This document shows, piece after piece, positions 1 through 64,000 of a stretch of 64,000 nt of DNA (positions are counted from its first letter, which is position 1; each line of letters begins with the position of its first letter). The notes beneath the pieces are model-generated. The model had not been told where the DNA came from, searched no databases, and worked only from the letters and a program-made list of their open reading frames with translations. The stretch lies in the NCBI GenBank assembly GCA_021801265.1, contig JAJYYE010000003.1, positions 39,874 to 103,873 on the forward strand, in the 5' to 3' direction. The translations under genes were made by a program, and so were the position numbers. The DNA comes from Pseudomonadota bacterium (GTDB taxonomy: Bacteria > Pseudomonadota > Gammaproteobacteria > Halothiobacillales > Halothiobacillaceae).

Positions 1-1
1 C

Positions 2-1558
2 CTCCGCGCGGGGCTGAATTTTGGTAATCAACGTTTTGCATTCGAGGCTGGTGCGCAGCTCCGCACCGAATTGCGGGCTCAACTTTTCGCCAAAATAGAT
101 CTGCTGGGACCCGCATGGAGCCGCCAGCAACGCTCAGGTGCCGTCGCGACCGAAGTGGTGGATGGGGTCGAGGCGCTGGAAAAATACTACAGCTTATATC
201 TGCCGCAAATACAGCTTGCGGTCATTATCCCCGCTGCCATTCTGGTTTTTGTCTTCCCGTTTGATTGGGTTTCCGGCCTGATTCTGGCCATAACCGCCCC
301 CCTGTTGCCGGTGTTTATGATCATCATCGGCAAGCAAACTGAAAAACTCAATCAAGAACAATGGCAAAGCTTGGCGCGCATGGGGGCGCACTTTTTTGAC
401 ATGATCGAGGGCCTAACCACCCTCAAACTCTTCAATGCCGCACGCCGAGAAGCGCAGTTTATTGGCCGTATCGCCGATGACTATCGCTTGCAAACCATGA
501 AAGTACTGCGGATCGCGTTTCTCTCATCCATGGTATTGGAGTTTCTCGCCGCACTGAGCATTGCCATGGTGGCGGTGTATGTCGGTTTTCGGCTGATGTA
601 TGGCGATATCCACTATCTGAATGGCATTTTTGTGTTGCTGCTTGCGCCGGAGTTTTACTTGCCGCTACGCGGCATGGGCACCCAGTTCCACGCGCGAATG
701 GATGCGCTTGGGGCGGTCGAGCCGATTATTGACTTACTTGATACAGAACCGCCTGCGCACTCGACCGGCACCCAGCCACTCAGCCTCACCGCTGCGCCCG
801 ACCTTCGATTTGAAGCCATCGAATTCTCTTACCCCGGTCTGGAATCAGGTAATACCCCCGTAATTCACCGGCTCCACTTAACGCTAGCCGCCAACACCCA
901 AACTGCGCTGGTTGGTGTGAGCGGTGCGGGCAAAACCACCTTAAGCCAAATTTTACTGGGATTCTTAAAACCCCAATCGGGTGAAATCTGGATTAATGAC
1001 AAGCGGTTAAGCGCTATCGATCCCGCTGCATGGCAGGCACAGATCGCTTGGTTGCCACAAAACCCGACTTTATTTCACGGCACACTGGCCGAGAATATCG
1101 CGATGGATCCCAAGTCATCGGGACCCAAATTCTCAGGGCATGGGGATGCCCTGCGCGCTGCGGCCGCCAATGCCCATGCGCTGGATTTTATCGAACGCTT
1201 ACCGCAGGGCTTCGATACCCTCGTGGGGGAGCGTGGTCAAGGCTTGTCCGGTGGGGAAATTCAACGCATTGCCTTGGCTCGTGCGTTTTATAAAGATGCA
1301 CCGGTGATTATCCTAGATGAACCCTCGGCAAGCTTAGACCCCGAAAGTGAGCGCCTAATCACCGAAGCCATTGATCGATTGACTACCGAACGAACGGTAT
1401 TGGTGATTGCCCATCGCCTTGCCACCATTGAGCGTAGCGGCCAAATCGTGGTGCTTGAGGGCGGACAAATTATCGAACAAGGCGAGCATGATACGCTCCT
1501 CGCACGCAATGGCAGCTATGCCCGCCTATTCCGCCAATATCGGAGTGACGGATTATGA
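2..1558 (+). CDS. cydD: CydD, ABC-type cysteine/glutathione exporter subunit (5' end outside window)
   Basis: Half of the heterodimeric CydDC exporter, which moves thiols (cysteine, glutathione) to the periplasm and is needed to assemble cytochrome bd. The frame is open to the left edge, so the gene is partial; a TTG at position 71 is only the first start-like codon in view. The visible part has the membrane domain, then an ATPase domain with Walker A GVSGAGKT, signature LSGGE and Walker B VIILDEPSA. It ends in an ATGA overlap with cydC, so the two are translationally coupled. Its place just upstream of cydAB supports CydD over a generic lipid or drug exporter. Confidence 0.9.
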   Translation, partial: LRAGLNFGNQRFAFEAGAQLRTELRAQLFAKIDLLGPAWSRQQRSGAVATEVVDGVEALEKYYSLYLPQIQLAVIIPAAILVFVFPFDWVSGLILAITAPLLPVFMIIIGKQTEKLNQEQWQSLARMGAHFFDMIEGLTTLKLFNAARREAQFIGRIADDYRLQTMKVLRIAFLSSMVLEFLAALSIAMVAVYVGFRLMYGDIHYLNGIFVLLLAPEFYLPLRGMGTQFHARMDALGAVEPIIDLLDTEPPAHSTGTQPLSLTAAPDLRFEAIEFSYPGLESGNTPVIHRLHLTLAANTQTALVGVSGAGKTTLSQILLGFLKPQSGEIWINDKRLSAIDPAAWQAQIAWLPQNPTLFHGTLAENIAMDPKSSGPKFSGHGDALRAAAANAHALDFIERLPQGFDTLVGERGQGLSGGEIQRIALARAFYKDAPVIILDEPSASLDPESERLITEAIDRLTTERTVLVIAHRLATIERSGQIVVLEGGQIIEQGEHDTLLARNGSYARLFRQYRSDGL

Positions 1559-3243
1559 ACACAAAAAAACATCGGGAACTGCGATGGCTCATCTCACTCA
1601 CCCGCCCGTACCTCGGCTGGATGCTGGCCGGCGTGTTGCTGGCTACCGTGGTAATCATTTCAAACGTCGCTTTGCTGGCGGTTTCTGGCTGGTTTATTAC
1701 CGCTATGGCAATCAGCGGCCTGACGGGCACAGTGATTAATTATTTCACGCCGGCGGCGGCAATTCGGGGCTTGGCCATCTCCCGCACAGTCGGCCGCTAT
1801 TTAGAACGCCTTGTGACCCACGAGGCCACCTTCAAACTGCTTGCAGGCTTGCGCCAATGGTTTTTTGAACATTTGGAACCACTCGCCCCCGCCCGGCTGC
1901 AATACCTGCAAGGTGGGGATTTACTCAGCCGAATTCGCGCCGACATCGATAGCTTAGAGAATGCCTATTTACGGATTTTCACCCCCACCTTAGCGGCGTT
2001 GTCTGCCAGCCTGCTGATGGTGTTATTCCTGCTATTTTGGAGTCCGGCCATCGCACTCGCCAACTTGGTGGGTTTGATTTTGGCGGGCTTGGTTTTGCCC
2101 TTGATTGCGTTACGACTCGGTATGCATTCCGGCAAAGCCATGGTACAAGCGCGCTCCGATTTGCGCCAGCGCACCAGTGAAACGCTACGCGGCTTGGCTG
2201 AACTCACACTCTATGGCAACCCGACTCAACGTATCGCCCAAATTCAAACGGAAAATACCGCCCTCGTCGCCCCGCAACGCCAACAAAACCGCATCGATGC
2301 GGCCAGCGGCGCATTAAGCGGCCTGATTAGCCAGCTGACTGGGTTAGGGGTTGTGGTGCTGGCGATTGGCCTCGTGCAAGGCAGTGTGCTGAATGGCCCC
2401 GAACTCGTGATGCTCGCCTTTTTTGCGACGGCAAGTTTTGAAGCCGTAGCCGCACTACCGGTGGCATTTCGGGCATTTGGTGAAACCCAAAGCGCCGCCC
2501 AGCGCATTTTAGACCTGGTTGATGCCGAACCGGCTGTCACCGAACCACTAACCCCCCGGCCTGCGCCAACCCAATTTGATCTTGAATTTAATCATGTCAG
2601 CTTGAGGTACCCCGGATCGTCCCAATGGGCACTCAATCACATCAGCTTTAAACTGACCGCTGGGCAAAAATTAGCAGTGCGTGGTGCCAGTGGTTCGGGT
2701 AAAACGAGCATCACCAACCTGTTGCTAAAATTCTGGGATTTTGAAACCGGCGATATTCGGATTGGCGGGTGTTCAATTCGTGAATTGAACGGCGATACAC
2801 TACGCAGCCTATGCACGGTAGTCAGCCAACAGGTTCATTTATTCAACACCACCGTTGCCGCAAATTTATATCTCGCCAAGCCCGATGCCTCGTTAGATGA
2901 ACTGTATGAGGCCTGTCGCACAGCGGCGATTTTGGATGAGATCCTCGCCCTGCCCCAAGGGTTTGATACGGAAGTGGGTGAAGCCGCTACGCAAGTATCA
3001 GGCGGGCAGATGCGCCGTATTGCCATCGCGCGTGCCCTGCTGAAAAATGCGCCCATTGTCATTTTAGACGAGCCCACCGAAGGGCTGGATGCAACCACTG
3101 AACAGGCTGTTACCAGCGCCCTAGAGCACCTGCTGATAGGGCGAACCGCCCTGATCATCAGTCATCGACCTACGTTGCTGACCTTGGCGGATCAGATAAT
3201 CATGATGGATCGCGGCAAGGTGATCGCCGTAGATCATGTTTAG
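1555..3243 (+). CDS. cydC: CydC, ABC-type thiol exporter subunit
   Basis: Second half of the CydDC exporter, 562 residues, the usual length. An N-terminal six-helix exporter domain (about residues 10-310) is followed by an ATPase domain with Walker A GASGSGKT, signature VSGGQ and Walker B IVILDEPTE. The start ATG overlaps the cydD stop (ATGA). Other heterodimeric exporters look similar, but the pairing with cydD and the cydAB genes downstream makes CydC the simplest reading. Confidence 0.9.
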   Translation: MNTKKHRELRWLISLTRPYLGWMLAGVLLATVVIISNVALLAVSGWFITAMAISGLTGTVINYFTPAAAIRGLAISRTVGRYLERLVTHEATFKLLAGLRQWFFEHLEPLAPARLQYLQGGDLLSRIRADIDSLENAYLRIFTPTLAALSASLLMVLFLLFWSPAIALANLVGLILAGLVLPLIALRLGMHSGKAMVQARSDLRQRTSETLRGLAELTLYGNPTQRIAQIQTENTALVAPQRQQNRIDAASGALSGLISQLTGLGVVVLAIGLVQGSVLNGPELVMLAFFATASFEAVAALPVAFRAFGETQSAAQRILDLVDAEPAVTEPLTPRPAPTQFDLEFNHVSLRYPGSSQWALNHISFKLTAGQKLAVRGASGSGKTSITNLLLKFWDFETGDIRIGGCSIRELNGDTLRSLCTVVSQQVHLFNTTVAANLYLAKPDASLDELYEACRTAAILDEILALPQGFDTEVGEAATQVSGGQMRRIAIARALLKNAPIVILDEPTEGLDATTEQAVTSALEHLLIGRTALIISHRPTLLTLADQIIMMDRGKVIAVDHV

Positions 3244-3304
3244 GCCAATAAACAGATCGACTTTAATATGATGGAACATAACTTACGTATAGGCCAAAAA
3301 AATC

Positions 3305-3529
3305 ATGAATTCAAACGCTTCCCGAAGTTTATTTCGTCGGTTATTTCCATATTTGATCGGTATTGGTGGGATTCAAATTGCTCTGATGATGAGCGGTTGT
3401 GCCGTTGTGACGACGACTGCCAGCGTCACGGGGGCGGTCGTTTCCACGGCAGTGGACGTGACGACGACCGCCGTCGGGGTTGGGGTGGACGTCACCAAGG
3501 GTGCAGTTGATCTGGCCACCCCCGATTAA
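3305..3529 (+). CDS. Small lipoprotein of unknown function
   Basis: A 74-residue protein with a basic N-terminus, a hydrophobic stretch and a lipobox (LMMSGC, lipidated Cys about residue 32). The mature part is a short Val/Thr/Ala-rich repeat in which VxxTTxxVxxxV-type units recur. It lies between cydDC and cydAB on the same strand, so it may belong to the bd-oxidase locus. I recognise no family; tiny Val/Thr-rich lipoproteins of this kind are common in proteobacteria and uncharacterised. The 80-residue frame at 3268-3510 is a shadow without a lipobox. Confidence 0.6.
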   Translation: MNSNASRSLFRRLFPYLIGIGGIQIALMMSGCAVVTTTASVTGAVVSTAVDVTTTAVGVGVDVTKGAVDLATPD

Positions 3530-4135
3530 TCACGGATTGAAGAACAATCACAAGGTTGGGCAACACGACAATCAAACTCACGATAAGCCCGCCCCAAACA
3601 GTTCCAACCCAAACCGTTTTCTTTCGATCAGCGTCATGTCAACGGCATATTTACCCGATTGCCGGATTTTTTCGCACTGCCTAAACCGGGAATATATCCT
3701 CCCAATACAACAACGTGAGGTTGGTTTTTCAACGAGTCTATCACACGACTCCTCACGTGATTACCACGCACAACGAGCGAAAACCATCTATCACCCGAGA
3801 AACAGCCTTGGCTAAAAATTAGCCGCCAAAAATGAAAGAATTGGGGCTAAGCGGGAGCAGTTAAAATATGCCGAAGATTCATCCTGAAGTTTAACAACCC
3901 ATTGGAAATTCAATAAATACCCAAAAAACCATACAAAACAAACTGTGACAAATCAGCTCCTCATGCTAATAAGTTTTAAAAATACTGACTACTATTCTAG
4001 TATTTCACCCTGATTTTCACCTTCATGGATCGTGAGCTTGTTTAAGTTACGCTGATTTCAATTTTTCTAGAGAATTAAAGAACTTCAACTGGGCGCATCC
4101 AAAACAATTCCATTGTTAATCATGGGAGGAATAGA
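3530..4135 (+). promoter_or_regulatory. Long leader/intergenic region before cydA
   Basis: About 600 bp without a convincing gene. An ORF at 3480-3815 overlaps the lipoprotein gene and has no recognisable features. Two inverted repeats stand out: ACGTGAGG (3713-3720) with CCTCACGT (3751-3758), and AAATACT (3980-3986) with AGTATTT (3999-4005). A good ribosome site GGGAGGA (4124-4130) serves cydA. I see no clear FNR box (TTGAT-N4-ATCAA). Confidence 0.4.
3980..4005. promoter_or_regulatory. Inverted repeat upstream of cydA, possible operator
   Basis: Seven-base perfect arms AAATACT and AGTATTT separated by 12 bases, about 130 bp upstream of the cydA start. The position fits a regulator-binding site for an oxygen- or redox-controlled oxidase, but the repeat matches no operator I can name and could be chance in an AT-rich stretch. 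Confidence 0.3.
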
Positions 4136-5581
4136 ATGACTGACCCTACCCTGATGGCGGACCTCGCTCGACTCGATTTTGCGTGGATTACCACGATGCA
4201 TATTATTTATCCGCCACTAACTATTGGTTTAGCAGCATTTTTGTTTTTCAGCGAGGTGCGCTGGCTCAGAACCAATAACGACGAGTGGTATCGCCTGACC
4301 CGATTTTTTGAAAAATTATTCGTCATCAACTTCGGTGCGGGGGTCGCAACCGGCATCACGATGGAAATGTCCTTTGGCATTCTGTTTGGCCCGTTCTCGC
4401 AGGCGGCCGGACCTTTCTTCGGCAATATTTTGGGTTATGAAACCATCACCGCGTTTATGTATGAGGCGGGGTTTATTGGCTTGATGATGTTCGGCTGGGG
4501 CAAAATCAGCAAGCGGATGCACTTATTCGCCACATTTAACGTCGCGTTCTCATCCCTGTTATCGGCCATGTGGATTCTGGTTGCCAACTCGTGGATGCAA
4601 ACCCCAACGGGTATTCATCTGGAAAATGGTTTATTTTTGGTCGATAGCTGGAAAGATGCCATTTTGAACCCGAATTTCTTAACCGGCTTTCCCCACATGG
4701 CCATAGCCTCATTTGAAATTGGGCTGTTCTTTGTGGCCGGGGTATCGGCGTGGATGGTCTACAAAAACCGTAACGGCAAAATGTTTATGCGCACCCTCAC
4801 CACCTCGTTGATGGCTCTGGTTATTGTCGCCCCCCTGCAAATTTACGTGGGTGATGAATTGGGGCGCACGGTGGCGGAGCATGATCCTGCTGCGCTCGCA
4901 GCGATGGAAGGTCATTGGCACACTGATAATGCCGACGGCACCCCCAATACGAGTTGGAATGTGATTGCCTGGCCGAATGAAGCCAAAGGCACCAACGATT
5001 TTCAGATCGGCATCCCGCATGTGTTGAGCTTGCTTGAAGATCATCAGTGGGAGAGCACCGTCCAAGGGCTAGATCAGTTCAAACCCAAAGATCGCCCGCC
5101 CGTGCTGCTGCCATTTTACGCCTTCCGCATCATGGTGGCTGCCGGGGGTATTTTGATGCTCATCGCATTCTGGGCTTTGTATTTGAAGTATCGCGGCCAA
5201 TTCACCGTTAACGGCTTGCAGCAACGCCCCTGGTTTTTACGACTGGTGATTTTTAGCGCCATCCTGCCGTATATCGCGATATGGACCGGCTGGTGGACCC
5301 GCGAAGTCGCTCGGCAACCCTGGATTGTGCATGAGTTGATGCGCACTTCCGAAGGCGTTAGCCAAATGAACGTCACCGCTGAAGTGGTGTGGTTTGTGGG
5401 CTTTGTGGTATTTGATTTATTGGTATGGGTAGGCGCTTGGTACTTCTTTGCCAAAGTCGTGCGTCATGGCCCGGATATGAATGCCGAAGTGGTGCATCAG
5501 TCCGAAAATATCCCGGTCGGCTCATTGATGACCGATAAACTTGATCAGCATGAAACCATCCTGATTCGGCCAACGACCTAA
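4136..5581 (+). CDS. cydA: Cytochrome bd-type quinol oxidase subunit I (short, CIO-like)
   Basis: Haem-bearing subunit of the bd-type terminal oxidase, which oxidises quinol and reduces O2 to water in the inner membrane. It is 481 residues, close to CioA-type short-Q-loop proteins rather than the longer E. coli CydA. The N-terminal TTMHIIYPPLTIG segment carries the conserved His (about residue 22), and TREVARQPW (about residues 385-393) corresponds to the family GRQPW region, with Ala for the usual Gly. RBS GGGAGGA precedes the ATG. cydB follows after 15 bp. Short-loop bd oxidases are often less cyanide-sensitive; that property is inference here. Confidence 0.92.
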   Translation: MTDPTLMADLARLDFAWITTMHIIYPPLTIGLAAFLFFSEVRWLRTNNDEWYRLTRFFEKLFVINFGAGVATGITMEMSFGILFGPFSQAAGPFFGNILGYETITAFMYEAGFIGLMMFGWGKISKRMHLFATFNVAFSSLLSAMWILVANSWMQTPTGIHLENGLFLVDSWKDAILNPNFLTGFPHMAIASFEIGLFFVAGVSAWMVYKNRNGKMFMRTLTTSLMALVIVAPLQIYVGDELGRTVAEHDPAALAAMEGHWHTDNADGTPNTSWNVIAWPNEAKGTNDFQIGIPHVLSLLEDHQWESTVQGLDQFKPKDRPPVLLPFYAFRIMVAAGGILMLIAFWALYLKYRGQFTVNGLQQRPWFLRLVIFSAILPYIAIWTGWWTREVARQPWIVHELMRTSEGVSQMNVTAEVVWFVGFVVFDLLVWVGAWYFFAKVVRHGPDMNAEVVHQSENIPVGSLMTDKLDQHETILIRPTT

Positions 5582-5596
5582 AACCAAAGGAAAATT

Positions 5597-6643
5597 ATGG
5601 AACATATTATGACAATCACCCATCCCTACCAATGGCTTACCATCATCTGGTGGCTATTGATTGGATTTTTTCTGGTGCTCTACATTATTCTGGATGGCTC
5701 GGATTTGGGTGCAGGGATTTTCTCGCTGTTTGACACCGATAAAGAAGAACGTGGCGCCATCATGGCCTCGATGGCGGGCACCTGGGATGCCAATGAAACC
5801 TGGCTAGTGGTCGCGGGCGGCTCCATTTTTGGCACATTCCCACTGGCGTATGGCTCTCTGTTTCATTACTTGATGATGCCGCTGATGGTGACACTCTGGG
5901 GGATTATTTTGCGGGCGGTTTCCCTTGAATTTCGCCATCATTCGAAACGCAGCACCCACTTTTGGGATTGGGGATTTGGGATTGGCAGTCTCGTTACCGC
6001 GTTTTCTGCCGGGGTTGGGTTGGGTGCGACCATGCAAGGCTTTAGTTTATCGAGCGGTCCCGTGCCAACATTTAATGGGGGCGCCATGGATTTTTTAACC
6101 CCCTTCAGTTTCTGGACGGGCATAACTGCCGTGGTCGCAGCATCGTTAGCCGGCGGTGTGTATTTGCGCGCGCGCTTTGATCGGGGAACCTCCATTTACC
6201 GAAAAGCGATGGTGTGGACAGATCGGATGTTTTATGTGTCCCTCATCGCCATCATGGGCACTGTGGTTTGGACTTTTTTCAAATTCCCCTGGGCGATGAG
6301 CCAGTGGATTGGCCCCTATTGGTGGGCATTTATTTTAACCGGCGCAGTCGTTGTCTTCTCGGTGTGGGCGATGCGTCGCGCGTCGCACCAACAGCGGGAT
6401 ATTGCTGCGATGATGTGGCTTGGCTTAATTGTTGTACTGAATTTTGGTGCGATGATGGCCACACTGTACCCGTGGTTTGTACCCGGCACGATGACAATTT
6501 TTGATGCGGCCAATCCCTCAAACTCATTGACTGCCTTTGCCTTGGCGATGACCGGGTTTGTGCCCGTGATGCTGGCGTACAACGTCTACCAAGCGTGGGT
6601 GTTCCGCGCGCGAATTCAGGAACTCGCTTCATATGGACGTTAA
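5597..6643 (+). CDS. cydB: Cytochrome bd-type quinol oxidase subunit II
   Basis: Integral membrane partner of CydA, 348 residues with about nine hydrophobic helices. The N-terminus LYIILDGSDLGAGIFSL is the classic CydB signature, with the GTWDANETWL motif near residue 60. RBS AAGGA lies 6 nt before ATG 5597; a second in-frame ATG at 5609 is possible. It sits 15 bp after cydA, so the pair is an operon. Confidence 0.92.
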   Translation: MEHIMTITHPYQWLTIIWWLLIGFFLVLYIILDGSDLGAGIFSLFDTDKEERGAIMASMAGTWDANETWLVVAGGSIFGTFPLAYGSLFHYLMMPLMVTLWGIILRAVSLEFRHHSKRSTHFWDWGFGIGSLVTAFSAGVGLGATMQGFSLSSGPVPTFNGGAMDFLTPFSFWTGITAVVAASLAGGVYLRARFDRGTSIYRKAMVWTDRMFYVSLIAIMGTVVWTFFKFPWAMSQWIGPYWWAFILTGAVVVFSVWAMRRASHQQRDIAAMMWLGLIVVLNFGAMMATLYPWFVPGTMTIFDAANPSNSLTAFALAMTGFVPVMLAYNVYQAWVFRARIQELASYGR

Positions 6644-6741
6644 TGTACCGTGAACCCGTTCTTAGACATTAAGCCGCGTCAAACTCGGCGTTTTCACACC
6701 CAACTCATGCTGAGAATTTTATTGAACTCAATGGGGTAACG

Positions 6742-6978
6742 GTGATTCGCATGCGGGATAACCCCCTGCTACTGGCTTTCTGGAATCTGCGCTGGATGAG
6801 TTTATTTATGCTGGGTCCTGCGGCGGGCATTGTCTTGGTGAATATGATTTTCGGTCTACCCATCGTATTGTGGTGGTCAGCAGGTGGAATGAGCCTGTTG
6901 ATGCTCGGAATTTTTATGGCGTTGGTGCTCAAAGAGCGGCGTTTAATTATCCTGAGAACCTATTCAAAGTCTCGCTGA
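6742..6978 (+). CDS. Small membrane protein in the bd-oxidase locus
   Basis: A 78-residue protein with two hydrophobic helices (about residues 12-35 and 40-62) and a basic C-terminus. It starts at GTG 6742, or at ATG 6751 if the first codon is not used. It follows cydB by 98 bp on the same strand. It is longer than CydX and not similar to it, and I recognise no family. An accessory role in the oxidase is suggested by position only. Confidence 0.5.
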   Translation: MIRMRDNPLLLAFWNLRWMSLFMLGPAAGIVLVNMIFGLPIVLWWSAGGMSLLMLGIFMALVLKERRLIILRTYSKSR

Positions 6979-7017
6979 AGCGCAACCCAACTCACCCATG
7001 AATATCATTGAAAACTT

Positions 7018-7770
7018 ATGAATCAAACCGCATGGTCTGCCTCCGTATCTGCCCGAACACTGGTGCATCTGCTGCTGCTTTGGCCTGCCGCCCTGTGGTT
7101 GGCATGGCTGGCATTATCGCAGGTGAGTTTTTTTTATCCGCAGGATTACCGCTGGCTCAATATTCCCGCCACCATTGAACAATACGTGCCGCAAAATCGC
7201 CAGGGGAAACAAAACTTTATCCAAACCAATGCGGCCGAACATGCACGCTTGTTTTCGGACATCACCACCGCGATTAATCACAACGGCGAAGGCTTGAGTG
7301 ACCTGCATTATGTCAATCCTCAGGGCGTTGATCTGGGGGTGTTTCTGACACCGGATGAGGTCACGCATTTAACCGATGTCTCAGTCGTGGTAGATCGCGG
7401 TCAGGATATTGGGCTCTGCGCATTCATCGCATGGCTTGCATTTGTCGCATTCAGTATTTGGCGATGCATCCCGCTCCCCCGCATCCAGGCTTTGGGCATC
7501 GGCACGGCCATAACCCTCGGTTTTGCGGGATGCGGGGTGGCGTTGATTGGTCCGATGCACGTATTTGACGCGTTTCATCGCACGGTATTTCCCGCAAATC
7601 ACCCGTGGTTTTTTTATTACCAGGATTCGCTGATGACCACCTTTATGCAGGCACCGAACTTGTTCGGCCTCATTACCGCCTGGTGGATACTGGCGACATG
7701 TCTTATCTTGTTTGCACTGTGGGGTGGCGCCCGCCTGCTCGTGGCTTTAACCCTGAAATTGCGCACGTAA
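7018..7770 (+). CDS. DUF1461-like integral membrane protein
   Basis: A 250-residue membrane protein with an N-terminal helix, a soluble loop of about 100 residues (35-130), and three C-terminal helices. The FHRTVFPANHPW segment followed by an aromatic/QDSL stretch resembles the conserved FHxxxF...W...D.L pattern of the DUF1461 (TIGR01906) family, whose function is unknown. Its last 24 bp overlap the 3' end of the convergent LysR gene. It follows the small membrane gene by 39 bp, so it probably belongs to the cyd transcription unit. Confidence 0.6.
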   Translation: MNQTAWSASVSARTLVHLLLLWPAALWLAWLALSQVSFFYPQDYRWLNIPATIEQYVPQNRQGKQNFIQTNAAEHARLFSDITTAINHNGEGLSDLHYVNPQGVDLGVFLTPDEVTHLTDVSVVVDRGQDIGLCAFIAWLAFVAFSIWRCIPLPRIQALGIGTAITLGFAGCGVALIGPMHVFDAFHRTVFPANHPWFFYYQDSLMTTFMQAPNLFGLITAWWILATCLILFALWGGARLLVALTLKLRT

Positions 7771-8610
7771 TGCCGCAATTAACGTTGCGCCCGCCAACCC
7801 TGCGGCAAACTCGGCTTGAGTGACCAGATGAATGGGCGCTTCATCCATCATAGGTTGCGCCAGCGGTACGATGGCAAGCGACGGATGCGCAGCCAACGCT
7901 GCCAGTGGCAGCCAGGCAAAACCTAAACCGGCCTCAATCAAACCGATTGCCGTGTGCAGGTGGTCAACCGTAAAGCGTTGCTCGGCGGCCAGCCAACTGC
8001 CATTGGCGATGCGACCGGGTGAGGAATCGCGAATGACAATTTGCCGGTGCGCCCGCAAATCCGTTTCATCTGCCGGACCGGAGGAAATCAGCGGGTGCGC
8101 TTGCCCGGCACAAGGTACAAGCCGCAGACGATCAAGGGTCTGCGCCGCCAAACCCGCTACAGGCTGGGTGCCCAGATACAGACCTACGGTGCCTGCCTGT
8201 AATAGCGCAGGCCCACCACCTAAAACCGTTTCATATAGTTCAACCCGGGTTTGCGGATAGACGCTGGCGAGCTGTGCCAGCATGGGCGCAATTAATCCCA
8301 GCGGCACAATTTGATCAATCGCCACAGCCAATACCGGCTCCACACCCCGCGCCAATTGGGCGACCAAAGCCTGGGCACCATCCAAATCCCGCAATACGGG
8401 GCGTAAACGATGCGTTAATAATTGCCCCACTTCGGTCAAAATCAGCCGTCGGCCCTGGTAGGCCACCAGCGGTAACCCCACCTGAATTTCCAACTGTTTA
8501 ATCGCATGGCTGAGCGTGGAAGGAGTGCGATGAGCCTGAGCCGCCGCCGCCTGTAGCCCGCCTAAATCCATCACCATAATCAGCCAGCGCCACACGCGCA
8601 GGTCATCCAT
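7747..8610 (-). CDS. LysR-family transcriptional regulator
   Basis: A 287-residue LTTR. The winged helix-turn-helix (about residues 1-60) reads AAAAQAHRTPSTLSHAIKQL, followed by a periplasmic-binding-like effector domain (about 90-285). RBS GGAGA precedes the ATG. It is divergent from the pirin gene, 112 bp apart, the usual LTTR arrangement, so it likely controls pirin and the nitroreductase. The effector is unknown. Confidence 0.85.
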   Translation of the reverse strand: MDDLRVWRWLIMVMDLGGLQAAAAQAHRTPSTLSHAIKQLEIQVGLPLVAYQGRRLILTEVGQLLTHRLRPVLRDLDGAQALVAQLARGVEPVLAVAIDQIVPLGLIAPMLAQLASVYPQTRVELYETVLGGGPALLQAGTVGLYLGTQPVAGLAAQTLDRLRLVPCAGQAHPLISSGPADETDLRAHRQIVIRDSSPGRIANGSWLAAEQRFTVDHLHTAIGLIEAGLGFAWLPLAALAAHPSLAIVPLAQPMMDEAPIHLVTQAEFAAGLAGATLIAALRAQFQG

Positions 8611-8722
8611 GTCTCGTTATCTCCGCTTATTTAATGTGAAAAACTCAAACTATATTTGTAATTAATTTCGATATTAACGCAATTAAGCCCCCGCTAGAAT
8701 GCTTAAAACACAGGAGAGCGCT

Positions 8723-9568
8723 ATGACTAATCCCACCATCCGTTTTGCCCGCCCGACTGAAGATGGCGCGGGGGTAAAAATCCGCCGCATTAGCGAATTT
8801 ACGGGCGCGCTTGATCCGTTTCTCATGGTCGATGAACTGAAATCCACAGTGAAAGATGACTATATTGGCGGTTTCCCGCCGCATCCCCATCGGGGCTTTG
8901 AAACGCTGACTTATTTATTACATGGCGGCTTGCAACATCGGGATTCTGAAGGTCACCACGGCGGGGTAACGCGTGGGGGCGCGCAATGGATGCGCGCAGG
9001 CCGAGGTGTCCTGCACTCAGAAATGCCCACCACCGACAGTGATGGTTTACACGGTTTTCAAGTGTGGGTTAACTTGCCCGCCACATTAAAGATGAGCGTA
9101 CCGGCGTACCGGGATGTGCAAACTGCCGAAATTCCAGAAATTCGCTTTAACGGGGGTTCGGCGCGGATTATTGCGGATCACTGGCAATTCGATGACCTCG
9201 TCGCCACGGGCGCGTTACCCACACTCGGTACCGGCGCGGGTATGGCCGAACTGAAGCTTGAAGCCGGTGCACAAGTCACAGTCCACGTGCCCCCGGGTTA
9301 TCGGCTGTTGGCCTATGTGTTTGCCGGTACCGTCACAACGCCCTCGGCAGCCAAACCCTTTGACGATGGTGCGTTACTGTGTTTTCCGTTAGACACCGAA
9401 AGCGCAGAGTTTCACAGTAGGGCAGACGCGGGGGTACTGCTCCTTTCCGGCAAGCCTTTGAATGAGCCCATTGCCCATCGTGGTCCCTTTGTAATGAACA
9501 CCGCCCAGGAAATTCAGCAAGCCATTCACGATTATCAAACCGGCGCCATGGGGCGACTGGAACCTTGA
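8723..9568 (+). CDS. Pirin-family protein
   Basis: A 281-residue bicupin. The N-terminal cupin carries the metal-binding set HPHRGFETLTY (two His) and HSEMP (His/Glu) typical of pirins; some bacterial members act as quercetin dioxygenases, others are redox-sensitive regulators. The ATG at 8723 is chosen because AGGAGAG lies 6 nt upstream; an upstream in-frame start at 8699 lacks a ribosome site. A nitroreductase follows after 48 bp, suggesting a small electrophile- or quinone-stress operon under the divergent LysR. Confidence 0.85.
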   Translation: MTNPTIRFARPTEDGAGVKIRRISEFTGALDPFLMVDELKSTVKDDYIGGFPPHPHRGFETLTYLLHGGLQHRDSEGHHGGVTRGGAQWMRAGRGVLHSEMPTTDSDGLHGFQVWVNLPATLKMSVPAYRDVQTAEIPEIRFNGGSARIIADHWQFDDLVATGALPTLGTGAGMAELKLEAGAQVTVHVPPGYRLLAYVFAGTVTTPSAAKPFDDGALLCFPLDTESAEFHSRADAGVLLLSGKPLNEPIAHRGPFVMNTAQEIQQAIHDYQTGAMGRLEP

Positions 9569-9616
9569 TTTTTCAACCCAAATCGCCACGTTAAATCACA
9601 GACAGAGGATAAATCC

Positions 9617-10261
9617 ATGGACACACTCACCGCCCTGCATCAACGTTTTTCTGCTAATCATTTTGCCGCAGACCGCCCGGTTTCTGCCGAAGTACTAGAG
9701 CAACTCATTGACGCGGCAAGGCAAGCACCCAGCGCCTTTAACCTACAGCAGGCGCGATTTTTTGCCGTGCAAGATTTAAGCGCGCGGCAAGCCCTACGTG
9801 CCGTTGCTTACAATCAAGCCAAGGTGGAAGAAGCCCCTTTGGTGATTGTGGTATTGGGCGATTTGCAGGCACACGAACATTTTGCCGACATCACCCATGC
9901 CGATCAGATAGCCGGTATTTATGATCAAGCATTGGGGGATTATTTCGTGCAGGCCGCACAGTCGACCTACAGCAACCCGGACCGCGCGCACGACGAAGCC
10001 ATTCGATCCGGCGCACTGGCCGCAATGAACCTCATGAACGCCGCTACCGCACTGGGGTTGGTTACCGGCCCCATGATTGGTTTCGACCAAGCCAAGTTTA
10101 AGGAAATGTTTAAAATTTCTGACCGTTATCTGCCAGTCATCATGATTACCATTGGCTACAACGCCCCCGGCAACTGGCCGAAAAAAACCCGCCTGCCGAT
10201 TGAAAAACTGCTGGTACGGGATGGCCGCCCCAACCAGGACCATACTTTTTCAACTCGATAA
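9617..10261 (+). CDS. Nitroreductase-family flavoprotein
   Basis: A 214-residue FMN-dependent NAD(P)H oxidoreductase of the nitroreductase fold. The N-terminal helix pattern RFSANHF and the ARQAPSAFNLQQARF segment match the FMN-binding region, and GPMIGFDQAKFKEMF near residue 150 is typical. A good RBS (AGAGGA) precedes the ATG. It is followed by a strong terminator, closing the pirin-nitroreductase unit. The physiological substrate (quinones, nitro compounds or others) is not visible. Confidence 0.8.
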   Translation: MDTLTALHQRFSANHFAADRPVSAEVLEQLIDAARQAPSAFNLQQARFFAVQDLSARQALRAVAYNQAKVEEAPLVIVVLGDLQAHEHFADITHADQIAGIYDQALGDYFVQAAQSTYSNPDRAHDEAIRSGALAAMNLMNAATALGLVTGPMIGFDQAKFKEMFKISDRYLPVIMITIGYNAPGNWPKKTRLPIEKLLVRDGRPNQDHTFSTR

Positions 10262-10324
10262 CCGACCCTCAGGATGGAAACCGCGACTCAAACAATCACC
10301 AAGTTGGCATTCATTACTCATTAG

Positions 10325-10357
10325 CCACCCCGTGATGCGGGGTGGTGGTTTATTTTT
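10325..10357 (+). terminator. Intrinsic terminator after the nitroreductase gene
   Basis: Perfect 8-bp stem CCACCCCG (10325-10332) with CGGGGTGG (10338-10345), loop TGATG, followed by a T-rich tract to about 10357. It lies 63 bp after the stop codon. Confidence 0.8.
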
Positions 10358-10360
10358 GAT

Positions 10361-10392
10361 CCTGAGCATCCCTCCTCTATAGGGGGCTCAGG
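10361..10392. repeat. Inverted repeat next to the terminator
   Basis: Arms CCTGAGC (10361-10367) and GCTCAGG (10386-10392), with further partial pairing of CCCTCC with GGGGG inside. No T-tract follows. It may reinforce termination or be a remnant of a small repeat. Confidence 0.45.
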
Positions 10393-10523
10393 CATCCCCC
10401 CCTTGACTAAACCACCGCCTTAACTCCGTGTACGTTTTGGTAACACGTTGTTTACTATTTGTTCCTATTTTTATTGCCGTCCATCCCATAATCTTGCTTC
10501 ATTCCAGAACGGGAGAATTCAAG

Positions 10524-10898
10524 ATGATGACCGCAAACCAACAACCTCAGCGCCCAACAATACCGCCTTTTCGACGTGTTACCGTACTCTGCCTACTGTC
10601 TTGTGCGCTCGGTTTAAGCGCCTGTGCGGTGTACCCCACAGGTTATGGCTATGCCAATGAAACGGTAGTGACCGGACCGGTGGTGCGTTATGCCCCACCA
10701 CCACCGCGGGTTGACGTAGTGGGCATTGCCCCCTACTTTGGCGCTATCTGGATACCGGGCAATTGGCTTTGGCGGGATCGCTGGGTGTGGAATGAAGGCC
10801 ACTGGGCACGTCCCCCCCGACCTGATGCCCGCTGGGCTCCGGGACGATGGAATCAGGGTCGGGATGGCTGGCGCTGGCACGACGGTCGGTGGCGTTAA
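10524..10898 (+). CDS. WXXGXW-repeat lipoprotein (copy 1)
   Basis: A 124-residue lipoprotein with a signal peptide and lipobox LGLSAC, then a Pro/Tyr linker and Trp-rich repeats (GAIWIPGNWLWRDRWVW, then WAPGRW and WRWHDGRW). The start at 10524 has GGGAG upstream; the longer frame from 10428 has none. Proteins with W-x-P-G-x-W repeats are small envelope lipoproteins of unknown role. The next gene is a clear paralogue, pointing to tandem duplication. Confidence 0.7.
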   Translation: MMTANQQPQRPTIPPFRRVTVLCLLSCALGLSACAVYPTGYGYANETVVTGPVVRYAPPPPRVDVVGIAPYFGAIWIPGNWLWRDRWVWNEGHWARPPRPDARWAPGRWNQGRDGWRWHDGRWR

Positions 10899-10980
10899 TT
10901 GATTGACTGGGTCAGGAAATGGCAGGGAATATCATGAAGAAAATACGTTCTTTTTTATATCAAAATTAACGAGCAACTCA

Positions 10981-11439
10981 ATGCCGCGTGCTGCCCGCAC
11001 ATTGGCGACTTCTGGCCTACTGCTGGGCAGCTTGAGCTTATCCGGCTGCGCGGTGGCTTATCCCCATGGCTATTCGAGCTATTCAGAAGGCTATTCAAAT
11101 GCTCCAAATGTCATCGTGGGGATCGATTATGGTCGCCACCGCCCGCCGCCACCGCCGTATGAAGCGATTGGTATTGCGCCTTTTTATGGCGCCATCTGGA
11201 TGCCCGGTCAATGGGTATGGCAAGACCGCTGGGTTTGGCATCGGGGTTCATGGGGTGGTCGGTCTGCGCAGCCACGCTATTACCCAGGTCCGGGCTGGGC
11301 CCCAGATTATGGACCGATCTATGGCCCGCGCTACCCCGGCTATTGGCGTGGTGACGATCGTTGGCGGCACGAATGGCATGGTGATGATGGTCGACGGGGT
11401 GATGGCCATTGGCACCACCGAGATCATGATGACGATTAA
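10981..11439 (+). CDS. WXXGXW-repeat lipoprotein (copy 2)
   Basis: A 152-residue paralogue of the preceding gene. It has a lipobox LSLSGC, a Pro-rich stretch, the repeat core GAIWMPGQWVWQDRWVW nearly identical to copy 1, and a His/Asp-rich tail (HWHHRDHDDD) that could bind metal. ATG 10981 places the signal peptide correctly, although the ribosome site is weak; the frame extends upstream to 10903. The His/Asp tail is absent from copy 1. Function unknown. Confidence 0.65.
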   Translation: MPRAARTLATSGLLLGSLSLSGCAVAYPHGYSSYSEGYSNAPNVIVGIDYGRHRPPPPPYEAIGIAPFYGAIWMPGQWVWQDRWVWHRGSWGGRSAQPRYYPGPGWAPDYGPIYGPRYPGYWRGDDRWRHEWHGDDGRRGDGHWHHRDHDDD

Positions 11440-11667
11440 ATTCACATACTCGCAGAAAACCACACGAGCAGCATGATTTTTTAGTGATCCACCCAATTGC
11501 GGACGTTCACTGTGGTACTGCACCAAATCCTGATCAATTCAGACTAAACTCCTATGATCGTTTTAATAACGAAGGCCCGAACAACACCGGTATGACGCGT
11601 TGCTTGGAAATCAGCAGGCTTTGCTCATTAGGTGTTGGGGTTTTCAAATTGAATTTAAGGAATTTTT

Positions 11668-13488
11668 TTGCGTAATTGGATCACACTAGGTGCTGATGTT
11701 TGGGCAGCCTCTCAGTCATTCATAACCCCAACCGTCGCTAAGGAACCTCTGATGAACTCAGGCAATCCATCCCCCCCTTCCCTCTCGAAGGGGAAAGGGG
11801 AGGATCGGAAATTTATCACTCAACGAGATAAGGCCAAATCCCCCTGCCCAACCTGCCCGGAGTACAGGGAGCGCGCTTTTAATCAGCGCTTCCCTAAAAG
11901 AGATATTTTGCCAAAGTCCATTTTTTGGTCTTTCTTTGGGCTCTCACTGGGATTATATCTTTTAGCCCAAAGCGCCTCGGCCAATAGTTGGGCAGATCCC
12001 TTCGGCGTGAATGCGCGCAACCCCAGCATGCCGGGTATAACCGCCAGCCAGCCCAGCGATTTCTCGCTGATTACGCCCCCCCCACACAACAAAAACCAGC
12101 TATCCGATACGCAACACCCCTACACTTTGGCCGGGCTTTCAGCACTGGCCCTACAAAATAATCCACAAACCCGCGTGGCATGGGCCAGCTTGCAGGCACA
12201 GGCGGCGGGCGTGGGTATGGCTGAATCGGCCTGGCTACCCAAAATCAATTTAAGCCTGTCCGCGCAGCGGGCGCAGATCACCAGCTCATCGGGCTACAGT
12301 ATTCCTGTGCAAAAAACACTCTCGCCGAATGTGAGCTTATCCTGGTTGTTATGGGATTTTGGTCAGCGAGATGCCAGCATCAATGCCGCAAGAGCCGCGC
12401 AAATTGCAGCGCGTTTTGCGAATGATCAAACCATTCAAACCGTGCTGGCAGGCGTCGCCAATGCGTATTATCAATCACTGGCGGATCGAGTGCTGATTGC
12501 GGTGAATGCCCAATCCGTTAAAACAGCGCGAAATGCGCTGGATGCGGCACAAGCCCGTTATCGCGCGGGACAGGCGACCATCAGTGATGTGTACCAAGCG
12601 CGTGCGGCACTCGCGGCGGCACAAGGCACACTCGCCACGGCCGAACAAACCCGGCGACAAAATGAAGGCACATTAGCCAGCAGTGTCGGATTGCCTGTCA
12701 ACACAGCCCTGGTGCTGGCGCCGCTCGAAACTTTAGTGGCACCCAAGCTCCAAGCCGATGTGCAGGCGTTACTGCAACAAGCCATTGCACAAAACCCCAA
12801 TTTGCAAAATGCGCAAGCGCTTACCCATCAAGCCCGCGCGACGCTTGATCAAGCCGAACGGGCAGGCTTGCCCAGTATTTCCCTGAATGCAGGTCAAGGG
12901 CTGCGGTATCAGCAAGGCCTGGGCAGTAGCCAGACCAACAGCCTTGGCATCATGCTGACGGTGCCGTTATTTACCGGCTTTAACCCGCACTATCAAACGG
13001 CTCAGGCGCGCGCGAAGCTGAATCAGGCAGAGGCCACCCGCGATAACACCTATCAAACTACCGAGCTCGCCGTTTGGCAGGCGTATTACGCATTCCAGGG
13101 CGCGGTAGCTGGCATGCCCAGCGCGCAGGCGCAGGTTGAAAACGCGACCGAAGCCCTTAAGGCATTACAAGCACAATACAACGTGGGGTATGCCACCATT
13201 CAGGATTTACTCACTGCGCAATCCACCCTGGCCACAGCCCAAGTCACACTGGCACAAGATGCGTTAAATGCGTACACCGCATTGGCAAAACTTGGTGCGG
13301 CGGTAGGGCAACTCGGTACACCCAGTTTTTCTGACGTCACGCTGCTTGACCCGACTCAGCAACGGGAACGGGATGGAGCACCTCAACCCTTGGGCATACC
13401 CGCCAGCCCACCCACTACGGCACAACTGGCTGAACCCCCCACTTTTTCTTCCCCCTTGAATGTGCTTGCGGAACCCATCACGCCATGA
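11668..13488 (+). CDS. Outer-membrane efflux protein (TolC family) with in-frame MITE near its 5' end
   Basis: Outer-membrane channel of a tripartite RND pump. From about residue 145 the protein has the two TolC/OEP repeats, each rich in Ala/Gln heptads. The N-terminus is unusual. TTG 11668 has a good AAGGAA site, ATG 11752 also has AAGGA upstream, and TTG 11908 directly precedes a signal-peptide-like segment (SIFWSFFGLSLGLYLLAQ, cleavage after ASA). Codons of roughly 11742-11893 come from a MITE whose insertion length (152 bp plus 4-bp duplication) keeps frame, so all three starts stay open. The stop overlaps the next start (ATGA). Confidence 0.8.
   Translation: MRNWITLGADVWAASQSFITPTVAKEPLMNSGNPSPPSLSKGKGEDRKFITQRDKAKSPCPTCPEYRERAFNQRFPKRDILPKSIFWSFFGLSLGLYLLAQSASANSWADPFGVNARNPSMPGITASQPSDFSLITPPPHNKNQLSDTQHPYTLAGLSALALQNNPQTRVAWASLQAQAAGVGMAESAWLPKINLSLSAQRAQITSSSGYSIPVQKTLSPNVSLSWLLWDFGQRDASINAARAAQIAARFANDQTIQTVLAGVANAYYQSLADRVLIAVNAQSVKTARNALDAAQARYRAGQATISDVYQARAALAAAQGTLATAEQTRRQNEGTLASSVGLPVNTALVLAPLETLVAPKLQADVQALLQQAIAQNPNLQNAQALTHQARATLDQAERAGLPSISLNAGQGLRYQQGLGSSQTNSLGIMLTVPLFTGFNPHYQTAQARAKLNQAEATRDNTYQTTELAVWQAYYAFQGAVAGMPSAQAQVENATEALKALQAQYNVGYATIQDLLTAQSTLATAQVTLAQDALNAYTALAKLGAAVGQLGTPSFSDVTLLDPTQQRERDGAPQPLGIPASPPTTAQLAEPPTFSSPLNVLAEPITP
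11742..11893. mobile_element. Putative 152-bp IS5-type MITE
   Basis: Bounded by a direct repeat CTAA (11738-11741 and 11894-11897), which fits the YTAR target duplication of the IS5 subgroup. The ends form imperfect inverted repeats: GGAACCTCTGATGAAC at the left, and GGAAGCGCTGATTAAA read from the right on the other strand, 12 of 16 matching. The interior holds a C/G-rich hairpin (CCCTTCCC against GGGGAAAGGGG). There is no transposase. It lies in the 5' part of the TolC-family gene without breaking its frame. Confidence 0.6.
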
Positions 13489-14798
13489 ATATTCGATTAC
13501 TCACCCGGTCGGGCACCCGCCTGTGCTTCATTGGTGCATTCACTGTGTTGCTATGGGGCTGCCAAAACAGTACCCAGCAAGAATCCGCGAAAGAGCCCGC
13601 CAAAAGGGGGGGCTCCGCGATGGTGGGCATGATGGGTCCAACCCAAGTAACCACCATTGTCCCCACCATCCGTACCGAACCGATCACCATGACCGCAGCC
13701 GGGACGCTATCGAGCCCCAACGCGGTTACGCTCACCCCGCAGGTGAGCGGCACATTAAAAACGGTGTCTGTTCAGTCCGGTCAAAAGGTGATCAAGGGAA
13801 CGTTATTATTCACCCTGGATGCGGAACCGTTCCGCACCGCGCTTAATTCTGCCCGAGCCAAACTCAATGGTGATCGCGCCCAGGCGAACTATGCCGGACA
13901 ACAGGTAAAACAACTCACGCCGCTGGTCGAAAAAGAATACGTCACCCGACAGTCATATGATCAAGCAGTGGCCACCGCGATGGCCGCCAATGCACTCATC
14001 GCTCAAGACGAAGCGGCTATTCAAACCGCGAAAATCAATCTCTCATACACCGAAATTCGTGCGCCGATCTCAGGGCGATTAGGGCAAATCAGTTTGCAGC
14101 CGGGCAATTTAGTCGTGGCCAACAGCACCGCGCTCACCACCCTGGTTTCAACCAAGGAATTATTGGTGAATTTCAGCTTACCCCAATCGGTGTTGAGCGA
14201 TTTACGCCAAGAATGGCCGAGTTTGGGTCAGCCCGCCGAACCGGGCCAAACTGCAGCCCCCGCGCCGCCGGTCGACGTGCTGGATGAACATGCCAGGCAA
14301 TTGTTGGGGCAAGGTTATTTAAACTTTATCGACAACAGTATCAGCGCCACCACGGGTACCATTCGCTTGCAAGGACAGGTGGATAATCCGGCGGACCTAC
14401 TTTGGCCTGGGCAATTCGTGACTGCGCGCCTGACACTCGGCACCATTCCGGGTGCGCAAATTATTCCCGCAGGGGCGGTGCAGTTGGGCGATCAAGGCTC
14501 GTTTGTCTACGTTTTCAAAGAAAGCAAAGCAGAAATGTTGGCCGTAACGCCGCTGCGCACGATAGCGACCGAGGTGGCGTTGGCGGCCGGCAGCCTACCG
14601 GCGGATGTCCGCATAATCTACCCCCTGCCCTCACGCATCGCGCCGGGCATGGCAGTTGCACTCGTATCGGCCAAGGCTGAAAGCGAGCAGCCCCGGCAAC
14701 GACCAAACACACCGGCAGGAAACGAACCCCCAGAACACGAACGCTCGGGCGATCAGCCCAAACCCGAGACCCAATCGCCTGCTGGAAAATCGTTATGA
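13485..14798 (+). CDS. RND efflux periplasmic adaptor (HlyD/MdtA-like lipoprotein)
   Basis: Membrane-fusion protein that bridges the RND pump and the outer-membrane channel. It is 437 residues with a lipobox-like VLLWGC (Cys about residue 26), a biotinyl-lipoyl hairpin domain flanked by beta-barrel segments (about 60-330), and a low-complexity Pro/Glu tail. The motifs VQSGQKVIKG and LSYTEIRAPISGRLGQ are characteristic of the family. It overlaps both neighbours by ATGA, so all three pump genes are translationally coupled. Confidence 0.88.
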   Translation: MNIRLLTRSGTRLCFIGAFTVLLWGCQNSTQQESAKEPAKRGGSAMVGMMGPTQVTTIVPTIRTEPITMTAAGTLSSPNAVTLTPQVSGTLKTVSVQSGQKVIKGTLLFTLDAEPFRTALNSARAKLNGDRAQANYAGQQVKQLTPLVEKEYVTRQSYDQAVATAMAANALIAQDEAAIQTAKINLSYTEIRAPISGRLGQISLQPGNLVVANSTALTTLVSTKELLVNFSLPQSVLSDLRQEWPSLGQPAEPGQTAAPAPPVDVLDEHARQLLGQGYLNFIDNSISATTGTIRLQGQVDNPADLLWPGQFVTARLTLGTIPGAQIIPAGAVQLGDQGSFVYVFKESKAEMLAVTPLRTIATEVALAAGSLPADVRIIYPLPSRIAPGMAVALVSAKAESEQPRQRPNTPAGNEPPEHERSGDQPKPETQSPAGKSL

Positions 14799-17700
14799 GT
14801 CAGCTTGGCCAAAATTTAGCGGCGCCCTTTATCCAGCGTCCGGTGATGACCACGGTACTGTTTGTGGCACTCATTATTTTTGGCGTGTTTGCTTGGCGCG
14901 GCCTGCCGGTGGCCATGCTGCCGGATGTATCGTTCCCCACGGTGACGGTGACGGCCACGTTACCGGGCGCCAGTGCGGAGTTAATGGCGAGCGCCGTGGC
15001 CTCGCCCATGGAGCAGGCCTTCTCGGGCATCACGGGCTTACTCTCGGTCAATTCCGTTAACAGCGCTGGCACCAGCCGCATTACCCTGCAATTTGATTTG
15101 AACCGCGACATTAATGCCGCCACCCAGGATACCCAAGCCGCCGTCACCCAGGCGGCGCGGTTTTTCCCCAGCACCATGACGCAACAGCCGACTGTACGGC
15201 AACAAAACCCCACCGATAGCCCAATTGTATTTATCGGCCTATCGGCGCCCAACATGCCGCTGTATCAGCTGGATGCGTTTGCCGAACAGCAACTGGCGGT
15301 TAAGTTACAAGCCATTCCGGGCGTTGCCGAAGTGCGGGTTTTTGGCGGCCAAACCTACGCGGTGCGCTTGTTGTTAAATCCTTATGCCCTGCAAGCGCGC
15401 AATTTATCTTTACCGAACTTAGTCACCAGCATCAACAGCAGCAATGCCAATTTACCGCAAGGCACCCTGCAAAGCCCGAACCGCGCCTACACGCTCAATG
15501 TCGATGGCCAGCTCACCAATGCCAAGGCATTCAGCAACTTAATCGTGGCCTATAACAACGGCGCCCCGATTGAACTCAACCAAATTGGCCAGGCGCAAGA
15601 CGGGGTGCAGCAAGATACTCGTGCCACGTGGATTAACAACGATCGCGGCATTATTTTGGCCATTGTGCGCCAACCCGATAGCAACACCGTGGCCATTGCC
15701 AAGGCCATTCGCGCGGCCTTGCCTGTGCTCAACGCATCCTTACCCGGCGGCGCGCAAATGCGCATCATTTACGACAAATCCACCTATGTGCAGGACGCGG
15801 TGGATGAAGTCGAATTCACGCTGATTCTGGCAAGTTTATTGGTCGCGGCCGTGATTTGGCTCTTTTTGGGCGAGTGGCGACAAACCCTGGTGGCCGTGAT
15901 CTCAATCCCCATCTCGATTTTGGGCACCTTCGCGGTGATGCACCTACTCGGCTACAGCCTGAATATCCTCACCCTGCTCGCGCTTACCTTGGCGGTGGGC
16001 TTTGTGGTGGATGATGCGGTGGTTATGCTAGAGAACATTGCCCGCCATCGTGAAATGGGCAAAAGCCCGATGGAAGCAGCACTCATCGGCAGCCGAGAAA
16101 TTGGTTTTACCATTCTCTCGATGACGCTCTCGCTGGCGGCGGTGTTTTTACCGCTGATTTTGATGGGCGGCTTGCTCGGTCGGCTATTCCTTGAGTTTGG
16201 CGCCACCATCGGCATCGTGATTTTGATGTCGGGCGTGGTGGCGCTCTCGCTCACACCCATGCTGCTGGCACGCCTGCGGGAACACAAACCGCGCAGTGTG
16301 GGCGGCAGCGTTATCGCACCAAAACCGAAGCTGATGAGCCGCATTTTAGCGGCCATTACGCGCGGCTATGTGCGCTCACTGCGCGCCGCCTTGCGGTTTC
16401 GCTGGCTCGTGTTATTGCTGGCCTTCGGCACACTCGGCGGCGCGGTGTTTTTCTTTTCGCATCTGGAAAAAGCCTTTATTCCCAATTCCGATACCGGCAT
16501 GGTGATGGGCATGCTGAGCTATCCCGAAGGCATCAGTTTTGAGCAACTCAAAACCCAGCAACAACTGATTTCAAAAGCCATCCAAAAAAATCCGGCGGTG
16601 CGCACGGTCATGTCAAACGCCGGTCAAGGCGGTGCGGGCGGCGGTGGCAGTAATGTCGGCTTTATGATGATTCAACTCAAACCGGCGAGCGAACGCGCTA
16701 AATTAGCCACAGTCGTGCAGGAATTTCGCGGCACGCTACACAAACTGAGTAAAGAGCTCGGCAGCACCCGTGCCTTTTTTATCGAGCCGCCCGCCATTCA
16801 AATTGGGGCGTTATCGAGCAATTCCAATTATCAGTTCGTACTGCAATCCACCGATCAAACACTACTGAATAAGGCCACGCAAGATTTTTTACCGGTGTTG
16901 CGACAAATTCCTGGCGTCACCAGTGTCGATTCCAGCCTGCAAATTCGTAATCCGCAAATTAATGTGCGCATTTTGCGAGACCGTGCGGCCGCGCTGGGCG
17001 TGACATCCAGCGCACTCGAACAAACCCTGAATCTGGCGTTTGGCGGCACGCAAGTCAGCACCATTTATGGCGCGAGCGATCAATATCAAGTGATTGCTCA
17101 ACTCGACCCGCGCTATCAAAACGATCTTTCCGCGCTAGAAGCGATTTCGGTGCCCGGAGCCAACAACACACTGGTGCCGCTGAGTGCCGTTGCACAGTTT
17201 TCAACCGGCGTGGGGCCGCTTTCCATTACTCATTACGGCCAGCTCCCATCGGTCACGCTCTCATTTGATTTAGAGCCCGGTTACTCGCTTGATCAAGTCA
17301 GCCGGGCGATCACACTAGCGGCAGATCAAGCCCTGCCGCACAATGTCAGCGGCCAATTTGCCGGTTCCGCCCAAGCCTTCCAGGATTCACTCAAAACGCT
17401 GCCGCTGCTGCTCGGCGCCACCATCCTGGTGATTTATGTCATTCTCGCCATCCTGTACGAAAGCTTCATTCACCCCATCACCATCTTAACCGCCCTGCCC
17501 TTGGCTGGGTTTGGTGCGCTTGCCTCGCTGTATTTGTTCCACCAGCCGTTGGATGTCTTCAGCTTTGTCGGCATTATCATGCTGGTAGGTTTGGTGAAGA
17601 AAAACGGCATCATCATGCTCGATTTTGCCATCCACCGTCGGCGCGAGGGCGAAAACGCCATTGATGCCATCGTCGATGCCTGCGCCGTGCGCTTTCGCCC

Positions 17701-17908
17701 CATCACCATGACCACACTCGCCGCAATTTTAGGCACCCTGCCCATTGCCATCGGGTTTGGCGCGCAAGCCCAAGCACATCAAGCATTAGGCATTGCCGTC
17801 GTCGGAGGGTTAATCTTCTCGCAACTCCTCACGCTCTATGTCACCCCCGCATTTTACGTGGTGGCAGAGGGATTGAGCCGAAAAAGCAATCCACTCCCCA
17901 CGCGCTGA
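14795..17908 (+). CDS. RND-family inner-membrane efflux pump (MdtC/MuxC-like)
   Basis: Proton-driven multidrug transporter of the HAE1 class, 1037 residues, full length with 12 helices and two periplasmic loops. The proton-relay residues are visible: the Asp pair in GFVVDDAVVMLENI (helix 4) and Lys in LVGLVKKNGIIMLDF (helix 10). The start overlaps the adaptor stop. Helix 10 with KKNGIIMLDF resembles MdtB/MdtC/MuxC pumps more than AcrB. Substrates cannot be read from sequence. Confidence 0.92.
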   Translation: MSQLGQNLAAPFIQRPVMTTVLFVALIIFGVFAWRGLPVAMLPDVSFPTVTVTATLPGASAELMASAVASPMEQAFSGITGLLSVNSVNSAGTSRITLQFDLNRDINAATQDTQAAVTQAARFFPSTMTQQPTVRQQNPTDSPIVFIGLSAPNMPLYQLDAFAEQQLAVKLQAIPGVAEVRVFGGQTYAVRLLLNPYALQARNLSLPNLVTSINSSNANLPQGTLQSPNRAYTLNVDGQLTNAKAFSNLIVAYNNGAPIELNQIGQAQDGVQQDTRATWINNDRGIILAIVRQPDSNTVAIAKAIRAALPVLNASLPGGAQMRIIYDKSTYVQDAVDEVEFTLILASLLVAAVIWLFLGEWRQTLVAVISIPISILGTFAVMHLLGYSLNILTLLALTLAVGFVVDDAVVMLENIARHREMGKSPMEAALIGSREIGFTILSMTLSLAAVFLPLILMGGLLGRLFLEFGATIGIVILMSGVVALSLTPMLLARLREHKPRSVGGSVIAPKPKLMSRILAAITRGYVRSLRAALRFRWLVLLLAFGTLGGAVFFFSHLEKAFIPNSDTGMVMGMLSYPEGISFEQLKTQQQLISKAIQKNPAVRTVMSNAGQGGAGGGGSNVGFMMIQLKPASERAKLATVVQEFRGTLHKLSKELGSTRAFFIEPPAIQIGALSSNSNYQFVLQSTDQTLLNKATQDFLPVLRQIPGVTSVDSSLQIRNPQINVRILRDRAAALGVTSSALEQTLNLAFGGTQVSTIYGASDQYQVIAQLDPRYQNDLSALEAISVPGANNTLVPLSAVAQFSTGVGPLSITHYGQLPSVTLSFDLEPGYSLDQVSRAITLAADQALPHNVSGQFAGSAQAFQDSLKTLPLLLGATILVIYVILAILYESFIHPITILTALPLAGFGALASLYLFHQPLDVFSFVGIIMLVGLVKKNGIIMLDFAIHRRREGENAIDAIVDACAVRFRPITMTTLAAILGTLPIAIGFGAQAQAHQALGIAVVGGLIFSQLLTLYVTPAFYVVAEGLSRKSNPLPTR

Positions 17909-18113
17909 TGGACAGAGTGATTGAGTTATTCATTTGCCGAATAATTTCGGCTTGAGGCGGTCATACCCGTGGGTGAACGAGGGCATTCTGTCGCCGATGT
18001 TGTGCAAAACGCCTGGGTGTATCTCCCCCTGTCAACGCCGATTTAAATTGGATATACCCCCGTTGGGTTTTTACTGTGTGTTGGTGTTGGGTTTTTCTCC
18101 CTTCGATATTTAT

Positions 18114-18557
18114 CTACCAAGATTTATAGGGTAAAAACTTTCCATTCATTGTCACGACCACCCGATCCCCTGCCGGATTGGGTTCTTTATCAATGTGCAT
18201 GCTGAAATCAATGGCGCTCATAATCCCGTCGCCAAATTTTTCGTGAATCAGTGTCTTCATGGTCGGGCCGTACACCCCGACAATTTCATACAGGCGATAA
18301 ATCAGCGGATCGGTTGGCACAGCTTTCTCCCAGCTTTTTGTCGGGCAGGCCATGATGGCAGCCAACGCTTCGGGCGGCAGTTCAAGCAGGGTAACCAGTT
18401 TTTGTGCGGGTTCGGCCTTAAGGCTGTTCATGCCGAGGCAGGCAGATACCGAAAACACCGGCGAGAGGCCGATCCCGGCGGCGATACCCTCCCAGGTCAG
18501 GCCCATTGCGGCTTTTTTTTCCAGAATCAGGGCGGTCAGTGTTTCTTTCATCATCAT
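18114..18557 (-). CDS. cynS: Cyanate hydratase (cyanase)
   Basis: Converts cyanate plus bicarbonate to ammonia and CO2 in the cytosol. It is 147 residues from ATG 18557 (GGAG upstream); an in-frame extension to 18593 lacks a ribosome site. The catalytic triad matches E. coli cyanase: Arg and Glu in YRLYEI (R-x2-E) and Ser in GIMSAIDF. The C-terminal MNGKFLPYKSW is typical. It is divergent from the OsmC-led operon. No cynT or cynR is adjacent, so cyanate may come from internal metabolism or through a nearby ABC importer. Confidence 0.93.
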   Translation of the reverse strand: MMMKETLTALILEKKAAMGLTWEGIAAGIGLSPVFSVSACLGMNSLKAEPAQKLVTLLELPPEALAAIMACPTKSWEKAVPTDPLIYRLYEIVGVYGPTMKTLIHEKFGDGIMSAIDFSMHIDKEPNPAGDRVVVTMNGKFLPYKSW

Positions 18558-18798
18558 GCGGGTTCTCCAGTCGATTAGGTTCAGGGCGCGCATTCGCGCT
18601 GCAGTAGTTCTTTATCAAGAATCTTGCCAACCCCAATAACGCATATTACCCACTTGTATATGCGGGCACGTCCAAAAAAATAAAATCGAATAAATTCAAC
18701 TTTTTGAATAATAAAAATTGGCAAACCACATCCGTTGACACCACGTCATTGGGCTCCTGCTGGCAAAACCGATCTTCGCTCATTCATCACGGGAGTCG

Positions 18799-18834
18799 AC
18801 ATTGACGACAATGTTCAATAAAACCGGACATTGT
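18799..18834. promoter_or_regulatory. Putative activator (UAS) sites for the sigma-54 promoter
   Basis: Contains ACATTG (18799-18804), CAATGT (18809-18814) and ACATTG (18828-18833). The first two form a palindrome with a 4-bp centre. The second and third form CAATGT-N13-ACATTG. The same half-sites with N3 occur upstream of the second sigma-54 promoter. The distance, about 95-125 bp before the -24 element, is typical for enhancer-binding proteins. Confidence 0.55.
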
Positions 18835-18923
18835 CTGACCACTCACCCCTGCGTTATGACAATCCCGACTCATCAAAAAAATAAAACTGCCATGAAACCG
18901 CATGCTCATTGAGTTTTCTCAAT

Positions 18924-18940
18924 TTGGCACGGAGTCTGCA
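18924..18940 (+). promoter_or_regulatory. Sigma-54 (-24/-12) promoter of the OsmC operon
   Basis: TTGGCACGGAGTCTGCA fits the consensus TGGCACG-N4-TTGCA, with GG (18926-18927) and GC (18938-18939) separated by exactly 10 nt. It lies about 40 bp before the OsmC-like start codon. Confidence 0.8.
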
Positions 18941-18981
18941 ATTGTTTGGTTGCAACAACAACCCTGCTGAGGAAAATTTTC

Positions 18982-19545
18982 ATGAGCACTGAATTTCAAG
19001 AACCCATTGCACCTGCCTGTGTCCGCCAGGCCTTGCGTGAAATCAACAAAGCCGGTCTCAATGCACTGGGCGAAAAAGGTAAGGCTAATCCCGATGCTGT
19101 CGTCACCCTAAAAGCCAAAACCGTGTGCGAAGGCCAGTTTCGTAATCTGACCTACATTCGCGCGTTGGCTCCCGTCGTCGTCGATGAACCGCCGCACCTG
19201 CTTGGCGAAGATACTGCGCCGAACCCATCCGAAGCGCTGTTGGCCGCACTGGGCGCGTGCCTCGCGGTTGGTGTGCATGCCAACGCAACGTCACGTGGCA
19301 TCCAGTTGACCAAACTCGAATTGCATATTGAAGGAGATATTAATGTCACCGCTGTTTGGGGCACCGGGGATCTGGACGAGAATAAACCGTTGGGATTTAC
19401 CGCCATCCGCGTCAAGTTTGATGTGGAAACACTCTCCCCGCTTTTAACGGCTGAGCTCGATGAACTCCTGCAACATGCGAAGAAGTGGTCACCCGTGGCC
19501 AATACGATGATGCGCCCGGTCGCTTTGGATTGCGCCTTGTTGTAA
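18982..19545 (+). CDS. OsmC-family protein
   Basis: A 187-residue protein with an OsmC/Ohr fold. The first redox Cys is present in the helix LLAALGACLAVGVHANA (about residue 90). At the position of the second conserved Cys the sequence is WSPVANTM, Ser where peroxidase members have Cys (CPV). The classical thiol-peroxidase pair therefore looks incomplete, and the protein may do something else, such as organosulfur binding. ATG 18982 has GAGGA upstream; the frame opens at 18946 without a ribosome site. It is first in the sigma-54-controlled operon. Confidence 0.8.
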   Translation: MSTEFQEPIAPACVRQALREINKAGLNALGEKGKANPDAVVTLKAKTVCEGQFRNLTYIRALAPVVVDEPPHLLGEDTAPNPSEALLAALGACLAVGVHANATSRGIQLTKLELHIEGDINVTAVWGTGDLDENKPLGFTAIRVKFDVETLSPLLTAELDELLQHAKKWSPVANTMMRPVALDCALL

Positions 19546-19609
19546 GCCCACACCAATCAACGCGCGCGGTTCATCCTGTGAGCGATTGAACCTATTCGAG
19601 GATTTTCTC

Positions 19610-20743
19610 ATGAAAACACGCACACCCATGGCGTCTGCTACCCCGCCCATCTCGCCAGATTCTTTGATTTTGAACCAGGTACGCGATGTGGTTCGTGATC
19701 GACTGGCGCCGCTCACCGTCAAAATCGATGAAGGTTACTATCCGGCCGAGGTGCTCCGCGCCCTGGGTGAAGCCGGTGCCTTCCGCCAGCACCTGGCCTC
19801 GCACAATGGCCGCAATACCTTTGATGTACAAACCGCGCTGGCCGCCATGGATGTCGTTTCGCAGGAATGTATGTCCACAGGTTTTATGGTGTGGGCGCAG
19901 GATGTGGTGTGCTGGTACATCGAGATGTCGAACAACGACCATCTCAAGCAAACCGTTTTACCGAAACTCGCCAGTGGCAAGGTGCTGGGCGGCACCGCGC
20001 TGTCCAATCCGATGAAGTATCTGGCCGGCATCGAACCCTTGCTATTAACCGCCACCGAAACCGATGACGGATTCATGTTAAATGGCACACTGCCCTGGGT
20101 GTCCAACCTCGGATCCGGTCACTGGTTTGGCTCCATCTTCAAGGTGGTGGGCGATAATCCCCGCGATGTCATGGCTTTGGTGAATACCGACTGGGCGGGT
20201 CTGGAACTCAGGCAATTGGCCAAATTTTGCGGCATGGAAGGAACGGGTACCTACGCGATGTTTTTCAAGGATGTGTTCGTACCCAAAAACCATGTGCTGG
20301 GCGACCCGCTCATTCCTTATCTTAAAAAGATGAAAGCCGGATTTGTTTTGCTGCAAACCGGCATGGCCACAGGGTTAATTGAAGGCTGCATTGAGCTTTG
20401 CGAGGCTGCAGAACTCCAATTCGGCCACGTGAACTGCTATCTCGACGATCGCCCGGATGAACTGCGCGAAGCGCTTGACGATACGCGGGAATTGATCGGC
20501 GAATTGTGCACTGATGTATTCAACCCCAAACCAGAATTCATGCGTCGGGTCTTAGAAGCGAGGTTACTCGGCTCCGAATTATCCCTGCGGGCGGCCAGCT
20601 CGGCGATGTTGCACACCGGTGCCAATGGCTATCTGCACGATGCCCCGGCACAACGCAAGCTGCGTGAAGCCTATTTCGTGGCCATTGTCACCCCGGCCAT
20701 TAAGCACCTGCGCAAAGAGTTGGATACCTTGGCAACCGCTTGA
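19610..20743 (+). CDS. Acyl-CoA-dehydrogenase-fold flavoprotein (noncanonical)
   Basis: A 377-residue member of the acyl-CoA dehydrogenase superfamily, with the N-terminal helical, central beta (LPWVSNLGSGHWFG) and C-terminal helical domains. The C-terminus reads GANGYLHDAPAQRKLREAY and then VAIVTPAIKHL, without the usual IYEGT segment that carries the catalytic Glu in many members. This suggests a flavin monooxygenase or oxidase of the DszC/SfnB kind rather than a beta-oxidation enzyme; that is inference. ATG 19610 has GAGGA upstream. It sits between the OsmC-like gene and a rubredoxin-reductase fusion, a plausible electron donor. Confidence 0.75.
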   Translation: MKTRTPMASATPPISPDSLILNQVRDVVRDRLAPLTVKIDEGYYPAEVLRALGEAGAFRQHLASHNGRNTFDVQTALAAMDVVSQECMSTGFMVWAQDVVCWYIEMSNNDHLKQTVLPKLASGKVLGGTALSNPMKYLAGIEPLLLTATETDDGFMLNGTLPWVSNLGSGHWFGSIFKVVGDNPRDVMALVNTDWAGLELRQLAKFCGMEGTGTYAMFFKDVFVPKNHVLGDPLIPYLKKMKAGFVLLQTGMATGLIEGCIELCEAAELQFGHVNCYLDDRPDELREALDDTRELIGELCTDVFNPKPEFMRRVLEARLLGSELSLRAASSAMLHTGANGYLHDAPAQRKLREAYFVAIVTPAIKHLRKELDTLATA

Positions 20744-20777
20744 TGAACTCAGGGCACTTAACGAGGAAATCTCGACC

Positions 20778-22187
20778 ATGAACACGCCCCGCTGGATCTG
20801 TACGGTATGCGGCTGGATTTATAACGAAGTCGAAGGCGACCCCGATAGCGGAATTGCACCCGGAACGCGTTTCGAAGACATCCCGGCAAATTGGTCCTGT
20901 CCATTGTGCGGGGTCACCAAAGCCGATTTCATCACGCTAGAGGCATACGCCGCCCAACGCGCATCCAGCGGCCCAAAAACTCGCCCGCGCCGCGCTCGTG
21001 GTCAAATCGGCGGTGAAGATACCGTGGTCATTATCGGTGGCGGCATTGCAGGATGGACGGTCGCCGAACGGCTACGCGAACGGGATCCCGAACGCCCCAT
21101 CACACTCATTACCGCCGACGATGGCTGCATCTATCCCAAACCGGCGCTATCCATGGCCATTGGCCAAGGGCGCAGCCCGGATGATCTCATCGAACAATCA
21201 GGCACGGAAAAAGCCGCAGCGTTAGGGGTTACCCTGCAAGCAAATACCCGCGTGATGGGCATCAAACCCATCAACAAGCGCCTAACCACGACCAAAGGCA
21301 ATGTGAAATATGGCCAATTGGTGCTGGCATTGGGTGCGAGCCAACGCCGCCATAGCTTTGCAGGCGATGCGGCAGACGACATCCTGCGCATCAACGATCT
21401 GACGAGCTACCGGCATTTACGCTCACTACTGGAAGGAGAATCACGCCATATTGTTTTGATCGGTGCCGGATTGATTGGTGTGGAATTGGCCGAAGATATG
21501 ACCGCCGGTGGACATCGAGTCACCCTGCTGGATGTGGGCACGCAACTTCTTGGCCGACTGGCACCGCCTTCCATTGCCCAGCAGTTACTGACCGCAATGA
21601 CACCAAAAGGGGTATCGTTCTGCCCCGGCGTGAGCTTGGCAGCGCTTGATCGCGAGGCCAATCGCTATCGCGCCATGCTCACCAATGGCGCGGCACTCGC
21701 CACCGACATCGTTATTTCTGCGATGGGGCTGATGCCAAATATTGAATTGGCCAAACACGCCGGCTTGCAGGTCGGTCGCGGGATTATCGCTCAGGCAAGT
21801 GATCTTCGCACCAGTGATCAGGATATCTTCGCGGTGGGTGACTGCGCCGAGATTGATGGCCGCAGTTATTACTACATTGACCCCATTCGCCGCCAAGCCG
21901 AGACAGTTGCAGCGAGTCTGTGCGGTGAACATCATCCTTTTGAGCGTCATCCGATTTCGATCCGAGTTAAAACCCCCAGTTTGGCACTGCATTTATGCCC
22001 ACCCGATCAATCCGTTGCGGATTTTGGTGATTGGCACTTTCACGCAGGCGAAGGCATCAATAGCCGAGTGGATTTCCTGGCACATCAACGGCTGGCCGGT
22101 TACGCGTTATCCGGAAGCCATACCCAAGAAAGTGAACTACTGAACAAGGTCTTGATTTCACAGCTAAACCCACCCCCTCAAAACTGA
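20778..22187 (+). CDS. Rubredoxin-FAD/NAD(P)H oxidoreductase fusion
   Basis: A 469-residue electron-transfer fusion. The N-terminal rubredoxin (residues 1-55) binds one Fe through two CxxCG knuckles (CTVCGW and CPLCGV). After a basic linker, an FAD/NAD reductase follows with IIGGGIAGWTVAE (FAD) and IGAGLIGVELAE (NAD) Rossmann motifs and the DIFAVGDCAEI segment. This is the architecture of rubredoxin reductases joined to their rubredoxin. It would feed NAD(P)H electrons to an oxidative enzyme; the upstream dehydrogenase-fold protein, 34 bp away, is the obvious partner. ATG 20778 is set by the rubredoxin start; the upstream frame to 20619 overlaps the previous gene. Confidence 0.85.
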   Translation: MNTPRWICTVCGWIYNEVEGDPDSGIAPGTRFEDIPANWSCPLCGVTKADFITLEAYAAQRASSGPKTRPRRARGQIGGEDTVVIIGGGIAGWTVAERLRERDPERPITLITADDGCIYPKPALSMAIGQGRSPDDLIEQSGTEKAAALGVTLQANTRVMGIKPINKRLTTTKGNVKYGQLVLALGASQRRHSFAGDAADDILRINDLTSYRHLRSLLEGESRHIVLIGAGLIGVELAEDMTAGGHRVTLLDVGTQLLGRLAPPSIAQQLLTAMTPKGVSFCPGVSLAALDREANRYRAMLTNGAALATDIVISAMGLMPNIELAKHAGLQVGRGIIAQASDLRTSDQDIFAVGDCAEIDGRSYYYIDPIRRQAETVAASLCGEHHPFERHPISIRVKTPSLALHLCPPDQSVADFGDWHFHAGEGINSRVDFLAHQRLAGYALSGSHTQESELLNKVLISQLNPPPQN

Positions 22188-22219
22188 CTTCCCGCCCCAC
22201 CACCCCAAGGAGATACGCC

Positions 22220-23077
22220 ATGAGCTCTGTACTATTATCCGCTGCTGAACTCAACACGCTAATGCACAAAGAACCCATCGTAGTGATTGATGCCCGAAAT
22301 CCGGCGGCCTATGCCGACGGTCATATTCCAGGCGCAGTCAACATTCACGATATTTTTACGTTTCTGGCCACGTCAACCCCTGAAGGCCTGAAAGCATTAA
22401 ACACCCAGTTTGCAGAAACATTTGGGAATAGCGGACTATCCGGCAAAGAAACCGCCGTAATTTATGAAGATGCCATGAATACCGGATTTGGCATGTCATG
22501 CCGGGGATACTTTTTACTCAGTTATATGGGCTATCCCAAAATCAAGATTCTTCATGGCGGTTACCAAGCGTGGCTAGCAGAATCGCTGCCCATTACCGCC
22601 GACGTTGTGCGGCCCGAACCCGCCACGTTTACACTCTCGGACACCGGAACAGACTTCATGATCGGCAAAGATGAAGTGCTGGCCGCCCTCGGCAATGATG
22701 AAATTGTATTACTGGATGTCCGGGACATCGACGAATGGATCGCCACCAGCTCATCGCCTTATGGCAAAGATTTTTGCCCCCGCAAGGGACGGTTGCCCGG
22801 CGCCCGATGGATTGAGTGGTACCGCCTGATGAAACCGGGTGCTGTCCCCCTGTTCAAAGCACCAGAAGAAATTCTGGCTGAATGCGATACCGTCGGTATC
22901 CGCAAGGATACCCCGGTCTATCTGTACTGCTTCAAAGGCGCGCGCGCTTCCAACACGTTCGTGGCACTGAAATCGGCCGGTATCGAGAATGTCAAACTCT
23001 ACTTCGGTTCCTGGAACGAGTGGTCGCGCGATCCTTCCCTGCCCATCGAAGAAGGCTTACCCTACGCCTCAATTTGA
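22220..23077 (+). CDS. Two-domain rhodanese (thiosulfate/3-mercaptopyruvate sulfurtransferase)
   Basis: A 285-residue sulfurtransferase with two rhodanese domains (about 1-130 and 150-285). Only the C-terminal one carries the active Cys, in CFKGARAS. The loop differs from the CRKGVT of bovine rhodanese and the CGSGVT of mercaptopyruvate enzymes, so the donor is uncertain. An RBS (AAGGAG) precedes the ATG. It follows the rubredoxin fusion by 32 bp. In this context it could handle sulfane sulfur or sulfite released by the oxidative module. Confidence 0.85.
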   Translation: MSSVLLSAAELNTLMHKEPIVVIDARNPAAYADGHIPGAVNIHDIFTFLATSTPEGLKALNTQFAETFGNSGLSGKETAVIYEDAMNTGFGMSCRGYFLLSYMGYPKIKILHGGYQAWLAESLPITADVVRPEPATFTLSDTGTDFMIGKDEVLAALGNDEIVLLDVRDIDEWIATSSSPYGKDFCPRKGRLPGARWIEWYRLMKPGAVPLFKAPEEILAECDTVGIRKDTPVYLYCFKGARASNTFVALKSAGIENVKLYFGSWNEWSRDPSLPIEEGLPYASI

Positions 23078-23207
23078 GCCGGGCGATTAATCGACGTAGC
23101 ATGTACCGATTCCGCATCGAATATCATTTATTTGAGTTTTCATGTGCGGTGATCGGGGGATAATAACCGCACGTAACTCCATCACCACTTAACAAGATAG
23201 CCCCACA

Positions 23208-23651
23208 ATGAACAACATCCTGATCACTGTGCACAGCCTTGCTGCAACCCTCTGGATCGGCGGCATTTTTTTCGCCTTCATGATCCTGCGACCGATCAGC
23301 GCCCAGCTTGAACCACCCACCCGGCTTCGCCTCTGGGTTAACGTTTTCCGCGGCTTTTTCCCTTGGGTTTGGGGATTTATTGCCCTGCTGGTGGCGAGTG
23401 GCTATGCCGATTTGATCGTGCGTTTCGGCCTCAGCGGGTTTTATCTGCCTCGTCTTTTGGCGATGCAGATCATTGGCTGGATCATGATCCTGTTATTTGC
23501 CTATCTGCACACTATCCTGCTGCGTCGATTTGCCGCCGCCGTGGACGCGGCATATTGGACAGAGGCCGCAACCGTCATGGTGCCCATCCGCCGCATCATG
23601 GCGACCAACCTGTTCCTGGGTTTGCTGCTTATCCCGATTGGCATAGCCTGA
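23208..23651 (+). CDS. CopD-like four-helix membrane protein
   Basis: A 147-residue integral membrane protein with four predicted helices. The first carries HSLAATLWIGGIFFAF, resembling the CopD/YebZ family, and a central helix-loop has a Trp/Arg-rich LRLWVNVFRGFFPWVW. It lies 130 bp after the rhodanese gene on the same strand and may be the last gene of the operon. Functional role (copper or haem related) is not evident. Confidence 0.6.
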   Translation: MNNILITVHSLAATLWIGGIFFAFMILRPISAQLEPPTRLRLWVNVFRGFFPWVWGFIALLVASGYADLIVRFGLSGFYLPRLLAMQIIGWIMILLFAYLHTILLRRFAAAVDAAYWTEAATVMVPIRRIMATNLFLGLLLIPIGIA

Positions 23652-23668
23652 ACCTGGCACGACCCCGG

Positions 23669-25309
23669 CTATTGAGCGAGCAAACCCAGTTTTTCCAGCC
23701 GATAGCGAAACTGCCGTGGCGTCATGCCCAGGGATGCGGCCGCACGGGTTTTATTGCCGCGCGTGCTCCGGAGCGCTTCCCGTAAACTTGCAATTTCATC
23801 AGCGCTTACCCAACCATATCCGCGCAGAGGAATATCTGCGTGGCGTGGTGGAGAGACTCCAGACAGGGCCATGAGGGGCACAGCGACTTCCTGCGCCTGG
23901 GCCGTGCCTGCCTCAAGGTGAGTCCCGATATGCGATTCATGCTGCAAAATTAACGTAATGTCATTGATCGCAATTTGTCGATCTTGAGCGATCAGAACTG
24001 AACGTTTAATAACATTTTCCAATTGACGAATATTGCCCGGCCAATTATAGGCCTCGAGTCGCTCCAATACGCCGACGCCGAACATGGTATTGCGATCGAA
24101 TTCCTGATTGGCCGTTTGCAAAAAATGTCTCGCGAGGCTGCGCACATCCCCCGTGCGCTCACGCAAGGGCGGCAAGTGAATCGGGAATACATTTAATCGA
24201 TAAAATAGATCAATGCGGAAACGCCCCTCATTGACCGCTTTCTGAAGGTTTTTGTGTGTCGCCGCGATAATCCGGGTATTGACAGGAATATCCTTGGTTC
24301 CTCCAACCCGTTTGATCGCCTGCTTCTCCAGCACATGTAACAACTTGGATTGCAGATCAATCGCTAAATCTCCGATTTCATCCAGAAACAAAGTGCCGCC
24401 CTCGGATAACTCCACAATCCCCCTTTTCATCACAACGGCACCGGTAAAAGCACCTTTTTCATGACCAAACAACTCCGATTCCAGCAACGCATCAGGAATA
24501 GCGGCACAGTTAATCGCCATGAACGGGCCATCCCGCCGCTGGCTGGTTAAATGCACCATGCGTGCAAATCGCTCCTTGCCGGTACCGGATTCCCCGGCGA
24601 GCAACACGGTTGCCTGCGTGGGGGAAACATTCAATGCCTGGCGCAATGCGTGTTGCAACGCCGGGCTCTCACCCAAGATTCCGTGGGTGTTTTCGGATTT
24701 TTGGTCCAGCGCTTGCTTGAGTGCCTGGTTTTCATCCGCGAGCCAAGCCGTTTTTTCTTCAATCAATCGATTCATGCTCAAAATCTGGGCAATAAGTGTG
24801 GATAATACCCGTAGAAGGGTGATGTCTCGACTGAACGGGCGTTTTCTACCCCGTAAGCGATGTGCGCCCAATACGCCCATCGTGCTATCTCCCTCCAAAA
24901 TCGGCACCGCAATAAAGGCGACCGTTTCCTGCGGCAATGTGGCTCGATCTACTGCGCGCGTGAGGTAGATCGGTTCATCATCAATGTTTTGCACCACGGC
25001 AATTTGCCCCGTCCGCATCACCCGCCCTGTCACCCCCTCGCCCAAGGCGTACCGCCCCCGTTTACGTTCGCTCAGCGTCAGGCCATAGGCATAACGAATC
25101 TGCATTTCCTTGCCGGCATCGTCGGGCAAAACCACCCGTCCTCGATTGAGCCCGATCATTTGCGACATCAAACGTAAAATGCCTTCAATCGCAACATCGG
25201 GTGTCGTCGCTTGAGATAGCAACCGCGTCGCCTCACAGATAATCAGGAGTTCAACGTCCTCAATATCTGTGGCGGCGACATCTTCGGGCAGGATGGGTAG
25301 AGAAATCAT
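23669..25309 (-). CDS. Sigma-54-dependent activator (GAF-AAA+-Fis)
   Basis: A 546-residue enhancer-binding protein. It has an N-terminal GAF sensor domain (about 25-190), a coiled linker, an AAA+ domain with Walker A GESGTGKE, the sigma-54 contact loop GAFTGA and Walker B FLDEIG, and a C-terminal Fis-type helix-turn-helix ([16 protein letters not shown]). There is no receiver domain, so the signal is likely a small ligand or redox state sensed by GAF, as in NifA/NorR-type activators. ATG 25309 has GGAG upstream; the frame to 25381 does not. It lies between two sigma-54 promoters and is the only such activator in the window. Confidence 0.88.
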
Positions 25310-25404
25310 GGCAGCTCCTATAAAAAAGATTGCGTATTTAATTGTTAGGAACGCATGTTGATAACTCCCAATACGAAGCAAAATTTAGGCCACACTTTGT
25401 CTGC

Positions 25405-25419
25405 CAATGTCGAACATTG
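25405..25419. promoter_or_regulatory. Putative UAS palindrome for the ABC importer promoter
   Basis: Perfect 6-bp arms CAATGT and ACATTG with a 3-bp centre, about 145 bp before the -24 element. The same half-sites with a 13-bp centre lie upstream of the OsmC operon. Confidence 0.55.
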
Positions 25420-25564
25420 CGATAAGCCATTTACCGCCATTTAAATGCATCAAAATAATAAAAACATCATCATTACGCATTGTTTTGGTGCAGTTGACGC
25501 CATTTACGCCGAACAAACGCGCTTCAACTTGTATGAGTTGCAGACAATTGACGACAAACCGATA

Positions 25565-25581
25565 TTGGCACGTTGTTTGCT
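25565..25581 (+). promoter_or_regulatory. Sigma-54 promoter of the NitT-type ABC importer
   Basis: TTGGCACGTTGTTTGCT is an almost perfect -24/-12 element: GG at 25567-25568 and GC at 25579-25580 with 10 nt between. The start codon of the binding-protein gene is 45 bp downstream. Confidence 0.88.
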
Positions 25582-25625
25582 ATAGTGATATTTGTCCAAC
25601 ATCACAAACCGAGGAGCAACGTGCC

Positions 25626-26999
25626 ATGTCTGCTTTCAAAAACCCCTTCGACTTCACGATTCGCCTCAAAAAAGGCTGCTCATGCGGCCAGCATGCCAGC
25701 CAGTCCGAGCATGATGTTCTTGCCTCGCTCACCCAAGAACCCAGGGAAGAAGAAGCTGCGCTCAATCGGGTGATTGAATCCACCCTCATGCGCTCGATTT
25801 TCCCGCACGATGAGACGCGGCGTAATTTCCTGAAGGCAGTCGGTGTTGGTACCGCCATGGCGGCTTTATCGAGCCTGTTTCCCCTCGGCGCGGCACAGGC
25901 TTTGGCGGCCGAGGGCGGAACCATCGAGAAAAAGAATCTGAAGGTGGGTTTTATCCCGATTACCTGCGCCACCCCGATCATCATGGCCAAACCCATGGGG
26001 TTTTATGAGCGGGAAGGCCTGAATGTCGACATCATCAAAACTGCAGGCTGGGCCCTGATCCGCGACAAGGTTCTGAATCAGGAATACGACGCCTCGCAAA
26101 TGCTGGCGCCAATGCCCATTGCCGCCTCGATGGGGCTGGGTTCCAAACCGAATGAAACCTTTGTCGCCACCATCCAGAACATCAATGGTCAGGCGATTAC
26201 CCTGCACATCAAGCACAAAGATAATCGCGACCCAAAAAACTGGAAGGGCATGAAGTTTGGTATTCCGTTCGATTATTCAATCCACAACCTGCTGCTGCGC
26301 TATTACCTGGCCGAGCATGGCATTGATCCCGATAAAGATGTGCAGCTGACCATTATTTCGCCGCCGGACATGGTTGCCAACCTCAGGGCGGGCAATATCG
26401 ATGGTTTCCTCGGGCCCGAGCCCTTCAACCAGCGGGCGGTTTATGAAGGATTCGCCTTCATCCACATGCTGTCGAAAGACATCTGGGATGGCCACCCCTG
26501 CTGCGCGTTTGGGGTCACCGATAAATTCGTCAAGGAAAACCCGAATACCTTCTCCGCCCTGTTCCGCGCCATTTCCAATGCCACGGTGTATGCCCACAAA
26601 CAAGAGAATCGACCGGCCATTATCGAAGCCATTGCACCAGCCAACTATCTGAACCAGCCGATTCCCGTGCTGCAACAGGTCATGACCGGCAAGTTTGCCG
26701 ATGGCCTGGGCAATATTCGGGATGTGCCGGGTCGGGTGGATTTCGACCCCTTCCCGTGGCAGTCGATGGGTGTCTGGATGCTCACCCAGCTCAAGCGCTG
26801 GGGGTATATCAAGCAGGATATCGACTACAAACAAATCGCCGAGCAGATTTTTCTGGCCACCGATGCCCGTGCCCGCCTGCGGGAAATGGGCTTGAGCGCA
26901 CCGGATACGAACTATGAAAACCACACCATCATGGGCAAGGTGTTCAACCCCGATCAGCCTCAGGCCTACCTCGACTCATTCAGCATTCGGAGAACATGA
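25626..26999 (+). CDS. NitT/TauT (NrtA/CmpA-like) substrate-binding protein with Tat signal
   Basis: A 457-residue periplasmic binding protein of the nitrate/bicarbonate/sulfonate family. A twin-arginine motif TRRNFLKAVG (about residues 64-73) precedes a hydrophobic stretch. It is preceded by an unusually long N-region with a CSCGQH-x-SQSEH motif (about residues 18-30) that looks metal-binding. ATG 25626 with GAGGAG upstream is the start. The mature part (IEKKNLKVGFIPITCATPI) matches NrtA/CmpA-like proteins. Nitrate, bicarbonate, cyanate or an organosulfur ligand cannot be told apart here. It is the first gene of a sigma-54 operon. Confidence 0.82.
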   Translation: MSAFKNPFDFTIRLKKGCSCGQHASQSEHDVLASLTQEPREEEAALNRVIESTLMRSIFPHDETRRNFLKAVGVGTAMAALSSLFPLGAAQALAAEGGTIEKKNLKVGFIPITCATPIIMAKPMGFYEREGLNVDIIKTAGWALIRDKVLNQEYDASQMLAPMPIAASMGLGSKPNETFVATIQNINGQAITLHIKHKDNRDPKNWKGMKFGIPFDYSIHNLLLRYYLAEHGIDPDKDVQLTIISPPDMVANLRAGNIDGFLGPEPFNQRAVYEGFAFIHMLSKDIWDGHPCCAFGVTDKFVKENPNTFSALFRAISNATVYAHKQENRPAIIEAIAPANYLNQPIPVLQQVMTGKFADGLGNIRDVPGRVDFDPFPWQSMGVWMLTQLKRWGYIKQDIDYKQIAEQIFLATDARARLREMGLSAPDTNYENHTIMGKVFNPDQPQAYLDSFSIRRT

Positions 27000-27000
27000 C

Positions 27001-27843
27001 ATGAATCCGTCCCTGAATCTGCGTGCCGGGCTGGTATCGCTCGTGCTGTTGCTGGCTTTATTGAGCGTTTGGCAATTAGCCACTCAGCCCAAAACATCGA
27101 ATGCAACGGCCTATGCCAATCCGGAATATGCCGCGATGATGGGGTCGGCCACGACAAAGGCTGCCGGACTCCCCACACCCGAGGCGGTGGGCCAAACCCT
27201 GGTGCATCAACTCGCCAATCCGTTTTACGACAACGGCCCCAACGACAAAGGAATCGGCATCCAGCTATCGTGGTCGCTCGGACGGGTGCTGGCTGGCTTC
27301 CTGCTCGCCGTGATCGTCGCCATTCCGCTCGGTTTCGTGATCGGCATGTCGCCCCTGATGTTCAAGGCGCTCAACCCTTATATTCAGCTTCTCAAGCCGA
27401 TTTCTCCGCTGGCCTGGATGCCGCTCGCGCTGTATACCATCAAGGACGCCAATGCGTCGTCGATTTTCGTGATCTTCATCTGCTCGATCTGGCCGATGAT
27501 GATCAATACCGCCCATGGCGTGGCCTCGGTCAAAAAGGACTGGCTGAACGTGGCGAAAACCCTTGAAGTCAGCCCATTCAAGACAGCCATCATGGTAATT
27601 CTGCCCGCCGCAGCGCCCACGATCCTCACCGGAATGCGCATTTCCATGGGCATTGCCTGGCTCGTGATCGTTGCGGCTGAAATGCTGGTCGGTGGTACCG
27701 GTATTGGCTATTTCGTCTGGAATGAATGGAACAACCTCGATCTATCCAATGTGATTTTTGCCATCTTCATGATCGGATTTGTCGGCATGTTGCTGGACGC
27801 GATCTTTGGTGTACTCACCCGTCTTGTGACTTATCAGGAGTAA
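27001..27843 (+). CDS. NitT/TauT ABC transporter permease
   Basis: A 280-residue inner-membrane permease with an N-terminal anchor helix and the BPD_transp_1 domain. The cytoplasmic EAA loop motif is visible in AKTLEVSPFKTAIMVILPAAAP. The start ATG lies 1 bp after the binding-protein stop, so the genes are coupled. It provides the channel for the importer. Confidence 0.85.
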   Translation: MNPSLNLRAGLVSLVLLLALLSVWQLATQPKTSNATAYANPEYAAMMGSATTKAAGLPTPEAVGQTLVHQLANPFYDNGPNDKGIGIQLSWSLGRVLAGFLLAVIVAIPLGFVIGMSPLMFKALNPYIQLLKPISPLAWMPLALYTIKDANASSIFVIFICSIWPMMINTAHGVASVKKDWLNVAKTLEVSPFKTAIMVILPAAAPTILTGMRISMGIAWLVIVAAEMLVGGTGIGYFVWNEWNNLDLSNVIFAIFMIGFVGMLLDAIFGVLTRLVTYQE

Positions 27844-27847
27844 CACC

Positions 27848-28714
27848 ATGAAGCAGGCATTCCTTAAGGTCGAAGGGCTAAAGAAAATTTTCCCCGGCGT
27901 TGCGGGTAGCGATGGTGTGATCGTGTTCGACGACATCCACTTTGAGGTTCAGCACGGGGAATTCATCTGTATTATCGGTCACTCCGGCTGCGGTAAATCG
28001 ACCATCCTCAATGTACTGGCGGGCCTTGATTCGGCCAGCGGCGGCAATGTATTCATGGATGGTCGGGAAATATCAGGCGCCAGTCTGGATCGAGGCGTCA
28101 TATTTCAAAGCCATGCCCTGATGCCCTGGCTCACGGTACGGCAGAATGTCGCCTTCGCAGTCAAATCCCGCTGGCCGGAGTGGAACAAAATGCAAGTCGA
28201 AGCGCAATGCGTCAAGTATCTGGAACTCGTTGGACTTGGCCACGCGTTAGACAAGAAGCCGCACCAGCTTTCCGGCGGCATGAAGCAGCGCGTCGGCATA
28301 GCACGGGCGTTTTCCATCGAACCAAAAATGCTGTTAATGGATGAACCCTTCGGTGCCCTGGATGCCTTAACGCGGGGCATAATTCAGGATGAGCTCGTCA
28401 AAATTTGTGCGGCAACTCAGCAAACGGTGTTCATGATTACGCATGATGTCGATGAGGCCATTCTTCTGGCCGATAAGATCATACTGATGTCCAATGGCCC
28501 GCATGCCAAAATCGCAGAGATTGTGGAGAATCCATTAGCGCGGCCGCGCCTTCGCACGGAGATGCACCATAACGATCATTTCTACTCAGTGCGCAATCAC
28601 ATGGTAGATTTTTTAGTCAGCCGATCACGCAAAATTTCGCAGGGTGAATTACCGCCTAATTACGATCCGAGACACCCCCCCATTATCAGACCCCTGAGTT
28701 TTGCAACCGAATGA
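27848..28714 (+). CDS. NitT/TauT ABC transporter ATPase
   Basis: A 288-residue ATP-binding subunit of the SsuB/TauB/NrtD type. Walker A is GHSGCGKS, signature LSGGMKQR and Walker B LLMDEPFGALD, all intact. It starts 4 bp after the permease stop and completes the importer. A CxxxPxxxDWR-type regulatory domain like NrtC is absent. Confidence 0.88.
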   Translation: MKQAFLKVEGLKKIFPGVAGSDGVIVFDDIHFEVQHGEFICIIGHSGCGKSTILNVLAGLDSASGGNVFMDGREISGASLDRGVIFQSHALMPWLTVRQNVAFAVKSRWPEWNKMQVEAQCVKYLELVGLGHALDKKPHQLSGGMKQRVGIARAFSIEPKMLLMDEPFGALDALTRGIIQDELVKICAATQQTVFMITHDVDEAILLADKIILMSNGPHAKIAEIVENPLARPRLRTEMHHNDHFYSVRNHMVDFLVSRSRKISQGELPPNYDPRHPPIIRPLSFATE

Positions 28715-28810
28715 AAAGGGACGAACCCCTCGGATTGTTCCACTTCAATTTACCATTCCTACCGCAGGTGGAAATCCATGGCATTCAGAGCGGCTCATTA
28801 TTTTGAGTCC

Positions 28811-28845
28811 GCTACGGGGCGTTTTAAAGCCCCGAAAATCGTAGC
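28811..28845. repeat. Hairpin between convergent genes
   Basis: Inner stem CGGGGC (28815-28820) with GCCCCG (28829-28834), and outer GCTAC (28811-28815) with GTAGC (28841-28845). It lies between the ABC operon and the convergent phosphoesterase gene (gap 28715-28996) and may serve as a bidirectional terminator, although no clean T-tract follows on either strand. Confidence 0.4.
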
Positions 28846-28996
28846 GCTGATGCTTTAAGTTAAGAAAATAGCGCGTTATGTGATCGATATACCCTGCATC
28901 AAAAGTTGTTTGGATGAGATTGCAGGCACATCCGTCAGGACTGCAAGCAAATAACCGAAAAACCATAGATTAGTGCTATCCGCAGGGCTAACCAAA

Positions 28997-31894
28997 TTAA
29001 TTTTGAGAAGGGGCGGTCACAGGATGAGCAGATCCTCTCAAACCTTGCCATAACGCTTGATTGAAACGCTCCGTATCAAGATGATCTTCAGAGGCGAAGT
29101 TCTGTCCTTCCATCACTCGAGCCCAATAGACAGCGCTGCGCCGAGGCTTCGCATACTGAGTTGTATCCGATGTGGTGATCAAACTATTCTCCGCCGTGCG
29201 GGGGGGTAAAGGTAGTTGAGTCGTTCGCAATACTTCCGGCACGAGGGCGGTGTAACTCAGCGGTACCATTTGCTGCCCAAAAACGGCTGTCATGGGCACC
29301 GCATTTCCGTCGGTCAACCCCATTGGAGAAATGCCAAGTACATCTTCAATGGTACGGAGTAAGTTTACCGTGGTATATCGGGTAGACACCACCGCATGTC
29401 GCTTCACATAAGGGCCGATGACGTAAGCCAGGCTTCTATGAGCATCCACATGATCCCCGCCATCTTGGGCATCATCTTCCACAACCACAATCAACGTGTT
29501 ATCCCGATATCGGCTATGAGCGATTCTTTCGACCAACAGGCCAAGAGCGTAGTCATTGTCGGCCATCTGAGTTTCCACGGTATTTACACCGTCTTCAGCT
29601 TGTGCAAAGTCACCAAAGTGATCCCGGGGCAATCGCACCAACTCCAGCGCCGGTAAATCATCATCTTTCTCATATTGTTCGAACTCTCGTTCCCACTCCT
29701 TATAACGCCAAAAATCGGCATACTTCATGTCAAATCCACGAAAATAGGGATCAGTAATGGGACGCAGAGCCGATTTGTTGGAATAGGCCTGAATCATCTG
29801 ATCCCTGAACGGGTGACGGGATGACGGCACGTAGGCCGGATCGGTCGGCGGAAGGCCATAGCGCTCTTCATCCTGATAAAACCCATAGTTGCGAATCGTA
29901 ATCCCGGCTCGTAGAGCCGCATCCCACAAGTAACCAGCACCACTCTCACCGCCTGGTCCATCGGGAGCAGCCACATCAGCGACTCCCGGCAGTAAATCAG
30001 CATCTTTTGGCACCCGAGTGTCTTCTTCTTGTCGCGCTGCGGGGCTAGCCAAACCCAGGTTGATGTTTCTATTCTGGCCTTCATTGTCATAACTCAGGCC
30101 ACGACCCGCATAATTGATCGCAATATTCTTTTCTGTATATTCGCTGGAACGCGCGGCAGTACTCCAAATCCAGCCATCATTGCTGGCCGCGCCGCTGACT
30201 AAAAAATTATCGAGGGTAACAAACTGACGCGCCAAAGCATGATGGTTCGGGCTGATGGGTTCAGGCAGTAGAACGAGATTGGCATCTCCATTACCAGGGC
30301 GTAAATCGCCCAACACTTGATCGTAGGTTCGATTTTCTTTCACTATATAAATGACATGTTTAATGCGGGCACGAATATAAGCCATTAAGCGCTCAGCCTC
30401 CGCTTTGTCCTGAATGTCTGCCCAGTTGTTATTCTCGGCCACCTGACGAGTGAGTTGGGTTAGTTCAGACATTTCCGGCACCGGTACGGTCAAAAAACCC
30501 GCTTTCATTAATTGCCAAATATATTGGTTGTTCGCCCGACACCTGGCCGTTGCTGCCGGGTCAACAGACAAAGAGTTACGGCAATTTTTACCATTCGGCC
30601 CGGCCATACTTTTACCATTAACGATATATAGATTCTTGCCATCACGACTGACACTCACTGAATTCGGATACCAACCCGTGGGTATTAGTCCACGTACGCC
30701 CGAACTGCCCCTCCCTTCACCCAAATGAATAACGGCGACAGAATTGGTTCCACCATTGGTGACGTATAGCGTCTGCTCATCTGGCGACAAGGCCAAGCTA
30801 TTCGGATTGCTGCCTTTTAACTGATTGGCATTGGCGTAGGTTGTTTCTGGTGCGGTAGTCGCCAAGGTATCCAGTAAAACATCTTTTTGGGCATCAATCA
30901 CGGAGACGGTATCGCTATTTGCATTGGCGACATAGAGTCGGCTCTGCGCACGATTCATCACCATGCGCGTGGGTTGCCCACCGACCGGGATCCTCATTTT
31001 TACGGATAGGGCTTCGCCCCCTGTACGTACCACCACCACTTCTCGATCCCGCATGCTGGTTACGTAGGCCTTATGGTTTCCTTGGTAGGCAACCCAAAAA
31101 GGAAACTCACCGCCTGGCACGCCGGCCCGAGCCGGATTTATTTTTCCAGGACGGAGATCAAGTTCGTGAATAACCTTGTCTCGAGATAAATCAACCTCGG
31201 AGACGCTGTCATTCTCGAAATTGGCAACCAAGAGCCGCTGTCCATCCGGGCTAATAGCGAGACCAGCCGCCATCGGCCGAATATCAATACCCAGTCCCTT
31301 GGCGTGACCCAGGGTGATGACTGGCTTAATTTCCAACCACTTGTCTTGCAAAAAAGCATACCGATGAATGTTGTCATCCACCCCACCTGAAACAAAAAAC
31401 TGCTGGCTATCTGGATGCCAAGCAATTCCAGAAAAAGAGTTGGGGACTTCCAATACCTGACGCTTAACCGGGTTGCCGGATCGCACGTCATACACAAAAA
31501 TATACTCGGAGGAGGTGGCGGGATCAATTTTCCCTTCCGAATTCCAATTGCGATTGTAGCCACTGGTTAATACCAGTAATGTTTTTCCGTCCGGGCTCAA
31601 AGCGGTTGAAACTGCTTGCCCTGCCTGATAATCAGGCAGAGACAAAAGATCTGGATTCATCGGCTCAAATTGACTGCCTCGCGCCGCCGTCGGGGTGATT
31701 CGAGCTCCAGTGGGCAGTAAAGTGCCTTGCAGAATAATCTGCGGCTGATCAGCGGACACCGAAGTCGCAATTGCCGCCCCCCCGCCTAAAGCAACCAACA
31801 TGATGACCCAAAACGGTAGCGAAGAAGGAGAAAGATGACGCTTTGCCGAGGGCCGAACAGGCTTAGGGTTATTAGTTACAGGGGGGGAAGACAT
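28997..31894 (-). CDS. YncE-like beta-propeller plus alkaline-phosphatase-superfamily phosphoesterase
   Basis: A 965-residue exported protein. After an N-terminal hydrophobic anchor (about 25-48) comes a seven-bladed YVTN/YncE beta-propeller (about 90-470), then a PF04185-type phosphoesterase domain (about 530-900) with ENRTYDQVLG and the metal-binding EDDAQDGGDHVDAHR. Proteins with this two-part build are known but their natural substrate is not. The ATG at 31894 has GGAG upstream; the in-frame extension to 31927 does not. It is the last gene of the exbD-tonB-receptor-exbB operon, suggesting that products of organophosphorus hydrolysis or the substrate itself relate to the receptor. Confidence 0.82.
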   Translation of the reverse strand: MSSPPVTNNPKPVRPSAKRHLSPSSLPFWVIMLVALGGGAAIATSVSADQPQIILQGTLLPTGARITPTAARGSQFEPMNPDLLSLPDYQAGQAVSTALSPDGKTLLVLTSGYNRNWNSEGKIDPATSSEYIFVYDVRSGNPVKRQVLEVPNSFSGIAWHPDSQQFFVSGGVDDNIHRYAFLQDKWLEIKPVITLGHAKGLGIDIRPMAAGLAISPDGQRLLVANFENDSVSEVDLSRDKVIHELDLRPGKINPARAGVPGGEFPFWVAYQGNHKAYVTSMRDREVVVVRTGGEALSVKMRIPVGGQPTRMVMNRAQSRLYVANANSDTVSVIDAQKDVLLDTLATTAPETTYANANQLKGSNPNSLALSPDEQTLYVTNGGTNSVAVIHLGEGRGSSGVRGLIPTGWYPNSVSVSRDGKNLYIVNGKSMAGPNGKNCRNSLSVDPAATARCRANNQYIWQLMKAGFLTVPVPEMSELTQLTRQVAENNNWADIQDKAEAERLMAYIRARIKHVIYIVKENRTYDQVLGDLRPGNGDANLVLLPEPISPNHHALARQFVTLDNFLVSGAASNDGWIWSTAARSSEYTEKNIAINYAGRGLSYDNEGQNRNINLGLASPAARQEEDTRVPKDADLLPGVADVAAPDGPGGESGAGYLWDAALRAGITIRNYGFYQDEERYGLPPTDPAYVPSSRHPFRDQMIQAYSNKSALRPITDPYFRGFDMKYADFWRYKEWEREFEQYEKDDDLPALELVRLPRDHFGDFAQAEDGVNTVETQMADNDYALGLLVERIAHSRYRDNTLIVVVEDDAQDGGDHVDAHRSLAYVIGPYVKRHAVVSTRYTTVNLLRTIEDVLGISPMGLTDGNAVPMTAVFGQQMVPLSYTALVPEVLRTTQLPLPPRTAENSLITTSDTTQYAKPRRSAVYWARVMEGQNFASEDHLDTERFNQALWQGLRGSAHPVTAPSQN

Positions 31895-31956
31895 GGCAGC
31901 TCCGAGTGAGTGAAATCGATCAGACAATCACTGTCCAAAAAATGAAAGCGACCGAC

Positions 31957-32550
31957 CTATTTGGTGGCCAGAAACTTCAGAGAGATCAGTTTCATCTGAT
32001 TATTGATTTGCTCGACCTTTTCACCGAAAAAATTGAAAAATGCAAGGCTATATAAAGCAATTGCTATTCCCAGGCCTGTGGCGAACAGGGCTGTACCAAT
32101 GCCGTTACTGACCGCAGCCGGATCAGATGTGCCATTGGAAGCCAGACTGTGGAAGGCATCAATAATGCCCATAATGGTCCCGAGGAGCCCCATTAATGGA
32201 GAAAGCGTCACAATGGTATCAAGCAGCCAAAGGCGCTTGCTGAGCAAGGCCTGTTTTGCTACATAAATGGATTGGACGAAGAACTCCGTGGCTGTGTGAG
32301 ACATCGGTGGCGCATTGACAATTTCACTCAGCGCCTGCCCCTGGGGGCTCTGGCTGCCAGAAAACTGTTCACGTAATTCTGCATGCAGGTTTGTATCATG
32401 AAGATGGCTGTTAACGAACGCGGAGATGCGTTTCCCTTCTCTCATTGAGTAACTGAAATAGATCATTCGTTCGACAATCACATAGGTTGCGGTAATGATC
32501 ATGCCGAGCATGGCGTACATGATCACATCGTGAATCATATTAAAAGACAT
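31957..32550 (-). CDS. exbB: ExbB-like (MotA/TolQ/ExbB) proton channel
   Basis: A 197-residue inner-membrane protein of the ExbB/TolQ family with three helices and the signature SPLMGLLGTIMGIIDAFH followed by AVSNGIGTALFATGLGI. With ExbD it forms the proton-driven motor that energises TonB. It is separated from its ExbD partner by the tonB and receptor genes, an order in which the motor brackets the receptor. Confidence 0.88.
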   Translation of the reverse strand: MSFNMIHDVIMYAMLGMIITATYVIVERMIYFSYSMREGKRISAFVNSHLHDTNLHAELREQFSGSQSPQGQALSEIVNAPPMSHTATEFFVQSIYVAKQALLSKRLWLLDTIVTLSPLMGLLGTIMGIIDAFHSLASNGTSDPAAVSNGIGTALFATGLGIAIALYSLAFFNFFGEKVEQINNQMKLISLKFLATK

Positions 32551-32635
32551 GGCGAGAGTACCTCTTCTGGAATAACAAATACTGCGGGGCGCAATGCCCC
32601 GCTGTACACATAGATCAATTCATCGTTAAAACGAC

Positions 32636-34783
32636 TTAGATCGAACCCCCGATGGTCAGATAAACTGAGCGCGGCGTACCGGTGAAATAGGTTGGGTTGC
32701 CCGCCGTAGTCCCGGTGTACATGGACGACAGATAACTCTTATCGAAAATGTTTTCGACGTTAAGCTGGACACGGAAGTCATTCATGCCGTAAAACTTCTT
32801 GACCTTATAGCCCGCGCGCAGACCAAAGACGGTATAAGCTGGCGCACTTTCCGTGTTATCCACGGTTGAATAACGCTGACCAACATATTTACCATTAATG
32901 CCAGCGAAATAACCACTAACGTTATAGCTCGCATCGGCAAACAACATGGCCTTGGGTGAATCCGGCACGGTCTTGCCCGCGCTCTGCACGAGCGAAGTTG
33001 CAGAAGCCTGATAGTTCTGATCGAACTTGGACTGGTTTAACGTCAAAGCGGTATACAGGTTGAAACGTTCGACCGGATGCCAATTGGAAGCCAGCTCCAC
33101 CCCTTTGCTGGTAATACTGCCCACATTCGAGAAGATATCTGCGTTCAGCAGGTAACGGTTGGTGGAGTCCTTGATCTGAAGGATCCGGTTGTCGTATTTC
33201 ACGTGATACACAGCTAAAGACGCATCGAAGTCCTGACGCTTGGTACGAATACCCAGATCGACATTCGTGGAAGACTCGGGCTTCAAATCGGGATTGTATG
33301 TACCTACGGTCAGCACGCTGGTCGAAGGCGCACTGAAATTCTTGGCGTAGTTGCCAAAAATTTGCTCATTGGCAGTCAACTGGTAAGTTGCGCCGATTTG
33401 GGGCAGGAAAGACTTGGAGTACTTCGCACTCCGGCCCGCAGTGGCATTCAGAATATCCGTATAATCGCGAGAAACGGAAATCGCCTTGGCGCCCACATCC
33501 AATTTCAAACGGTCATCCATCATCGTGATGGTGTCCTGAACATAAAACGTAGCCGAATTTGTTAAAAACTCGCGATTAAAGTCCGTTTTAACCACGGTGC
33601 CCAGGTCCGGGGCGCCACTGACAGACTGATCCAGTGTGTTATACCAGTTACGATCGTTACGGTATTTGTAACGCTCCAACCACACGCCAGCCGACAACTG
33701 ATGCGGCCCCAGGTCGTAGGTTAATTTGCTGGTCACGCCATAACGGTCAGTGAAGTAACGCGATTCACGAAACATGAGCTGTACAGCGCCAGTAATTGGG
33801 TTGTGTCCCGGGTTGTAAGTGCCAAAACCTTCTTGCTTCTGGTAATAAGGAACCAGAGATAAACGTGCCCGATCAGTCAGCTTGAAGTCACCTTGGAAAC
33901 TCAACAACTGATCGGTACGACCATTGGTCCAGCCCGTATAGTTGTTTTGATCTTTCAGGGGATCGCCGGTCCAGGTCGTATTCAGATCATAGGAACGACC
34001 GTATTTGTTGTAGTCGGCCAGACTCATATCGAGGTAATCGTGATCGAAACGCTTGTTGTAGGTGTAGGACATCCCCACCTTGTTTTCGCCAAATACCTTC
34101 TGAATCTTGGTTTCAAAATGGTTGCGTGTGTTTTTACCCTTACCCCGCCATTTTTCCGTATCGGTACGGGAACCGCTCACATAGGCTTTTGTGCCATCAG
34201 CAAAATTACCGGTATCAAGCCGCAGAAACTCTCGATGAGAGTTGAAGCTACCGCCTGAAATTTCGCCCTGAAGACCCGGCTTGTTCTTTGGATCAATTGT
34301 CTGGTAACTAATGGAGCCGCCCAAAGCATTATAAGAAGGGGTTGACAGGTCCCCAGAACCTTGAGCGACTGTAGCTGATTCCAGGTTTTCGCTATCCATA
34401 AAACGGCCAGCCGGATTACCGCCGGCTGCGGCATTGCTGGTCATCGGCACGCCATCAACGGTAACCCCAATTTGACTGGAATTGAAACCACGCATTTCAA
34501 TGTTGCTGCCGTACTCGTAGATACCGTAAGGATCTGCTGTCGTGACATTTACCCCAGGTACACGCTCCAATGCCATCACCGGGTCCCTCCCCGGTTGCTG
34601 CTGCTGAAACTCTTTATGATCTACTGCATTACTGGAACGAACCTGGCCTTCGCCCATAATGGACACAGCACCGGTATCCACCGTGGCGGTGTTGGTTGTA
34701 TCCGCATGAGCGTTCGCATTCACTGCTAATGCAGTCATTATCGCCAGGAACACAGGCGTCGGTTTCAATGTGGCTCTCATCAT
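32636..34783 (-). CDS. TonB-dependent outer-membrane receptor
   Basis: A 715-residue receptor with a signal peptide, a plug domain (about 40-165: the RVPGVNV and IEMRGFNSSQIGVTVDGVP motifs) and a 22-strand barrel. The C-terminus is YLTIGGSI, ending in Ile rather than the usual Phe/Trp. The plug and barrel lack a recognisable siderophore or cobalamin signature. The operon partners (exbBD, tonB, phosphoesterase) and the adjacent phosphonate-type ABC importer suggest a phosphorus- or metal-containing ligand; this is inference. Confidence 0.88.
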   Translation of the reverse strand: MMRATLKPTPVFLAIMTALAVNANAHADTTNTATVDTGAVSIMGEGQVRSSNAVDHKEFQQQQPGRDPVMALERVPGVNVTTADPYGIYEYGSNIEMRGFNSSQIGVTVDGVPMTSNAAAGGNPAGRFMDSENLESATVAQGSGDLSTPSYNALGGSISYQTIDPKNKPGLQGEISGGSFNSHREFLRLDTGNFADGTKAYVSGSRTDTEKWRGKGKNTRNHFETKIQKVFGENKVGMSYTYNKRFDHDYLDMSLADYNKYGRSYDLNTTWTGDPLKDQNNYTGWTNGRTDQLLSFQGDFKLTDRARLSLVPYYQKQEGFGTYNPGHNPITGAVQLMFRESRYFTDRYGVTSKLTYDLGPHQLSAGVWLERYKYRNDRNWYNTLDQSVSGAPDLGTVVKTDFNREFLTNSATFYVQDTITMMDDRLKLDVGAKAISVSRDYTDILNATAGRSAKYSKSFLPQIGATYQLTANEQIFGNYAKNFSAPSTSVLTVGTYNPDLKPESSTNVDLGIRTKRQDFDASLAVYHVKYDNRILQIKDSTNRYLLNADIFSNVGSITSKGVELASNWHPVERFNLYTALTLNQSKFDQNYQASATSLVQSAGKTVPDSPKAMLFADASYNVSGYFAGINGKYVGQRYSTVDNTESAPAYTVFGLRAGYKVKKFYGMNDFRVQLNVENIFDKSYLSSMYTGTTAGNPTYFTGTPRSVYLTIGGSI

Positions 34784-34794
34784 TTTCTCCCTAG

Positions 34795-35604
34795 TTAATT
34801 ATCGGAAAGTGCGTAAATAAGACTGGTTCTGAACTGTTTTTGCGTGTTCTCCCGCCAGGCATCCTCCGGAATCGGTGGGAACAGCGCTGTACGTACAGCC
34901 TGTAGTGCCGCTTTATCCAAGATCTCGCTGCCGGAAGTTTTGACGATTTCCACACTGACCAACTTCCCCTGTCGGTTAAGGGTGTAGGAAATCTCTACCG
35001 TGCCACTCATATCGAGCTTTCGAGCCAGGGCTGGGTAGATCTTGTGCTGTTCAATCTGCATCCGAACTTGGCTGATGTATGCGGCCTCATGGTTCGGATT
35101 GCTCACCGGAGCAGGTGGAGCGGGAGGCGCAGCAGGCTTGGGTGGCGCAATGCTCGCCGGAGCGGTTGGTTTTTCCGGTACAGGCCGTTTTTCTGGCGTT
35201 GGCTTTGCTTCGGGCGTCGGCAATTTCACCGGCTTCGGATTTTTTTCATGCGTCGGTTTCACCGGTTTCGGTTTCTCGACGGGCTTGGGCTTTTCAACCG
35301 GCTTTGGTGGCGGGGGAGGCTCAACCGGTATGGGGGTCTCATTCAGTGGTGGCGGTGGTGGTGGCGGCTCAACCGGAGTAGGCTCCGGCGGCGGGGTCGA
35401 TTCAACCGGCGTCGGCGCCGACACGGCCAGGCTAATTTGGATAGGCGGAGCCGGTGGCTGAGGCAACAACGGAGGTTTCAGCGGAAATGCTCGCTGCGAT
35501 AGAACCAGTAGCAACACCATCGCAACCACTGCACCACGCGCCACCCATTCCCTGCTTGAAAAAAAATTCATACGGAAGGACACCAAGGAATACTCTTTTC
35601 TCAT
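34795..35604 (-). CDS. tonB: TonB
   Basis: A 269-residue energy-coupling protein with one N-terminal helix (about 18-36), a long Pro/Glu then Lys-Pro periplasmic spacer (repeated PKPVEKPKPV units), and a C-terminal TonB domain (ALARKLDMSGTVEISYTL, ending in AWRENTQKQFRTSL). ATG 35604 overlaps the exbD stop (TGATG); a GTG one codon earlier is possible. A plus-strand ORF across the spacer is an antisense artefact of its Pro-rich repeats. Confidence 0.9.
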   Translation of the reverse strand: MRKEYSLVSFRMNFFSSREWVARGAVVAMVLLLVLSQRAFPLKPPLLPQPPAPPIQISLAVSAPTPVESTPPPEPTPVEPPPPPPPLNETPIPVEPPPPPKPVEKPKPVEKPKPVKPTHEKNPKPVKLPTPEAKPTPEKRPVPEKPTAPASIAPPKPAAPPAPPAPVSNPNHEAAYISQVRMQIEQHKIYPALARKLDMSGTVEISYTLNRQGKLVSVEIVKTSGSEILDKAALQAVRTALFPPIPEDAWRENTQKQFRTSLIYALSDN

Positions 35605-36011
35605 CACTTCTTTTTGGCCGCAATAGAAACGGCTGTGATCCCGGAGGTTTTCACCACATCCATTACATCCACCAAACTTTGAAGTTCGCTGCCTTTATCA
35701 CCATCAATAACAAGGTCGATATCCTTGTGAGATTGTTTCAATGCGCCAAGCGCAATACCCAGTGAGGTTAAGTCATAATCCTTGCCCTCCAACTGGATAC
35801 GTCCTTGAGCGCCAATAATGATCACGGCGTGATAGGCGCGATTAAGGCGCTCTGGCTGGGCTGAGCCGGGCAACTCGGTTTTTAGGCCTGTAGCCGGAAT
35901 GACATTCATGCTGATCAGCACAAAAAACACCAACAGAAACATCATCACATCAATCATTGGAATGATTTCAATCCGCGCCTTGCGACGCGGTTCGTTTTGC
36001 CAAATAAACAT
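35604..36011 (-). CDS. exbD: ExbD-like proton-channel subunit
   Basis: A 135-residue single-helix protein. The membrane segment IIPMIDVMMFLLVFF carries the proton-relay Asp21, equivalent to E. coli Asp25. A periplasmic domain follows. It is the first gene of the TonB operon and overlaps tonB. Confidence 0.88.
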   Translation of the reverse strand: MFIWQNEPRRKARIEIIPMIDVMMFLLVFFVLISMNVIPATGLKTELPGSAQPERLNRAYHAVIIIGAQGRIQLEGKDYDLTSLGIALGALKQSHKDIDLVIDGDKGSELQSLVDVMDVVKTSGITAVSIAAKKK

Positions 36012-36340
36012 TCAAAAAGCTCCTGGAAAAATGGTTCAGCAAATTTCAGGCAAAGGGAATCCATGGCCAACACGTTGACGAAAAAATATTTTCTGGATTC
36101 AGTTCACCCCACGTTTGCCGCATCAAGCGCACGACTCGTGGATTCATTTCGATTGACTAAATAATCCGATCACTATAGATAAGGTTTATTACTTGATTGT
36201 GAATACTCAGTTACTTTTTGTTTTCATTTCATTTGCAAATCACGGACTCACCACCTAGCAGAGCCTGCCGGACTTGACCATCCGTCGCGAGGCCAAGTCC
36301 AGTTTGAGAAAAGTGGTACTGCGTTAAGCCCGACAGGCCG
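36012..36340 (-). promoter_or_regulatory. Promoter region of exbD operon / end of ABC permease gene
   Basis: A 329-bp gap, no gene. Near the permease stop, GGACTTG (36271-36277) pairs with CAAGTCC (36294-36300), a candidate hairpin without a T-tract. The AT-rich stretch near 36160-36230 probably holds the exbD promoter. I see no clear Fur box. Confidence 0.35.
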
Positions 36341-38029
36341 CTAGCCCACACGACGCTGCCTCAAAAACCGCCCTCCGAACCAAGCGAGGCCCTTGACAGT
36401 TAAGATCACGCTGATGATCGCCGCCATAATGATGGTGGCAAACGCAGCGGCTTGAGGCAGGTTACCCGCATCATTCAGAAGGAGGACGGAGATCGCCGCC
36501 GGCGTTGTGCCCGGGGCAACAAGAAAAATTAGTGCTGATATCGTCACCATGCTATGCATGAAATAAAACATGCTGATGCTGAGCATGGCTGGGCCAATTA
36601 GAGGCAAGGTGACATGGCGAGTGGTATGCAGCATGCTCGCCCCCAAGGTTTGCGAGGCCTCCTGAAGTCCGCCGTCAATCTGCTTCAGCCCGGTGGTGGC
36701 AATCAGAAACGCTTGGGCGTGATAGTGATAGACCGTACACAATGACAGCAGCAGTACCGTGCCATACAACCAGTACACAGGGGTTGACAGGTTATTGAAC
36801 GCCAGCACATAACCGAGGCCCAGCACCATGCCCGGCACGGCGGCAGGCACCACAGACAGCAGATACAAGACCTGACGCAAGCGGCTCGATAATTTCTGCA
36901 CGATCAGGGCGCCCATGGTCGCGACCACCACCCCGATTGCCGCAGCCATCAGGGACATTTTCAGGCTGACCCACAGGGCGCCATACCCTCCCGGCACGTC
37001 CAGACTGTAATGCTGGAGGGTAAAACTCAAATTGTAGGGCCATAGGCGAGTCAAGCTGGCGACGACGACGACGCCCATCACCGCAATAATGGCGATCGCA
37101 ATCCCGCCAAGGAAGAACAACATCGGGCCGTCCACCCACCAGCTTCGTTCCAGACGATAAGGCGTGGCCTGTGCGGAAATCGTCGTTTGGCGGCGGGCGA
37201 TCCACTTTTCCGCCACCACCGAGAGTAGTACCGGCAGTAGCAACAGCACACCGATCACCGCCCCCAGATGAAAATTGGCCTGCCCCGCCACTTGGTTGTA
37301 AATCTCGGTCGCCAGGACGTTGTAATCCCCGCCCAACACCATGGGGTTACCGAACTCACTGATATTAATGGCGAATCCCAAAAATATGGCAGAAAGAATG
37401 CCATAACGAGCCGCAGGCAGCGTCACGCTGGAAAACCGTTTGAATCCCCCTGCTCCGAGCATCTTGGCGGCATCGTACAGGCGAGCATCGGCCCCGCTCA
37501 GCGCCACGGACAAGACAAGATAGGCATGGGGCAGCCCGTACAGCACGTTGGAGATCAGAATCCCCCAGAACCCGTAGATATCGATATCGGTGCCGAGGTA
37601 GCGATTGACGATCCCGTTCCGACCCAGCAGGAATTGAACACCCAGGGCCTGAATCAACGAGGGCGCGAACAAGGGCAGCAAGATGACGCTGTGCCAGAGC
37701 CATTTACCCGGCACCTTGGTTCGTTTCAGGGCATAGGCATAGCCAAAGGCGATAAACACCGTGGCCAAAGTTGCCCAGAACGAGACAGTGAGTGTATTGA
37801 AGAGTGCCTGTCGAAAGTGAGGATCACGAATATACAGATCGTAGTAATCCAGCCCCCAACGACCATCCGGGTGATGAATACTTTCCCGCAGGATCATCCA
37901 CAGCGGATACAGGACAAACACCACCAGAGGCAGCGCGGCCAGTAGCGCGATCAGTATCTCGATCTGGCCACGGCCAAATCGCCAGCGAAACGACCGCGCC
38001 ATCGGTTCAGCAATGAAATCAGTGCTCAT
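36341..38029 (-). CDS. Fused ABC permease (Fe3+/2-aminoethylphosphonate type)
   Basis: A 562-residue permease with two BPD_transp_1 units (about 60-280 and 335-550), each with the EAA loop (AAKMLGAGGFKRF and ASQTLGASMLHTT). Such fused permeases occur in FbpB iron importers and in the putative 2-aminoethylphosphonate systems (TIGR03262, about 550 residues). It overlaps the ATPase gene by 11 bp and lies upstream of the TonB operon on the same strand. Confidence 0.82.
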   Translation of the reverse strand: MSTDFIAEPMARSFRWRFGRGQIEILIALLAALPLVVFVLYPLWMILRESIHHPDGRWGLDYYDLYIRDPHFRQALFNTLTVSFWATLATVFIAFGYAYALKRTKVPGKWLWHSVILLPLFAPSLIQALGVQFLLGRNGIVNRYLGTDIDIYGFWGILISNVLYGLPHAYLVLSVALSGADARLYDAAKMLGAGGFKRFSSVTLPAARYGILSAIFLGFAINISEFGNPMVLGGDYNVLATEIYNQVAGQANFHLGAVIGVLLLLPVLLSVVAEKWIARRQTTISAQATPYRLERSWWVDGPMLFFLGGIAIAIIAVMGVVVVASLTRLWPYNLSFTLQHYSLDVPGGYGALWVSLKMSLMAAAIGVVVATMGALIVQKLSSRLRQVLYLLSVVPAAVPGMVLGLGYVLAFNNLSTPVYWLYGTVLLLSLCTVYHYHAQAFLIATTGLKQIDGGLQEASQTLGASMLHTTRHVTLPLIGPAMLSISMFYFMHSMVTISALIFLVAPGTTPAAISVLLLNDAGNLPQAAAFATIIMAAIISVILTVKGLAWFGGRFLRQRRVG

Positions 38030-39080
38030 TCAAGGGCCTGATTTCGTTGGGCGGGAGAAATACTGCGATCGAATGCCCCGGTGCGAAGGAGGTATCCCGC
38101 TGGCCATACACCTCAACCTGCATCCGCTGTTCAGCCAGGAGAAGTTCCAGTCGGGTTTGCTTCCCCAGAAATTGCGTTTTTAGCACCGTCGCCTGAAAAT
38201 GATTGGCCCCACAGGCGTTCAGTGCGAGCTGAACGGATTCCGGTCGAATCCCCACCCGGTCGCAGCCGGGAACCACCACCTCATTCACAGTCAGGGATTG
38301 GCCAGCCAGCAAGAGTCGCCCATCGGCACTCCCTTGTACCCGCAACACATTCATGTCGCCCACAAAACGGCCCACAAAGGCGGTGTTCGGCGCGTGGTAA
38401 ATTTCCGAACCGGTGCCAATCTGTTCGATCAGCCCTTCATTCATCACCACAATACGGTCAGCCACCGCCATGGCTTCTTCCTGATCGTGCGTCACCAGGA
38501 TCGTGGTAAGTCCCAATCGGGACTGCAATTCCCGCATATCGGCCCGCAATTGGCCGCGCACTTTGGCATCGAGCGCGGAAAACGGCTCGTCCAAAAGCAG
38601 AACATAAGGTTCGGCAGCCAGTGCGCGCGCAATGGCGACCCGCTGTTGCTGGCCGCCGGAAAGCTGATTGGGCAGCTTGTCGATATGATCCGCGAGTTGC
38701 ACCAGATCCAGCATTTCCTGAACTCGCCGACGGGTGTCTGTCCGGTTCCATTTATGGCAACGCAACCCATAAGCCACATTATTACCCACGGTCAGGTGGG
38801 GGAACAGGGAGTAGGACTGAAAGACCATACCGAAATGCCGTGAACGGGGCGGCGTTGCAGTGATATCTACCCCATCCAGGGTGATACGACCGTTATCTGG
38901 CGTTTCCAGACCGGCGACAAGCCTCAGCAAGGTGGTTTTACCGCAGCCCGAAGGCCCGAGAAAACACACGGATTCGCCTGCGCCAATCGTGAGATCAATA
39001 TCCCGAACTACAGGCGTGCCATGGTAGGACTTGCCGATTCCGGACAGGCTAAGGAAATTGGCAGTTTTGTGGGTCGTCAT
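38019..39080 (-). CDS. ABC ATPase (PhnT/FbpC type)
   Basis: A 353-residue ATPase of the PotA/FbpC group with Walker A GPSGCGKT, signature LSGGQQQR and Walker B LLLDEPFSALD, followed by a C-terminal TOBE domain (about 280-350). The start ATG 39080 is chosen over GTG 39125 because the sequence between resembles neither; neither has a strong ribosome site. It pairs with the fused permease and the binding protein next to it. Confidence 0.83.
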   Translation of the reverse strand: MTTHKTANFLSLSGIGKSYHGTPVVRDIDLTIGAGESVCFLGPSGCGKTTLLRLVAGLETPDNGRITLDGVDITATPPRSRHFGMVFQSYSLFPHLTVGNNVAYGLRCHKWNRTDTRRRVQEMLDLVQLADHIDKLPNQLSGGQQQRVAIARALAAEPYVLLLDEPFSALDAKVRGQLRADMRELQSRLGLTTILVTHDQEEAMAVADRIVVMNEGLIEQIGTGSEIYHAPNTAFVGRFVGDMNVLRVQGSADGRLLLAGQSLTVNEVVVPGCDRVGIRPESVQLALNACGANHFQATVLKTQFLGKQTRLELLLAEQRMQVEVYGQRDTSFAPGHSIAVFLPPNEIRPLNEH

Positions 39081-39131
39081 GAGAATAAAACCGGTGAAAT
39101 GAAGAACGCGGGGAAATTTCCCCACTCGCGA

Positions 39132-40166
39132 TCAATGGTGCTCGATCTCCTTCTGCCAGCGGGCCAGAGTGGCTGGCCGGGTCTCCATGGATTGGTTGAA
39201 ATCCATGGGGAACAGCATCTTCTTGACGTCCGAGGGCATGTCGCCCGAAGTCGGCTTGCTGACGTCAGAGGCCGATTCAATCCCGACGATTTCCTTGTAT
39301 TTGCCATATAGCCGGGCAGCGTCATCAGAGATGGTCCAGTCAAGGAACCGTTCGGCATCGTGCTGATGAGGAGAACCGGCCGCCAGAGCGTTGGCTTCGA
39401 GTTCATACCCAGCCCCTTCCCTGGGAATCACCATCTTCACCGGATAACCCTGCCGAACGGCCTGCATGGCGACAATGGCCGATGAAGCGCCGATGGCATA
39501 CTCACCGGTACTGGCCATGCTGCATGGGCGCGACCCCGATTTTGAGTATTGCGCTACGTTGGCATTCAACTGTTTGAGAAAATCCCAGCCTTTTTCGCCG
39601 CCCAACCCCTGCAGAATCGACACCACCTGCAGGTAGCCCGTGCCGGACGAGGCGGGGTTCGGCATGACCAACTCGCCCTTGTAGACGGGATTCAGCAGAT
39701 CCGTCCAGCCGGTTGGCATGGGCAGCCCCTGGCGCTTCAGACGATCGGTATTCACGCACAACGCGGCCATATAGCCGGTTGGCGCGAACCACTTGCCATT
39801 CGGGTCCTTGAACCGGGCGGGAACCCGTGCCAGCCCCTTGGGTTGATAGGGCTGTAACAAGCCCTGAACCCGAGGGTCCATCATATTAGTCAGCGCCCAG
39901 CCCCAAATCACGTCGTACCGCGGGTGATTGCCTTCGCTCAGAATTCGGGCGCCCAGATCCCCGGTAGAGAGCCGCAGCACATTCACCTTGATATCCGGCA
40001 TATCCTTTTTGGCCGCCACCAGATAATCGGCAATCTCGGGTTCTTCCAACGAGGTATAAACCGTGATTTCACCCGCATGGGCCGTAGAAATCGAGATCAT
40101 GGCAAGGCCGAAAATCATCAGGGTCATGGGCAACGCCATGGCATGGGCAACTGACTTGAAACGCAT
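39132..40166 (-). CDS. ABC substrate-binding protein (putative 2-aminoethylphosphonate / Fe3+ type)
   Basis: A 344-residue periplasmic binding protein. A signal peptide (about 1-30, cleavage after AHA) precedes EITVYTSLEEPEIADYL, the start of SBP_bac_6 proteins such as FbpA and PhnS. A pair of adjacent Tyr residues typical of FbpA iron sites is not obvious, which favours the PhnS-like reading. The start 40166 places the signal peptide; two earlier starts (40184, 40208) are possible. First gene of a three-gene ABC operon. Confidence 0.8.
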   Translation of the reverse strand: MRFKSVAHAMALPMTLMIFGLAMISISTAHAGEITVYTSLEEPEIADYLVAAKKDMPDIKVNVLRLSTGDLGARILSEGNHPRYDVIWGWALTNMMDPRVQGLLQPYQPKGLARVPARFKDPNGKWFAPTGYMAALCVNTDRLKRQGLPMPTGWTDLLNPVYKGELVMPNPASSGTGYLQVVSILQGLGGEKGWDFLKQLNANVAQYSKSGSRPCSMASTGEYAIGASSAIVAMQAVRQGYPVKMVIPREGAGYELEANALAAGSPHQHDAERFLDWTISDDAARLYGKYKEIVGIESASDVSKPTSGDMPSDVKKMLFPMDFNQSMETRPATLARWQKEIEHH

Positions 40167-40487
40167 GGTAGAAAATCCCCGCATAAAATGAGGTCGGCAA
40201 TCTAGCATGCGAATACTGCTTGATTTATGAAGATTTCATGACGATTCGCCCCGATCATCGCCACACACAGGGCAGAGAACAACGGCAAAAAAGACATCCT
40301 AACGCCGATCGAACGCACAAATACGACAAGGATTATTTCGGCGCCATCAACGATCTTTTAGGTCGATTACTGGTTGAGACGTTGGTCTACGGCAGGGGCT
40401 ATGGGTATACTTTCGGCCCACTTGGGGCTGCCGCCATGCCGTCGCTCAGCCGCCAAACCAATTTATCACCGGGCCTCTGAGGACATT
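40167..40487. promoter_or_regulatory. Divergent intergenic region
   Basis: A 321-bp gap between the divergent ABC and HAD genes. For the HAD gene TTGGTC (40382-40387), 18 bp, then TATACT (40406-40411) is a weak sigma-70 candidate. Nothing else is recognisable. Confidence 0.3.
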
Positions 40488-41144
40488 ATGCATTTAGCGA
40501 TTTTCGATTTGGACAACACCTTGATTGAGGGCGACTCCGATCACGCCTGGGGGCAGTATCTTGCCGAAATCGGCGCTGTTGACCGCACTGAGCACGCCCA
40601 GCTCAATCAAATTTTTTACGAGGAATATCAGCGCGGTACGCTGGACATGCAGGCCTTCCTGAAGTTCTCTCTGGCCCCGTTGGCCCGCTACCCGCTGGAA
40701 CAACTTTTTGCCTGGCGCGCACAATTTGTGGCAGACATCATTGCACCCATGATCAGAGCCCCCGCGCTTAAACTGGTCGAACACCATCGACAAAAAGGTG
40801 ATGAGCTGATGATTATTACGGCAACCAATGCGTTCATCACCGAGCCGATTGCGGCGTTGTTCAATATCGAGCATCTGCTGGCCACCCAGCCAGCGGTGGT
40901 CGGTGGTCGCTATACCGGCGAATATGTCGGCATTCCCACCTTCCAGAAAGGCAAACAGATCGCGCTCGATCAGTGGCTCACCTCTCGGCAACTCAAACCC
41001 TCAACAACTTGGTTCTACTCGGACTCATGCAACGATATTCCACTATTAGCCACGGTTGACCGCCCCGTAGCGGTAGATCCAGATACGGTGCTGCGTAACC
41101 ATGCAGAAGCCAAGGGATGGCCAATTATTTCATTACGCAGTTAA
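40488..41144 (+). CDS. HAD-IB hydrolase (SerB-like)
   Basis: A 218-residue haloacid-dehalogenase hydrolase. Motif I is FDLDNTLIEGD with the nucleophilic Asp, motif II lies in MIITATNAF, and motif IV in YSDSCNDIPLL. It resembles the HAD-IB family that includes phosphoserine phosphatase. ATG 40488 has TGAGGA 7 nt upstream; the earlier in-frame start at 40374 does not. It is not a PhnX-type phosphonatase despite the nearby phosphonate-type importer. Confidence 0.82.
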   Translation: MHLAIFDLDNTLIEGDSDHAWGQYLAEIGAVDRTEHAQLNQIFYEEYQRGTLDMQAFLKFSLAPLARYPLEQLFAWRAQFVADIIAPMIRAPALKLVEHHRQKGDELMIITATNAFITEPIAALFNIEHLLATQPAVVGGRYTGEYVGIPTFQKGKQIALDQWLTSRQLKPSTTWFYSDSCNDIPLLATVDRPVAVDPDTVLRNHAEAKGWPIISLRS

Positions 41145-41226
41145 CAGGATTTCGTCGTTGTTTATAATAAAACAACAACTGGTTAACTCATGACGATTGG
41201 TTCAATGGGGAAAATTCCTGCCAGGC

Positions 41227-41652
41227 TCAAAGATCAGCAAATGGCTTATGCGGTTCAATTGCAACATCCACCCACGTATCGTGATTGATGAGGTACAAAT
41301 CACGCAGCGTCCAAGGGATGAGAATTAAGACGGCAATACCCCAAATGACCAAGTAATACAAAATATGCGGCGGAAAAAATACAGCCACTGCGACGGAAGC
41401 ACCTGCCACACCATAAAACCGGTAGGCCGCTTTCTGAGTGTATTCGCCCACCTTGTGATTGGGGTGATGCTTGTTCAATGCATAAATGAGCATGGATAAC
41501 CCCGTCCAGAAAATGAATAGAGGCACGGGGATGAGTACGGCAATCAATGTGCCGTAATTAAACCATTTCGCCGCGCTGCGCGCGGACGCTCCGGTTGCGA
41601 TCTTAGGTGTATCATTTTGATTTAATTCAATGGGTTCAGATATATTATTCAT
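41227..41652 (-). CDS. Small membrane protein in the NO-response block
   Basis: A 141-residue protein with three hydrophobic helices (about 32-55, 80-98, 100-115). Start ATG 41652 has GGTGA upstream; GTG 41661 is an alternative. It follows nnrS on the same strand by 47 bp and probably shares its promoter. I recognise no family; an NnrT-like or haem/NO-related role is suggested only by position. Confidence 0.55.
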   Translation of the reverse strand: MNNISEPIELNQNDTPKIATGASARSAAKWFNYGTLIAVLIPVPLFIFWTGLSMLIYALNKHHPNHKVGEYTQKAAYRFYGVAGASVAVAVFFPPHILYYLVIWGIAVLILIPWTLRDLYLINHDTWVDVAIEPHKPFADL

Positions 41653-41699
41653 ATTTATCACCTCGTGATTTATGGTAAATTTCAGGCTTGAAAAAGGGA

Positions 41700-42893
41700 T
41701 TAATGGCGGCCATCGACTCGCGGCTTAATTAACCAGCCCGCGATACCAAACAACAACGCCAGATACACAGCGGCCAACCCCCATGCCGATGCGAACAACA
41801 GCCACGGGTTGTATCCGAACCAGGGCGCGACCACACGCATCAACCAGATACCCACAGCCGCAACAAAAAACCAACGCAACCAGACAGGCATCACAATCGG
41901 TCGCCCCGTATGCCCCGCGCTTACTCGCAACAACATACCCGGCCCCATCACGCCTAAAATGCCAATCCCAACACCATGAACGCCCGCATCCAGCCAAAAT
42001 GTCCCTGTGTTACCGGTGGTGAAAAGAAGCCAGGATATGCCCATCAGCGCGAGTCCTGTGAGTGTCAGAACAAACCCGCTGTAAATAATCAGCAACATCG
42101 GTTCGCGCAAGACAATCGGGTGCCACCAACGCCAGACGCCCCATAGCCCGCTGAGCACGATGATGACGGCAGTAACACCGAGCAAGGTATTTTGTCCCTG
42201 GAATTGGGGTAAAACATTCAACAGCAAAAGCAACACGGGTCCAGCGCTGAAAATGACAGCGCCGGTATTGCCCATACTCTGCGGACGGATACCTGCTCGC
42301 CCCGCAGTGAATGCAGGCAGGATGCGCTGGGCAATAAAAAACACGATACCCAGTACAGGCCAAAGGCCTAAGATCGCCACATGACCCAGTAAATCACCCG
42401 AATCGATTTGTACACCAAAATAAACATCCAGTACCGCCAGAAGTATCAGCGATACTGGAAAAATCAGGTTATGCCACTGCCGGGTCATTGCAATGACGCG
42501 CAGGATGGCCATGCCGACCATGAAGGCGGGCATGGCAGAAAGCACATAGGCGAGTGGTATGTGCACTCCGCCCAGCAAATAAACGACTCGGGTGATCAAC
42601 CAGACCAACACGCTCACAAAGAGCCAAGCAGGTGAAAGTGGTCGCCGCCCCGTCCAGTTCTGCACTGCAGTCAGCAGGAATCCAGCTAAAAGCGCAATTC
42701 CGAGGCCAAAAATCATCTCATGAGCATGCCAACGCCAATCGAGTAATGAGGGTAACAAGGCAACATTCATGTTTGTCGCAGTGGCTGCAGCAAACCAAGA
42801 CACTCCCCAGCCGCCAAGGAGCAACGATCCCGTCCCCAGTAGTACCAAAAACCAAGGTCGAAATCCAATACTGAACATGACCGGCCATTTCAT
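41700..42893 (-). CDS. nnrS: NnrS-family haem-copper membrane protein
   Basis: A 397-residue protein with about twelve helices, the length and hydrophobic pattern of NnrS. NnrS helps cells resist nitric oxide and nitrosative damage. The N-terminal FSIGFRPWFLV and the conserved WHAHEMIFGLG (potential haem ligands) are characteristic. Its start overlaps the hemerythrin-domain gene stop (ATGA). Confidence 0.88.
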   Translation of the reverse strand: MKWPVMFSIGFRPWFLVLLGTGSLLLGGWGVSWFAAATATNMNVALLPSLLDWRWHAHEMIFGLGIALLAGFLLTAVQNWTGRRPLSPAWLFVSVLVWLITRVVYLLGGVHIPLAYVLSAMPAFMVGMAILRVIAMTRQWHNLIFPVSLILLAVLDVYFGVQIDSGDLLGHVAILGLWPVLGIVFFIAQRILPAFTAGRAGIRPQSMGNTGAVIFSAGPVLLLLLNVLPQFQGQNTLLGVTAVIIVLSGLWGVWRWWHPIVLREPMLLIIYSGFVLTLTGLALMGISWLLFTTGNTGTFWLDAGVHGVGIGILGVMGPGMLLRVSAGHTGRPIVMPVWLRWFFVAAVGIWLMRVVAPWFGYNPWLLFASAWGLAAVYLALLFGIAGWLIKPRVDGRH

Positions 42894-43309
42894 GAAATCA
42901 CCATCGGGACAACGTCATGAGGCAAGCAACATTGCTCCAGACAGGGGAACAGGACTTGCTCTTCAAAAGCGATGTGTTCAGCAAGCATGTGCCCCAGTGT
43001 TTTATAGGACGAAAGTCCCTTGTCGTCGGCACTGCGAATAATGCCAAGAACCTCCGCCATGATGAGTATGTGCTCCGAAACCATTTGCGCCAACAGGCCA
43101 ATGAGCTGATGATCCTCGGGTAAGCGGTCGGCAAGTATCGAAAATTCCGCCTCTTCCTCGGCAAAATGTTGCATCAGTGATGCCTGTGCCAGACCCAAAG
43201 ATTTCCGGAGATCACCCCAGCCCTGCTCGCCGTATTTAAGTGCCCGCACCAAACGCAACGTCTGATGATGTGCTCTGGAAAAAGGTTGAAGCTGGGTATG
43301 TCGTCTCAT
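42890..43309 (-). CDS. Hemerythrin-domain protein
   Basis: A 139-residue cytosolic di-iron protein. The helices carry SRAHHQTLRL, MQHFAEEEAEF, SEHILIMAEV and AEHIAFEEQVLFP, the His/Glu set of hemerythrin-like domains. ATG 43309 with GAGGAT upstream is the start; the long upstream frame to 43456 lacks signals. Translational coupling with nnrS and an NsrR-like site upstream point to a role in NO or iron-nitrosyl handling. Confidence 0.82.
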   Translation of the reverse strand: MRRHTQLQPFSRAHHQTLRLVRALKYGEQGWGDLRKSLGLAQASLMQHFAEEEAEFSILADRLPEDHQLIGLLAQMVSEHILIMAEVLGIIRSADDKGLSSYKTLGHMLAEHIAFEEQVLFPCLEQCCLPHDVVPMVIS

Positions 43310-43422
43310 TATGTAATCCTCATCATCTAAAACTTTGATGAACATAAAGCCATACATCCCTCTTGGCGGATCAAACGCTAGAGTTCTCCACCCTGACCTC
43401 GTAGATAGGGCGCTGGATTTAA

Positions 43423-43445
43423 AGATGCATAATACGCGCATCATA
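43423..43445. promoter_or_regulatory. Putative NsrR site (hemerythrin / nsrR promoter)
   Basis: AAGATGCAT, a 5-bp spacer, then GCGCATCAT. The first half is identical and the second matches 6 of 9 to the palindrome at norC, with the same 9-5-9 geometry. A further AAGATGCAA half-site lies at 43449-43457. The position between the divergent hemerythrin and nsrR-like genes supports autoregulation and NO control. Confidence 0.55.
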
Positions 43446-43527
43446 TTAAGATGCAATGGTTAAGCGCCATCCATATGACGGATATAATATGAGAGCAATT
43501 ACTGAACCCAAAAGGTACTAACATCTC

Positions 43528-43968
43528 ATGCAGCTGAATCAACAAACTGACTACGCATTGCGCGTATTGATGTTGCTCGCAGAGCAGGAATCGCTTGAAG
43601 CGTCACGTCTGTACACGATTAGAGAAATCGCAGAGTTTCATCAAATTTCGCGAAACCACCTGATGAAAGTCGTCAATTCCTTGGTTGAACAGGGTTTCGT
43701 TCAAGCACAAAGGGGACGAAACGGGGGCCTAAAACTAGGAAAGCCAAGCAAAAACATTAGGATAGGCGATGTCGTCCGTGGTATGGAAAATAGCTGGAAT
43801 CTGGTTGAGTGTTTTTCATCAGCTGGGTCCATGTGCCGGATTCAGAGCAAATGCCGCTTGCAGCACGTATTCCGTCAAGCCTTACAGGCTTTTTGGGAGA
43901 AACTGGATGAATTCAGCCTTGCTGATATTTCGTCGTCACCAACCAAGATTGTTATGTTTAACGAGTAA
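43528..43968 (+). CDS. nsrR: NsrR-like Rrf2-family NO-sensing regulator
   Basis: A 146-residue Rrf2 regulator with a winged helix-turn-helix (DYALRVLMLLAEQ, REIAEFHQISRNHLMKVV) and three Cys (95, 103, 109) in the order C-x7-C-x5-C, the arrangement of Fe-S NsrR proteins. NsrR represses NO-responsive genes; NO destroys the cluster. The divergent hemerythrin-nnrS unit and the norC promoter carry the matching palindromes. Its 3' end overlaps the convergent norD by 11 bp. Confidence 0.85.
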   Translation: MQLNQQTDYALRVLMLLAEQESLEASRLYTIREIAEFHQISRNHLMKVVNSLVEQGFVQAQRGRNGGLKLGKPSKNIRIGDVVRGMENSWNLVECFSSAGSMCRIQSKCRLQHVFRQALQAFWEKLDEFSLADISSSPTKIVMFNE

Positions 43969-45769
43969 TAAGTGAGTAAAGCAAAGGTAGTTTTGTTGGC
44001 AGTTCCGTGGGCCTTTGGATGATAATAAAGCCGTGCTTTCCGAAAATATGGGGTAAATATTCATTGGCTTCTTGATCCACGGTGACACAAAAAGGACGAA
44101 GGCCTTGCTGTCGTGCAGCGATAATTGCCTTTCGTGTGTCTTCTATACCATAACGACCTTCGTAATGGTCTGAATCGTTGGGTTTTCCGTCAGTGAGCAA
44201 CAATAACAGGCGTTCGCGGGTTTTTTGACCACATAGAATATCTGTAGTGTGACGAATGGCCGCGCCCATGCGTGTATAGTAGGCGGGACTGATACTGTTG
44301 ATACGACCACGCACGGCATCGGAGTATGGCTCATTGAATGCTTTCAATGTGTGGAAGCGAACATCGCTGCGTTGCTTTGAATTGAACCCATATAGCGCAA
44401 AATTATCCTGAGTCATGGATAGCGTTTCTGAAAATAGGAACAGACTGTCTCTTATTACATCAATGACGCGCTGTTCATCGCCAACCCAAGCCTCAGTCGA
44501 TAAAGAGAAGTCGGCTAGCAATAGGCAGGACAGGTCGCGTTCGCGTTTACGCTGGTCGAGATAAAAACGGGTATCTGCACCACCGTGGTGGTGGCCGATG
44601 TGACGGATATAGGAATCAATGTCAATATCATTGCCATCAGGCTGCGCTTTGAGCCGCAGACGCATGGGCTGTAAAGCACTAAATTGTCGGCGTAACCGCT
44701 GCTGGTCTCGTTTCAGATGTATGGGCAGTACGCACGGTTCGTCATCGGTCATCGGAACTAGATTCACCCGACATTGATTGGGTTTCAGTGTATGAGTTTT
44801 GAAATCCCATTCTGGCAGAATTTTGCCGTTTTCCAATGGAAATTGAGCAGTATCTGCTCTAGGCAGATCAAGTGTCATGTTTATCTTCTTGGCGATATTA
44901 TTGTGGTCTCGCGTGATGGAGATCATATCAAGGTCGTCAGCCGCTTGAGCAAGATCCTCATCCTCGTTTTCCTTGGCTTCGTGTTCAATTTTTGCATATT
45001 CGGCCCAACTGAATATTGATTCTGGTCGGAATAGCAAAAGCCCCCCCTTACGTTCTGGCATTTCAGTGTATTCCGCCATTCTGCGTTTTTTATCCGATTG
45101 ACTTGTACTCGCTGTACTTGGTGGCCGATCCGGAATATTGGGGCCAGAATTCCCAATGGCCTTAAATTCTGGCCGTAGCCAGAGCAGGACCGGGTGTGGT
45201 GGTTTTCGTGCTTTGGGCAGTTCAAGAATACTTCCGGGTTCACGGAGTGCATCCCGGATTGCCTGTTCTTGTCGTGCTTCGTCGGGCGCTAGTTTACTGA
45301 TTTGTCCACGTCGTAGGATCTCTGCGCCCACTAATCGACGGTAATTCGCAGCCAGGCCCGGGAATCGCCGGATCACCACAAGTGTTGCTGCTTGGTTCCG
45401 GGTAAACCATGTGTGCATCTGCGGCATGGGAATGGCAGAAAGGGCAGCTAGCCAGAGGTATAGATCACTGTTCAAACTTTGTGTGGGGAACGCGTCAATT
45501 GCAAGAGGTAGTCGTAGTGCTTGACTGTCTACCCATGCCAGATCTACTTTACGTGCATTGCCAGACAAACGTTCTAATATGTTGCGCCTGGAGTGATTAA
45601 GTATTTGTTCACCCGCGTGTATTACGACACCATGATCTCCACCGAGCGCACGAAATAGCATTCCAACTTGAGAGGATATGCTTGATAACTCCACGGCAGC
45701 ATCGGGGTATCGGCGCATGGTGAGTCGGTTGAGGATTTGGTGCCATGCGATACCTACCTGTTCTTCCAT
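43958..45769 (-). CDS. norD: NorD, NO reductase activation protein
   Basis: A 603-residue VWA-domain protein needed to mature or activate cytochrome c NO reductase. The C-terminal von Willebrand A domain has the MIDAS-type segment LLADFSLSTEAWVGD (about 415-430) and GAAIRHTTD. It works with the NorQ AAA+ ATPase, which lies 14 bp upstream. It is the last gene of norCBEFQD. The ATG has GGAAA upstream. Confidence 0.9.
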   Translation of the reverse strand: MEEQVGIAWHQILNRLTMRRYPDAAVELSSISSQVGMLFRALGGDHGVVIHAGEQILNHSRRNILERLSGNARKVDLAWVDSQALRLPLAIDAFPTQSLNSDLYLWLAALSAIPMPQMHTWFTRNQAATLVVIRRFPGLAANYRRLVGAEILRRGQISKLAPDEARQEQAIRDALREPGSILELPKARKPPHPVLLWLRPEFKAIGNSGPNIPDRPPSTASTSQSDKKRRMAEYTEMPERKGGLLLFRPESIFSWAEYAKIEHEAKENEDEDLAQAADDLDMISITRDHNNIAKKINMTLDLPRADTAQFPLENGKILPEWDFKTHTLKPNQCRVNLVPMTDDEPCVLPIHLKRDQQRLRRQFSALQPMRLRLKAQPDGNDIDIDSYIRHIGHHHGGADTRFYLDQRKRERDLSCLLLADFSLSTEAWVGDEQRVIDVIRDSLFLFSETLSMTQDNFALYGFNSKQRSDVRFHTLKAFNEPYSDAVRGRINSISPAYYTRMGAAIRHTTDILCGQKTRERLLLLLTDGKPNDSDHYEGRYGIEDTRKAIIAARQQGLRPFCVTVDQEANEYLPHIFGKHGFIIIQRPTELPTKLPLLYSLITR

Positions 45770-45783
45770 AGATCAATTTCCTT

Positions 45784-46602
45784 TTAGCTACCAAAAATCG
45801 CCTTGACGACCACCATTAAGGCTCGTGTAATTTCCGGGTCGTCGGAAAGGCATTCGATAATTGCGGCACGGCAGGCCACTTGTGGGTCACAGCCGGCAGC
45901 GATCAGCTTTGCTGCATCGACGATGAGGCGCGTACCCGGCGCTTCCTCCAAATCGTGATCAGCGGTACTGCGCAATGCATTGGCCAACCTCACGAGATGT
46001 TTGGCGATTGCGTAATCGACGCTAGCTTCCATTACTACAATTTCGATCTCCCGTGTGGCATCAGGAAACCCGAAGGCGAGTGACACAAAGCGTTGTCGCG
46101 TACTTGGTTTCAGGCCTTTCAGCAAATGTTGGTATCCAGGGTTATATGACACAACCAGCATGAACTCAGGCGGCGCTTCCAGTATTTCCCCTGTACGGTC
46201 GATGGGGAGAATCCGTCGGTTATCAGATAGAGAATGCAGTACCACCGTTGTGTCCTTGCGGGCTTCCACTACCTCATCCAGATAACAAATCCCCCCATGA
46301 CGAACCGCCCGAGTTAGCGGACCGTCCATCCAGTAGGTACCGGTAGCGTCAACAAGATGACGTCCAACAAGGTCTGAAGCCGAAAGATCGTCATGACAGG
46401 ATACGGTATGCATTTCAAGGCCGAGTCGTACTGCCATGTATTCTACAAAGCGCGTTTTACCACAGCCGGTTGGGCCTTTGATCAATACGGGTAGCCGGTT
46501 GCGGTATGCAAGTTCGAATACTGTTATTTCATCATCGGCTGGTGAGTATATTGGGATGGTTTTGGAGGTTTTAGCGTCTCGTACAATTGTGATCACGGGC
46601 AT
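45784..46602 (-). CDS. norQ: NorQ, AAA+ ATPase for NO reductase maturation
   Basis: A 272-residue MoxR/CbbQ/NorQ ATPase. Walker A is GPTGCGKTRF and Walker B CYLDEVVEAR. CbbQ-type proteins are close relatives, but the gene sits within the nor operon next to norD, so NorQ is preferred. It is needed for insertion of the non-haem iron of NorB. Confidence 0.9.
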   Translation of the reverse strand: MPVITIVRDAKTSKTIPIYSPADDEITVFELAYRNRLPVLIKGPTGCGKTRFVEYMAVRLGLEMHTVSCHDDLSASDLVGRHLVDATGTYWMDGPLTRAVRHGGICYLDEVVEARKDTTVVLHSLSDNRRILPIDRTGEILEAPPEFMLVVSYNPGYQHLLKGLKPSTRQRFVSLAFGFPDATREIEIVVMEASVDYAIAKHLVRLANALRSTADHDLEEAPGTRLIVDAAKLIAAGCDPQVACRAAIIECLSDDPEITRALMVVVKAIFGS

Positions 46603-46615
46603 AAGAACACCTTAA

Positions 46616-46885
46616 TTAGGTTGTGAGATAGGCGATGGCAATTAGTCCATTAATAATCAGTAGGTAAGAAGTCATGATATGTCTCCAAAGGGGGCGTACC
46701 TTGCGAAGCCCCATGAAATCACGAGCCACTAGTTGTCCCTTGATGATTGTGAGGGCGAGGATTACGAACATGAGCGCACGGCCGTTCATGATTGAACTCA
46801 GCTCGAAAGAGATTGTGGTAAGTCCAAGCAGCATGATCCAAGACGTAGTGCATGTTTTTAACGGTATGCTGTGAAATAGTTTCAT
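46616..46885 (-). CDS. norF: NorF, small membrane protein of the NO reductase operon
   Basis: An 89-residue protein with three hydrophobic helices, matching NorF in size and position (between norE and norQ). A segment near residue 55 (VARDFMGLRKVRPLWR) is typical of the COX4/NorF group. ATG 46885 has AAGAGAG upstream; the frame extends to 46960 over the norE 3' end. NorF supports full NO reductase activity. Confidence 0.8.
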   Translation of the reverse strand: MKLFHSIPLKTCTTSWIMLLGLTTISFELSSIMNGRALMFVILALTIIKGQLVARDFMGLRKVRPLWRHIMTSYLLIINGLIAIAYLTT

Positions 46886-46899
46886 TAGTCTCTCTTGGC

Positions 46900-47478
46900 T
46901 TAATGAATGACATAAACAAGCACAAAAAGGATGATCCAAACCAGATCTACCATGTGCCAATAGGAGGCTCCGGTCGCTACGCCGGTATGGTTTGTGTCGT
47001 AGCGCCCGGCATAGGCTTTATAGGCAACTACGGTAAGGATCGTCATGCCCATGACTACATGCATGAAATGAAAGAAGGTGAGGGAGAGGTAGAACATATA
47101 GAAAAGGTTGGTGGACAGATTAATGCCCTGCACGAAATCCTGGTGGAATTCCACCAGTTTTAGTACTAGAAACATCACGCCTAAGCCAAGTGTGCCAACT
47201 AACCAGTTACCACATGCCATACCGTGCCTAGCCTTGATTGATTGGGTTGCGCGTGCTACGAAATAACTGCTGGTTATGAGGATCAAAGTACTAAGGAAGC
47301 CGTAGAACCTGTTAAGCGTGAGTTGTGAAGCATTAAACAGATCCACGTTGTCGCTTCGTAAAAATGCGTAGACAGCAAAAAGCAAGCCGAATACAACAAG
47401 TTCAGCGAAAATAAAGATCCATATTGCAAGATCACCTGGCAGAGGTTCTAAGGTACTTGTGTTATTTGTGGTATGCAT
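46900..47478 (-). CDS. norE: NorE, cytochrome c oxidase subunit III-like protein
   Basis: A 192-residue membrane protein of the heme-copper oxidase subunit III family, with five hydrophobic helices and the conserved FFHFMHVVMGM and GASYWHMVDLVWI segments. Located between norB and norF, it is NorE, an accessory protein for NO reductase. Confidence 0.87.
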   Translation of the reverse strand: MHTTNNTSTLEPLPGDLAIWIFIFAELVVFGLLFAVYAFLRSDNVDLFNASQLTLNRFYGFLSTLILITSSYFVARATQSIKARHGMACGNWLVGTLGLGVMFLVLKLVEFHQDFVQGINLSTNLFYMFYLSLTFFHFMHVVMGMTILTVVAYKAYAGRYDTNHTGVATGASYWHMVDLVWIILFVLVYVIH

Positions 47479-47498
47479 CGTTGGTCACCGGTGAATGA

Positions 47499-47518
47499 GC
47501 GGGGCAAGCCAGCCCCGC
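47499..47518. repeat. Hairpin between norB and norE
   Basis: Perfect 7-bp stem GCGGGGC/GCCCCGC with a 6-base loop, in the 50-bp gap between the two genes. No T-tract follows in the direction of transcription (minus), so it more likely tunes mRNA processing or stability than ends transcription. Confidence 0.45.
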
Positions 47519-47528
47519 AAACTTGTGG

Positions 47529-48947
<1,419 letters not shown>

Positions 48948-48970
48948 CTAAAAATTGGGACGGGCACGAA

Positions 48971-49396
48971 TCAACCCTGAATATTGGGTGGCCAGTTGTT
49001 GGTGTCGATATTGGAAAGCCATTGCAGATAAAGGATGAGATCGTCGAGCTGTTTCTGGCTAAGATGGAAATTGGGCATTTGTCGCCTTCCTGGCACTCCG
49101 GTAGGTTGTGACTCAATCCATGCTTTGATGAATGCCGAGCCGCGCCGTTTATAAACATTTCCGAGTTCCGGGGCGAAATAAGCACCCTCACCATTCACGG
49201 TGTGGCAACCTATACAGTTGTTTTCATCGAATACATACTTACCTTGTAGTACGGCAGGTGATAGTTTGTCGGCATGGTCTCGCTCTGGGATTCGATACCA
49301 GGTATCGACGCTTAATGCCACGTAGATGGCGAGAAAAAATACGGCACCTCCAAGAAAAATATTTCGGGCCATCGCTTTGGTAAAGACTTGCTGCAT
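48971..49396 (-). CDS. norC: Cytochrome c subunit of NO reductase
   Basis: A 141-residue membrane-anchored cytochrome c. One N-terminal helix (about 10-32), then the haem c motif CIGCH in NNCIGCHTVNGEGAYF and a distal Met in RRQMPNFHLS. It passes electrons to NorB. The first gene of norCBEFQD, preceded by GGAGCT and by an NsrR-type palindrome about 185 bp upstream. Confidence 0.93.
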   Translation of the reverse strand: MQQVFTKAMARNIFLGGAVFFLAIYVALSVDTWYRIPERDHADKLSPAVLQGKYVFDENNCIGCHTVNGEGAYFAPELGNVYKRRGSAFIKAWIESQPTGVPGRRQMPNFHLSQKQLDDLILYLQWLSNIDTNNWPPNIQG

Positions 49397-49725
49397 ATTG
49401 AGCTCCTTGAGCGTTGAAAAAGTCTGTTTGGAATTTGTGCACTGGTTCTATCCTCATTCCGCTATTAATCTCGATAAGATCAATATTTTCGCAGCGGCAG
49501 CCCTGAGGGCGTCGGTCGTACAGCGAGGCAGGTCCTAAGAGGCTAGACGCCAACGCGATGAGAAGAGAGCGCTCATCCAATAAAGATGCATATTATATGC
49601 ATCTTTATAAAATGCAAGCCTACTTTGCCTCTGTTGTGATAACACCGATTACGGACAGGTGAGTGTGAATCAGGTGTGTATAAAGCCGGGGGCCACCCTT
49701 TTTTAGCGTTGTTGGATTCAGCCGG
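49397..49725 (-). promoter_or_regulatory. norC promoter region and IS border
   Basis: A 329-bp gap. It holds the NsrR-type palindrome (49581-49607) controlling norC, then a stretch from about 49610 to the IS30 transposase end in which I see nothing more. Confidence 0.5.
49581..49607. promoter_or_regulatory. NsrR-type palindrome upstream of norC
   Basis: Perfect 12-bp arms TAAAGATGCATA (49581-49592) and TATGCATCTTTA (49596-49607) around TTA. It contains the AAGATGCAT-N5-ATGCATCTT core known for NsrR binding sites. The divergent nsrR-like gene control region has a degenerate copy. Confidence 0.8.
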
Positions 49726-50515
49726 TCAGTGCAATGCTTCGTTTAATACTTGGGCTGGGGTTTTAAATCCCAAAGTTTTCCTTGGTCTTGAGTTTAACTT
49801 TGCCGCGATGTCATCCAATTGATTTTGGCTGAATGTCGCCAACCCCGCCCCCTTTGGAAAATATTGCCTGAGCAGGCCATTGGTATTCTCGTTGGTGCCC
49901 CGTTGCCATGGGCTACTTGGATCACAGAAATAAACGTCCAGCTCTGTAGCCAGAGTAAAAACCTGATGTGCCGAGAGTTCCTGCCCCCTGTCCCAGGTCA
50001 GGCTTTTCAGGACTTGTTTAGGGAGTTTTTTCATTCGCTCGGTCAACGACTGCACAACGATGGAGGCTCCTTTATTCTTGACCTTGCACAGAACAGTGAA
50101 CCGCGAGTGCCGTTCGACCACAGTGGCCATAACGCTGCTTTCGCTGCCCATAATCAGATCACCTTCCCAATGTCCTGGAATCGCTCTGTCCTCAATCTCC
50201 GCTGGCCGTTCACGGATGGAGATAGCATCCACGATTTGCCCCCTCGTTGCCACTCGGTGAGATTTAGCCTGACGAAACATTCGCTGGGTTCTGAGGTGCT
50301 TTTTCAACTCAGTACGAAAAATCCCACGTGTCTGAATAAACAGGGATTTGTAGATCGTTTCGTGGGACACCTGCATTTCCCCGTTACCAGGAAAACGATC
50401 TTTAAGCCATCCGGAGATCTGCTCGGGTGACCAGTTCGATGTCAGTTTCTCAGTAACTACGGTTCTAAGTTCTGGATTTTCAGCGAGCAAAAGCACCTTG
50501 GGTCGTCGGCTATTC
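49726..50515 (-). pseudogene. 5'-truncated IS30-family transposase
   Basis: The visible frame (to 50592, 288 residues) keeps the DDE core of an IS30 transposase: WSPEQISGWLK, AIPGHWEGDLIMG, TWDRGQELSAH and PWQRGTNENTNGLLRQYFPKG. The N-terminal helix-turn-helix that precedes the RRPK segment in this group is missing. The first 25 or so codons (HIVCAAMLIYAHRWMH) do not look like transposase and overlap the control region of the next cluster, so homology ends near 50515. A relic, probably inactive, that marks the border of the GntR cluster. Confidence 0.7.
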
Positions 50516-50552
50516 ACTTGTATTGGATGCATCCATCTGTGTGCGTAAATCA

Positions 50553-50575
50553 GCATTGCCGCACAAACAATGTGC
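50553..50575. promoter_or_regulatory. Putative UAS for the GntR-cluster sigma-54 promoter
   Basis: GCATTG (50553-50558) and CAATGT (50568-50573), the latter inside the inverted repeat GCACA-AACAA-TGTGC (50561-50575), about 90-110 bp before the -24 element. The half-site matches those upstream of the two other sigma-54 promoters; a six-base match alone could be chance. Confidence 0.4.
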
Positions 50576-50661
50576 ATGGCAAAGCATGTCATGTTTTACC
50601 AATTCACAAATAAAGTGATATAAAACAATAAGATATTTAACATACCCCGGCAACCAAAGTA

Positions 50662-50678
50662 TTGGCACGCCTATTGCT
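50662..50678 (+). promoter_or_regulatory. Sigma-54 promoter of the GntR cluster
   Basis: TTGGCACGCCTATTGCT fits the -24/-12 consensus closely, GG at 50664-50665 and GC at 50676-50677 with 10 nt between. It lies 60 bp before the GntR-family start codon. Confidence 0.85.
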
Positions 50679-50681
50679 TAA

Positions 50682-50697
50682 GTTATCATGTCATAAC
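50682..50697. promoter_or_regulatory. Candidate GntR operator at the start point
   Basis: GTTAT-CATGTC-ATAAC, an inverted repeat covering the expected transcription start of the sigma-54 promoter. A related palindrome ATGTCATGACAT occurs before the 1190-residue oxidoreductase gene. Autoregulation by the HutC-type regulator is a reasonable inference. Confidence 0.4.
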
Positions 50698-50737
50698 AAG
50701 TTCTGACCTAAAGCATTAATAGCTGGACACCAATATT

Positions 50738-51487
50738 ATGCAAAGTGAAAAAAACATTTTACATTTTTCTCCTGTACCTCTTTATACCCAAATAAAGGAG
50801 GTATTAAGAAACCGTATTTTGAATGGTACTTATCAGTGCCATGATCAAATGCCGTCCGAGAGCGAATTAACCAAGATATTTGGGGTAAGTCGAATTACTG
50901 TGCGACAAGCCTTGGACCATCTGCAAAAAGAAGGTCTGATTTTCAAAATTCATGGCAAGGGCACCTACGTGTCCAAGCCTAAAGTTTTTCAGAACCTGGG
51001 AAAACTCCAGGGGTTTGGAGAGGCGATGTCTGGGATGGGTTATGAAATCGTCTCCGAGTTAATCGACCAGAAAGTTATTCCGGCCGACAAAACAGTCTCT
51101 TTAAAGTTGAACGTGAATAAAGACGAGCTTGTTTATGAGATTCGTCGTGTTCGTTACTTGAATAGATCCCCACTATCTCTGGATGTGACTTATATCCCTA
51201 AGGCTATAGGTGAACGACTCGTGAAAGAAGATCTAGCGCATCGAGATATCTTCCTCATTCTTGAAAATGATTATGGCTACTCGCTTGGCCAGGCTGATCT
51301 GCAAATTGAATCAATTCTGGCAGATGATGTTTTGGCAGAGCTTCTTCATGTTGATGCAGGGGCACCGATCCTGCGAATTGAACGACTTACCTTTACTACC
51401 AACAACCAACCCCTTGATTTTGAGTATCTGTATTACCGAGGTGATGCCATCCAGTATCGTCTTCGTATTGAGCGCGGGCCTATCTGA
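50738..51487 (+). CDS. GntR-family (HutC subfamily) transcriptional regulator
   Basis: A 249-residue regulator: N-terminal winged helix (about 12-78; PLYTQIKEVLRNRI and ELTKIFGVSRITVRQALDHL), then a UTRA effector domain (about 100-240; SLDVTYIPKAIGERL and ILRIERLTF). UTRA domains bind small metabolites. It is the first gene after a sigma-54 promoter and is followed at 52 bp by the AprA-like gene, so it probably regulates the cluster. The ribosome site is weak. Confidence 0.87.
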   Translation: MQSEKNILHFSPVPLYTQIKEVLRNRILNGTYQCHDQMPSESELTKIFGVSRITVRQALDHLQKEGLIFKIHGKGTYVSKPKVFQNLGKLQGFGEAMSGMGYEIVSELIDQKVIPADKTVSLKLNVNKDELVYEIRRVRYLNRSPLSLDVTYIPKAIGERLVKEDLAHRDIFLILENDYGYSLGQADLQIESILADDVLAELLHVDAGAPILRIERLTFTTNNQPLDFEYLYYRGDAIQYRLRIERGPI

Positions 51488-51538
51488 CCGTAAGCCGATT
51501 AGACATGTGCAAACCGATTAAGTGAGGAGAGACACCAC

Positions 51539-53269
51539 GTGAATACCATTGAGATGGAAGTAGATGTATTGGTGATCGGGGGCGGAACCGCCGGCCCCAT
51601 GGCCGCAGTGAAGGCGAAGGAAAAAAATCCGGCTCTTCGCGTGATGGTGCTGGAAAAGGCCAACGTGAAAAGAAGTGGGGCGATTTCCATGGGCATGGAC
51701 GGCCTGAACAATGCCGTGATTCCGGGGCATGCCACGCCAGAGCAGTATGTGAAGGAAATCACGGTGGCCAACGATGGCATCGTGAACCAGAAAACCGTGA
51801 TGGCCTACGCCCAACACAGTTTTTCCATGATCGAGGAGCTGAATAACTGGGGCGTGAAATTCGAAAAGGACGAAACTGGCGACTATGCGGTGAAGAAGGT
51901 CCATCACATTGGTACCTATGTGTTACCCATGCCGGAAGGTCACAACATGAAAAAGGTCCTCTATCGACAATTGAAGAAGCGTCGCGTAGAGGTGACCAAC
52001 CGGCTGGTGGCGACTCGGTTACTGCTGGATGAAAATGGCGCCATCGCCGGTGCCATGGCCGTGGATAGTCGTACGGCAGATTTTTACGTAATCCGCACCA
52101 AGACCGTGATTCTGGCCACCGGAGCGGCCGGTCGCTTGGGGCTCCCCGCCTCCGGCTACCTGTTCGGCACCTATGAGAACCCCACCAACGCTGGCGACGG
52201 GTATAGCCTGGCCTATCACGCTGGCGCCGAGTTGTCCGGTATCGAATGTTTCCAGATCAACCCCTTGATCAAGGACTACAACGGCCCCTCTTGTGCCTAT
52301 GTGACCGGCCCTTTTGGCGGTTACACCGCCAATGCCAAGGGTGATCGTTTCATCGAGTGTGATTACTGGAGCGGCCAGATGATGCAGGAGTTCTACCGGG
52401 AGCTGGAGGGTGGCAACGGCCCCGTGTTCCTGAAAATGGATCACCTGGCGGAAGAGACCATTTCTCAGATTGAGGACATCCTGCATAGCAATGAGCGTCC
52501 CAGCCGCGGGCGTTTCCATGAAGGCCGTGGTCTGAATTACCGAGATGGCATGGTCGAAATGCATATTTCAGAAATCGGGCTCTGTAGTGGACACAGTGCA
52601 TCCGGTGTATGGGTCAATGAGCGTGCCGAAACCACGGTTCGTGGGTTATATGCAGCGGGCGATCTCGCCTGTGTGCCACATAACTACATGCTGGGTGCCT
52701 TTGTTTATGGCAAGTTCGCGGGCGAATCTGCTGCCGAATATTGTGCCGAGCACACGCCTGCTCCTGTGGATGAACATCAAATAGAAGAAGAGCGCGCGCG
52801 CGTCTGGGGGCCATTATCCGTGAAAGACGGGTTGCCTCCGGCGCAGGTTGAATACAAGTTGCGGCGGATGGTGAATGACTATCTTCAACCACCCAAGGTT
52901 ACCCGCAAGATGGAGATTGGGTTACAGCGGTTTGGGGAAATCACGAAGGACCTGGCTCGCCTGAGTGCGGCAGACCCCCACGAGCTTATGCGGGCCATGG
53001 AAATTCACTTTATTCGCGATTGTGCCGAGATGGCCGCTGTGGCATCGCTATACCGAAAGGAAAGCCGATGGGGTCTTTACCACTATCGGGTTGATTATCC
53101 CGATAAGAACGATCAGGACTGGTTCGTCCATGTCCAGCTCAAAAAGGGTGAAGACGGGAATATGACTTGTTTCACTCGGCCTATCGCGCCCTATATTGTG
53201 CCGTTGGACGAGCAGGAAAAAACGGCCTATGAAAAGCTACGGATTATTAAAGAACCCGCAACCATTTAA
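51539..53269 (+). CDS. AprA-like / fumarate-reductase-superfamily flavoprotein
   Basis: A 576-residue FAD enzyme. The FAD Rossmann motif VLVIGGGTAGPMAAVKA begins near residue 10, followed by the AprA-like VKRSGAISMGMDGLNNAV, a capping domain and the GLYAAGDLACVPHNYMLGA segment. It is nearer to adenylylsulfate reductase alpha than to SdhA/FrdA, yet sat or the Qmo genes are absent. GTG 51539 has GAGGAGAG upstream. The next gene is a dicluster ferredoxin in the place of AprB. It may reduce or oxidise an unidentified substrate with ferredoxin as partner. Confidence 0.78.
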   Translation: MNTIEMEVDVLVIGGGTAGPMAAVKAKEKNPALRVMVLEKANVKRSGAISMGMDGLNNAVIPGHATPEQYVKEITVANDGIVNQKTVMAYAQHSFSMIEELNNWGVKFEKDETGDYAVKKVHHIGTYVLPMPEGHNMKKVLYRQLKKRRVEVTNRLVATRLLLDENGAIAGAMAVDSRTADFYVIRTKTVILATGAAGRLGLPASGYLFGTYENPTNAGDGYSLAYHAGAELSGIECFQINPLIKDYNGPSCAYVTGPFGGYTANAKGDRFIECDYWSGQMMQEFYRELEGGNGPVFLKMDHLAEETISQIEDILHSNERPSRGRFHEGRGLNYRDGMVEMHISEIGLCSGHSASGVWVNERAETTVRGLYAAGDLACVPHNYMLGAFVYGKFAGESAAEYCAEHTPAPVDEHQIEEERARVWGPLSVKDGLPPAQVEYKLRRMVNDYLQPPKVTRKMEIGLQRFGEITKDLARLSAADPHELMRAMEIHFIRDCAEMAAVASLYRKESRWGLYHYRVDYPDKNDQDWFVHVQLKKGEDGNMTCFTRPIAPYIVPLDEQEKTAYEKLRIIKEPATI

Positions 53270-53284
53270 TCAAGGAGCAGTGCC

Positions 53285-53518
53285 ATGCCTTATGCCCTGA
53301 ACCGCGTCACAGTCCCCGTTACCGTGGATGCCGATAAATGTATTGCCGATAAGGGGTGCACCGTTTGTGTGGATGTCTGCCCCCTGGATGTACTCGCAAT
53401 CGATTTAACCAAAGGAACGGCGTACATGAAATTCGATGAATGCTGGTATTGCATGCCCTGTGAAAAAGACTGCCCGACAGGGGCTGTCAATGTCGACATC
53501 CCATATTTGCTTCGCTAG
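53285..53518 (+). CDS. Dicluster 4Fe-4S ferredoxin (AprB-like)
   Basis: A 77-residue protein binding two [4Fe-4S] clusters: C19-x5-C25-x2-C28-x3-C32P and C53-x2-C56-x2-C59-x3-C63P. The extra spacing in the first motif and the DECWYCMPCEKDCP segment resemble the AprB core. RBS AAGGAG precedes the ATG. It lies 15 bp after the AprA-like gene and is its likely electron partner. Confidence 0.85.
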   Translation: MPYALNRVTVPVTVDADKCIADKGCTVCVDVCPLDVLAIDLTKGTAYMKFDECWYCMPCEKDCPTGAVNVDIPYLLR

Positions 53519-53533
53519 GTCATGGAGTCAAAC

Positions 53534-54502
53534 ATGAATGAACTTGCCAACCAAAACGAAGAAATATCAGCAATTTTAGCCCGCTTGATTGACCCGGATC
53601 CGGGCGTTCGCCGGATTGCGGTGCTGGATTTATTGGATACAGATGATTACGACCTCGTTGCACCCGCCCTGCTGCAGGCCTTGGGTGATCAGGATGCGAG
53701 CGTGCGAGCGGAAGCGGCTATAGCGCTCGAAGGATTTGAGACACCAGAGATCATACGAGGGCTATTGATGGCACTGACGGATGAGGCCCCGGAGGTAGCC
53801 AAGGCCGCTGCTCAATCCTTGGCTGAGTTGAAGTCGCCGGTGACCGGTGTGTTGTTGGTCACGGCACTGAGCACGGCTAAAGGTTTCCAGAAGGCGTCCA
53901 TATTGCGAGCCCTGCGGGAGCTGCGTGTGCCGGCCAGTCTGGCCCCTGCCTTGGCAGCACTGAATGATACCGACGATACCGTGCGGGCGGCGGCCCTTGG
54001 GGTATTAGGCTATCTCAAAGCGCCGAGTGCCGTCGGCCCGATAGCCGTATTGGCTACCAGTGATAAGGCACCTCAGGTTCGGCGAATCGCAGTGGGTGCC
54101 CTTGGTTTTGAGGCGGCTGATTTGTCGGCGATTTTGCCTGCGCTGATCACGGCTCTGCGTGACGAATTCTGGCAGGTCCGAGAGGAATCGGTGGCCACAT
54201 TGGGCAAGTTGGGCATGGACCAGGGTGTCCCATATTTGATCGAAGCCATGATGGATGAGTATTGGCAGGTTCGCCTCAAAGCGGCGCGCAGTCTGGGCAA
54301 GTTACGGAGTCGGGAGGCGGTTCCGGTTCTCTCTAAAGCGCTCTTTCATCAGGTGAGTAATCTGCGTAAGGAGGCGGCCGTCGCGCTGGGCGAGGTGGGA
54401 GATGCTCGAGCCATACCAGCCCTTGAAAAGGCCCTCCAGGACCCCGATCCGGATGTACGTAAGTTGGCGGGTTTGGCGCTGAGCCAGATTACCGGCAAAT
54501 AA
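53534..54502 (+). CDS. HEAT-repeat protein
   Basis: A 322-residue all-helical repeat protein, at least nine HEAT/PBS-lyase-like units of about 31 residues with the recurring pattern DxxxxVRxxAxxALG. ATG 53534 has GGAG 7 nt upstream; an in-frame ATG at 53522 is possible. It is probably a scaffold or assembly factor for the redox partners around it. No catalytic residues are apparent. Confidence 0.82.
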   Translation: MNELANQNEEISAILARLIDPDPGVRRIAVLDLLDTDDYDLVAPALLQALGDQDASVRAEAAIALEGFETPEIIRGLLMALTDEAPEVAKAAAQSLAELKSPVTGVLLVTALSTAKGFQKASILRALRELRVPASLAPALAALNDTDDTVRAAALGVLGYLKAPSAVGPIAVLATSDKAPQVRRIAVGALGFEAADLSAILPALITALRDEFWQVREESVATLGKLGMDQGVPYLIEAMMDEYWQVRLKAARSLGKLRSREAVPVLSKALFHQVSNLRKEAAVALGEVGDARAIPALEKALQDPDPDVRKLAGLALSQITGK

Positions 54503-54527
54503 AACCTCAATATGGGAGAACGAGAGC

Positions 54528-54854
54528 ATGGCTTATGTCGTTGCGGAGCCCTGTGTCCGCTGCAAATACACAGACTGTGTGGATGTTTGTCCTGTGGATT
54601 GTTTCCACGAAGGTCCCAACTTCCTGGTTATTGATCCAAAGGCATGTATTGATTGTTCATTGTGTGTAGACGAGTGTCCCGCAGGCGCAATTTTCGCGAT
54701 CGAGCATCTGCCGGATAAATACGAAAAATATATCACTCTGAATATTGAATTATCGCAATCATGGCCTCTGATTCACTCAAAAATAGATCCTCTAGAGGAT
54801 GCTGATGATTGGGTGGATGTTGAGGATAAATTTCACGAACTGAGATTATCGTAA
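54528..54854 (+). CDS. fdxA: 7Fe ferredoxin (FdxA type)
   Basis: A 108-residue ferredoxin with one [3Fe-4S] and one [4Fe-4S] cluster. Cys9, Cys17 and Cys50 are in the 3Fe positions, and Cys21, Cys40, Cys43 and Cys46 in the 4Fe positions, with free Cys12 and Cys25, matching Azotobacter ferredoxin I almost exactly. The C-terminal extension of about 50 residues is typical. It gives the cluster a second electron carrier beside the dicluster ferredoxin. Confidence 0.9.
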   Translation: MAYVVAEPCVRCKYTDCVDVCPVDCFHEGPNFLVIDPKACIDCSLCVDECPAGAIFAIEHLPDKYEKYITLNIELSQSWPLIHSKIDPLEDADDWVDVEDKFHELRLS

Positions 54855-54855
54855 G

Positions 54856-54879
54856 TTGTATTTAGGTCATTAAATACAA
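54856..54879. repeat. Inverted repeat after the 7Fe ferredoxin gene
   Basis: Perfect 9-bp AT-rich arms TTGTATTTA and TAAATACAA with a 6-base centre, starting 2 bp after the fdxA stop. It may be an operator for the ABC genes that follow or a weak terminator; no T-tract follows. Confidence 0.45.
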
Positions 54880-54981
54880 ACATGGTGTATTGGACACGTG
54901 TTGGTTGGTTTGAATTTCATGTGGGGAGGCGTTTGATTGATTTTGTTCTGCAAGGTTTAAATTGTTTCAGAGGTGAGTGTC

Positions 54982-56433
54982 ATGGAAAAGTATTTGCTTT
55001 TTTCTCAGGTTAAAATTGGAATTTTATTCAAAAAAACCAAAGTTTTATTTGCACTGTTGTTTTTGGTTATGAGTTTTTCGGCATCGGCCGAGACGGTAAC
55101 CGTGGGCATTGGTATTCAAAATACGACTACAAATACAGTCACGGGCGGCATCGTCATAAAAGAACTCGGGCTGATGAACAAATATCTTCCGACAACCGGA
55201 AAGTATAAAGACATTCACTTTAAACTCCAGTGGCAGAATTTTACCTCTGGCCCTCCTGTGACGAACGGGATGATTGCCGACAAGCTGCAAATCGGCATGA
55301 TGGGGGATTATCCATTATTGGTTAATGGGGCTACCTTTCAGAATAGCCATGACACGCAAAGTGAATTGGTTGCAGTTCTTGCCTATAACGCTGATGGTGC
55401 AGGCAATGGCGTCGTCGTCCGGGCTGATTCTCCCTATTACCAACTCTCCGATCTCAAGGGTAAGCGTATTTCCGTCCCATTCGGTTCCGCCGCCCATGGC
55501 ATGTTACTCAAAGCCATGGAGGATCGAGGGTGGAAGAGTGATTTCTGGGAGCTATCGAACCAGAGTCCTGAGGTAGGCACCACCAATCTACAAGAGGGGA
55601 AGATCGACGCGCACGCTGATTTCGTACCGTTTGCTGATCTTCTCCCTTTCAAGGGATGGGCGCGCCAGATTTTCAGTGGTGTAGAAACCAAAGTGCCTAC
55701 CTTCCATGGTGTCGTGGTACGAAAGGACTTTGCGGATAAATATCCTGAGGTGGTGGTGGCCTATCTAAGGGCACTGATGGATGCAAACGACTGGCTTCGT
55801 AAGAACCCCAAACTTGCTGCCGAGAAGATTCAGCAGTGGACCGGTGTCGATAAAGAAGTGGCGTATCTCTATCTGGGCCCCAGTGGTATCCACACCCTTG
55901 ATCCCACCATCAAGTCCAAGTGGATTGATGCCATCAAATACGATACGGGCGTGTTGCAACGTATGGGTAAGGTCAAATCGTTTGATGTGGATGCCTGGCC
56001 GAACGAGACCTACATTCGCGAAGCATTCAAGGATCGTGGAGAAGATTACGACAAGCAAAAAGCGAGTTTTGCCAATTATCAGATTTCCGGTATGGATAAC
56101 CTCTGCCATAAGCCCATCACGGATCCCAAACAGGCTGGCGAAGTCTGGATTGAGCAGGGTGATATCAGTGCCTACAGCTCGCCCGACTGCACGTTGGCCG
56201 CTGTCAACAAGGCGACCCGTGAAGGCAAGAAGATCGATGTGGTGTATCTGATCGACCATGCCTTCGGTATCAAGGTATTTGCCAAGCAAGCCTTCTATTC
56301 AGTGGACGAAAAAGACCCCAAGAAACCCATTATCGTGCCCTTCTTGTTGAAGAAAAACGCTGAGGCCTATGCCGAGAAGCACGGTGGGCATCTGGCCACG
56401 TACACAGAAGCGCTGGCTGCTGCAAAGATTTAA
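54982..56433 (+). CDS. NitT/TauT substrate-binding protein with C-terminal NosL-like domain
   Basis: A 483-residue exported protein, about 130 residues longer than typical SsuA/TauA proteins. After a signal peptide (cleavage after SASA) the binding domain covers about 30-345. The extra C-terminal part (about 366-483) contains DNLCHKP, SPDC, KQAFYSVDEKD and VPFLLKKNAEAYAEKHGG, resembling NosL, a copper-binding lipoprotein of nitrous oxide reductase maturation. ATG 54982 has AGAGGTGAG upstream; GTG 54973 is an alternative. The two parts may couple ligand capture to metal handling; this is inference. Confidence 0.78.
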   Translation: MEKYLLFSQVKIGILFKKTKVLFALLFLVMSFSASAETVTVGIGIQNTTTNTVTGGIVIKELGLMNKYLPTTGKYKDIHFKLQWQNFTSGPPVTNGMIADKLQIGMMGDYPLLVNGATFQNSHDTQSELVAVLAYNADGAGNGVVVRADSPYYQLSDLKGKRISVPFGSAAHGMLLKAMEDRGWKSDFWELSNQSPEVGTTNLQEGKIDAHADFVPFADLLPFKGWARQIFSGVETKVPTFHGVVVRKDFADKYPEVVVAYLRALMDANDWLRKNPKLAAEKIQQWTGVDKEVAYLYLGPSGIHTLDPTIKSKWIDAIKYDTGVLQRMGKVKSFDVDAWPNETYIREAFKDRGEDYDKQKASFANYQISGMDNLCHKPITDPKQAGEVWIEQGDISAYSSPDCTLAAVNKATREGKKIDVVYLIDHAFGIKVFAKQAFYSVDEKDPKKPIIVPFLLKKNAEAYAEKHGGHLATYTEALAAAKI

Positions 56434-56453
56434 GGATCTAAGGAGACTTCGCC

Positions 56454-57422
56454 ATGAATACAACCACTGGTCTTTTGCTGTCCAAACAAGTTCATGAACA
56501 AACCTTGGATCATGATGACACGCTGGACCCTATGACTGATCCCACCACCGTGTCAACCAGGACTCCGGCGAACGGGTACGACTCAGCCGCGGCCAGGCGA
56601 TCCCTTGCCCCGGTGCGGAAGATGATTAACAGCCAGAGGTTCATGGCGAATATCACTAAATTTCTGCTCGGCTTGCTCTCGATTACGCTTTTTGTGGGCT
56701 TCTGGTATCTGGCCACAAAATACCGATGGGATTTCTATATCCGATTCACCAGTATTCCGACACCAGGCGATGTCTTCACAGAGGCGCTCATCTTGAGTCA
56801 TCAGGAGGATTTTTACAAAAACATGGCGTTAAGTTTATGGCGAATCATACTCGGGTTTGGTATCGCTACTGTGCTTGGCGTGTTATTCGGCTTGATCATC
56901 GGTCGATATCGCCTCGTGCATAGTCTACTTTTCCCGATTTTAGAGATTCTCCGTCCGATCCCGGCAATTGCCTGGGTGCCTATTTCGATCATGCTGTGGC
57001 CAACCAATGAATCCAGCATTGTTTTTATTACATTTCTGGGTTCTTTCTTCCCGATTTTGGTCAATACCATTGAGGGTGTTTCCAACCAGGACAAGATTTT
57101 GATTAGTGCGGCTCGGTCATTGGGGGCCGGTGAATTCGCCTTAATGAGAGAAGTCATTCTGCCTGGCGCCCTACCCAGTATTTTTACAGGGTTGGCTATT
57201 GGAATGGGGGTGGCGTGGGTATCGCTGATTGCCGCAGAAATGATTTCAGGAGAATACGGAATTGGATATTTCACTTGGGAGGCTTATTCACTGATTCAAT
57301 ATAACGATATTGTTATCGGCATGATTGTGATTGGCATATTGGGCCTTGCCTGCAGCGGTATCATCCGACTAATGGGGCGGATCTTGATGCCTTGGCACTC
57401 TACTTATAATGGGAGAAACTAG
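56454..57422 (+). CDS. NitT/TauT ABC transporter permease
   Basis: A 322-residue permease with an extended, hydrophilic N-terminus (about 1-65) and a BPD_transp_1 domain. The EAA loop is visible in ARSLGAGEFALMREVILPGA. Paired with the neighbouring binding protein and ATPase. Confidence 0.85.
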   Translation: MNTTTGLLLSKQVHEQTLDHDDTLDPMTDPTTVSTRTPANGYDSAAARRSLAPVRKMINSQRFMANITKFLLGLLSITLFVGFWYLATKYRWDFYIRFTSIPTPGDVFTEALILSHQEDFYKNMALSLWRIILGFGIATVLGVLFGLIIGRYRLVHSLLFPILEILRPIPAIAWVPISIMLWPTNESSIVFITFLGSFFPILVNTIEGVSNQDKILISAARSLGAGEFALMREVILPGALPSIFTGLAIGMGVAWVSLIAAEMISGEYGIGYFTWEAYSLIQYNDIVIGMIVIGILGLACSGIIRLMGRILMPWHSTYNGRN

Positions 57423-57424
57423 CC

Positions 57425-58294
57425 ATGATGAATCTGGGAAATGTGAGTTTGAAAGGGTTCATAGAAATTCAGAATCTGAAGGTGACTTTTGGTCAGAAGG
57501 GTAACCTGGTGGAGGCGGTCAGTGGAATTTCCATTCATATTAACCCCGGTGAATTCGTATCAATTGTTGGGCCGTCCGGATGTGGAAAATCCACCTTATT
57601 AAATGCTGTTGCGGGGTTTGTCAAACCTTCAAGTGGAAAGTTATTACTCGATGGTCAAGAGATTAAGGGCCCTGGCGCTGATCGAGGCATGGTTTTCCAG
57701 CAATATTCATTATTCCCTTGGATGTCGGTTCGCAAGAATGTGGAGTTCGGCCTGAAGATGGCCGGCAAGGGACGCAGTGAATGTGAGAGTGCTGCCAGGA
57801 CCTTGCTGGGGCTCGCAGGGCTTTTGGCCTTTGAGAACCATTATCCCGATCAGCTATCCGGGGGTATGCGGCAGCGAGTCGGCATTGTTCGGGCCTTGGC
57901 CACCAGTCCCCAAGTGTTGTTAATGGATGAGCCATTTGGTGCACTGGATGCCCAGACGCGCGTGGTGATGCAGGAAATTCTCACCAACATGTGGCAGCGG
58001 TTCCGCCTTTCCGTCCTGTTTATTACCCATGACATAGATGAATCCATTTTTCTTTCCGACCGGCTCTATGTCATGACGGCCCGACCCGGAAAAATCAAGG
58101 CTGAAATCGAAATCCCCCTCCCCCGTCCACGGGTACCTGAAATGGCGGACTCTCCCGAATTTCTTAAATTAAGGCAGGAGCTCCATACCCTGATTCGAGA
58201 AGAGAGCTTGCGGGCGATGGGGGGGGAGATTCAGGAAGGATTGGGGGGGTTCGATGTAGAGGTTGGTCCTAAAGGCATTAAAGAGCTTATATAG
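57425..58294 (+). CDS. NitT/TauT ABC transporter ATPase
   Basis: A 289-residue ATPase of the SsuB/TauB type. Walker A is GPSGCGKS, signature LSGGMRQR and Walker B LLMDEPFGALD. Start ATG 57425 (or the next codon) lies 2 bp after the permease stop, so the two are coupled. A Gly-rich acidic tail near residues 260-280 is unusual for the family. Confidence 0.87.
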   Translation: MMNLGNVSLKGFIEIQNLKVTFGQKGNLVEAVSGISIHINPGEFVSIVGPSGCGKSTLLNAVAGFVKPSSGKLLLDGQEIKGPGADRGMVFQQYSLFPWMSVRKNVEFGLKMAGKGRSECESAARTLLGLAGLLAFENHYPDQLSGGMRQRVGIVRALATSPQVLLMDEPFGALDAQTRVVMQEILTNMWQRFRLSVLFITHDIDESIFLSDRLYVMTARPGKIKAEIEIPLPRPRVPEMADSPEFLKLRQELHTLIREESLRAMGGEIQEGLGGFDVEVGPKGIKELI

Positions 58295-58607
58295 GTTAAC
58301 CAGTCATTGCTTGGAAAATATTTTCACGCATTGCATAGGGTTGGTTTGTCATGTATCTGGGTATGGATAAATACCGTAATCAGGAATGGTGGGCTTTATC
58401 CATAGGGATAATCGCCCCATGCATGATTATATATCATATTATTCTCTTCACTCGACCTTGGTGTGTTCCATTGTTTTAGCTGATTTTTAAAATATTTTGG
58501 CGCTGTTTATTTTTATAAGATGTCATGACATGTCTTGATGTTTTTTGTTTCCCTGTCTTTTTAATCGGAATTATTTTGTCGATTGATACGCTAAGGAGTG
58601 ATTTAAC
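58295..58607 (+). promoter_or_regulatory. AT-rich control region before the 1190-residue oxidoreductase
   Basis: A 313-bp gap with lower GC than its neighbours and no gene. It contains the palindrome at 58520-58531 and a good ribosome site AAGGAG just before the next start. No sigma-54 element fits (TTTGGCGC near 58496 lacks the -12 GC). Confidence 0.4.
58517..58536. promoter_or_regulatory. Overlapping palindromes, candidate GntR operator
   Basis: ATGTCATGACAT (58520-58531) is a perfect palindrome and GACATGTC (58527-58534) overlaps it; together they span AAGA...TCTT. HutC/GntR operators often centre on TGTC/GACA, and the GntR-cluster promoter has a related repeat. Confidence 0.45.
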
Positions 58608-61600
58608 ATGGCCCGACTTGAATTGAGTCTTGCAGGATTTGGTTATGATGACATTTATCGGGCTGATCGATTGCCCGCGCTTGATGCATTGTTTTTACAG
58701 TTCCTTGAGGAAAATTCGTCGAGTGTCGGAGCGCAGTTCCGCTTGTACCGCGGCGGTGAAAATCTTGGTTCGATCTCGGAGTCTGATCTTCTTATTGCCG
58801 CGGCAAAACAGTTGGAGGACTTTCTGGTACAGGTTTTCGGCGTGGAAATTGATCGAAGCGCACTCCGATTACAGCAGGATCAGGATGATCCTATTCATGC
58901 GTTTAAGGAAAAAATGGTCAAGCCAACGTTAAAGCGGCGTCATTGTGTGCCCGAGCACTCCTTTGAGGAGCTTGATGACTTGCTTCAGGCCAAGCTGGCT
59001 ACCGGCACGGTACTCGATCCAGAACTCGCCATCGCAAGTCTTTGGCTTGATGCCGTAAAGTGCAGTGACACGCAGACCCTTGACCTGATCAAACAATGGG
59101 TATCCGCGGCGAATCACTCCGTATCTGGCCGTCATCGGGTGGCTGGGTGGGTCAGCTTCAACCTGCCTCGCAAAGTGATCCCCCTTGAGTTAGTCCCTAC
59201 CTTACCTTTGAAAGATGATCCTTTTGGTCGAGTGAGTGGCTTACCTGAACGACAACGTCATCGGGACGGATTCAACTTGACGGATGCACGGTTCACTTTG
59301 CGTCAGGCCATGGATCAGGTGCATTACTGTGTATATTGTCATGAGCATGAAGGCGATTTTTGCTCCAAGGGGCTTCCGGATCGAGAACAGGGCGGCTTTC
59401 GTTCCAACGTGCTTGGCGTGGAGCTTAATGGTTGTCCCCTGGAGGAGCGAATATCCGAAGCTCACGGCTTGAAGCGTGGGGGCTATACCTTGGGTGCCCT
59501 GTCCGTGATCATGATTGATAATCCCTTGGTACCGGCCACGGGTCATCGCATCTGTAACGACTGCATGAAAAGCTGCATCTACCAGAAGCAGTCGCCGGTG
59601 GACGTGCCTCAGATAGAAACCAGAATCCTGACCGATGTGTTGTCCTGGACGTGGGGTTTTGAACTCTATTACCTGCTCACCCGTTGGAATCCGCTCAATC
59701 GGGAGCGCCCTTATGCGCTCCCTCATCACGGGACGTCCGTCTTGTGCGTGGGTACGGGGCCGGCCGGTTTCAATCTTTCCCATCATTTACTCCATGCCGG
59801 ATTTGGTGTGGTGGCTGTGGATGGTCTGAAGATCGAACCCCTGCTCGAAGTGTGGACAGGATCACCGGGGCAAGCACCCATGCCAATTCAACATATTTCC
59901 CAGCTGAACGAGCCTCTGGAGGATCGCATTACACTCGGGTTTGGGGGGGTGGCTGAATATGGCATCACTGTACGATGGGACAAGAATTTCCTGAAGTTGG
60001 TCTATCTGACCTTGGCGCGCAACCCCTATTTCCGTGTGTACGGCGGGGTCCGTTTTGGCGGCACTCTGACCACCGAGGATGCGTGGTCGCTGGGATTTGA
60101 TCATATCGCCCTGGCCACCGGTGCGGGCAAACCGACGGTAGTGCCCATCAAAAACAATTTGGCCCATGGCATTCGTCAGGCGAGTGATTTTCTCATGGCC
60201 CTGCAACTGACCGGGGCGGCCAAGAAGGACAGTCTCACCAATCTGCAAGTTCGTATGCCCGCCCTAGTTGTGGGTGGAGGCCTAAGTGCCATTGATACGG
60301 CAACGGAGATTCAAGCCTATTACATCCGCCAGGTTGAGAAGCTTCTGGTACGTTATGAGCGTCTGCTAGACGCGGCATTCTGGACTGAGCTGGAAGACCC
60401 AGGTGAGCGCGAGGTATTGGCGGAGTTTCTGGGTCATGGTCGACAGGTGCGTGCCGAGCGTGCCAGAGCCTCCGTGCAAGGGGAAACGCCTGATTTTTCC
60501 CGCCTGTTGCATCAGTGGGGTGGTGTTACCGTGGCTTATCGGCGGGGCATGAACGAATCGCCTGCCTATTTGAGGAACCACGAGGAAATCGACAAGGCGT
60601 TGGAGGAGGGAATTCTTTACGCGGAAGGCATGGATCCATTGGAAGCCAGACTGGATCAGCGGGGTCATGTGTCCGGTTTGGTGTGTCGTCGACTGGTCAA
60701 GGATGATGAGGGTGCATGGCTTGATGTCGGTGAACTGGTTGAGTTTCCCGCGCGTTCTGTTTTCATGGCGGCGGGGAGTAGTCCCAACACGGTTTACAAT
60801 CGGGAGCATCCTGGCAGTTTCGTGATGAGTGGCAAATACTTTGCGACCTACCGTATTGGTGACGACCCTGAACATTTGTTACCGGCAGTGGAAGTCGGTC
60901 ATGTGAAGGAGCGGGACACCGGGTTTTTCACGTCCTATCGCCGAAACGGTCAGCAGGTGAGTGTCTACGGGGACAACCATCCCTTGTTTCAGGGAAGTGT
61001 AGTGAAAGCCATGGCCTCGGCCAAACGGGGGGCAAGAGAAATCATCCGTCTCTATGAGGATAGGTTGATCGCGAATTCTGATCGCATTGAGGCGAGTCAC
61101 GCCACTTGGTTGCAATTGGTCGCTCGGTTGGATGACGCCTTGCGGCCTCGTATTGCTCACATTGAGCGGCTGAGCGATCATCTGACCCGGATCACGGTGC
61201 GAGCACCCCAAGCGGCACGGCATTGGATGCCCGGACAAATCTACCGATTGCAGAACTATCACGCCCAGGCCTCTCGAATCGGGGATACGCTCCTGCACAT
61301 GGAAGGCATGGCCGTCGATGGTGTGGACGTCGATAAAATATCGGGAGAAATCAAGCTATTGGTGAATCTGGTCGGCACCTCTACGCGGATTGCTTCTCGC
61401 CTGCAGGTGGGTGAACCGGTGGTACTCATGGGGCCAACGGGGACTGGGCTGCCCATGCCGGAGAACAGCGTGGTCACGGTCATGGGCGGCCACTCGGCGG
61501 TCACCAGCGCGATTGACGGAAGCACTGCCTGGCGTGCCGCCGGAAATAAGGTGATATTTATCGGCCACTTCCGGGATGCAGCGCGTGCCAAACCGGTTCA

Positions 61601-62180
61601 GGCTATCATGGAAATCCTCTCGGACCAGGCGATCTGGATCTTTGACAATGGCCCTGGTTTGGCGTGCTCTCGCCCCCAAGATCGGTGTTTTGTTCACGGG
61701 GTGGATAACTATTTGCAGGATTGCCTGAAAAATACAGGGGCCCATTGGGATTGGCTCAGTCAGACCGACAGTCTTATTCTGTCCGACCAGCCTCCGGTTA
61801 TGGATCAAGTGGCAACCGCCCTTAGGGGCTATTTGAAGCCCATGCTCAAGCAAGGCCTTACGGCGGTGGCCTCAGTCAATAGTCCCATGCAATGCATGAT
61901 GAAGGAGGTCTGTGCCCAATGTCTGTGCCGACACCATGATCCAGATACCAAGGAACCTACTGGTGTGGTATTTTCCTGTTTTAACCACCATCAACCCTTG
62001 TTTGAGGTGGACTTTGTCAATCTGCAGGCTCGGCAGGGACAGAACAGTGTTCAGGAAAAAGTGGGGAATCAGTGGTTATCTTTTCTGTTGGGCAACGAGG
62101 GCGCGCCCTCGGAGGACAATCCGTTGACTTCAGCCCAAGCGGTGGTCTGTCATGAGACGCTCCAGGCGTTGATCCCGTGA
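58608..62180 (+). CDS. Multi-domain FAD/Fe-S oxidoreductase (GltD/NfnB-like core plus FNR-type reductase)
   Basis: A 1190-residue protein. An N-terminal region (1-230) of unknown fold precedes Cys motifs C241-x2-C244-x7-C252 and C316-x2-C319-x3-C323, which resemble Fe-S ligands of GltD/dihydropyrimidine-dehydrogenase proteins. FAD and NAD(P) Rossmann motifs follow (GTGPAG near 382, VVGGGLSAIDTA near 554). A ferredoxin-reductase module (about 848-1090; MPGQIYRLQ) ends in a PyrK-like cluster motif C1096-x5-C1102-x2-C1105-x-C1107-x16-C1124. It could move electrons between NAD(P)H and the ferredoxins encoded upstream, possibly with bifurcation. Overlaps the next gene by GTGA. Confidence 0.78.
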   Translation: MARLELSLAGFGYDDIYRADRLPALDALFLQFLEENSSSVGAQFRLYRGGENLGSISESDLLIAAAKQLEDFLVQVFGVEIDRSALRLQQDQDDPIHAFKEKMVKPTLKRRHCVPEHSFEELDDLLQAKLATGTVLDPELAIASLWLDAVKCSDTQTLDLIKQWVSAANHSVSGRHRVAGWVSFNLPRKVIPLELVPTLPLKDDPFGRVSGLPERQRHRDGFNLTDARFTLRQAMDQVHYCVYCHEHEGDFCSKGLPDREQGGFRSNVLGVELNGCPLEERISEAHGLKRGGYTLGALSVIMIDNPLVPATGHRICNDCMKSCIYQKQSPVDVPQIETRILTDVLSWTWGFELYYLLTRWNPLNRERPYALPHHGTSVLCVGTGPAGFNLSHHLLHAGFGVVAVDGLKIEPLLEVWTGSPGQAPMPIQHISQLNEPLEDRITLGFGGVAEYGITVRWDKNFLKLVYLTLARNPYFRVYGGVRFGGTLTTEDAWSLGFDHIALATGAGKPTVVPIKNNLAHGIRQASDFLMALQLTGAAKKDSLTNLQVRMPALVVGGGLSAIDTATEIQAYYIRQVEKLLVRYERLLDAAFWTELEDPGEREVLAEFLGHGRQVRAERARASVQGETPDFSRLLHQWGGVTVAYRRGMNESPAYLRNHEEIDKALEEGILYAEGMDPLEARLDQRGHVSGLVCRRLVKDDEGAWLDVGELVEFPARSVFMAAGSSPNTVYNREHPGSFVMSGKYFATYRIGDDPEHLLPAVEVGHVKERDTGFFTSYRRNGQQVSVYGDNHPLFQGSVVKAMASAKRGAREIIRLYEDRLIANSDRIEASHATWLQLVARLDDALRPRIAHIERLSDHLTRITVRAPQAARHWMPGQIYRLQNYHAQASRIGDTLLHMEGMAVDGVDVDKISGEIKLLVNLVGTSTRIASRLQVGEPVVLMGPTGTGLPMPENSVVTVMGGHSAVTSAIDGSTAWRAAGNKVIFIGHFRDAARAKPVQAIMEILSDQAIWIFDNGPGLACSRPQDRCFVHGVDNYLQDCLKNTGAHWDWLSQTDSLILSDQPPVMDQVATALRGYLKPMLKQGLTAVASVNSPMQCMMKEVCAQCLCRHHDPDTKEPTGVVFSCFNHHQPLFEVDFVNLQARQGQNSVQEKVGNQWLSFLLGNEGAPSEDNPLTSAQAVVCHETLQALIP

Positions 62181-62497
62181 ATACTCCAGTAGGTAGTTCA
62201 GCACCGCGTGAGATTCGTTATCACAGAGCATCTAACGAACTGGAGTGTGTGTGGTCTGATGGCAGCCGAAGTCGCTATCGGGGGGCCGATTTACGCGGTG
62301 CGTGCCACTGCGCATTCTGTGTGTCGATTTCGTCGATTGGTCGGTTGATCGACCAGGATGCCCGCGCATTTCTTGTTGCATCTGTGGTTAACGTGGGTAG
62401 TTACGGCATCCAGATCATCTTTCAGGATGGGCATGACAGAGGCATTTACCCCTGGGTTTACCTTCGGGGGCTTCCATCCTTGGACGGCGGATCTTGA
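62177..62497 (+). CDS. DUF971-family protein
   Basis: A 106-residue protein matching the DUF971 (gamma-butyrobetaine-hydroxylase-like N-terminal) domain, with SNELECVWSDGSRSRYRG, a CHCAFC-type Cys set (CHCAFC, residues 46-51), and a GSYGIQIIFQDGHDRGIY pattern. The family is small and of unknown role, often near Fe-S cluster assembly genes. GTG start overlaps the upstream stop, so it is translationally coupled to the 1190-residue oxidoreductase and likely its maturation factor or partner. Confidence 0.78.
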   Translation: MNTPVGSSAPREIRYHRASNELECVWSDGSRSRYRGADLRGACHCAFCVSISSIGRLIDQDARAFLVASVVNVGSYGIQIIFQDGHDRGIYPWVYLRGLPSLDGGS

Positions 62498-62706
62498 GGG
62501 AAGACCGACCGGGCGAAGGTAAATGCAAACCCTGCTTGGCTTTCGGGGTAATCCCCCCCTTTTTTAGTCGCACTTAAAAAACTGCATTCGATTATTCGGA
62601 CTTGGGACCGAACCACCCGGTCATCGATGCGGCAGAAAGGTTGGAATTTCCGGGGGTACTTAATTTTCTTAAGAAGCGCTAAGTGGGTACGCAAATTCAA
62701 AAAAGC

Positions 62707-62730
62707 AAAAAGGCCGCTTGACGCAGCCTT
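62707..62730 (-). terminator. Intrinsic terminator for the minus-strand small gene
   Basis: On the minus strand, AAGGCTGC pairs with GCGGCCTT (one G-T wobble) around a five-base loop GTCAA and runs into a T-tract. It lies about 50 bp downstream of the stop of the small membrane gene at 62782-62994. Between the DUF971 stop and this hairpin (62498-62700) I see no convincing gene; the 80-codon minus frame there resembles nothing I know. Confidence 0.65.
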
Positions 62731-62781
62731 CCTGACATATTTGGTGGGCTATTCTCCATCGAAAGTCCACATATGGCGCCA

Positions 62782-62994
62782 TTAAATACAGTAAAAAACA
62801 AGAGTTACTGTCAAAGTTACTGCCACCAAAGTAAGGCAGTAAACGATGACTAAAAGCAGCCTGCCCCCACTCATCGCAAACTTATCCACCATCCATGGAA
62901 CGAAGGTAACACCAATTCCAAATAACAAATCTGCCCAGAACCCGGTATATAAAAATAATTTATTTATAAAATAATTAATTTTATATGACATCAA
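62782..62994 (-). CDS. Small membrane protein
   Basis: A 70-residue protein with two hydrophobic helices (about 15-35 and 43-68), GC-poor and Lys/Phe-rich at the N-terminus. It is followed by an intrinsic terminator on its strand, which supports expression. I recognise no family. Confidence 0.45.
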   Translation of the reverse strand: MMSYKINYFINKLFLYTGFWADLLFGIGVTFVPWMVDKFAMSGGRLLLVIVYCLTLVAVTLTVTLVFYCI

Positions 62995-63058
62995 CTAATT
63001 TCAATATAGTTAGAACTGAGTTTTTTTGCTGGGTGCCAAAGCCTCTTGACAAGGAATC

Positions 63059-63499
63059 TTAAACCCCACCATGCCTCGCCCAAAATTCTGCCGGGGTGAG
63101 GATGGCATACTGATCGGCCAATGCCAGAAGATCCTTGTCCCCTGTGATGAGGTATTGAACAGCGTGCGATTCTTGGGCGGCCATCAAAGTGCCCAAAATG
63201 GGTTGATCAAAGGCATCTCGCAAATTCGGGTCGTTTACTTTGATGGGTTCAACCTGTTCTGCATCGATGGCCAAGATATCAACCAGATCATCCATTTCAG
63301 CGGCTGATAACCCATGCCATGCAGATAACCTCGGTAATACGCGGCGTAATTCGTCAAAAATGTATTGAGAAAGCACCACCTCTATCGCACCGTGCCGCCA
63401 TGCCGCCACAATTTTGCCTGGCACACTATTCGGATAGGCGATACCAGACAGAAGCACATTCGTGTCTAGGACCACACTCAAACGGTGATTTAGTGCCAT
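63059..63499 (-). CDS. PIN-domain toxin (VapC-like / PilT N-terminal)
   Basis: A 146-residue PIN ribonuclease, the toxin of a type II module. The acidic residues are visible: Asp in SVVLDTNVLLSGI, Glu near EEL-type FDELRRVL, and Asp in LITGDKDLLAL. ATG 63499 lies 4 bp after the antitoxin stop; an upstream frame to 63637 overlaps the antitoxin. It belongs to the COG1569-like putative toxin group with DTNVLLSG. Confidence 0.82.
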   Translation of the reverse strand: MALNHRLSVVLDTNVLLSGIAYPNSVPGKIVAAWRHGAIEVVLSQYIFDELRRVLPRLSAWHGLSAAEMDDLVDILAIDAEQVEPIKVNDPNLRDAFDQPILGTLMAAQESHAVQYLITGDKDLLALADQYAILTPAEFWARHGGV

Positions 63500-63503
63500 T
63501 GCG

Positions 63504-63794
63504 TTAGCCTGGATCCTGCGGTGTGCGTTCCGCACGCAAAGCCGCCACGGCCGCATCAATTTCAGCAAGGCCTTCTGCCTCGGGTACTGCAGCAAAGCCC
63601 TGCTCAAGGCGTTTTGAGAGTGATTCAAACCGGGCATTCATGCGGCGAATCCGCTCAAAAAGACGGGCATCCACCAAAGCGGCTACCGGTTTACCATCTT
63701 TGTTAATCACGATGCTGTCATGGCGGTATTGCACCTGATTGAGCATTTCCCCCAGGTTTTGCCGAAAAGCCACGGCATTGGTTTGGGTAATCAT
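63504..63794 (-). CDS. Phd/YefM-type antitoxin
   Basis: A 96-residue antitoxin. The N-terminal fold AVAFRQNLGEMLNQVQYRHDSIVINKDGKPVAALV has the Phd pattern, followed by a helical tail that would bind the PIN toxin. ATG 63794 has GAGGA upstream; the frame to 63872 does not. It lies upstream of the toxin in the usual order. Confidence 0.82.
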   Translation of the reverse strand: MITQTNAVAFRQNLGEMLNQVQYRHDSIVINKDGKPVAALVDARLFERIRRMNARFESLSKRLEQGFAAVPEAEGLAEIDAAVAALRAERTPQDPG

Positions 63795-63874
63795 GGCGTA
63801 TTCCTCACTATTTATATCATATTGATCATTATGGTCGAGTTGATTGAAAACACAAGTTGTGAACACAAGCAATA

Positions 63875-64000
63875 TGTCAACGCCGACTGAAAAGTGACCC
63901 CTTTGGCGGTCAAATCGCCGAAATAAAATTGACCCCCTTGGGCTCGTTTACGGTCTCCGGTTGAGTCACGGTACCGGCCTTTCGCTTGTTCCTCAGCCGA
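63875..64000. mobile_element. Probable end of an IS21-family element
   Basis: From about 63875 (TGTCAACGCCGACTGAAAAG) the sequence has the end style of IS21 elements. A repeated motif of the form AAA-x-TGACCCC occurs at 63891-63901 and again near 63926-63936, like the internal repeats at IS21 termini. The rest of the element lies outside the window, so family and completeness are uncertain. Confidence 0.4.

Follow-up and report, generated by a model that had tools for sequence, protein, structure and literature searches.

What does a bacterium gain from an operon in which an ABC importer is joined to a flavoprotein of the APS reductase kind, small ferredoxins and a very large oxidoreductase? 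The question is raised by a window of 64 kb (the whole stretch of DNA analysed here) from a member of the Halothiobacillaceae (Gammaproteobacteria), corresponding to positions 39,874-103,873 of the forward strand of contig JAJYYE010000003.1 in assembly GCA_021801265.1. An initial annotation had placed ten open reading frames between positions 50738 and 62497 and assigned them to families. All ten are present there on the plus strand, and domain and family models return the proposed assignments: a GntR/UTRA regulator, an AprA/AprB-like pair, a HEAT protein, a ferredoxin, an importer, a 1190-residue oxidoreductase and a DUF971 protein.

A recurrent core and its predicted nitrogen-type promoters

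Among 398 sampled genomes of the window's phylum, 21 carry the AprA-like gene; the binding-protein gene occurs in 20, and every one of these is also among the 21 (Fisher test, 8e-33, with genomes taken as independent). Among 369 genomes of its class, both genes occur in the same five. The core genes are neighbours in each of three bacterial phyla (proteobacteria, cyanobacteria and actinobacteria); cyanobacterial and actinobacterial plasmids carry the module too. Gene neighbourhoods were compared at 107 loci, comprising 80 that encode AprA-like proteins (the best 80 of 148), 12 plasmid records hand-picked from lists of 53 and 44 matched records, and 15 from genomes; locus L114, which has no AprA-like gene, was left out. 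A gene was considered near when at most 9 kb separated it from the AprA-like gene, several loci being cut by contig ends. By this measure the AprB-like ferredoxin is near in 106 of the 107 loci, the HEAT gene in 104, DUF971 in 79 and a GntR relative in 74. The genes for the AprA-like protein, the ferredoxin, the HEAT protein and the binding protein occur together in the same genomes and lie close to one another, and the scattered occurrence that would speak against a shared pathway was not seen; these core genes are a real unit.

The sigma-54 promoter proposed ahead of the regulator gene is borne out by a match to the -24/-12 motif, TGGCACGCCTATTGCT, at 50663..50678 on the plus strand, and such predicted promoters are commoner than chance across the module. 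A sigma-54-like site is found in 21 of 61 upstream regions in which a GntR gene directly precedes the AprA-like gene (window included), compared with 13 of 2460 random 250-nt windows from the same loci; it is absent from the other 40. The NtrC consensus is GCAC-N7-GTGC, and a predicted NtrC site matching it perfectly, GCACAAACAATGTGC, lies at 50561..50575 on the plus strand, 102 nt upstream of the -24/-12 element. Perfect NtrC boxes accompany 17 of the 21 sigma-54-like promoters, that of the window among them (the exceptions are L019, L031, L044 and L051), while each of three control palindromes has no perfect match at the same 21 promoters; with one mismatch allowed, the NtrC box is found at 19 promoters and the controls at 7, 2 and 6. 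Only 3 of the 40 regions without a sigma-54-like site hold a perfect box, and the site described here is the only one in the 64 kb to combine both elements. The window's own genome encodes RpoN and NtrC, both above their model cut-offs.

Fourteen further GntR regions, including ten alphaproteobacterial loci, contain neither a sigma-54-like site nor an NtrC box, and many alphaproteobacterial copies are accompanied by Crp/Fnr regulators. All three cyanobacterial loci, two of which are close relatives, present NtcA boxes (GTA-N8-TAC) 72-74 nt before the importer, a motif that arises by chance in about 5% of shuffled 150-nt sequences, and a GlnR box was not found in three actinobacterial loci. Because of the NtrC boxes at the sigma-54-like promoters and the NtcA boxes of the cyanobacteria, the module looks, from these motifs, nitrogen-controlled.

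The regulator itself (HutC-type GntR/UTRA by domain models, 249 aa, 50738..51487) has a predicted operator, CATGTCATAACAAGTT, just downstream of the promoter (50687..50702, plus strand). Visual inspection recognized such an operator in all 10 upstream regions compared (reversed in L106), with a consensus of about CTTGTCATNACAAG. The window site is the best match to this consensus in the window, with one mismatch; matches with up to three mismatches number 15 against 15.2 expected, which is not above chance, and one of these, at 58519 ahead of the 1190-residue gene, was rejected as an operator since its three mismatches place it within chance.

The flavoprotein, the importer and the electron supply

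The gene at 51539..53269 encodes a FAD flavoprotein of 576 aa (FAD_binding_2/Succ_DH_flav_C), the predicted catalytic subunit, followed at 53285..53518 by an AprB-like 2x[4Fe-4S] ferredoxin of 77 aa with eight cysteines, the predicted electron-relay subunit. The alpha fold with an adjoining two-[4Fe-4S] beta subunit is that of APS reductase, and the nearest solved structure to the flavoprotein is the alpha subunit of the Methanothermococcus PAPS reductase (8a8o), with L-aspartate oxidase also among its fold relatives. The flavoprotein is a member of NF006131 (PRK08275) with 1081.4 bits (cut-off 587), and falls below the cut-off of the aprA model TIGR02061 (190.3 of 641.75 bits), as the ferredoxin does for the aprB model (38.7 of 135.65 bits); in the whole genome nothing exceeds the aprA cut-off. 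The module is annotated solely under misleading names, such as fumarate reductase. In an alignment of 108 sequences the flavin pocket is invariant. Arg265 of APS reductase holds the sulfo group; this residue and Trp234 (A. fulgidus numbering, positions from the alignment), which we take to be APS-binding residues, are replaced by Leu243 and Tyr212, neither of which varies in any of the 108 sequences, whereas the Methanothermococcus enzyme keeps both in the same alignment. With these two residues replaced, the sulfur site cannot equal that of APS reductase. The predicted model of the flavoprotein has a mean pLDDT of 71, with pocket loops under 50.

A true APS reductase is rejected on the aprA score, on the lack of any protein above the aprA cut-off in the whole genome and on the replaced Trp234 and Arg265. 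That the flavoprotein might be a variant APS/PAPS reductase working in ordinary sulfate assimilation, as its nearest solved relative could suggest, is very improbable on the same score and replacements, and none of the ten genes is a sulfate-activation gene.

The next gene (53522..54502) encodes a HEAT-repeat protein of 326 aa, a predicted scaffold for the flavoprotein; in Tsukamurella (L095) HEAT repeats and AprA-like protein are fused. The importer consists of a periplasmic binding protein (486 aa, 54973..56433), a permease (322 aa, 56454..57422) and an ATPase (289 aa, 57425..58294), the last two assigned by family models. The NMT1/SsuA-type, TauA/SsuA-like binding protein remains below the cut-offs of TIGR01728 SsuA_fam (116.9 of 163.5 bits) and TIGR01729 (80.4 of 304.25 bits), and a profile search places the taurine binder TauA first among its solved relatives. 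Its C-terminal tail (residues 385-479) is NosL-like, scoring 19.1 bits with PF05573 (gathering score 24), and a profile of 49 homologues matches the solved NosL 7og7 at E 5e-4. In profile, Foldseek and VIA-align comparisons alike, sulfonate binders come out first for the binding protein, the VIA-align rows covering mainly model residues 39-366. This ranking weighs against import of a sulfur-free nitrogen anion of the nitrate, nitrite, cyanate or nitro type for reduction by ferredoxin electrons. Such a substrate would suit the nitrogen motifs, an ABC type shared with NrtABC/CmpABCD and the cyanase gene near one locus (L097), but would leave the sulfatase, FGE-type, SulP and YeiH/TauE-type neighbours described below unexplained, and we regard it as improbable.

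Electrons could be supplied by two further genes. FdxA, a 7Fe ferredoxin of 108 aa (54528..54854) and predicted electron donor, is a member of NF045490 (146.7 bits, cut-off 135). Behind a 313-bp gap, the gene at 58608..62180 encodes the 1190-residue protein (Pyr_redox_2), with cysteine-rich stretches in its N-terminal and C-terminal parts. Because both NfnI subunits (5jca chains L and S) match within this one chain, it is, as read from these matches, a fused NfnB/NfnA-type FAD/NAD(P)H/Fe-S flavoprotein with a GltD-like large and a PyrK-like small subunit, predicted to pass electrons from NAD(P)H to ferredoxin. A DUF971 (GBBH-like_N) protein of 106 aa, a predicted Fe-S assembly helper by its domain model, closes the locus (62177..62497); in three cyanobacterial loci the gene after HEAT encodes an Mrp/NBP35-type Fe-S carrier.

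The initial annotation had treated the ten genes as one set, with the 1190-residue protein as a defining part, and here it has to be revised. FdxA is found in 34 of the 107 loci and the Nfn-type fusion in 12, which makes both exchangeable and the fusion an optional electron-supply part. A ferredoxin-NADP reductase, Fpr, is near in 17 loci, and fusion and Fpr occur together in none; by its distribution Fpr can apparently replace the fusion (the Fpr name rests on 154 of 390 bits, with annotation as Fpr in L086). Either one accompanies FdxA in 25 of its 34 loci, while four loci with fusion or Fpr lack FdxA (association p 5e-13). Since FdxA travels with Nfn or Fpr, and these two are never together, a reducing direction is suggested.

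Substrate and reaction

Neighbouring genes speak to both sulfur and nitrogen. As raw counts without a background control, amidases of the allophanate-hydrolase type lie within 9 kb at 11 of the 107 loci (three of them model-tested), in L108 between the importer and Nfn genes, and exporters of the TauE or YeiH type, several of them weak matches, at 12 (the YeiH name in L051 rests on 141 of 232.6 bits, and TauE on Pfam in L092 and annotation only in L089).

P. largidicola (L096) has an importer whose binding protein is 62% identical (tree support for its position, 0.75), a GntR gene, a sigma-54-like site, an operator-like palindrome found by eye and an imperfect NtrC box, with one mismatch. This importer block precedes genes for a sulfatase, an FGE-type protein (named from Pfam and annotation, its NCBIfam scores lying below the GldK, EgtB and SenA cut-offs) and SulP. 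In Gordonia, a distant member of the importer family has a sulfatase of 70% identity close by, in a stretch that also contains an unannotated SulP match of 49% identity. The plasmid neighbourhoods covered 8 of the 53 and 6 of the 44 matched records, and two of these six, the Gordonia stretch among them, show no AprA-like gene in the stretch and contain sulfatase and FGE-type genes and a SulP match. A further sulfatase cassette, with no importer within 7 kb, is carried by a Mycobacterium adipatum plasmid. Another replicon of P. largidicola apparently bears an AprA-like module, and the two importers of this organism may therefore differ in substrate. A sulfatase would liberate ammonium directly only from a compound whose nitrogen is attached to the sulfo group.

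Taurine, or a small aminosulfonate with a C-N bond, would be a different answer. The flavoprotein would then oxidise the amine, as the amine-oxidising L-aspartate oxidase of the same superfamily offers a precedent for, freeing ammonium and passing electrons to ferredoxin, and the sulfonate would leave through the TauE/YeiH-type exporter. The kinship of the binding protein with TauA, the nitrogen motifs and the TauE-type neighbours suit this account, but a sulfatase with an FGE-type protein, as found near this importer family, would free no nitrogen from taurine, FdxA with Fpr or Nfn look like donors, and the taurine-pathway genes tpa, xsc and tauXY are not named in 14 annotated neighbourhoods; we consider it rather unlikely.

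The module could also serve as a sulfur source, the AprAB-like enzyme cleaving a C-S or S-O bond of an imported sulfonate or sulfate ester to give sulfite and spare the ATP of sulfate activation, with nitrogen control as a local habit. In three methanotroph-type loci (L033, L035 and L037) ssuE and ssuD genes precede AprA-AprB-HEAT, SsuD and SsuE of L033 being above their model cut-offs. This placement after genes of the sulfur-starvation type speaks against a nitrogen role, and the sulfatase swap, sulfate-binding proteins near L037 and L077 and the APS/PAPS reductase fold point the same way. However, SsuD lies within 9 kb at only 4 of the 107 loci, the NtrC and NtcA boxes indicate nitrogen, and sulfur-oxidising hosts with soxB would hardly be short of sulfur. 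We judge this explanation unlikely, if worth keeping in mind.

We tentatively favour, at somewhat short of an even chance, a nitrogen-scavenging role in which a sulfonate-type anion that bears nitrogen, sulfamate being the likeliest, is taken up and its N-S bond cleaved reductively. The TauA/SsuA binder fold, the APS/PAPS reductase fold, the TauE/YeiH neighbours and the ssu genes suggest sulfur in the substrate; the NtrC and NtcA boxes, the amidase neighbours and the genome's own NtrC and RpoN suggest a nitrogen role; and the sulfatase cassettes of P. largidicola and Gordonia near the importer family suggest that one substrate holds both elements. Sulfamate is chosen by logic, and we infer both substrate and reaction. 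The original proposal, a small sulfur- or nitrogen-containing anion imported and then reduced or oxidised with ferredoxin and NAD(P)H electrons, fits these findings in outline, and is narrowed here to both elements and the reducing direction.

Under nitrogen limitation, NtrC and sigma-54 would turn the operon on, with fine adjustment to the ligand by the GntR regulator. The importer would bring in sulfamate (H2N-SO3-) or a similar anion, and electrons from NAD(P)H would pass through the Nfn-type fusion (Fpr in relatives) to FdxA, the AprB-like clusters and FAD, in a complex held together by the HEAT protein and with DUF971 (Mrp in cyanobacteria) aiding Fe-S cluster making. The reduced flavin would attack sulfur, as proposed for APS/PAPS reductase and, through flavin N5, by the authors of a report on the Methanothermococcus thermolithotrophicus PAPS reductase (PMC10322725), ammonia leaving in place of the nucleotide. 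The AprA-like protein would thus split the N-S bond into ammonium and sulfite, and the resulting sulfite could be assimilated or oxidised, or leave the cell through TauE/YeiH-type proteins. It is possible, if doubtful, that this is the first enzyme system in which reductive breakage of the N-S bond makes the nitrogen of sulfamate-type compounds available, using a ferredoxin-fed, NtrC/NtcA-controlled, APS-reductase-like flavoprotein that lacks the Trp/Arg pair.

If so, the module would represent an unrecorded source of nitrogen (and sulfur), a route, not seen before, by which sulfur-nitrogen anions enter the nitrogen cycle, a biological sink for sulfamate from sweetener breakdown and a new reaction in the APS-reductase flavoprotein family. 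The nitrogen motifs, together with the exchange that brings in a sulfatase cassette, narrow an open-ended question to a few growth and ligand tests.

Comparison with known systems

No description of the module was found in the literature searched by title and abstract start (for the gene set, the family names, sulfamate as nitrogen source, and nitrogen control with sulfonates), and the part of PMC4287336 available offers no lead. A possible lead from Paraburkholderia phymatum, its nifA-dependent 'alkane sulfonate' operon (PMC8305402), was rejected: pBPHY01 was part of the collection searched and is not among the 44 plasmid records that match the binding protein. According to the portion of PMC10413263 consulted, sulfamate is the end product of the acesulfame degradation clusters of Bosea and Chelatococcus and is not used by these bacteria. 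Like the module, these clusters combine an ABC importer, an amidase, a TauE-like exporter and a sulfatase for a sulfamate compound; they are hydrolytic, and that portion does not mention an AprA-like enzyme, whereas the module has one and is predicted to be reductive.

With TauABC/SsuABC the module shares the TauA/SsuA-like binder fold and a predicted sulfonate-type ligand; its binding protein adds the NosL-like C-terminal domain, and the window operon encodes no desulfonating oxygenase of the SsuD or TauD kind. Sequences of both subunits of NfnAB (NADH-dependent ferredoxin:NADP oxidoreductase) are matched in the 1190-residue chain, which differs in being fused and in having a long extra N-terminal part. 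A flavoprotein-HEAT fusion, as in Tsukamurella, is also found in PRK13800 (NF010374), known from annotation names alone. The flavoprotein fold and the two-[4Fe-4S] beta subunit are those of AprAB and the 8a8o PAPS reductase, but the module has Tyr and Leu instead of Trp234 and Arg265 and scores far below the aprA and aprB cut-offs, and its flavoprotein gene keeps company with an importer and a HEAT protein and not with ATP sulfurylase.

Gene set, host and co-occurrence

ORF and family-model searches bear out the ten plus-strand genes proposed in the initial annotation at 50738-62497, together with the families named there. Since a PDB search matches the 1190-residue protein to both NfnI chains, this protein is, by homology, a fused Nfn-type flavoprotein. 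Among its 120 listed relatives, the minority bearing names belong mainly to sulfur oxidisers (Sulfuriferula, Thiobacillus, Thermithiobacillus, Acidihalobacter) and to unclassified Burkholderiales or Pseudomonadota MAGs. Relatives P0091-P0120 of this list (~44-52% identity, many 1230-1270 residues long, one from Candidatus Manganitrophus) suggest that fused Nfn enzymes make up a broader family. The window's genome (2.66 Mb, 99.9% complete) contains soxB, ntrC and rpoN, and a model search of it returned no aprA over its cut-off. Among the fetched loci, a Halothiobacillus MAG carries the copy closest to this block, so that the host probably is a relative of that genus and a sulfur oxidiser.

The best 80 of 148 AprA-like loci, picked by the AprA-like protein alone, have largely similar neighbours. 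Of 108 loci taken, one without an AprA-like gene was dropped; within 9 kb of the AprA-like gene, nearly all of the remaining 107 have the AprB-like ferredoxin (106) and the HEAT gene (104), while the NosL-type binding protein and DUF971 are that close in 91 and 79. As for regulators, a GntR gene lies within this distance in 74 loci and a Crp/Fnr gene in 30. Because these loci had been selected through one gene, whole-genome draws served as an unbiased co-occurrence test. In a phylum draw of 398 genomes the AprA-like gene occurs in 21 and the binding protein in 20, all 20 common to both (in one, G389, far from each other), and in a class draw of 369 genomes both occur in the same five (Fisher test, 8e-33 and 2e-11, with genomes treated as independent), so the core is a genuine unit. 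Neither gene was found, at the thresholds used, in three same-family genomes, and 53 and 44 plasmid records match the AprA-like and binding proteins, respectively; hence its distribution is patchy and the module apparently mobile.

On the minus strand, 41700-48929 encodes an NnrS-like protein, a CbbQ/NorQ-type ATPase and, by eye, norB/norC-like genes, and looks like a nitric-oxide respiration cluster adjoining the module. A 530-residue NMT1_2 binding protein followed by two more same-strand ORFs (25407-28714) resembles, by eye, an ABC importer of the nitrate type and would be a candidate second nitrogen importer in the window. The IS30-like transposase ORF immediately 5' of the module (49726-50592, by eye) may be a remnant, since the predicted NtrC site overlaps with its 5' end, and the PIN-type and Phd-like genes just 3' (63059-63872, by eye) are likely a toxin-antitoxin pair.

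Exchangeable parts and proposed electron supply

The ten genes do not form a fixed set. The core is conserved, as the counts for AprB-like, HEAT and binding-protein genes attest; the Nfn fusion is near in 12/107 loci and ferredoxin-NADP reductase (Fpr) in 17 others, and no locus has both. FdxA is near in 34/107, accompanied by the fusion or Fpr in 25, and four loci have either enzyme without FdxA. That two unrelated NAD(P)H:ferredoxin enzymes fill the same role argues for electron flow toward the flavoprotein. On plasmids of Leptolyngbya and Pseudanabaena, HEAT is followed by an Mrp/NBP35-type Fe-S carrier and then, where the stretch extends enough, by TauE or YeiH; in Tsukamurella, HEAT and the AprA-like protein form a single chain.

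Nitrogen and sulfur signals

A perfect GCAC-N7-GTGC box lies 102 nt upstream of the predicted promoter, TGGCACGCCTATTGCT at 50663; no other sigma-54-like site in the 64-kb window is paired with a perfect NtrC box. We surveyed 61 regions with a GntR gene directly 5' of the AprA-like gene (window included), and 21 have a sigma-54-like site; a perfect NtrC box accompanies 17 of these, versus 3 of the 40 without. Three control palindromes yield no perfect match at the 21 promoters, and with one mismatch allowed the NtrC box reaches 19/21 against 7, 2 and 6. In all three cyanobacterial loci opened (two closely related), an NtcA-type box, GTA-N8-TAC, lies 72-74 nt upstream of the binding-protein start; about 5% of 150-nt stretches would contain this motif after shuffling. 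Allophanate-hydrolase-type amidases are near 11/107 loci (model-tested in L045, L047 and L108), in L108 between the importer and Nfn genes. Counting against nitrogen control, sigma-54-like/NtrC sites were not found in most GntR loci or in alphaproteobacterial loci, 14 further GntR regions had neither element, and three actinobacterial loci had no GlnR box. In this host, a probable sulfur oxidiser that would hardly lack sulfur, nitrogen motifs precede the module, and we give a sulfur-only reading of the module lower probability.

Cyanobacterial loci also encode LysR-type regulators of ~670 residues (L092:13349-15385, L093:13486-15486, L097:12251-14266). In the L092 protein, LysR DNA-binding and sensor domains are joined with a binding-protein domain akin to that of the module's own importer, and the other two share 47-48% identity with this protein. 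Such regulators appear to sense the importer's ligand directly.

On the sulfur side, the importer fold is sulfonate-binding-like and the enzyme fold APS/PAPS-reductase-like. A nitrogen compound without sulfur, which would account for the promoter motifs, is likewise assigned lower probability in view of the importer's fold and of the sulfatase/FGE/SulP and TauE-/YeiH-type neighbours. In L033, L035 and L037 (methanotrophs and one betaproteobacterial MAG), ssuE-/ssuD-type and importer genes precede AprA-AprB-HEAT on the same strand, L033 SsuD and SsuE scoring above their cut-offs, and in Methylomonas a sulfotransferase-type gene lies amid module genes. Taurine would suit the TauA/SsuA-like domain of the binding protein and the TauE-type matches within 9 kb, which occur in 3/107 loci (YeiH-type in 9/107; several weak, with no background control); it too is accorded lower probability, given the sulfatase substitution described next.

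Paraburkholderia largidicola has a similarly built operon, with a GntR gene, an importer whose binding protein is 62% identical, a sigma-54-like site and, by eye, an operator-like palindrome. In the AprA-AprB-HEAT place it encodes a sulfatase (CTPTR motif) together with SulP and a protein of the FGE type, so that a sulfatase can substitute for the module behind this type of promoter; an AprA-like module lies on another replicon, apparently of the same strain. On a Gordonia plasmid, a sulfatase with 70% identity, an FGE-type gene and a SulP match lie close to a binding protein that places beside the Tsukamurella one, far from the P. largidicola branch (support 0.75). Because the two binding proteins lie apart in the tree, the same cassette accompanies this importer family in two widely separated branches. 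On the Gordonia (L094:1489-3426) and Mycobacterium adipatum (L124:8363-10285) plasmids, a gyrB-annotated gene adjoins the sulfatase/FGE/GntR genes, with paired DUF202 genes.

In several marine Rhodospirillaceae and Roseibium loci, a membrane protein without an assigned family is encoded between the permease and ATPase genes (L055:16895-17575; also L056, L059, L064, L072 and L080), followed in some by SCO1-like, PCuAC-like and cytochrome c genes (by eye). Together with the NosL-like tail of the binding protein, these could hint at a copper link.

Substrate and reaction

The alignment of 108 AprA-like homologues, with the window's own among them, has 214 positions of at least 98% identity, and Tyr212, Asn241, Leu243, Tyr247, Asn248 and His352 are invariant. 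Trp234 and Arg265 of APS reductase align to Tyr212 and Leu243, and the simplest reading of the alignment is that the whole family shares one substrate, neither APS nor PAPS. In the AlphaFold model these pocket loops are of low confidence, which puts ligand placement beyond it. We infer a compound with nitrogen on a sulfo group, sulfamate being the smallest, because this would satisfy the nitrogen motifs in a sulfur oxidiser, the methanotroph-type sulfur-starvation-type gene context and the sulfatase substitution. The literature searched, judged largely at title and abstract level, yielded no description of this module; acesulfame degraders produce sulfamate, reportedly without using it (PMC10413263). 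With a sulfamate-type substrate, the flavin would attack the sulfur and ammonia would leave, mirroring the mechanism proposed for the Methanothermococcus PAPS reductase (PMC10322725).
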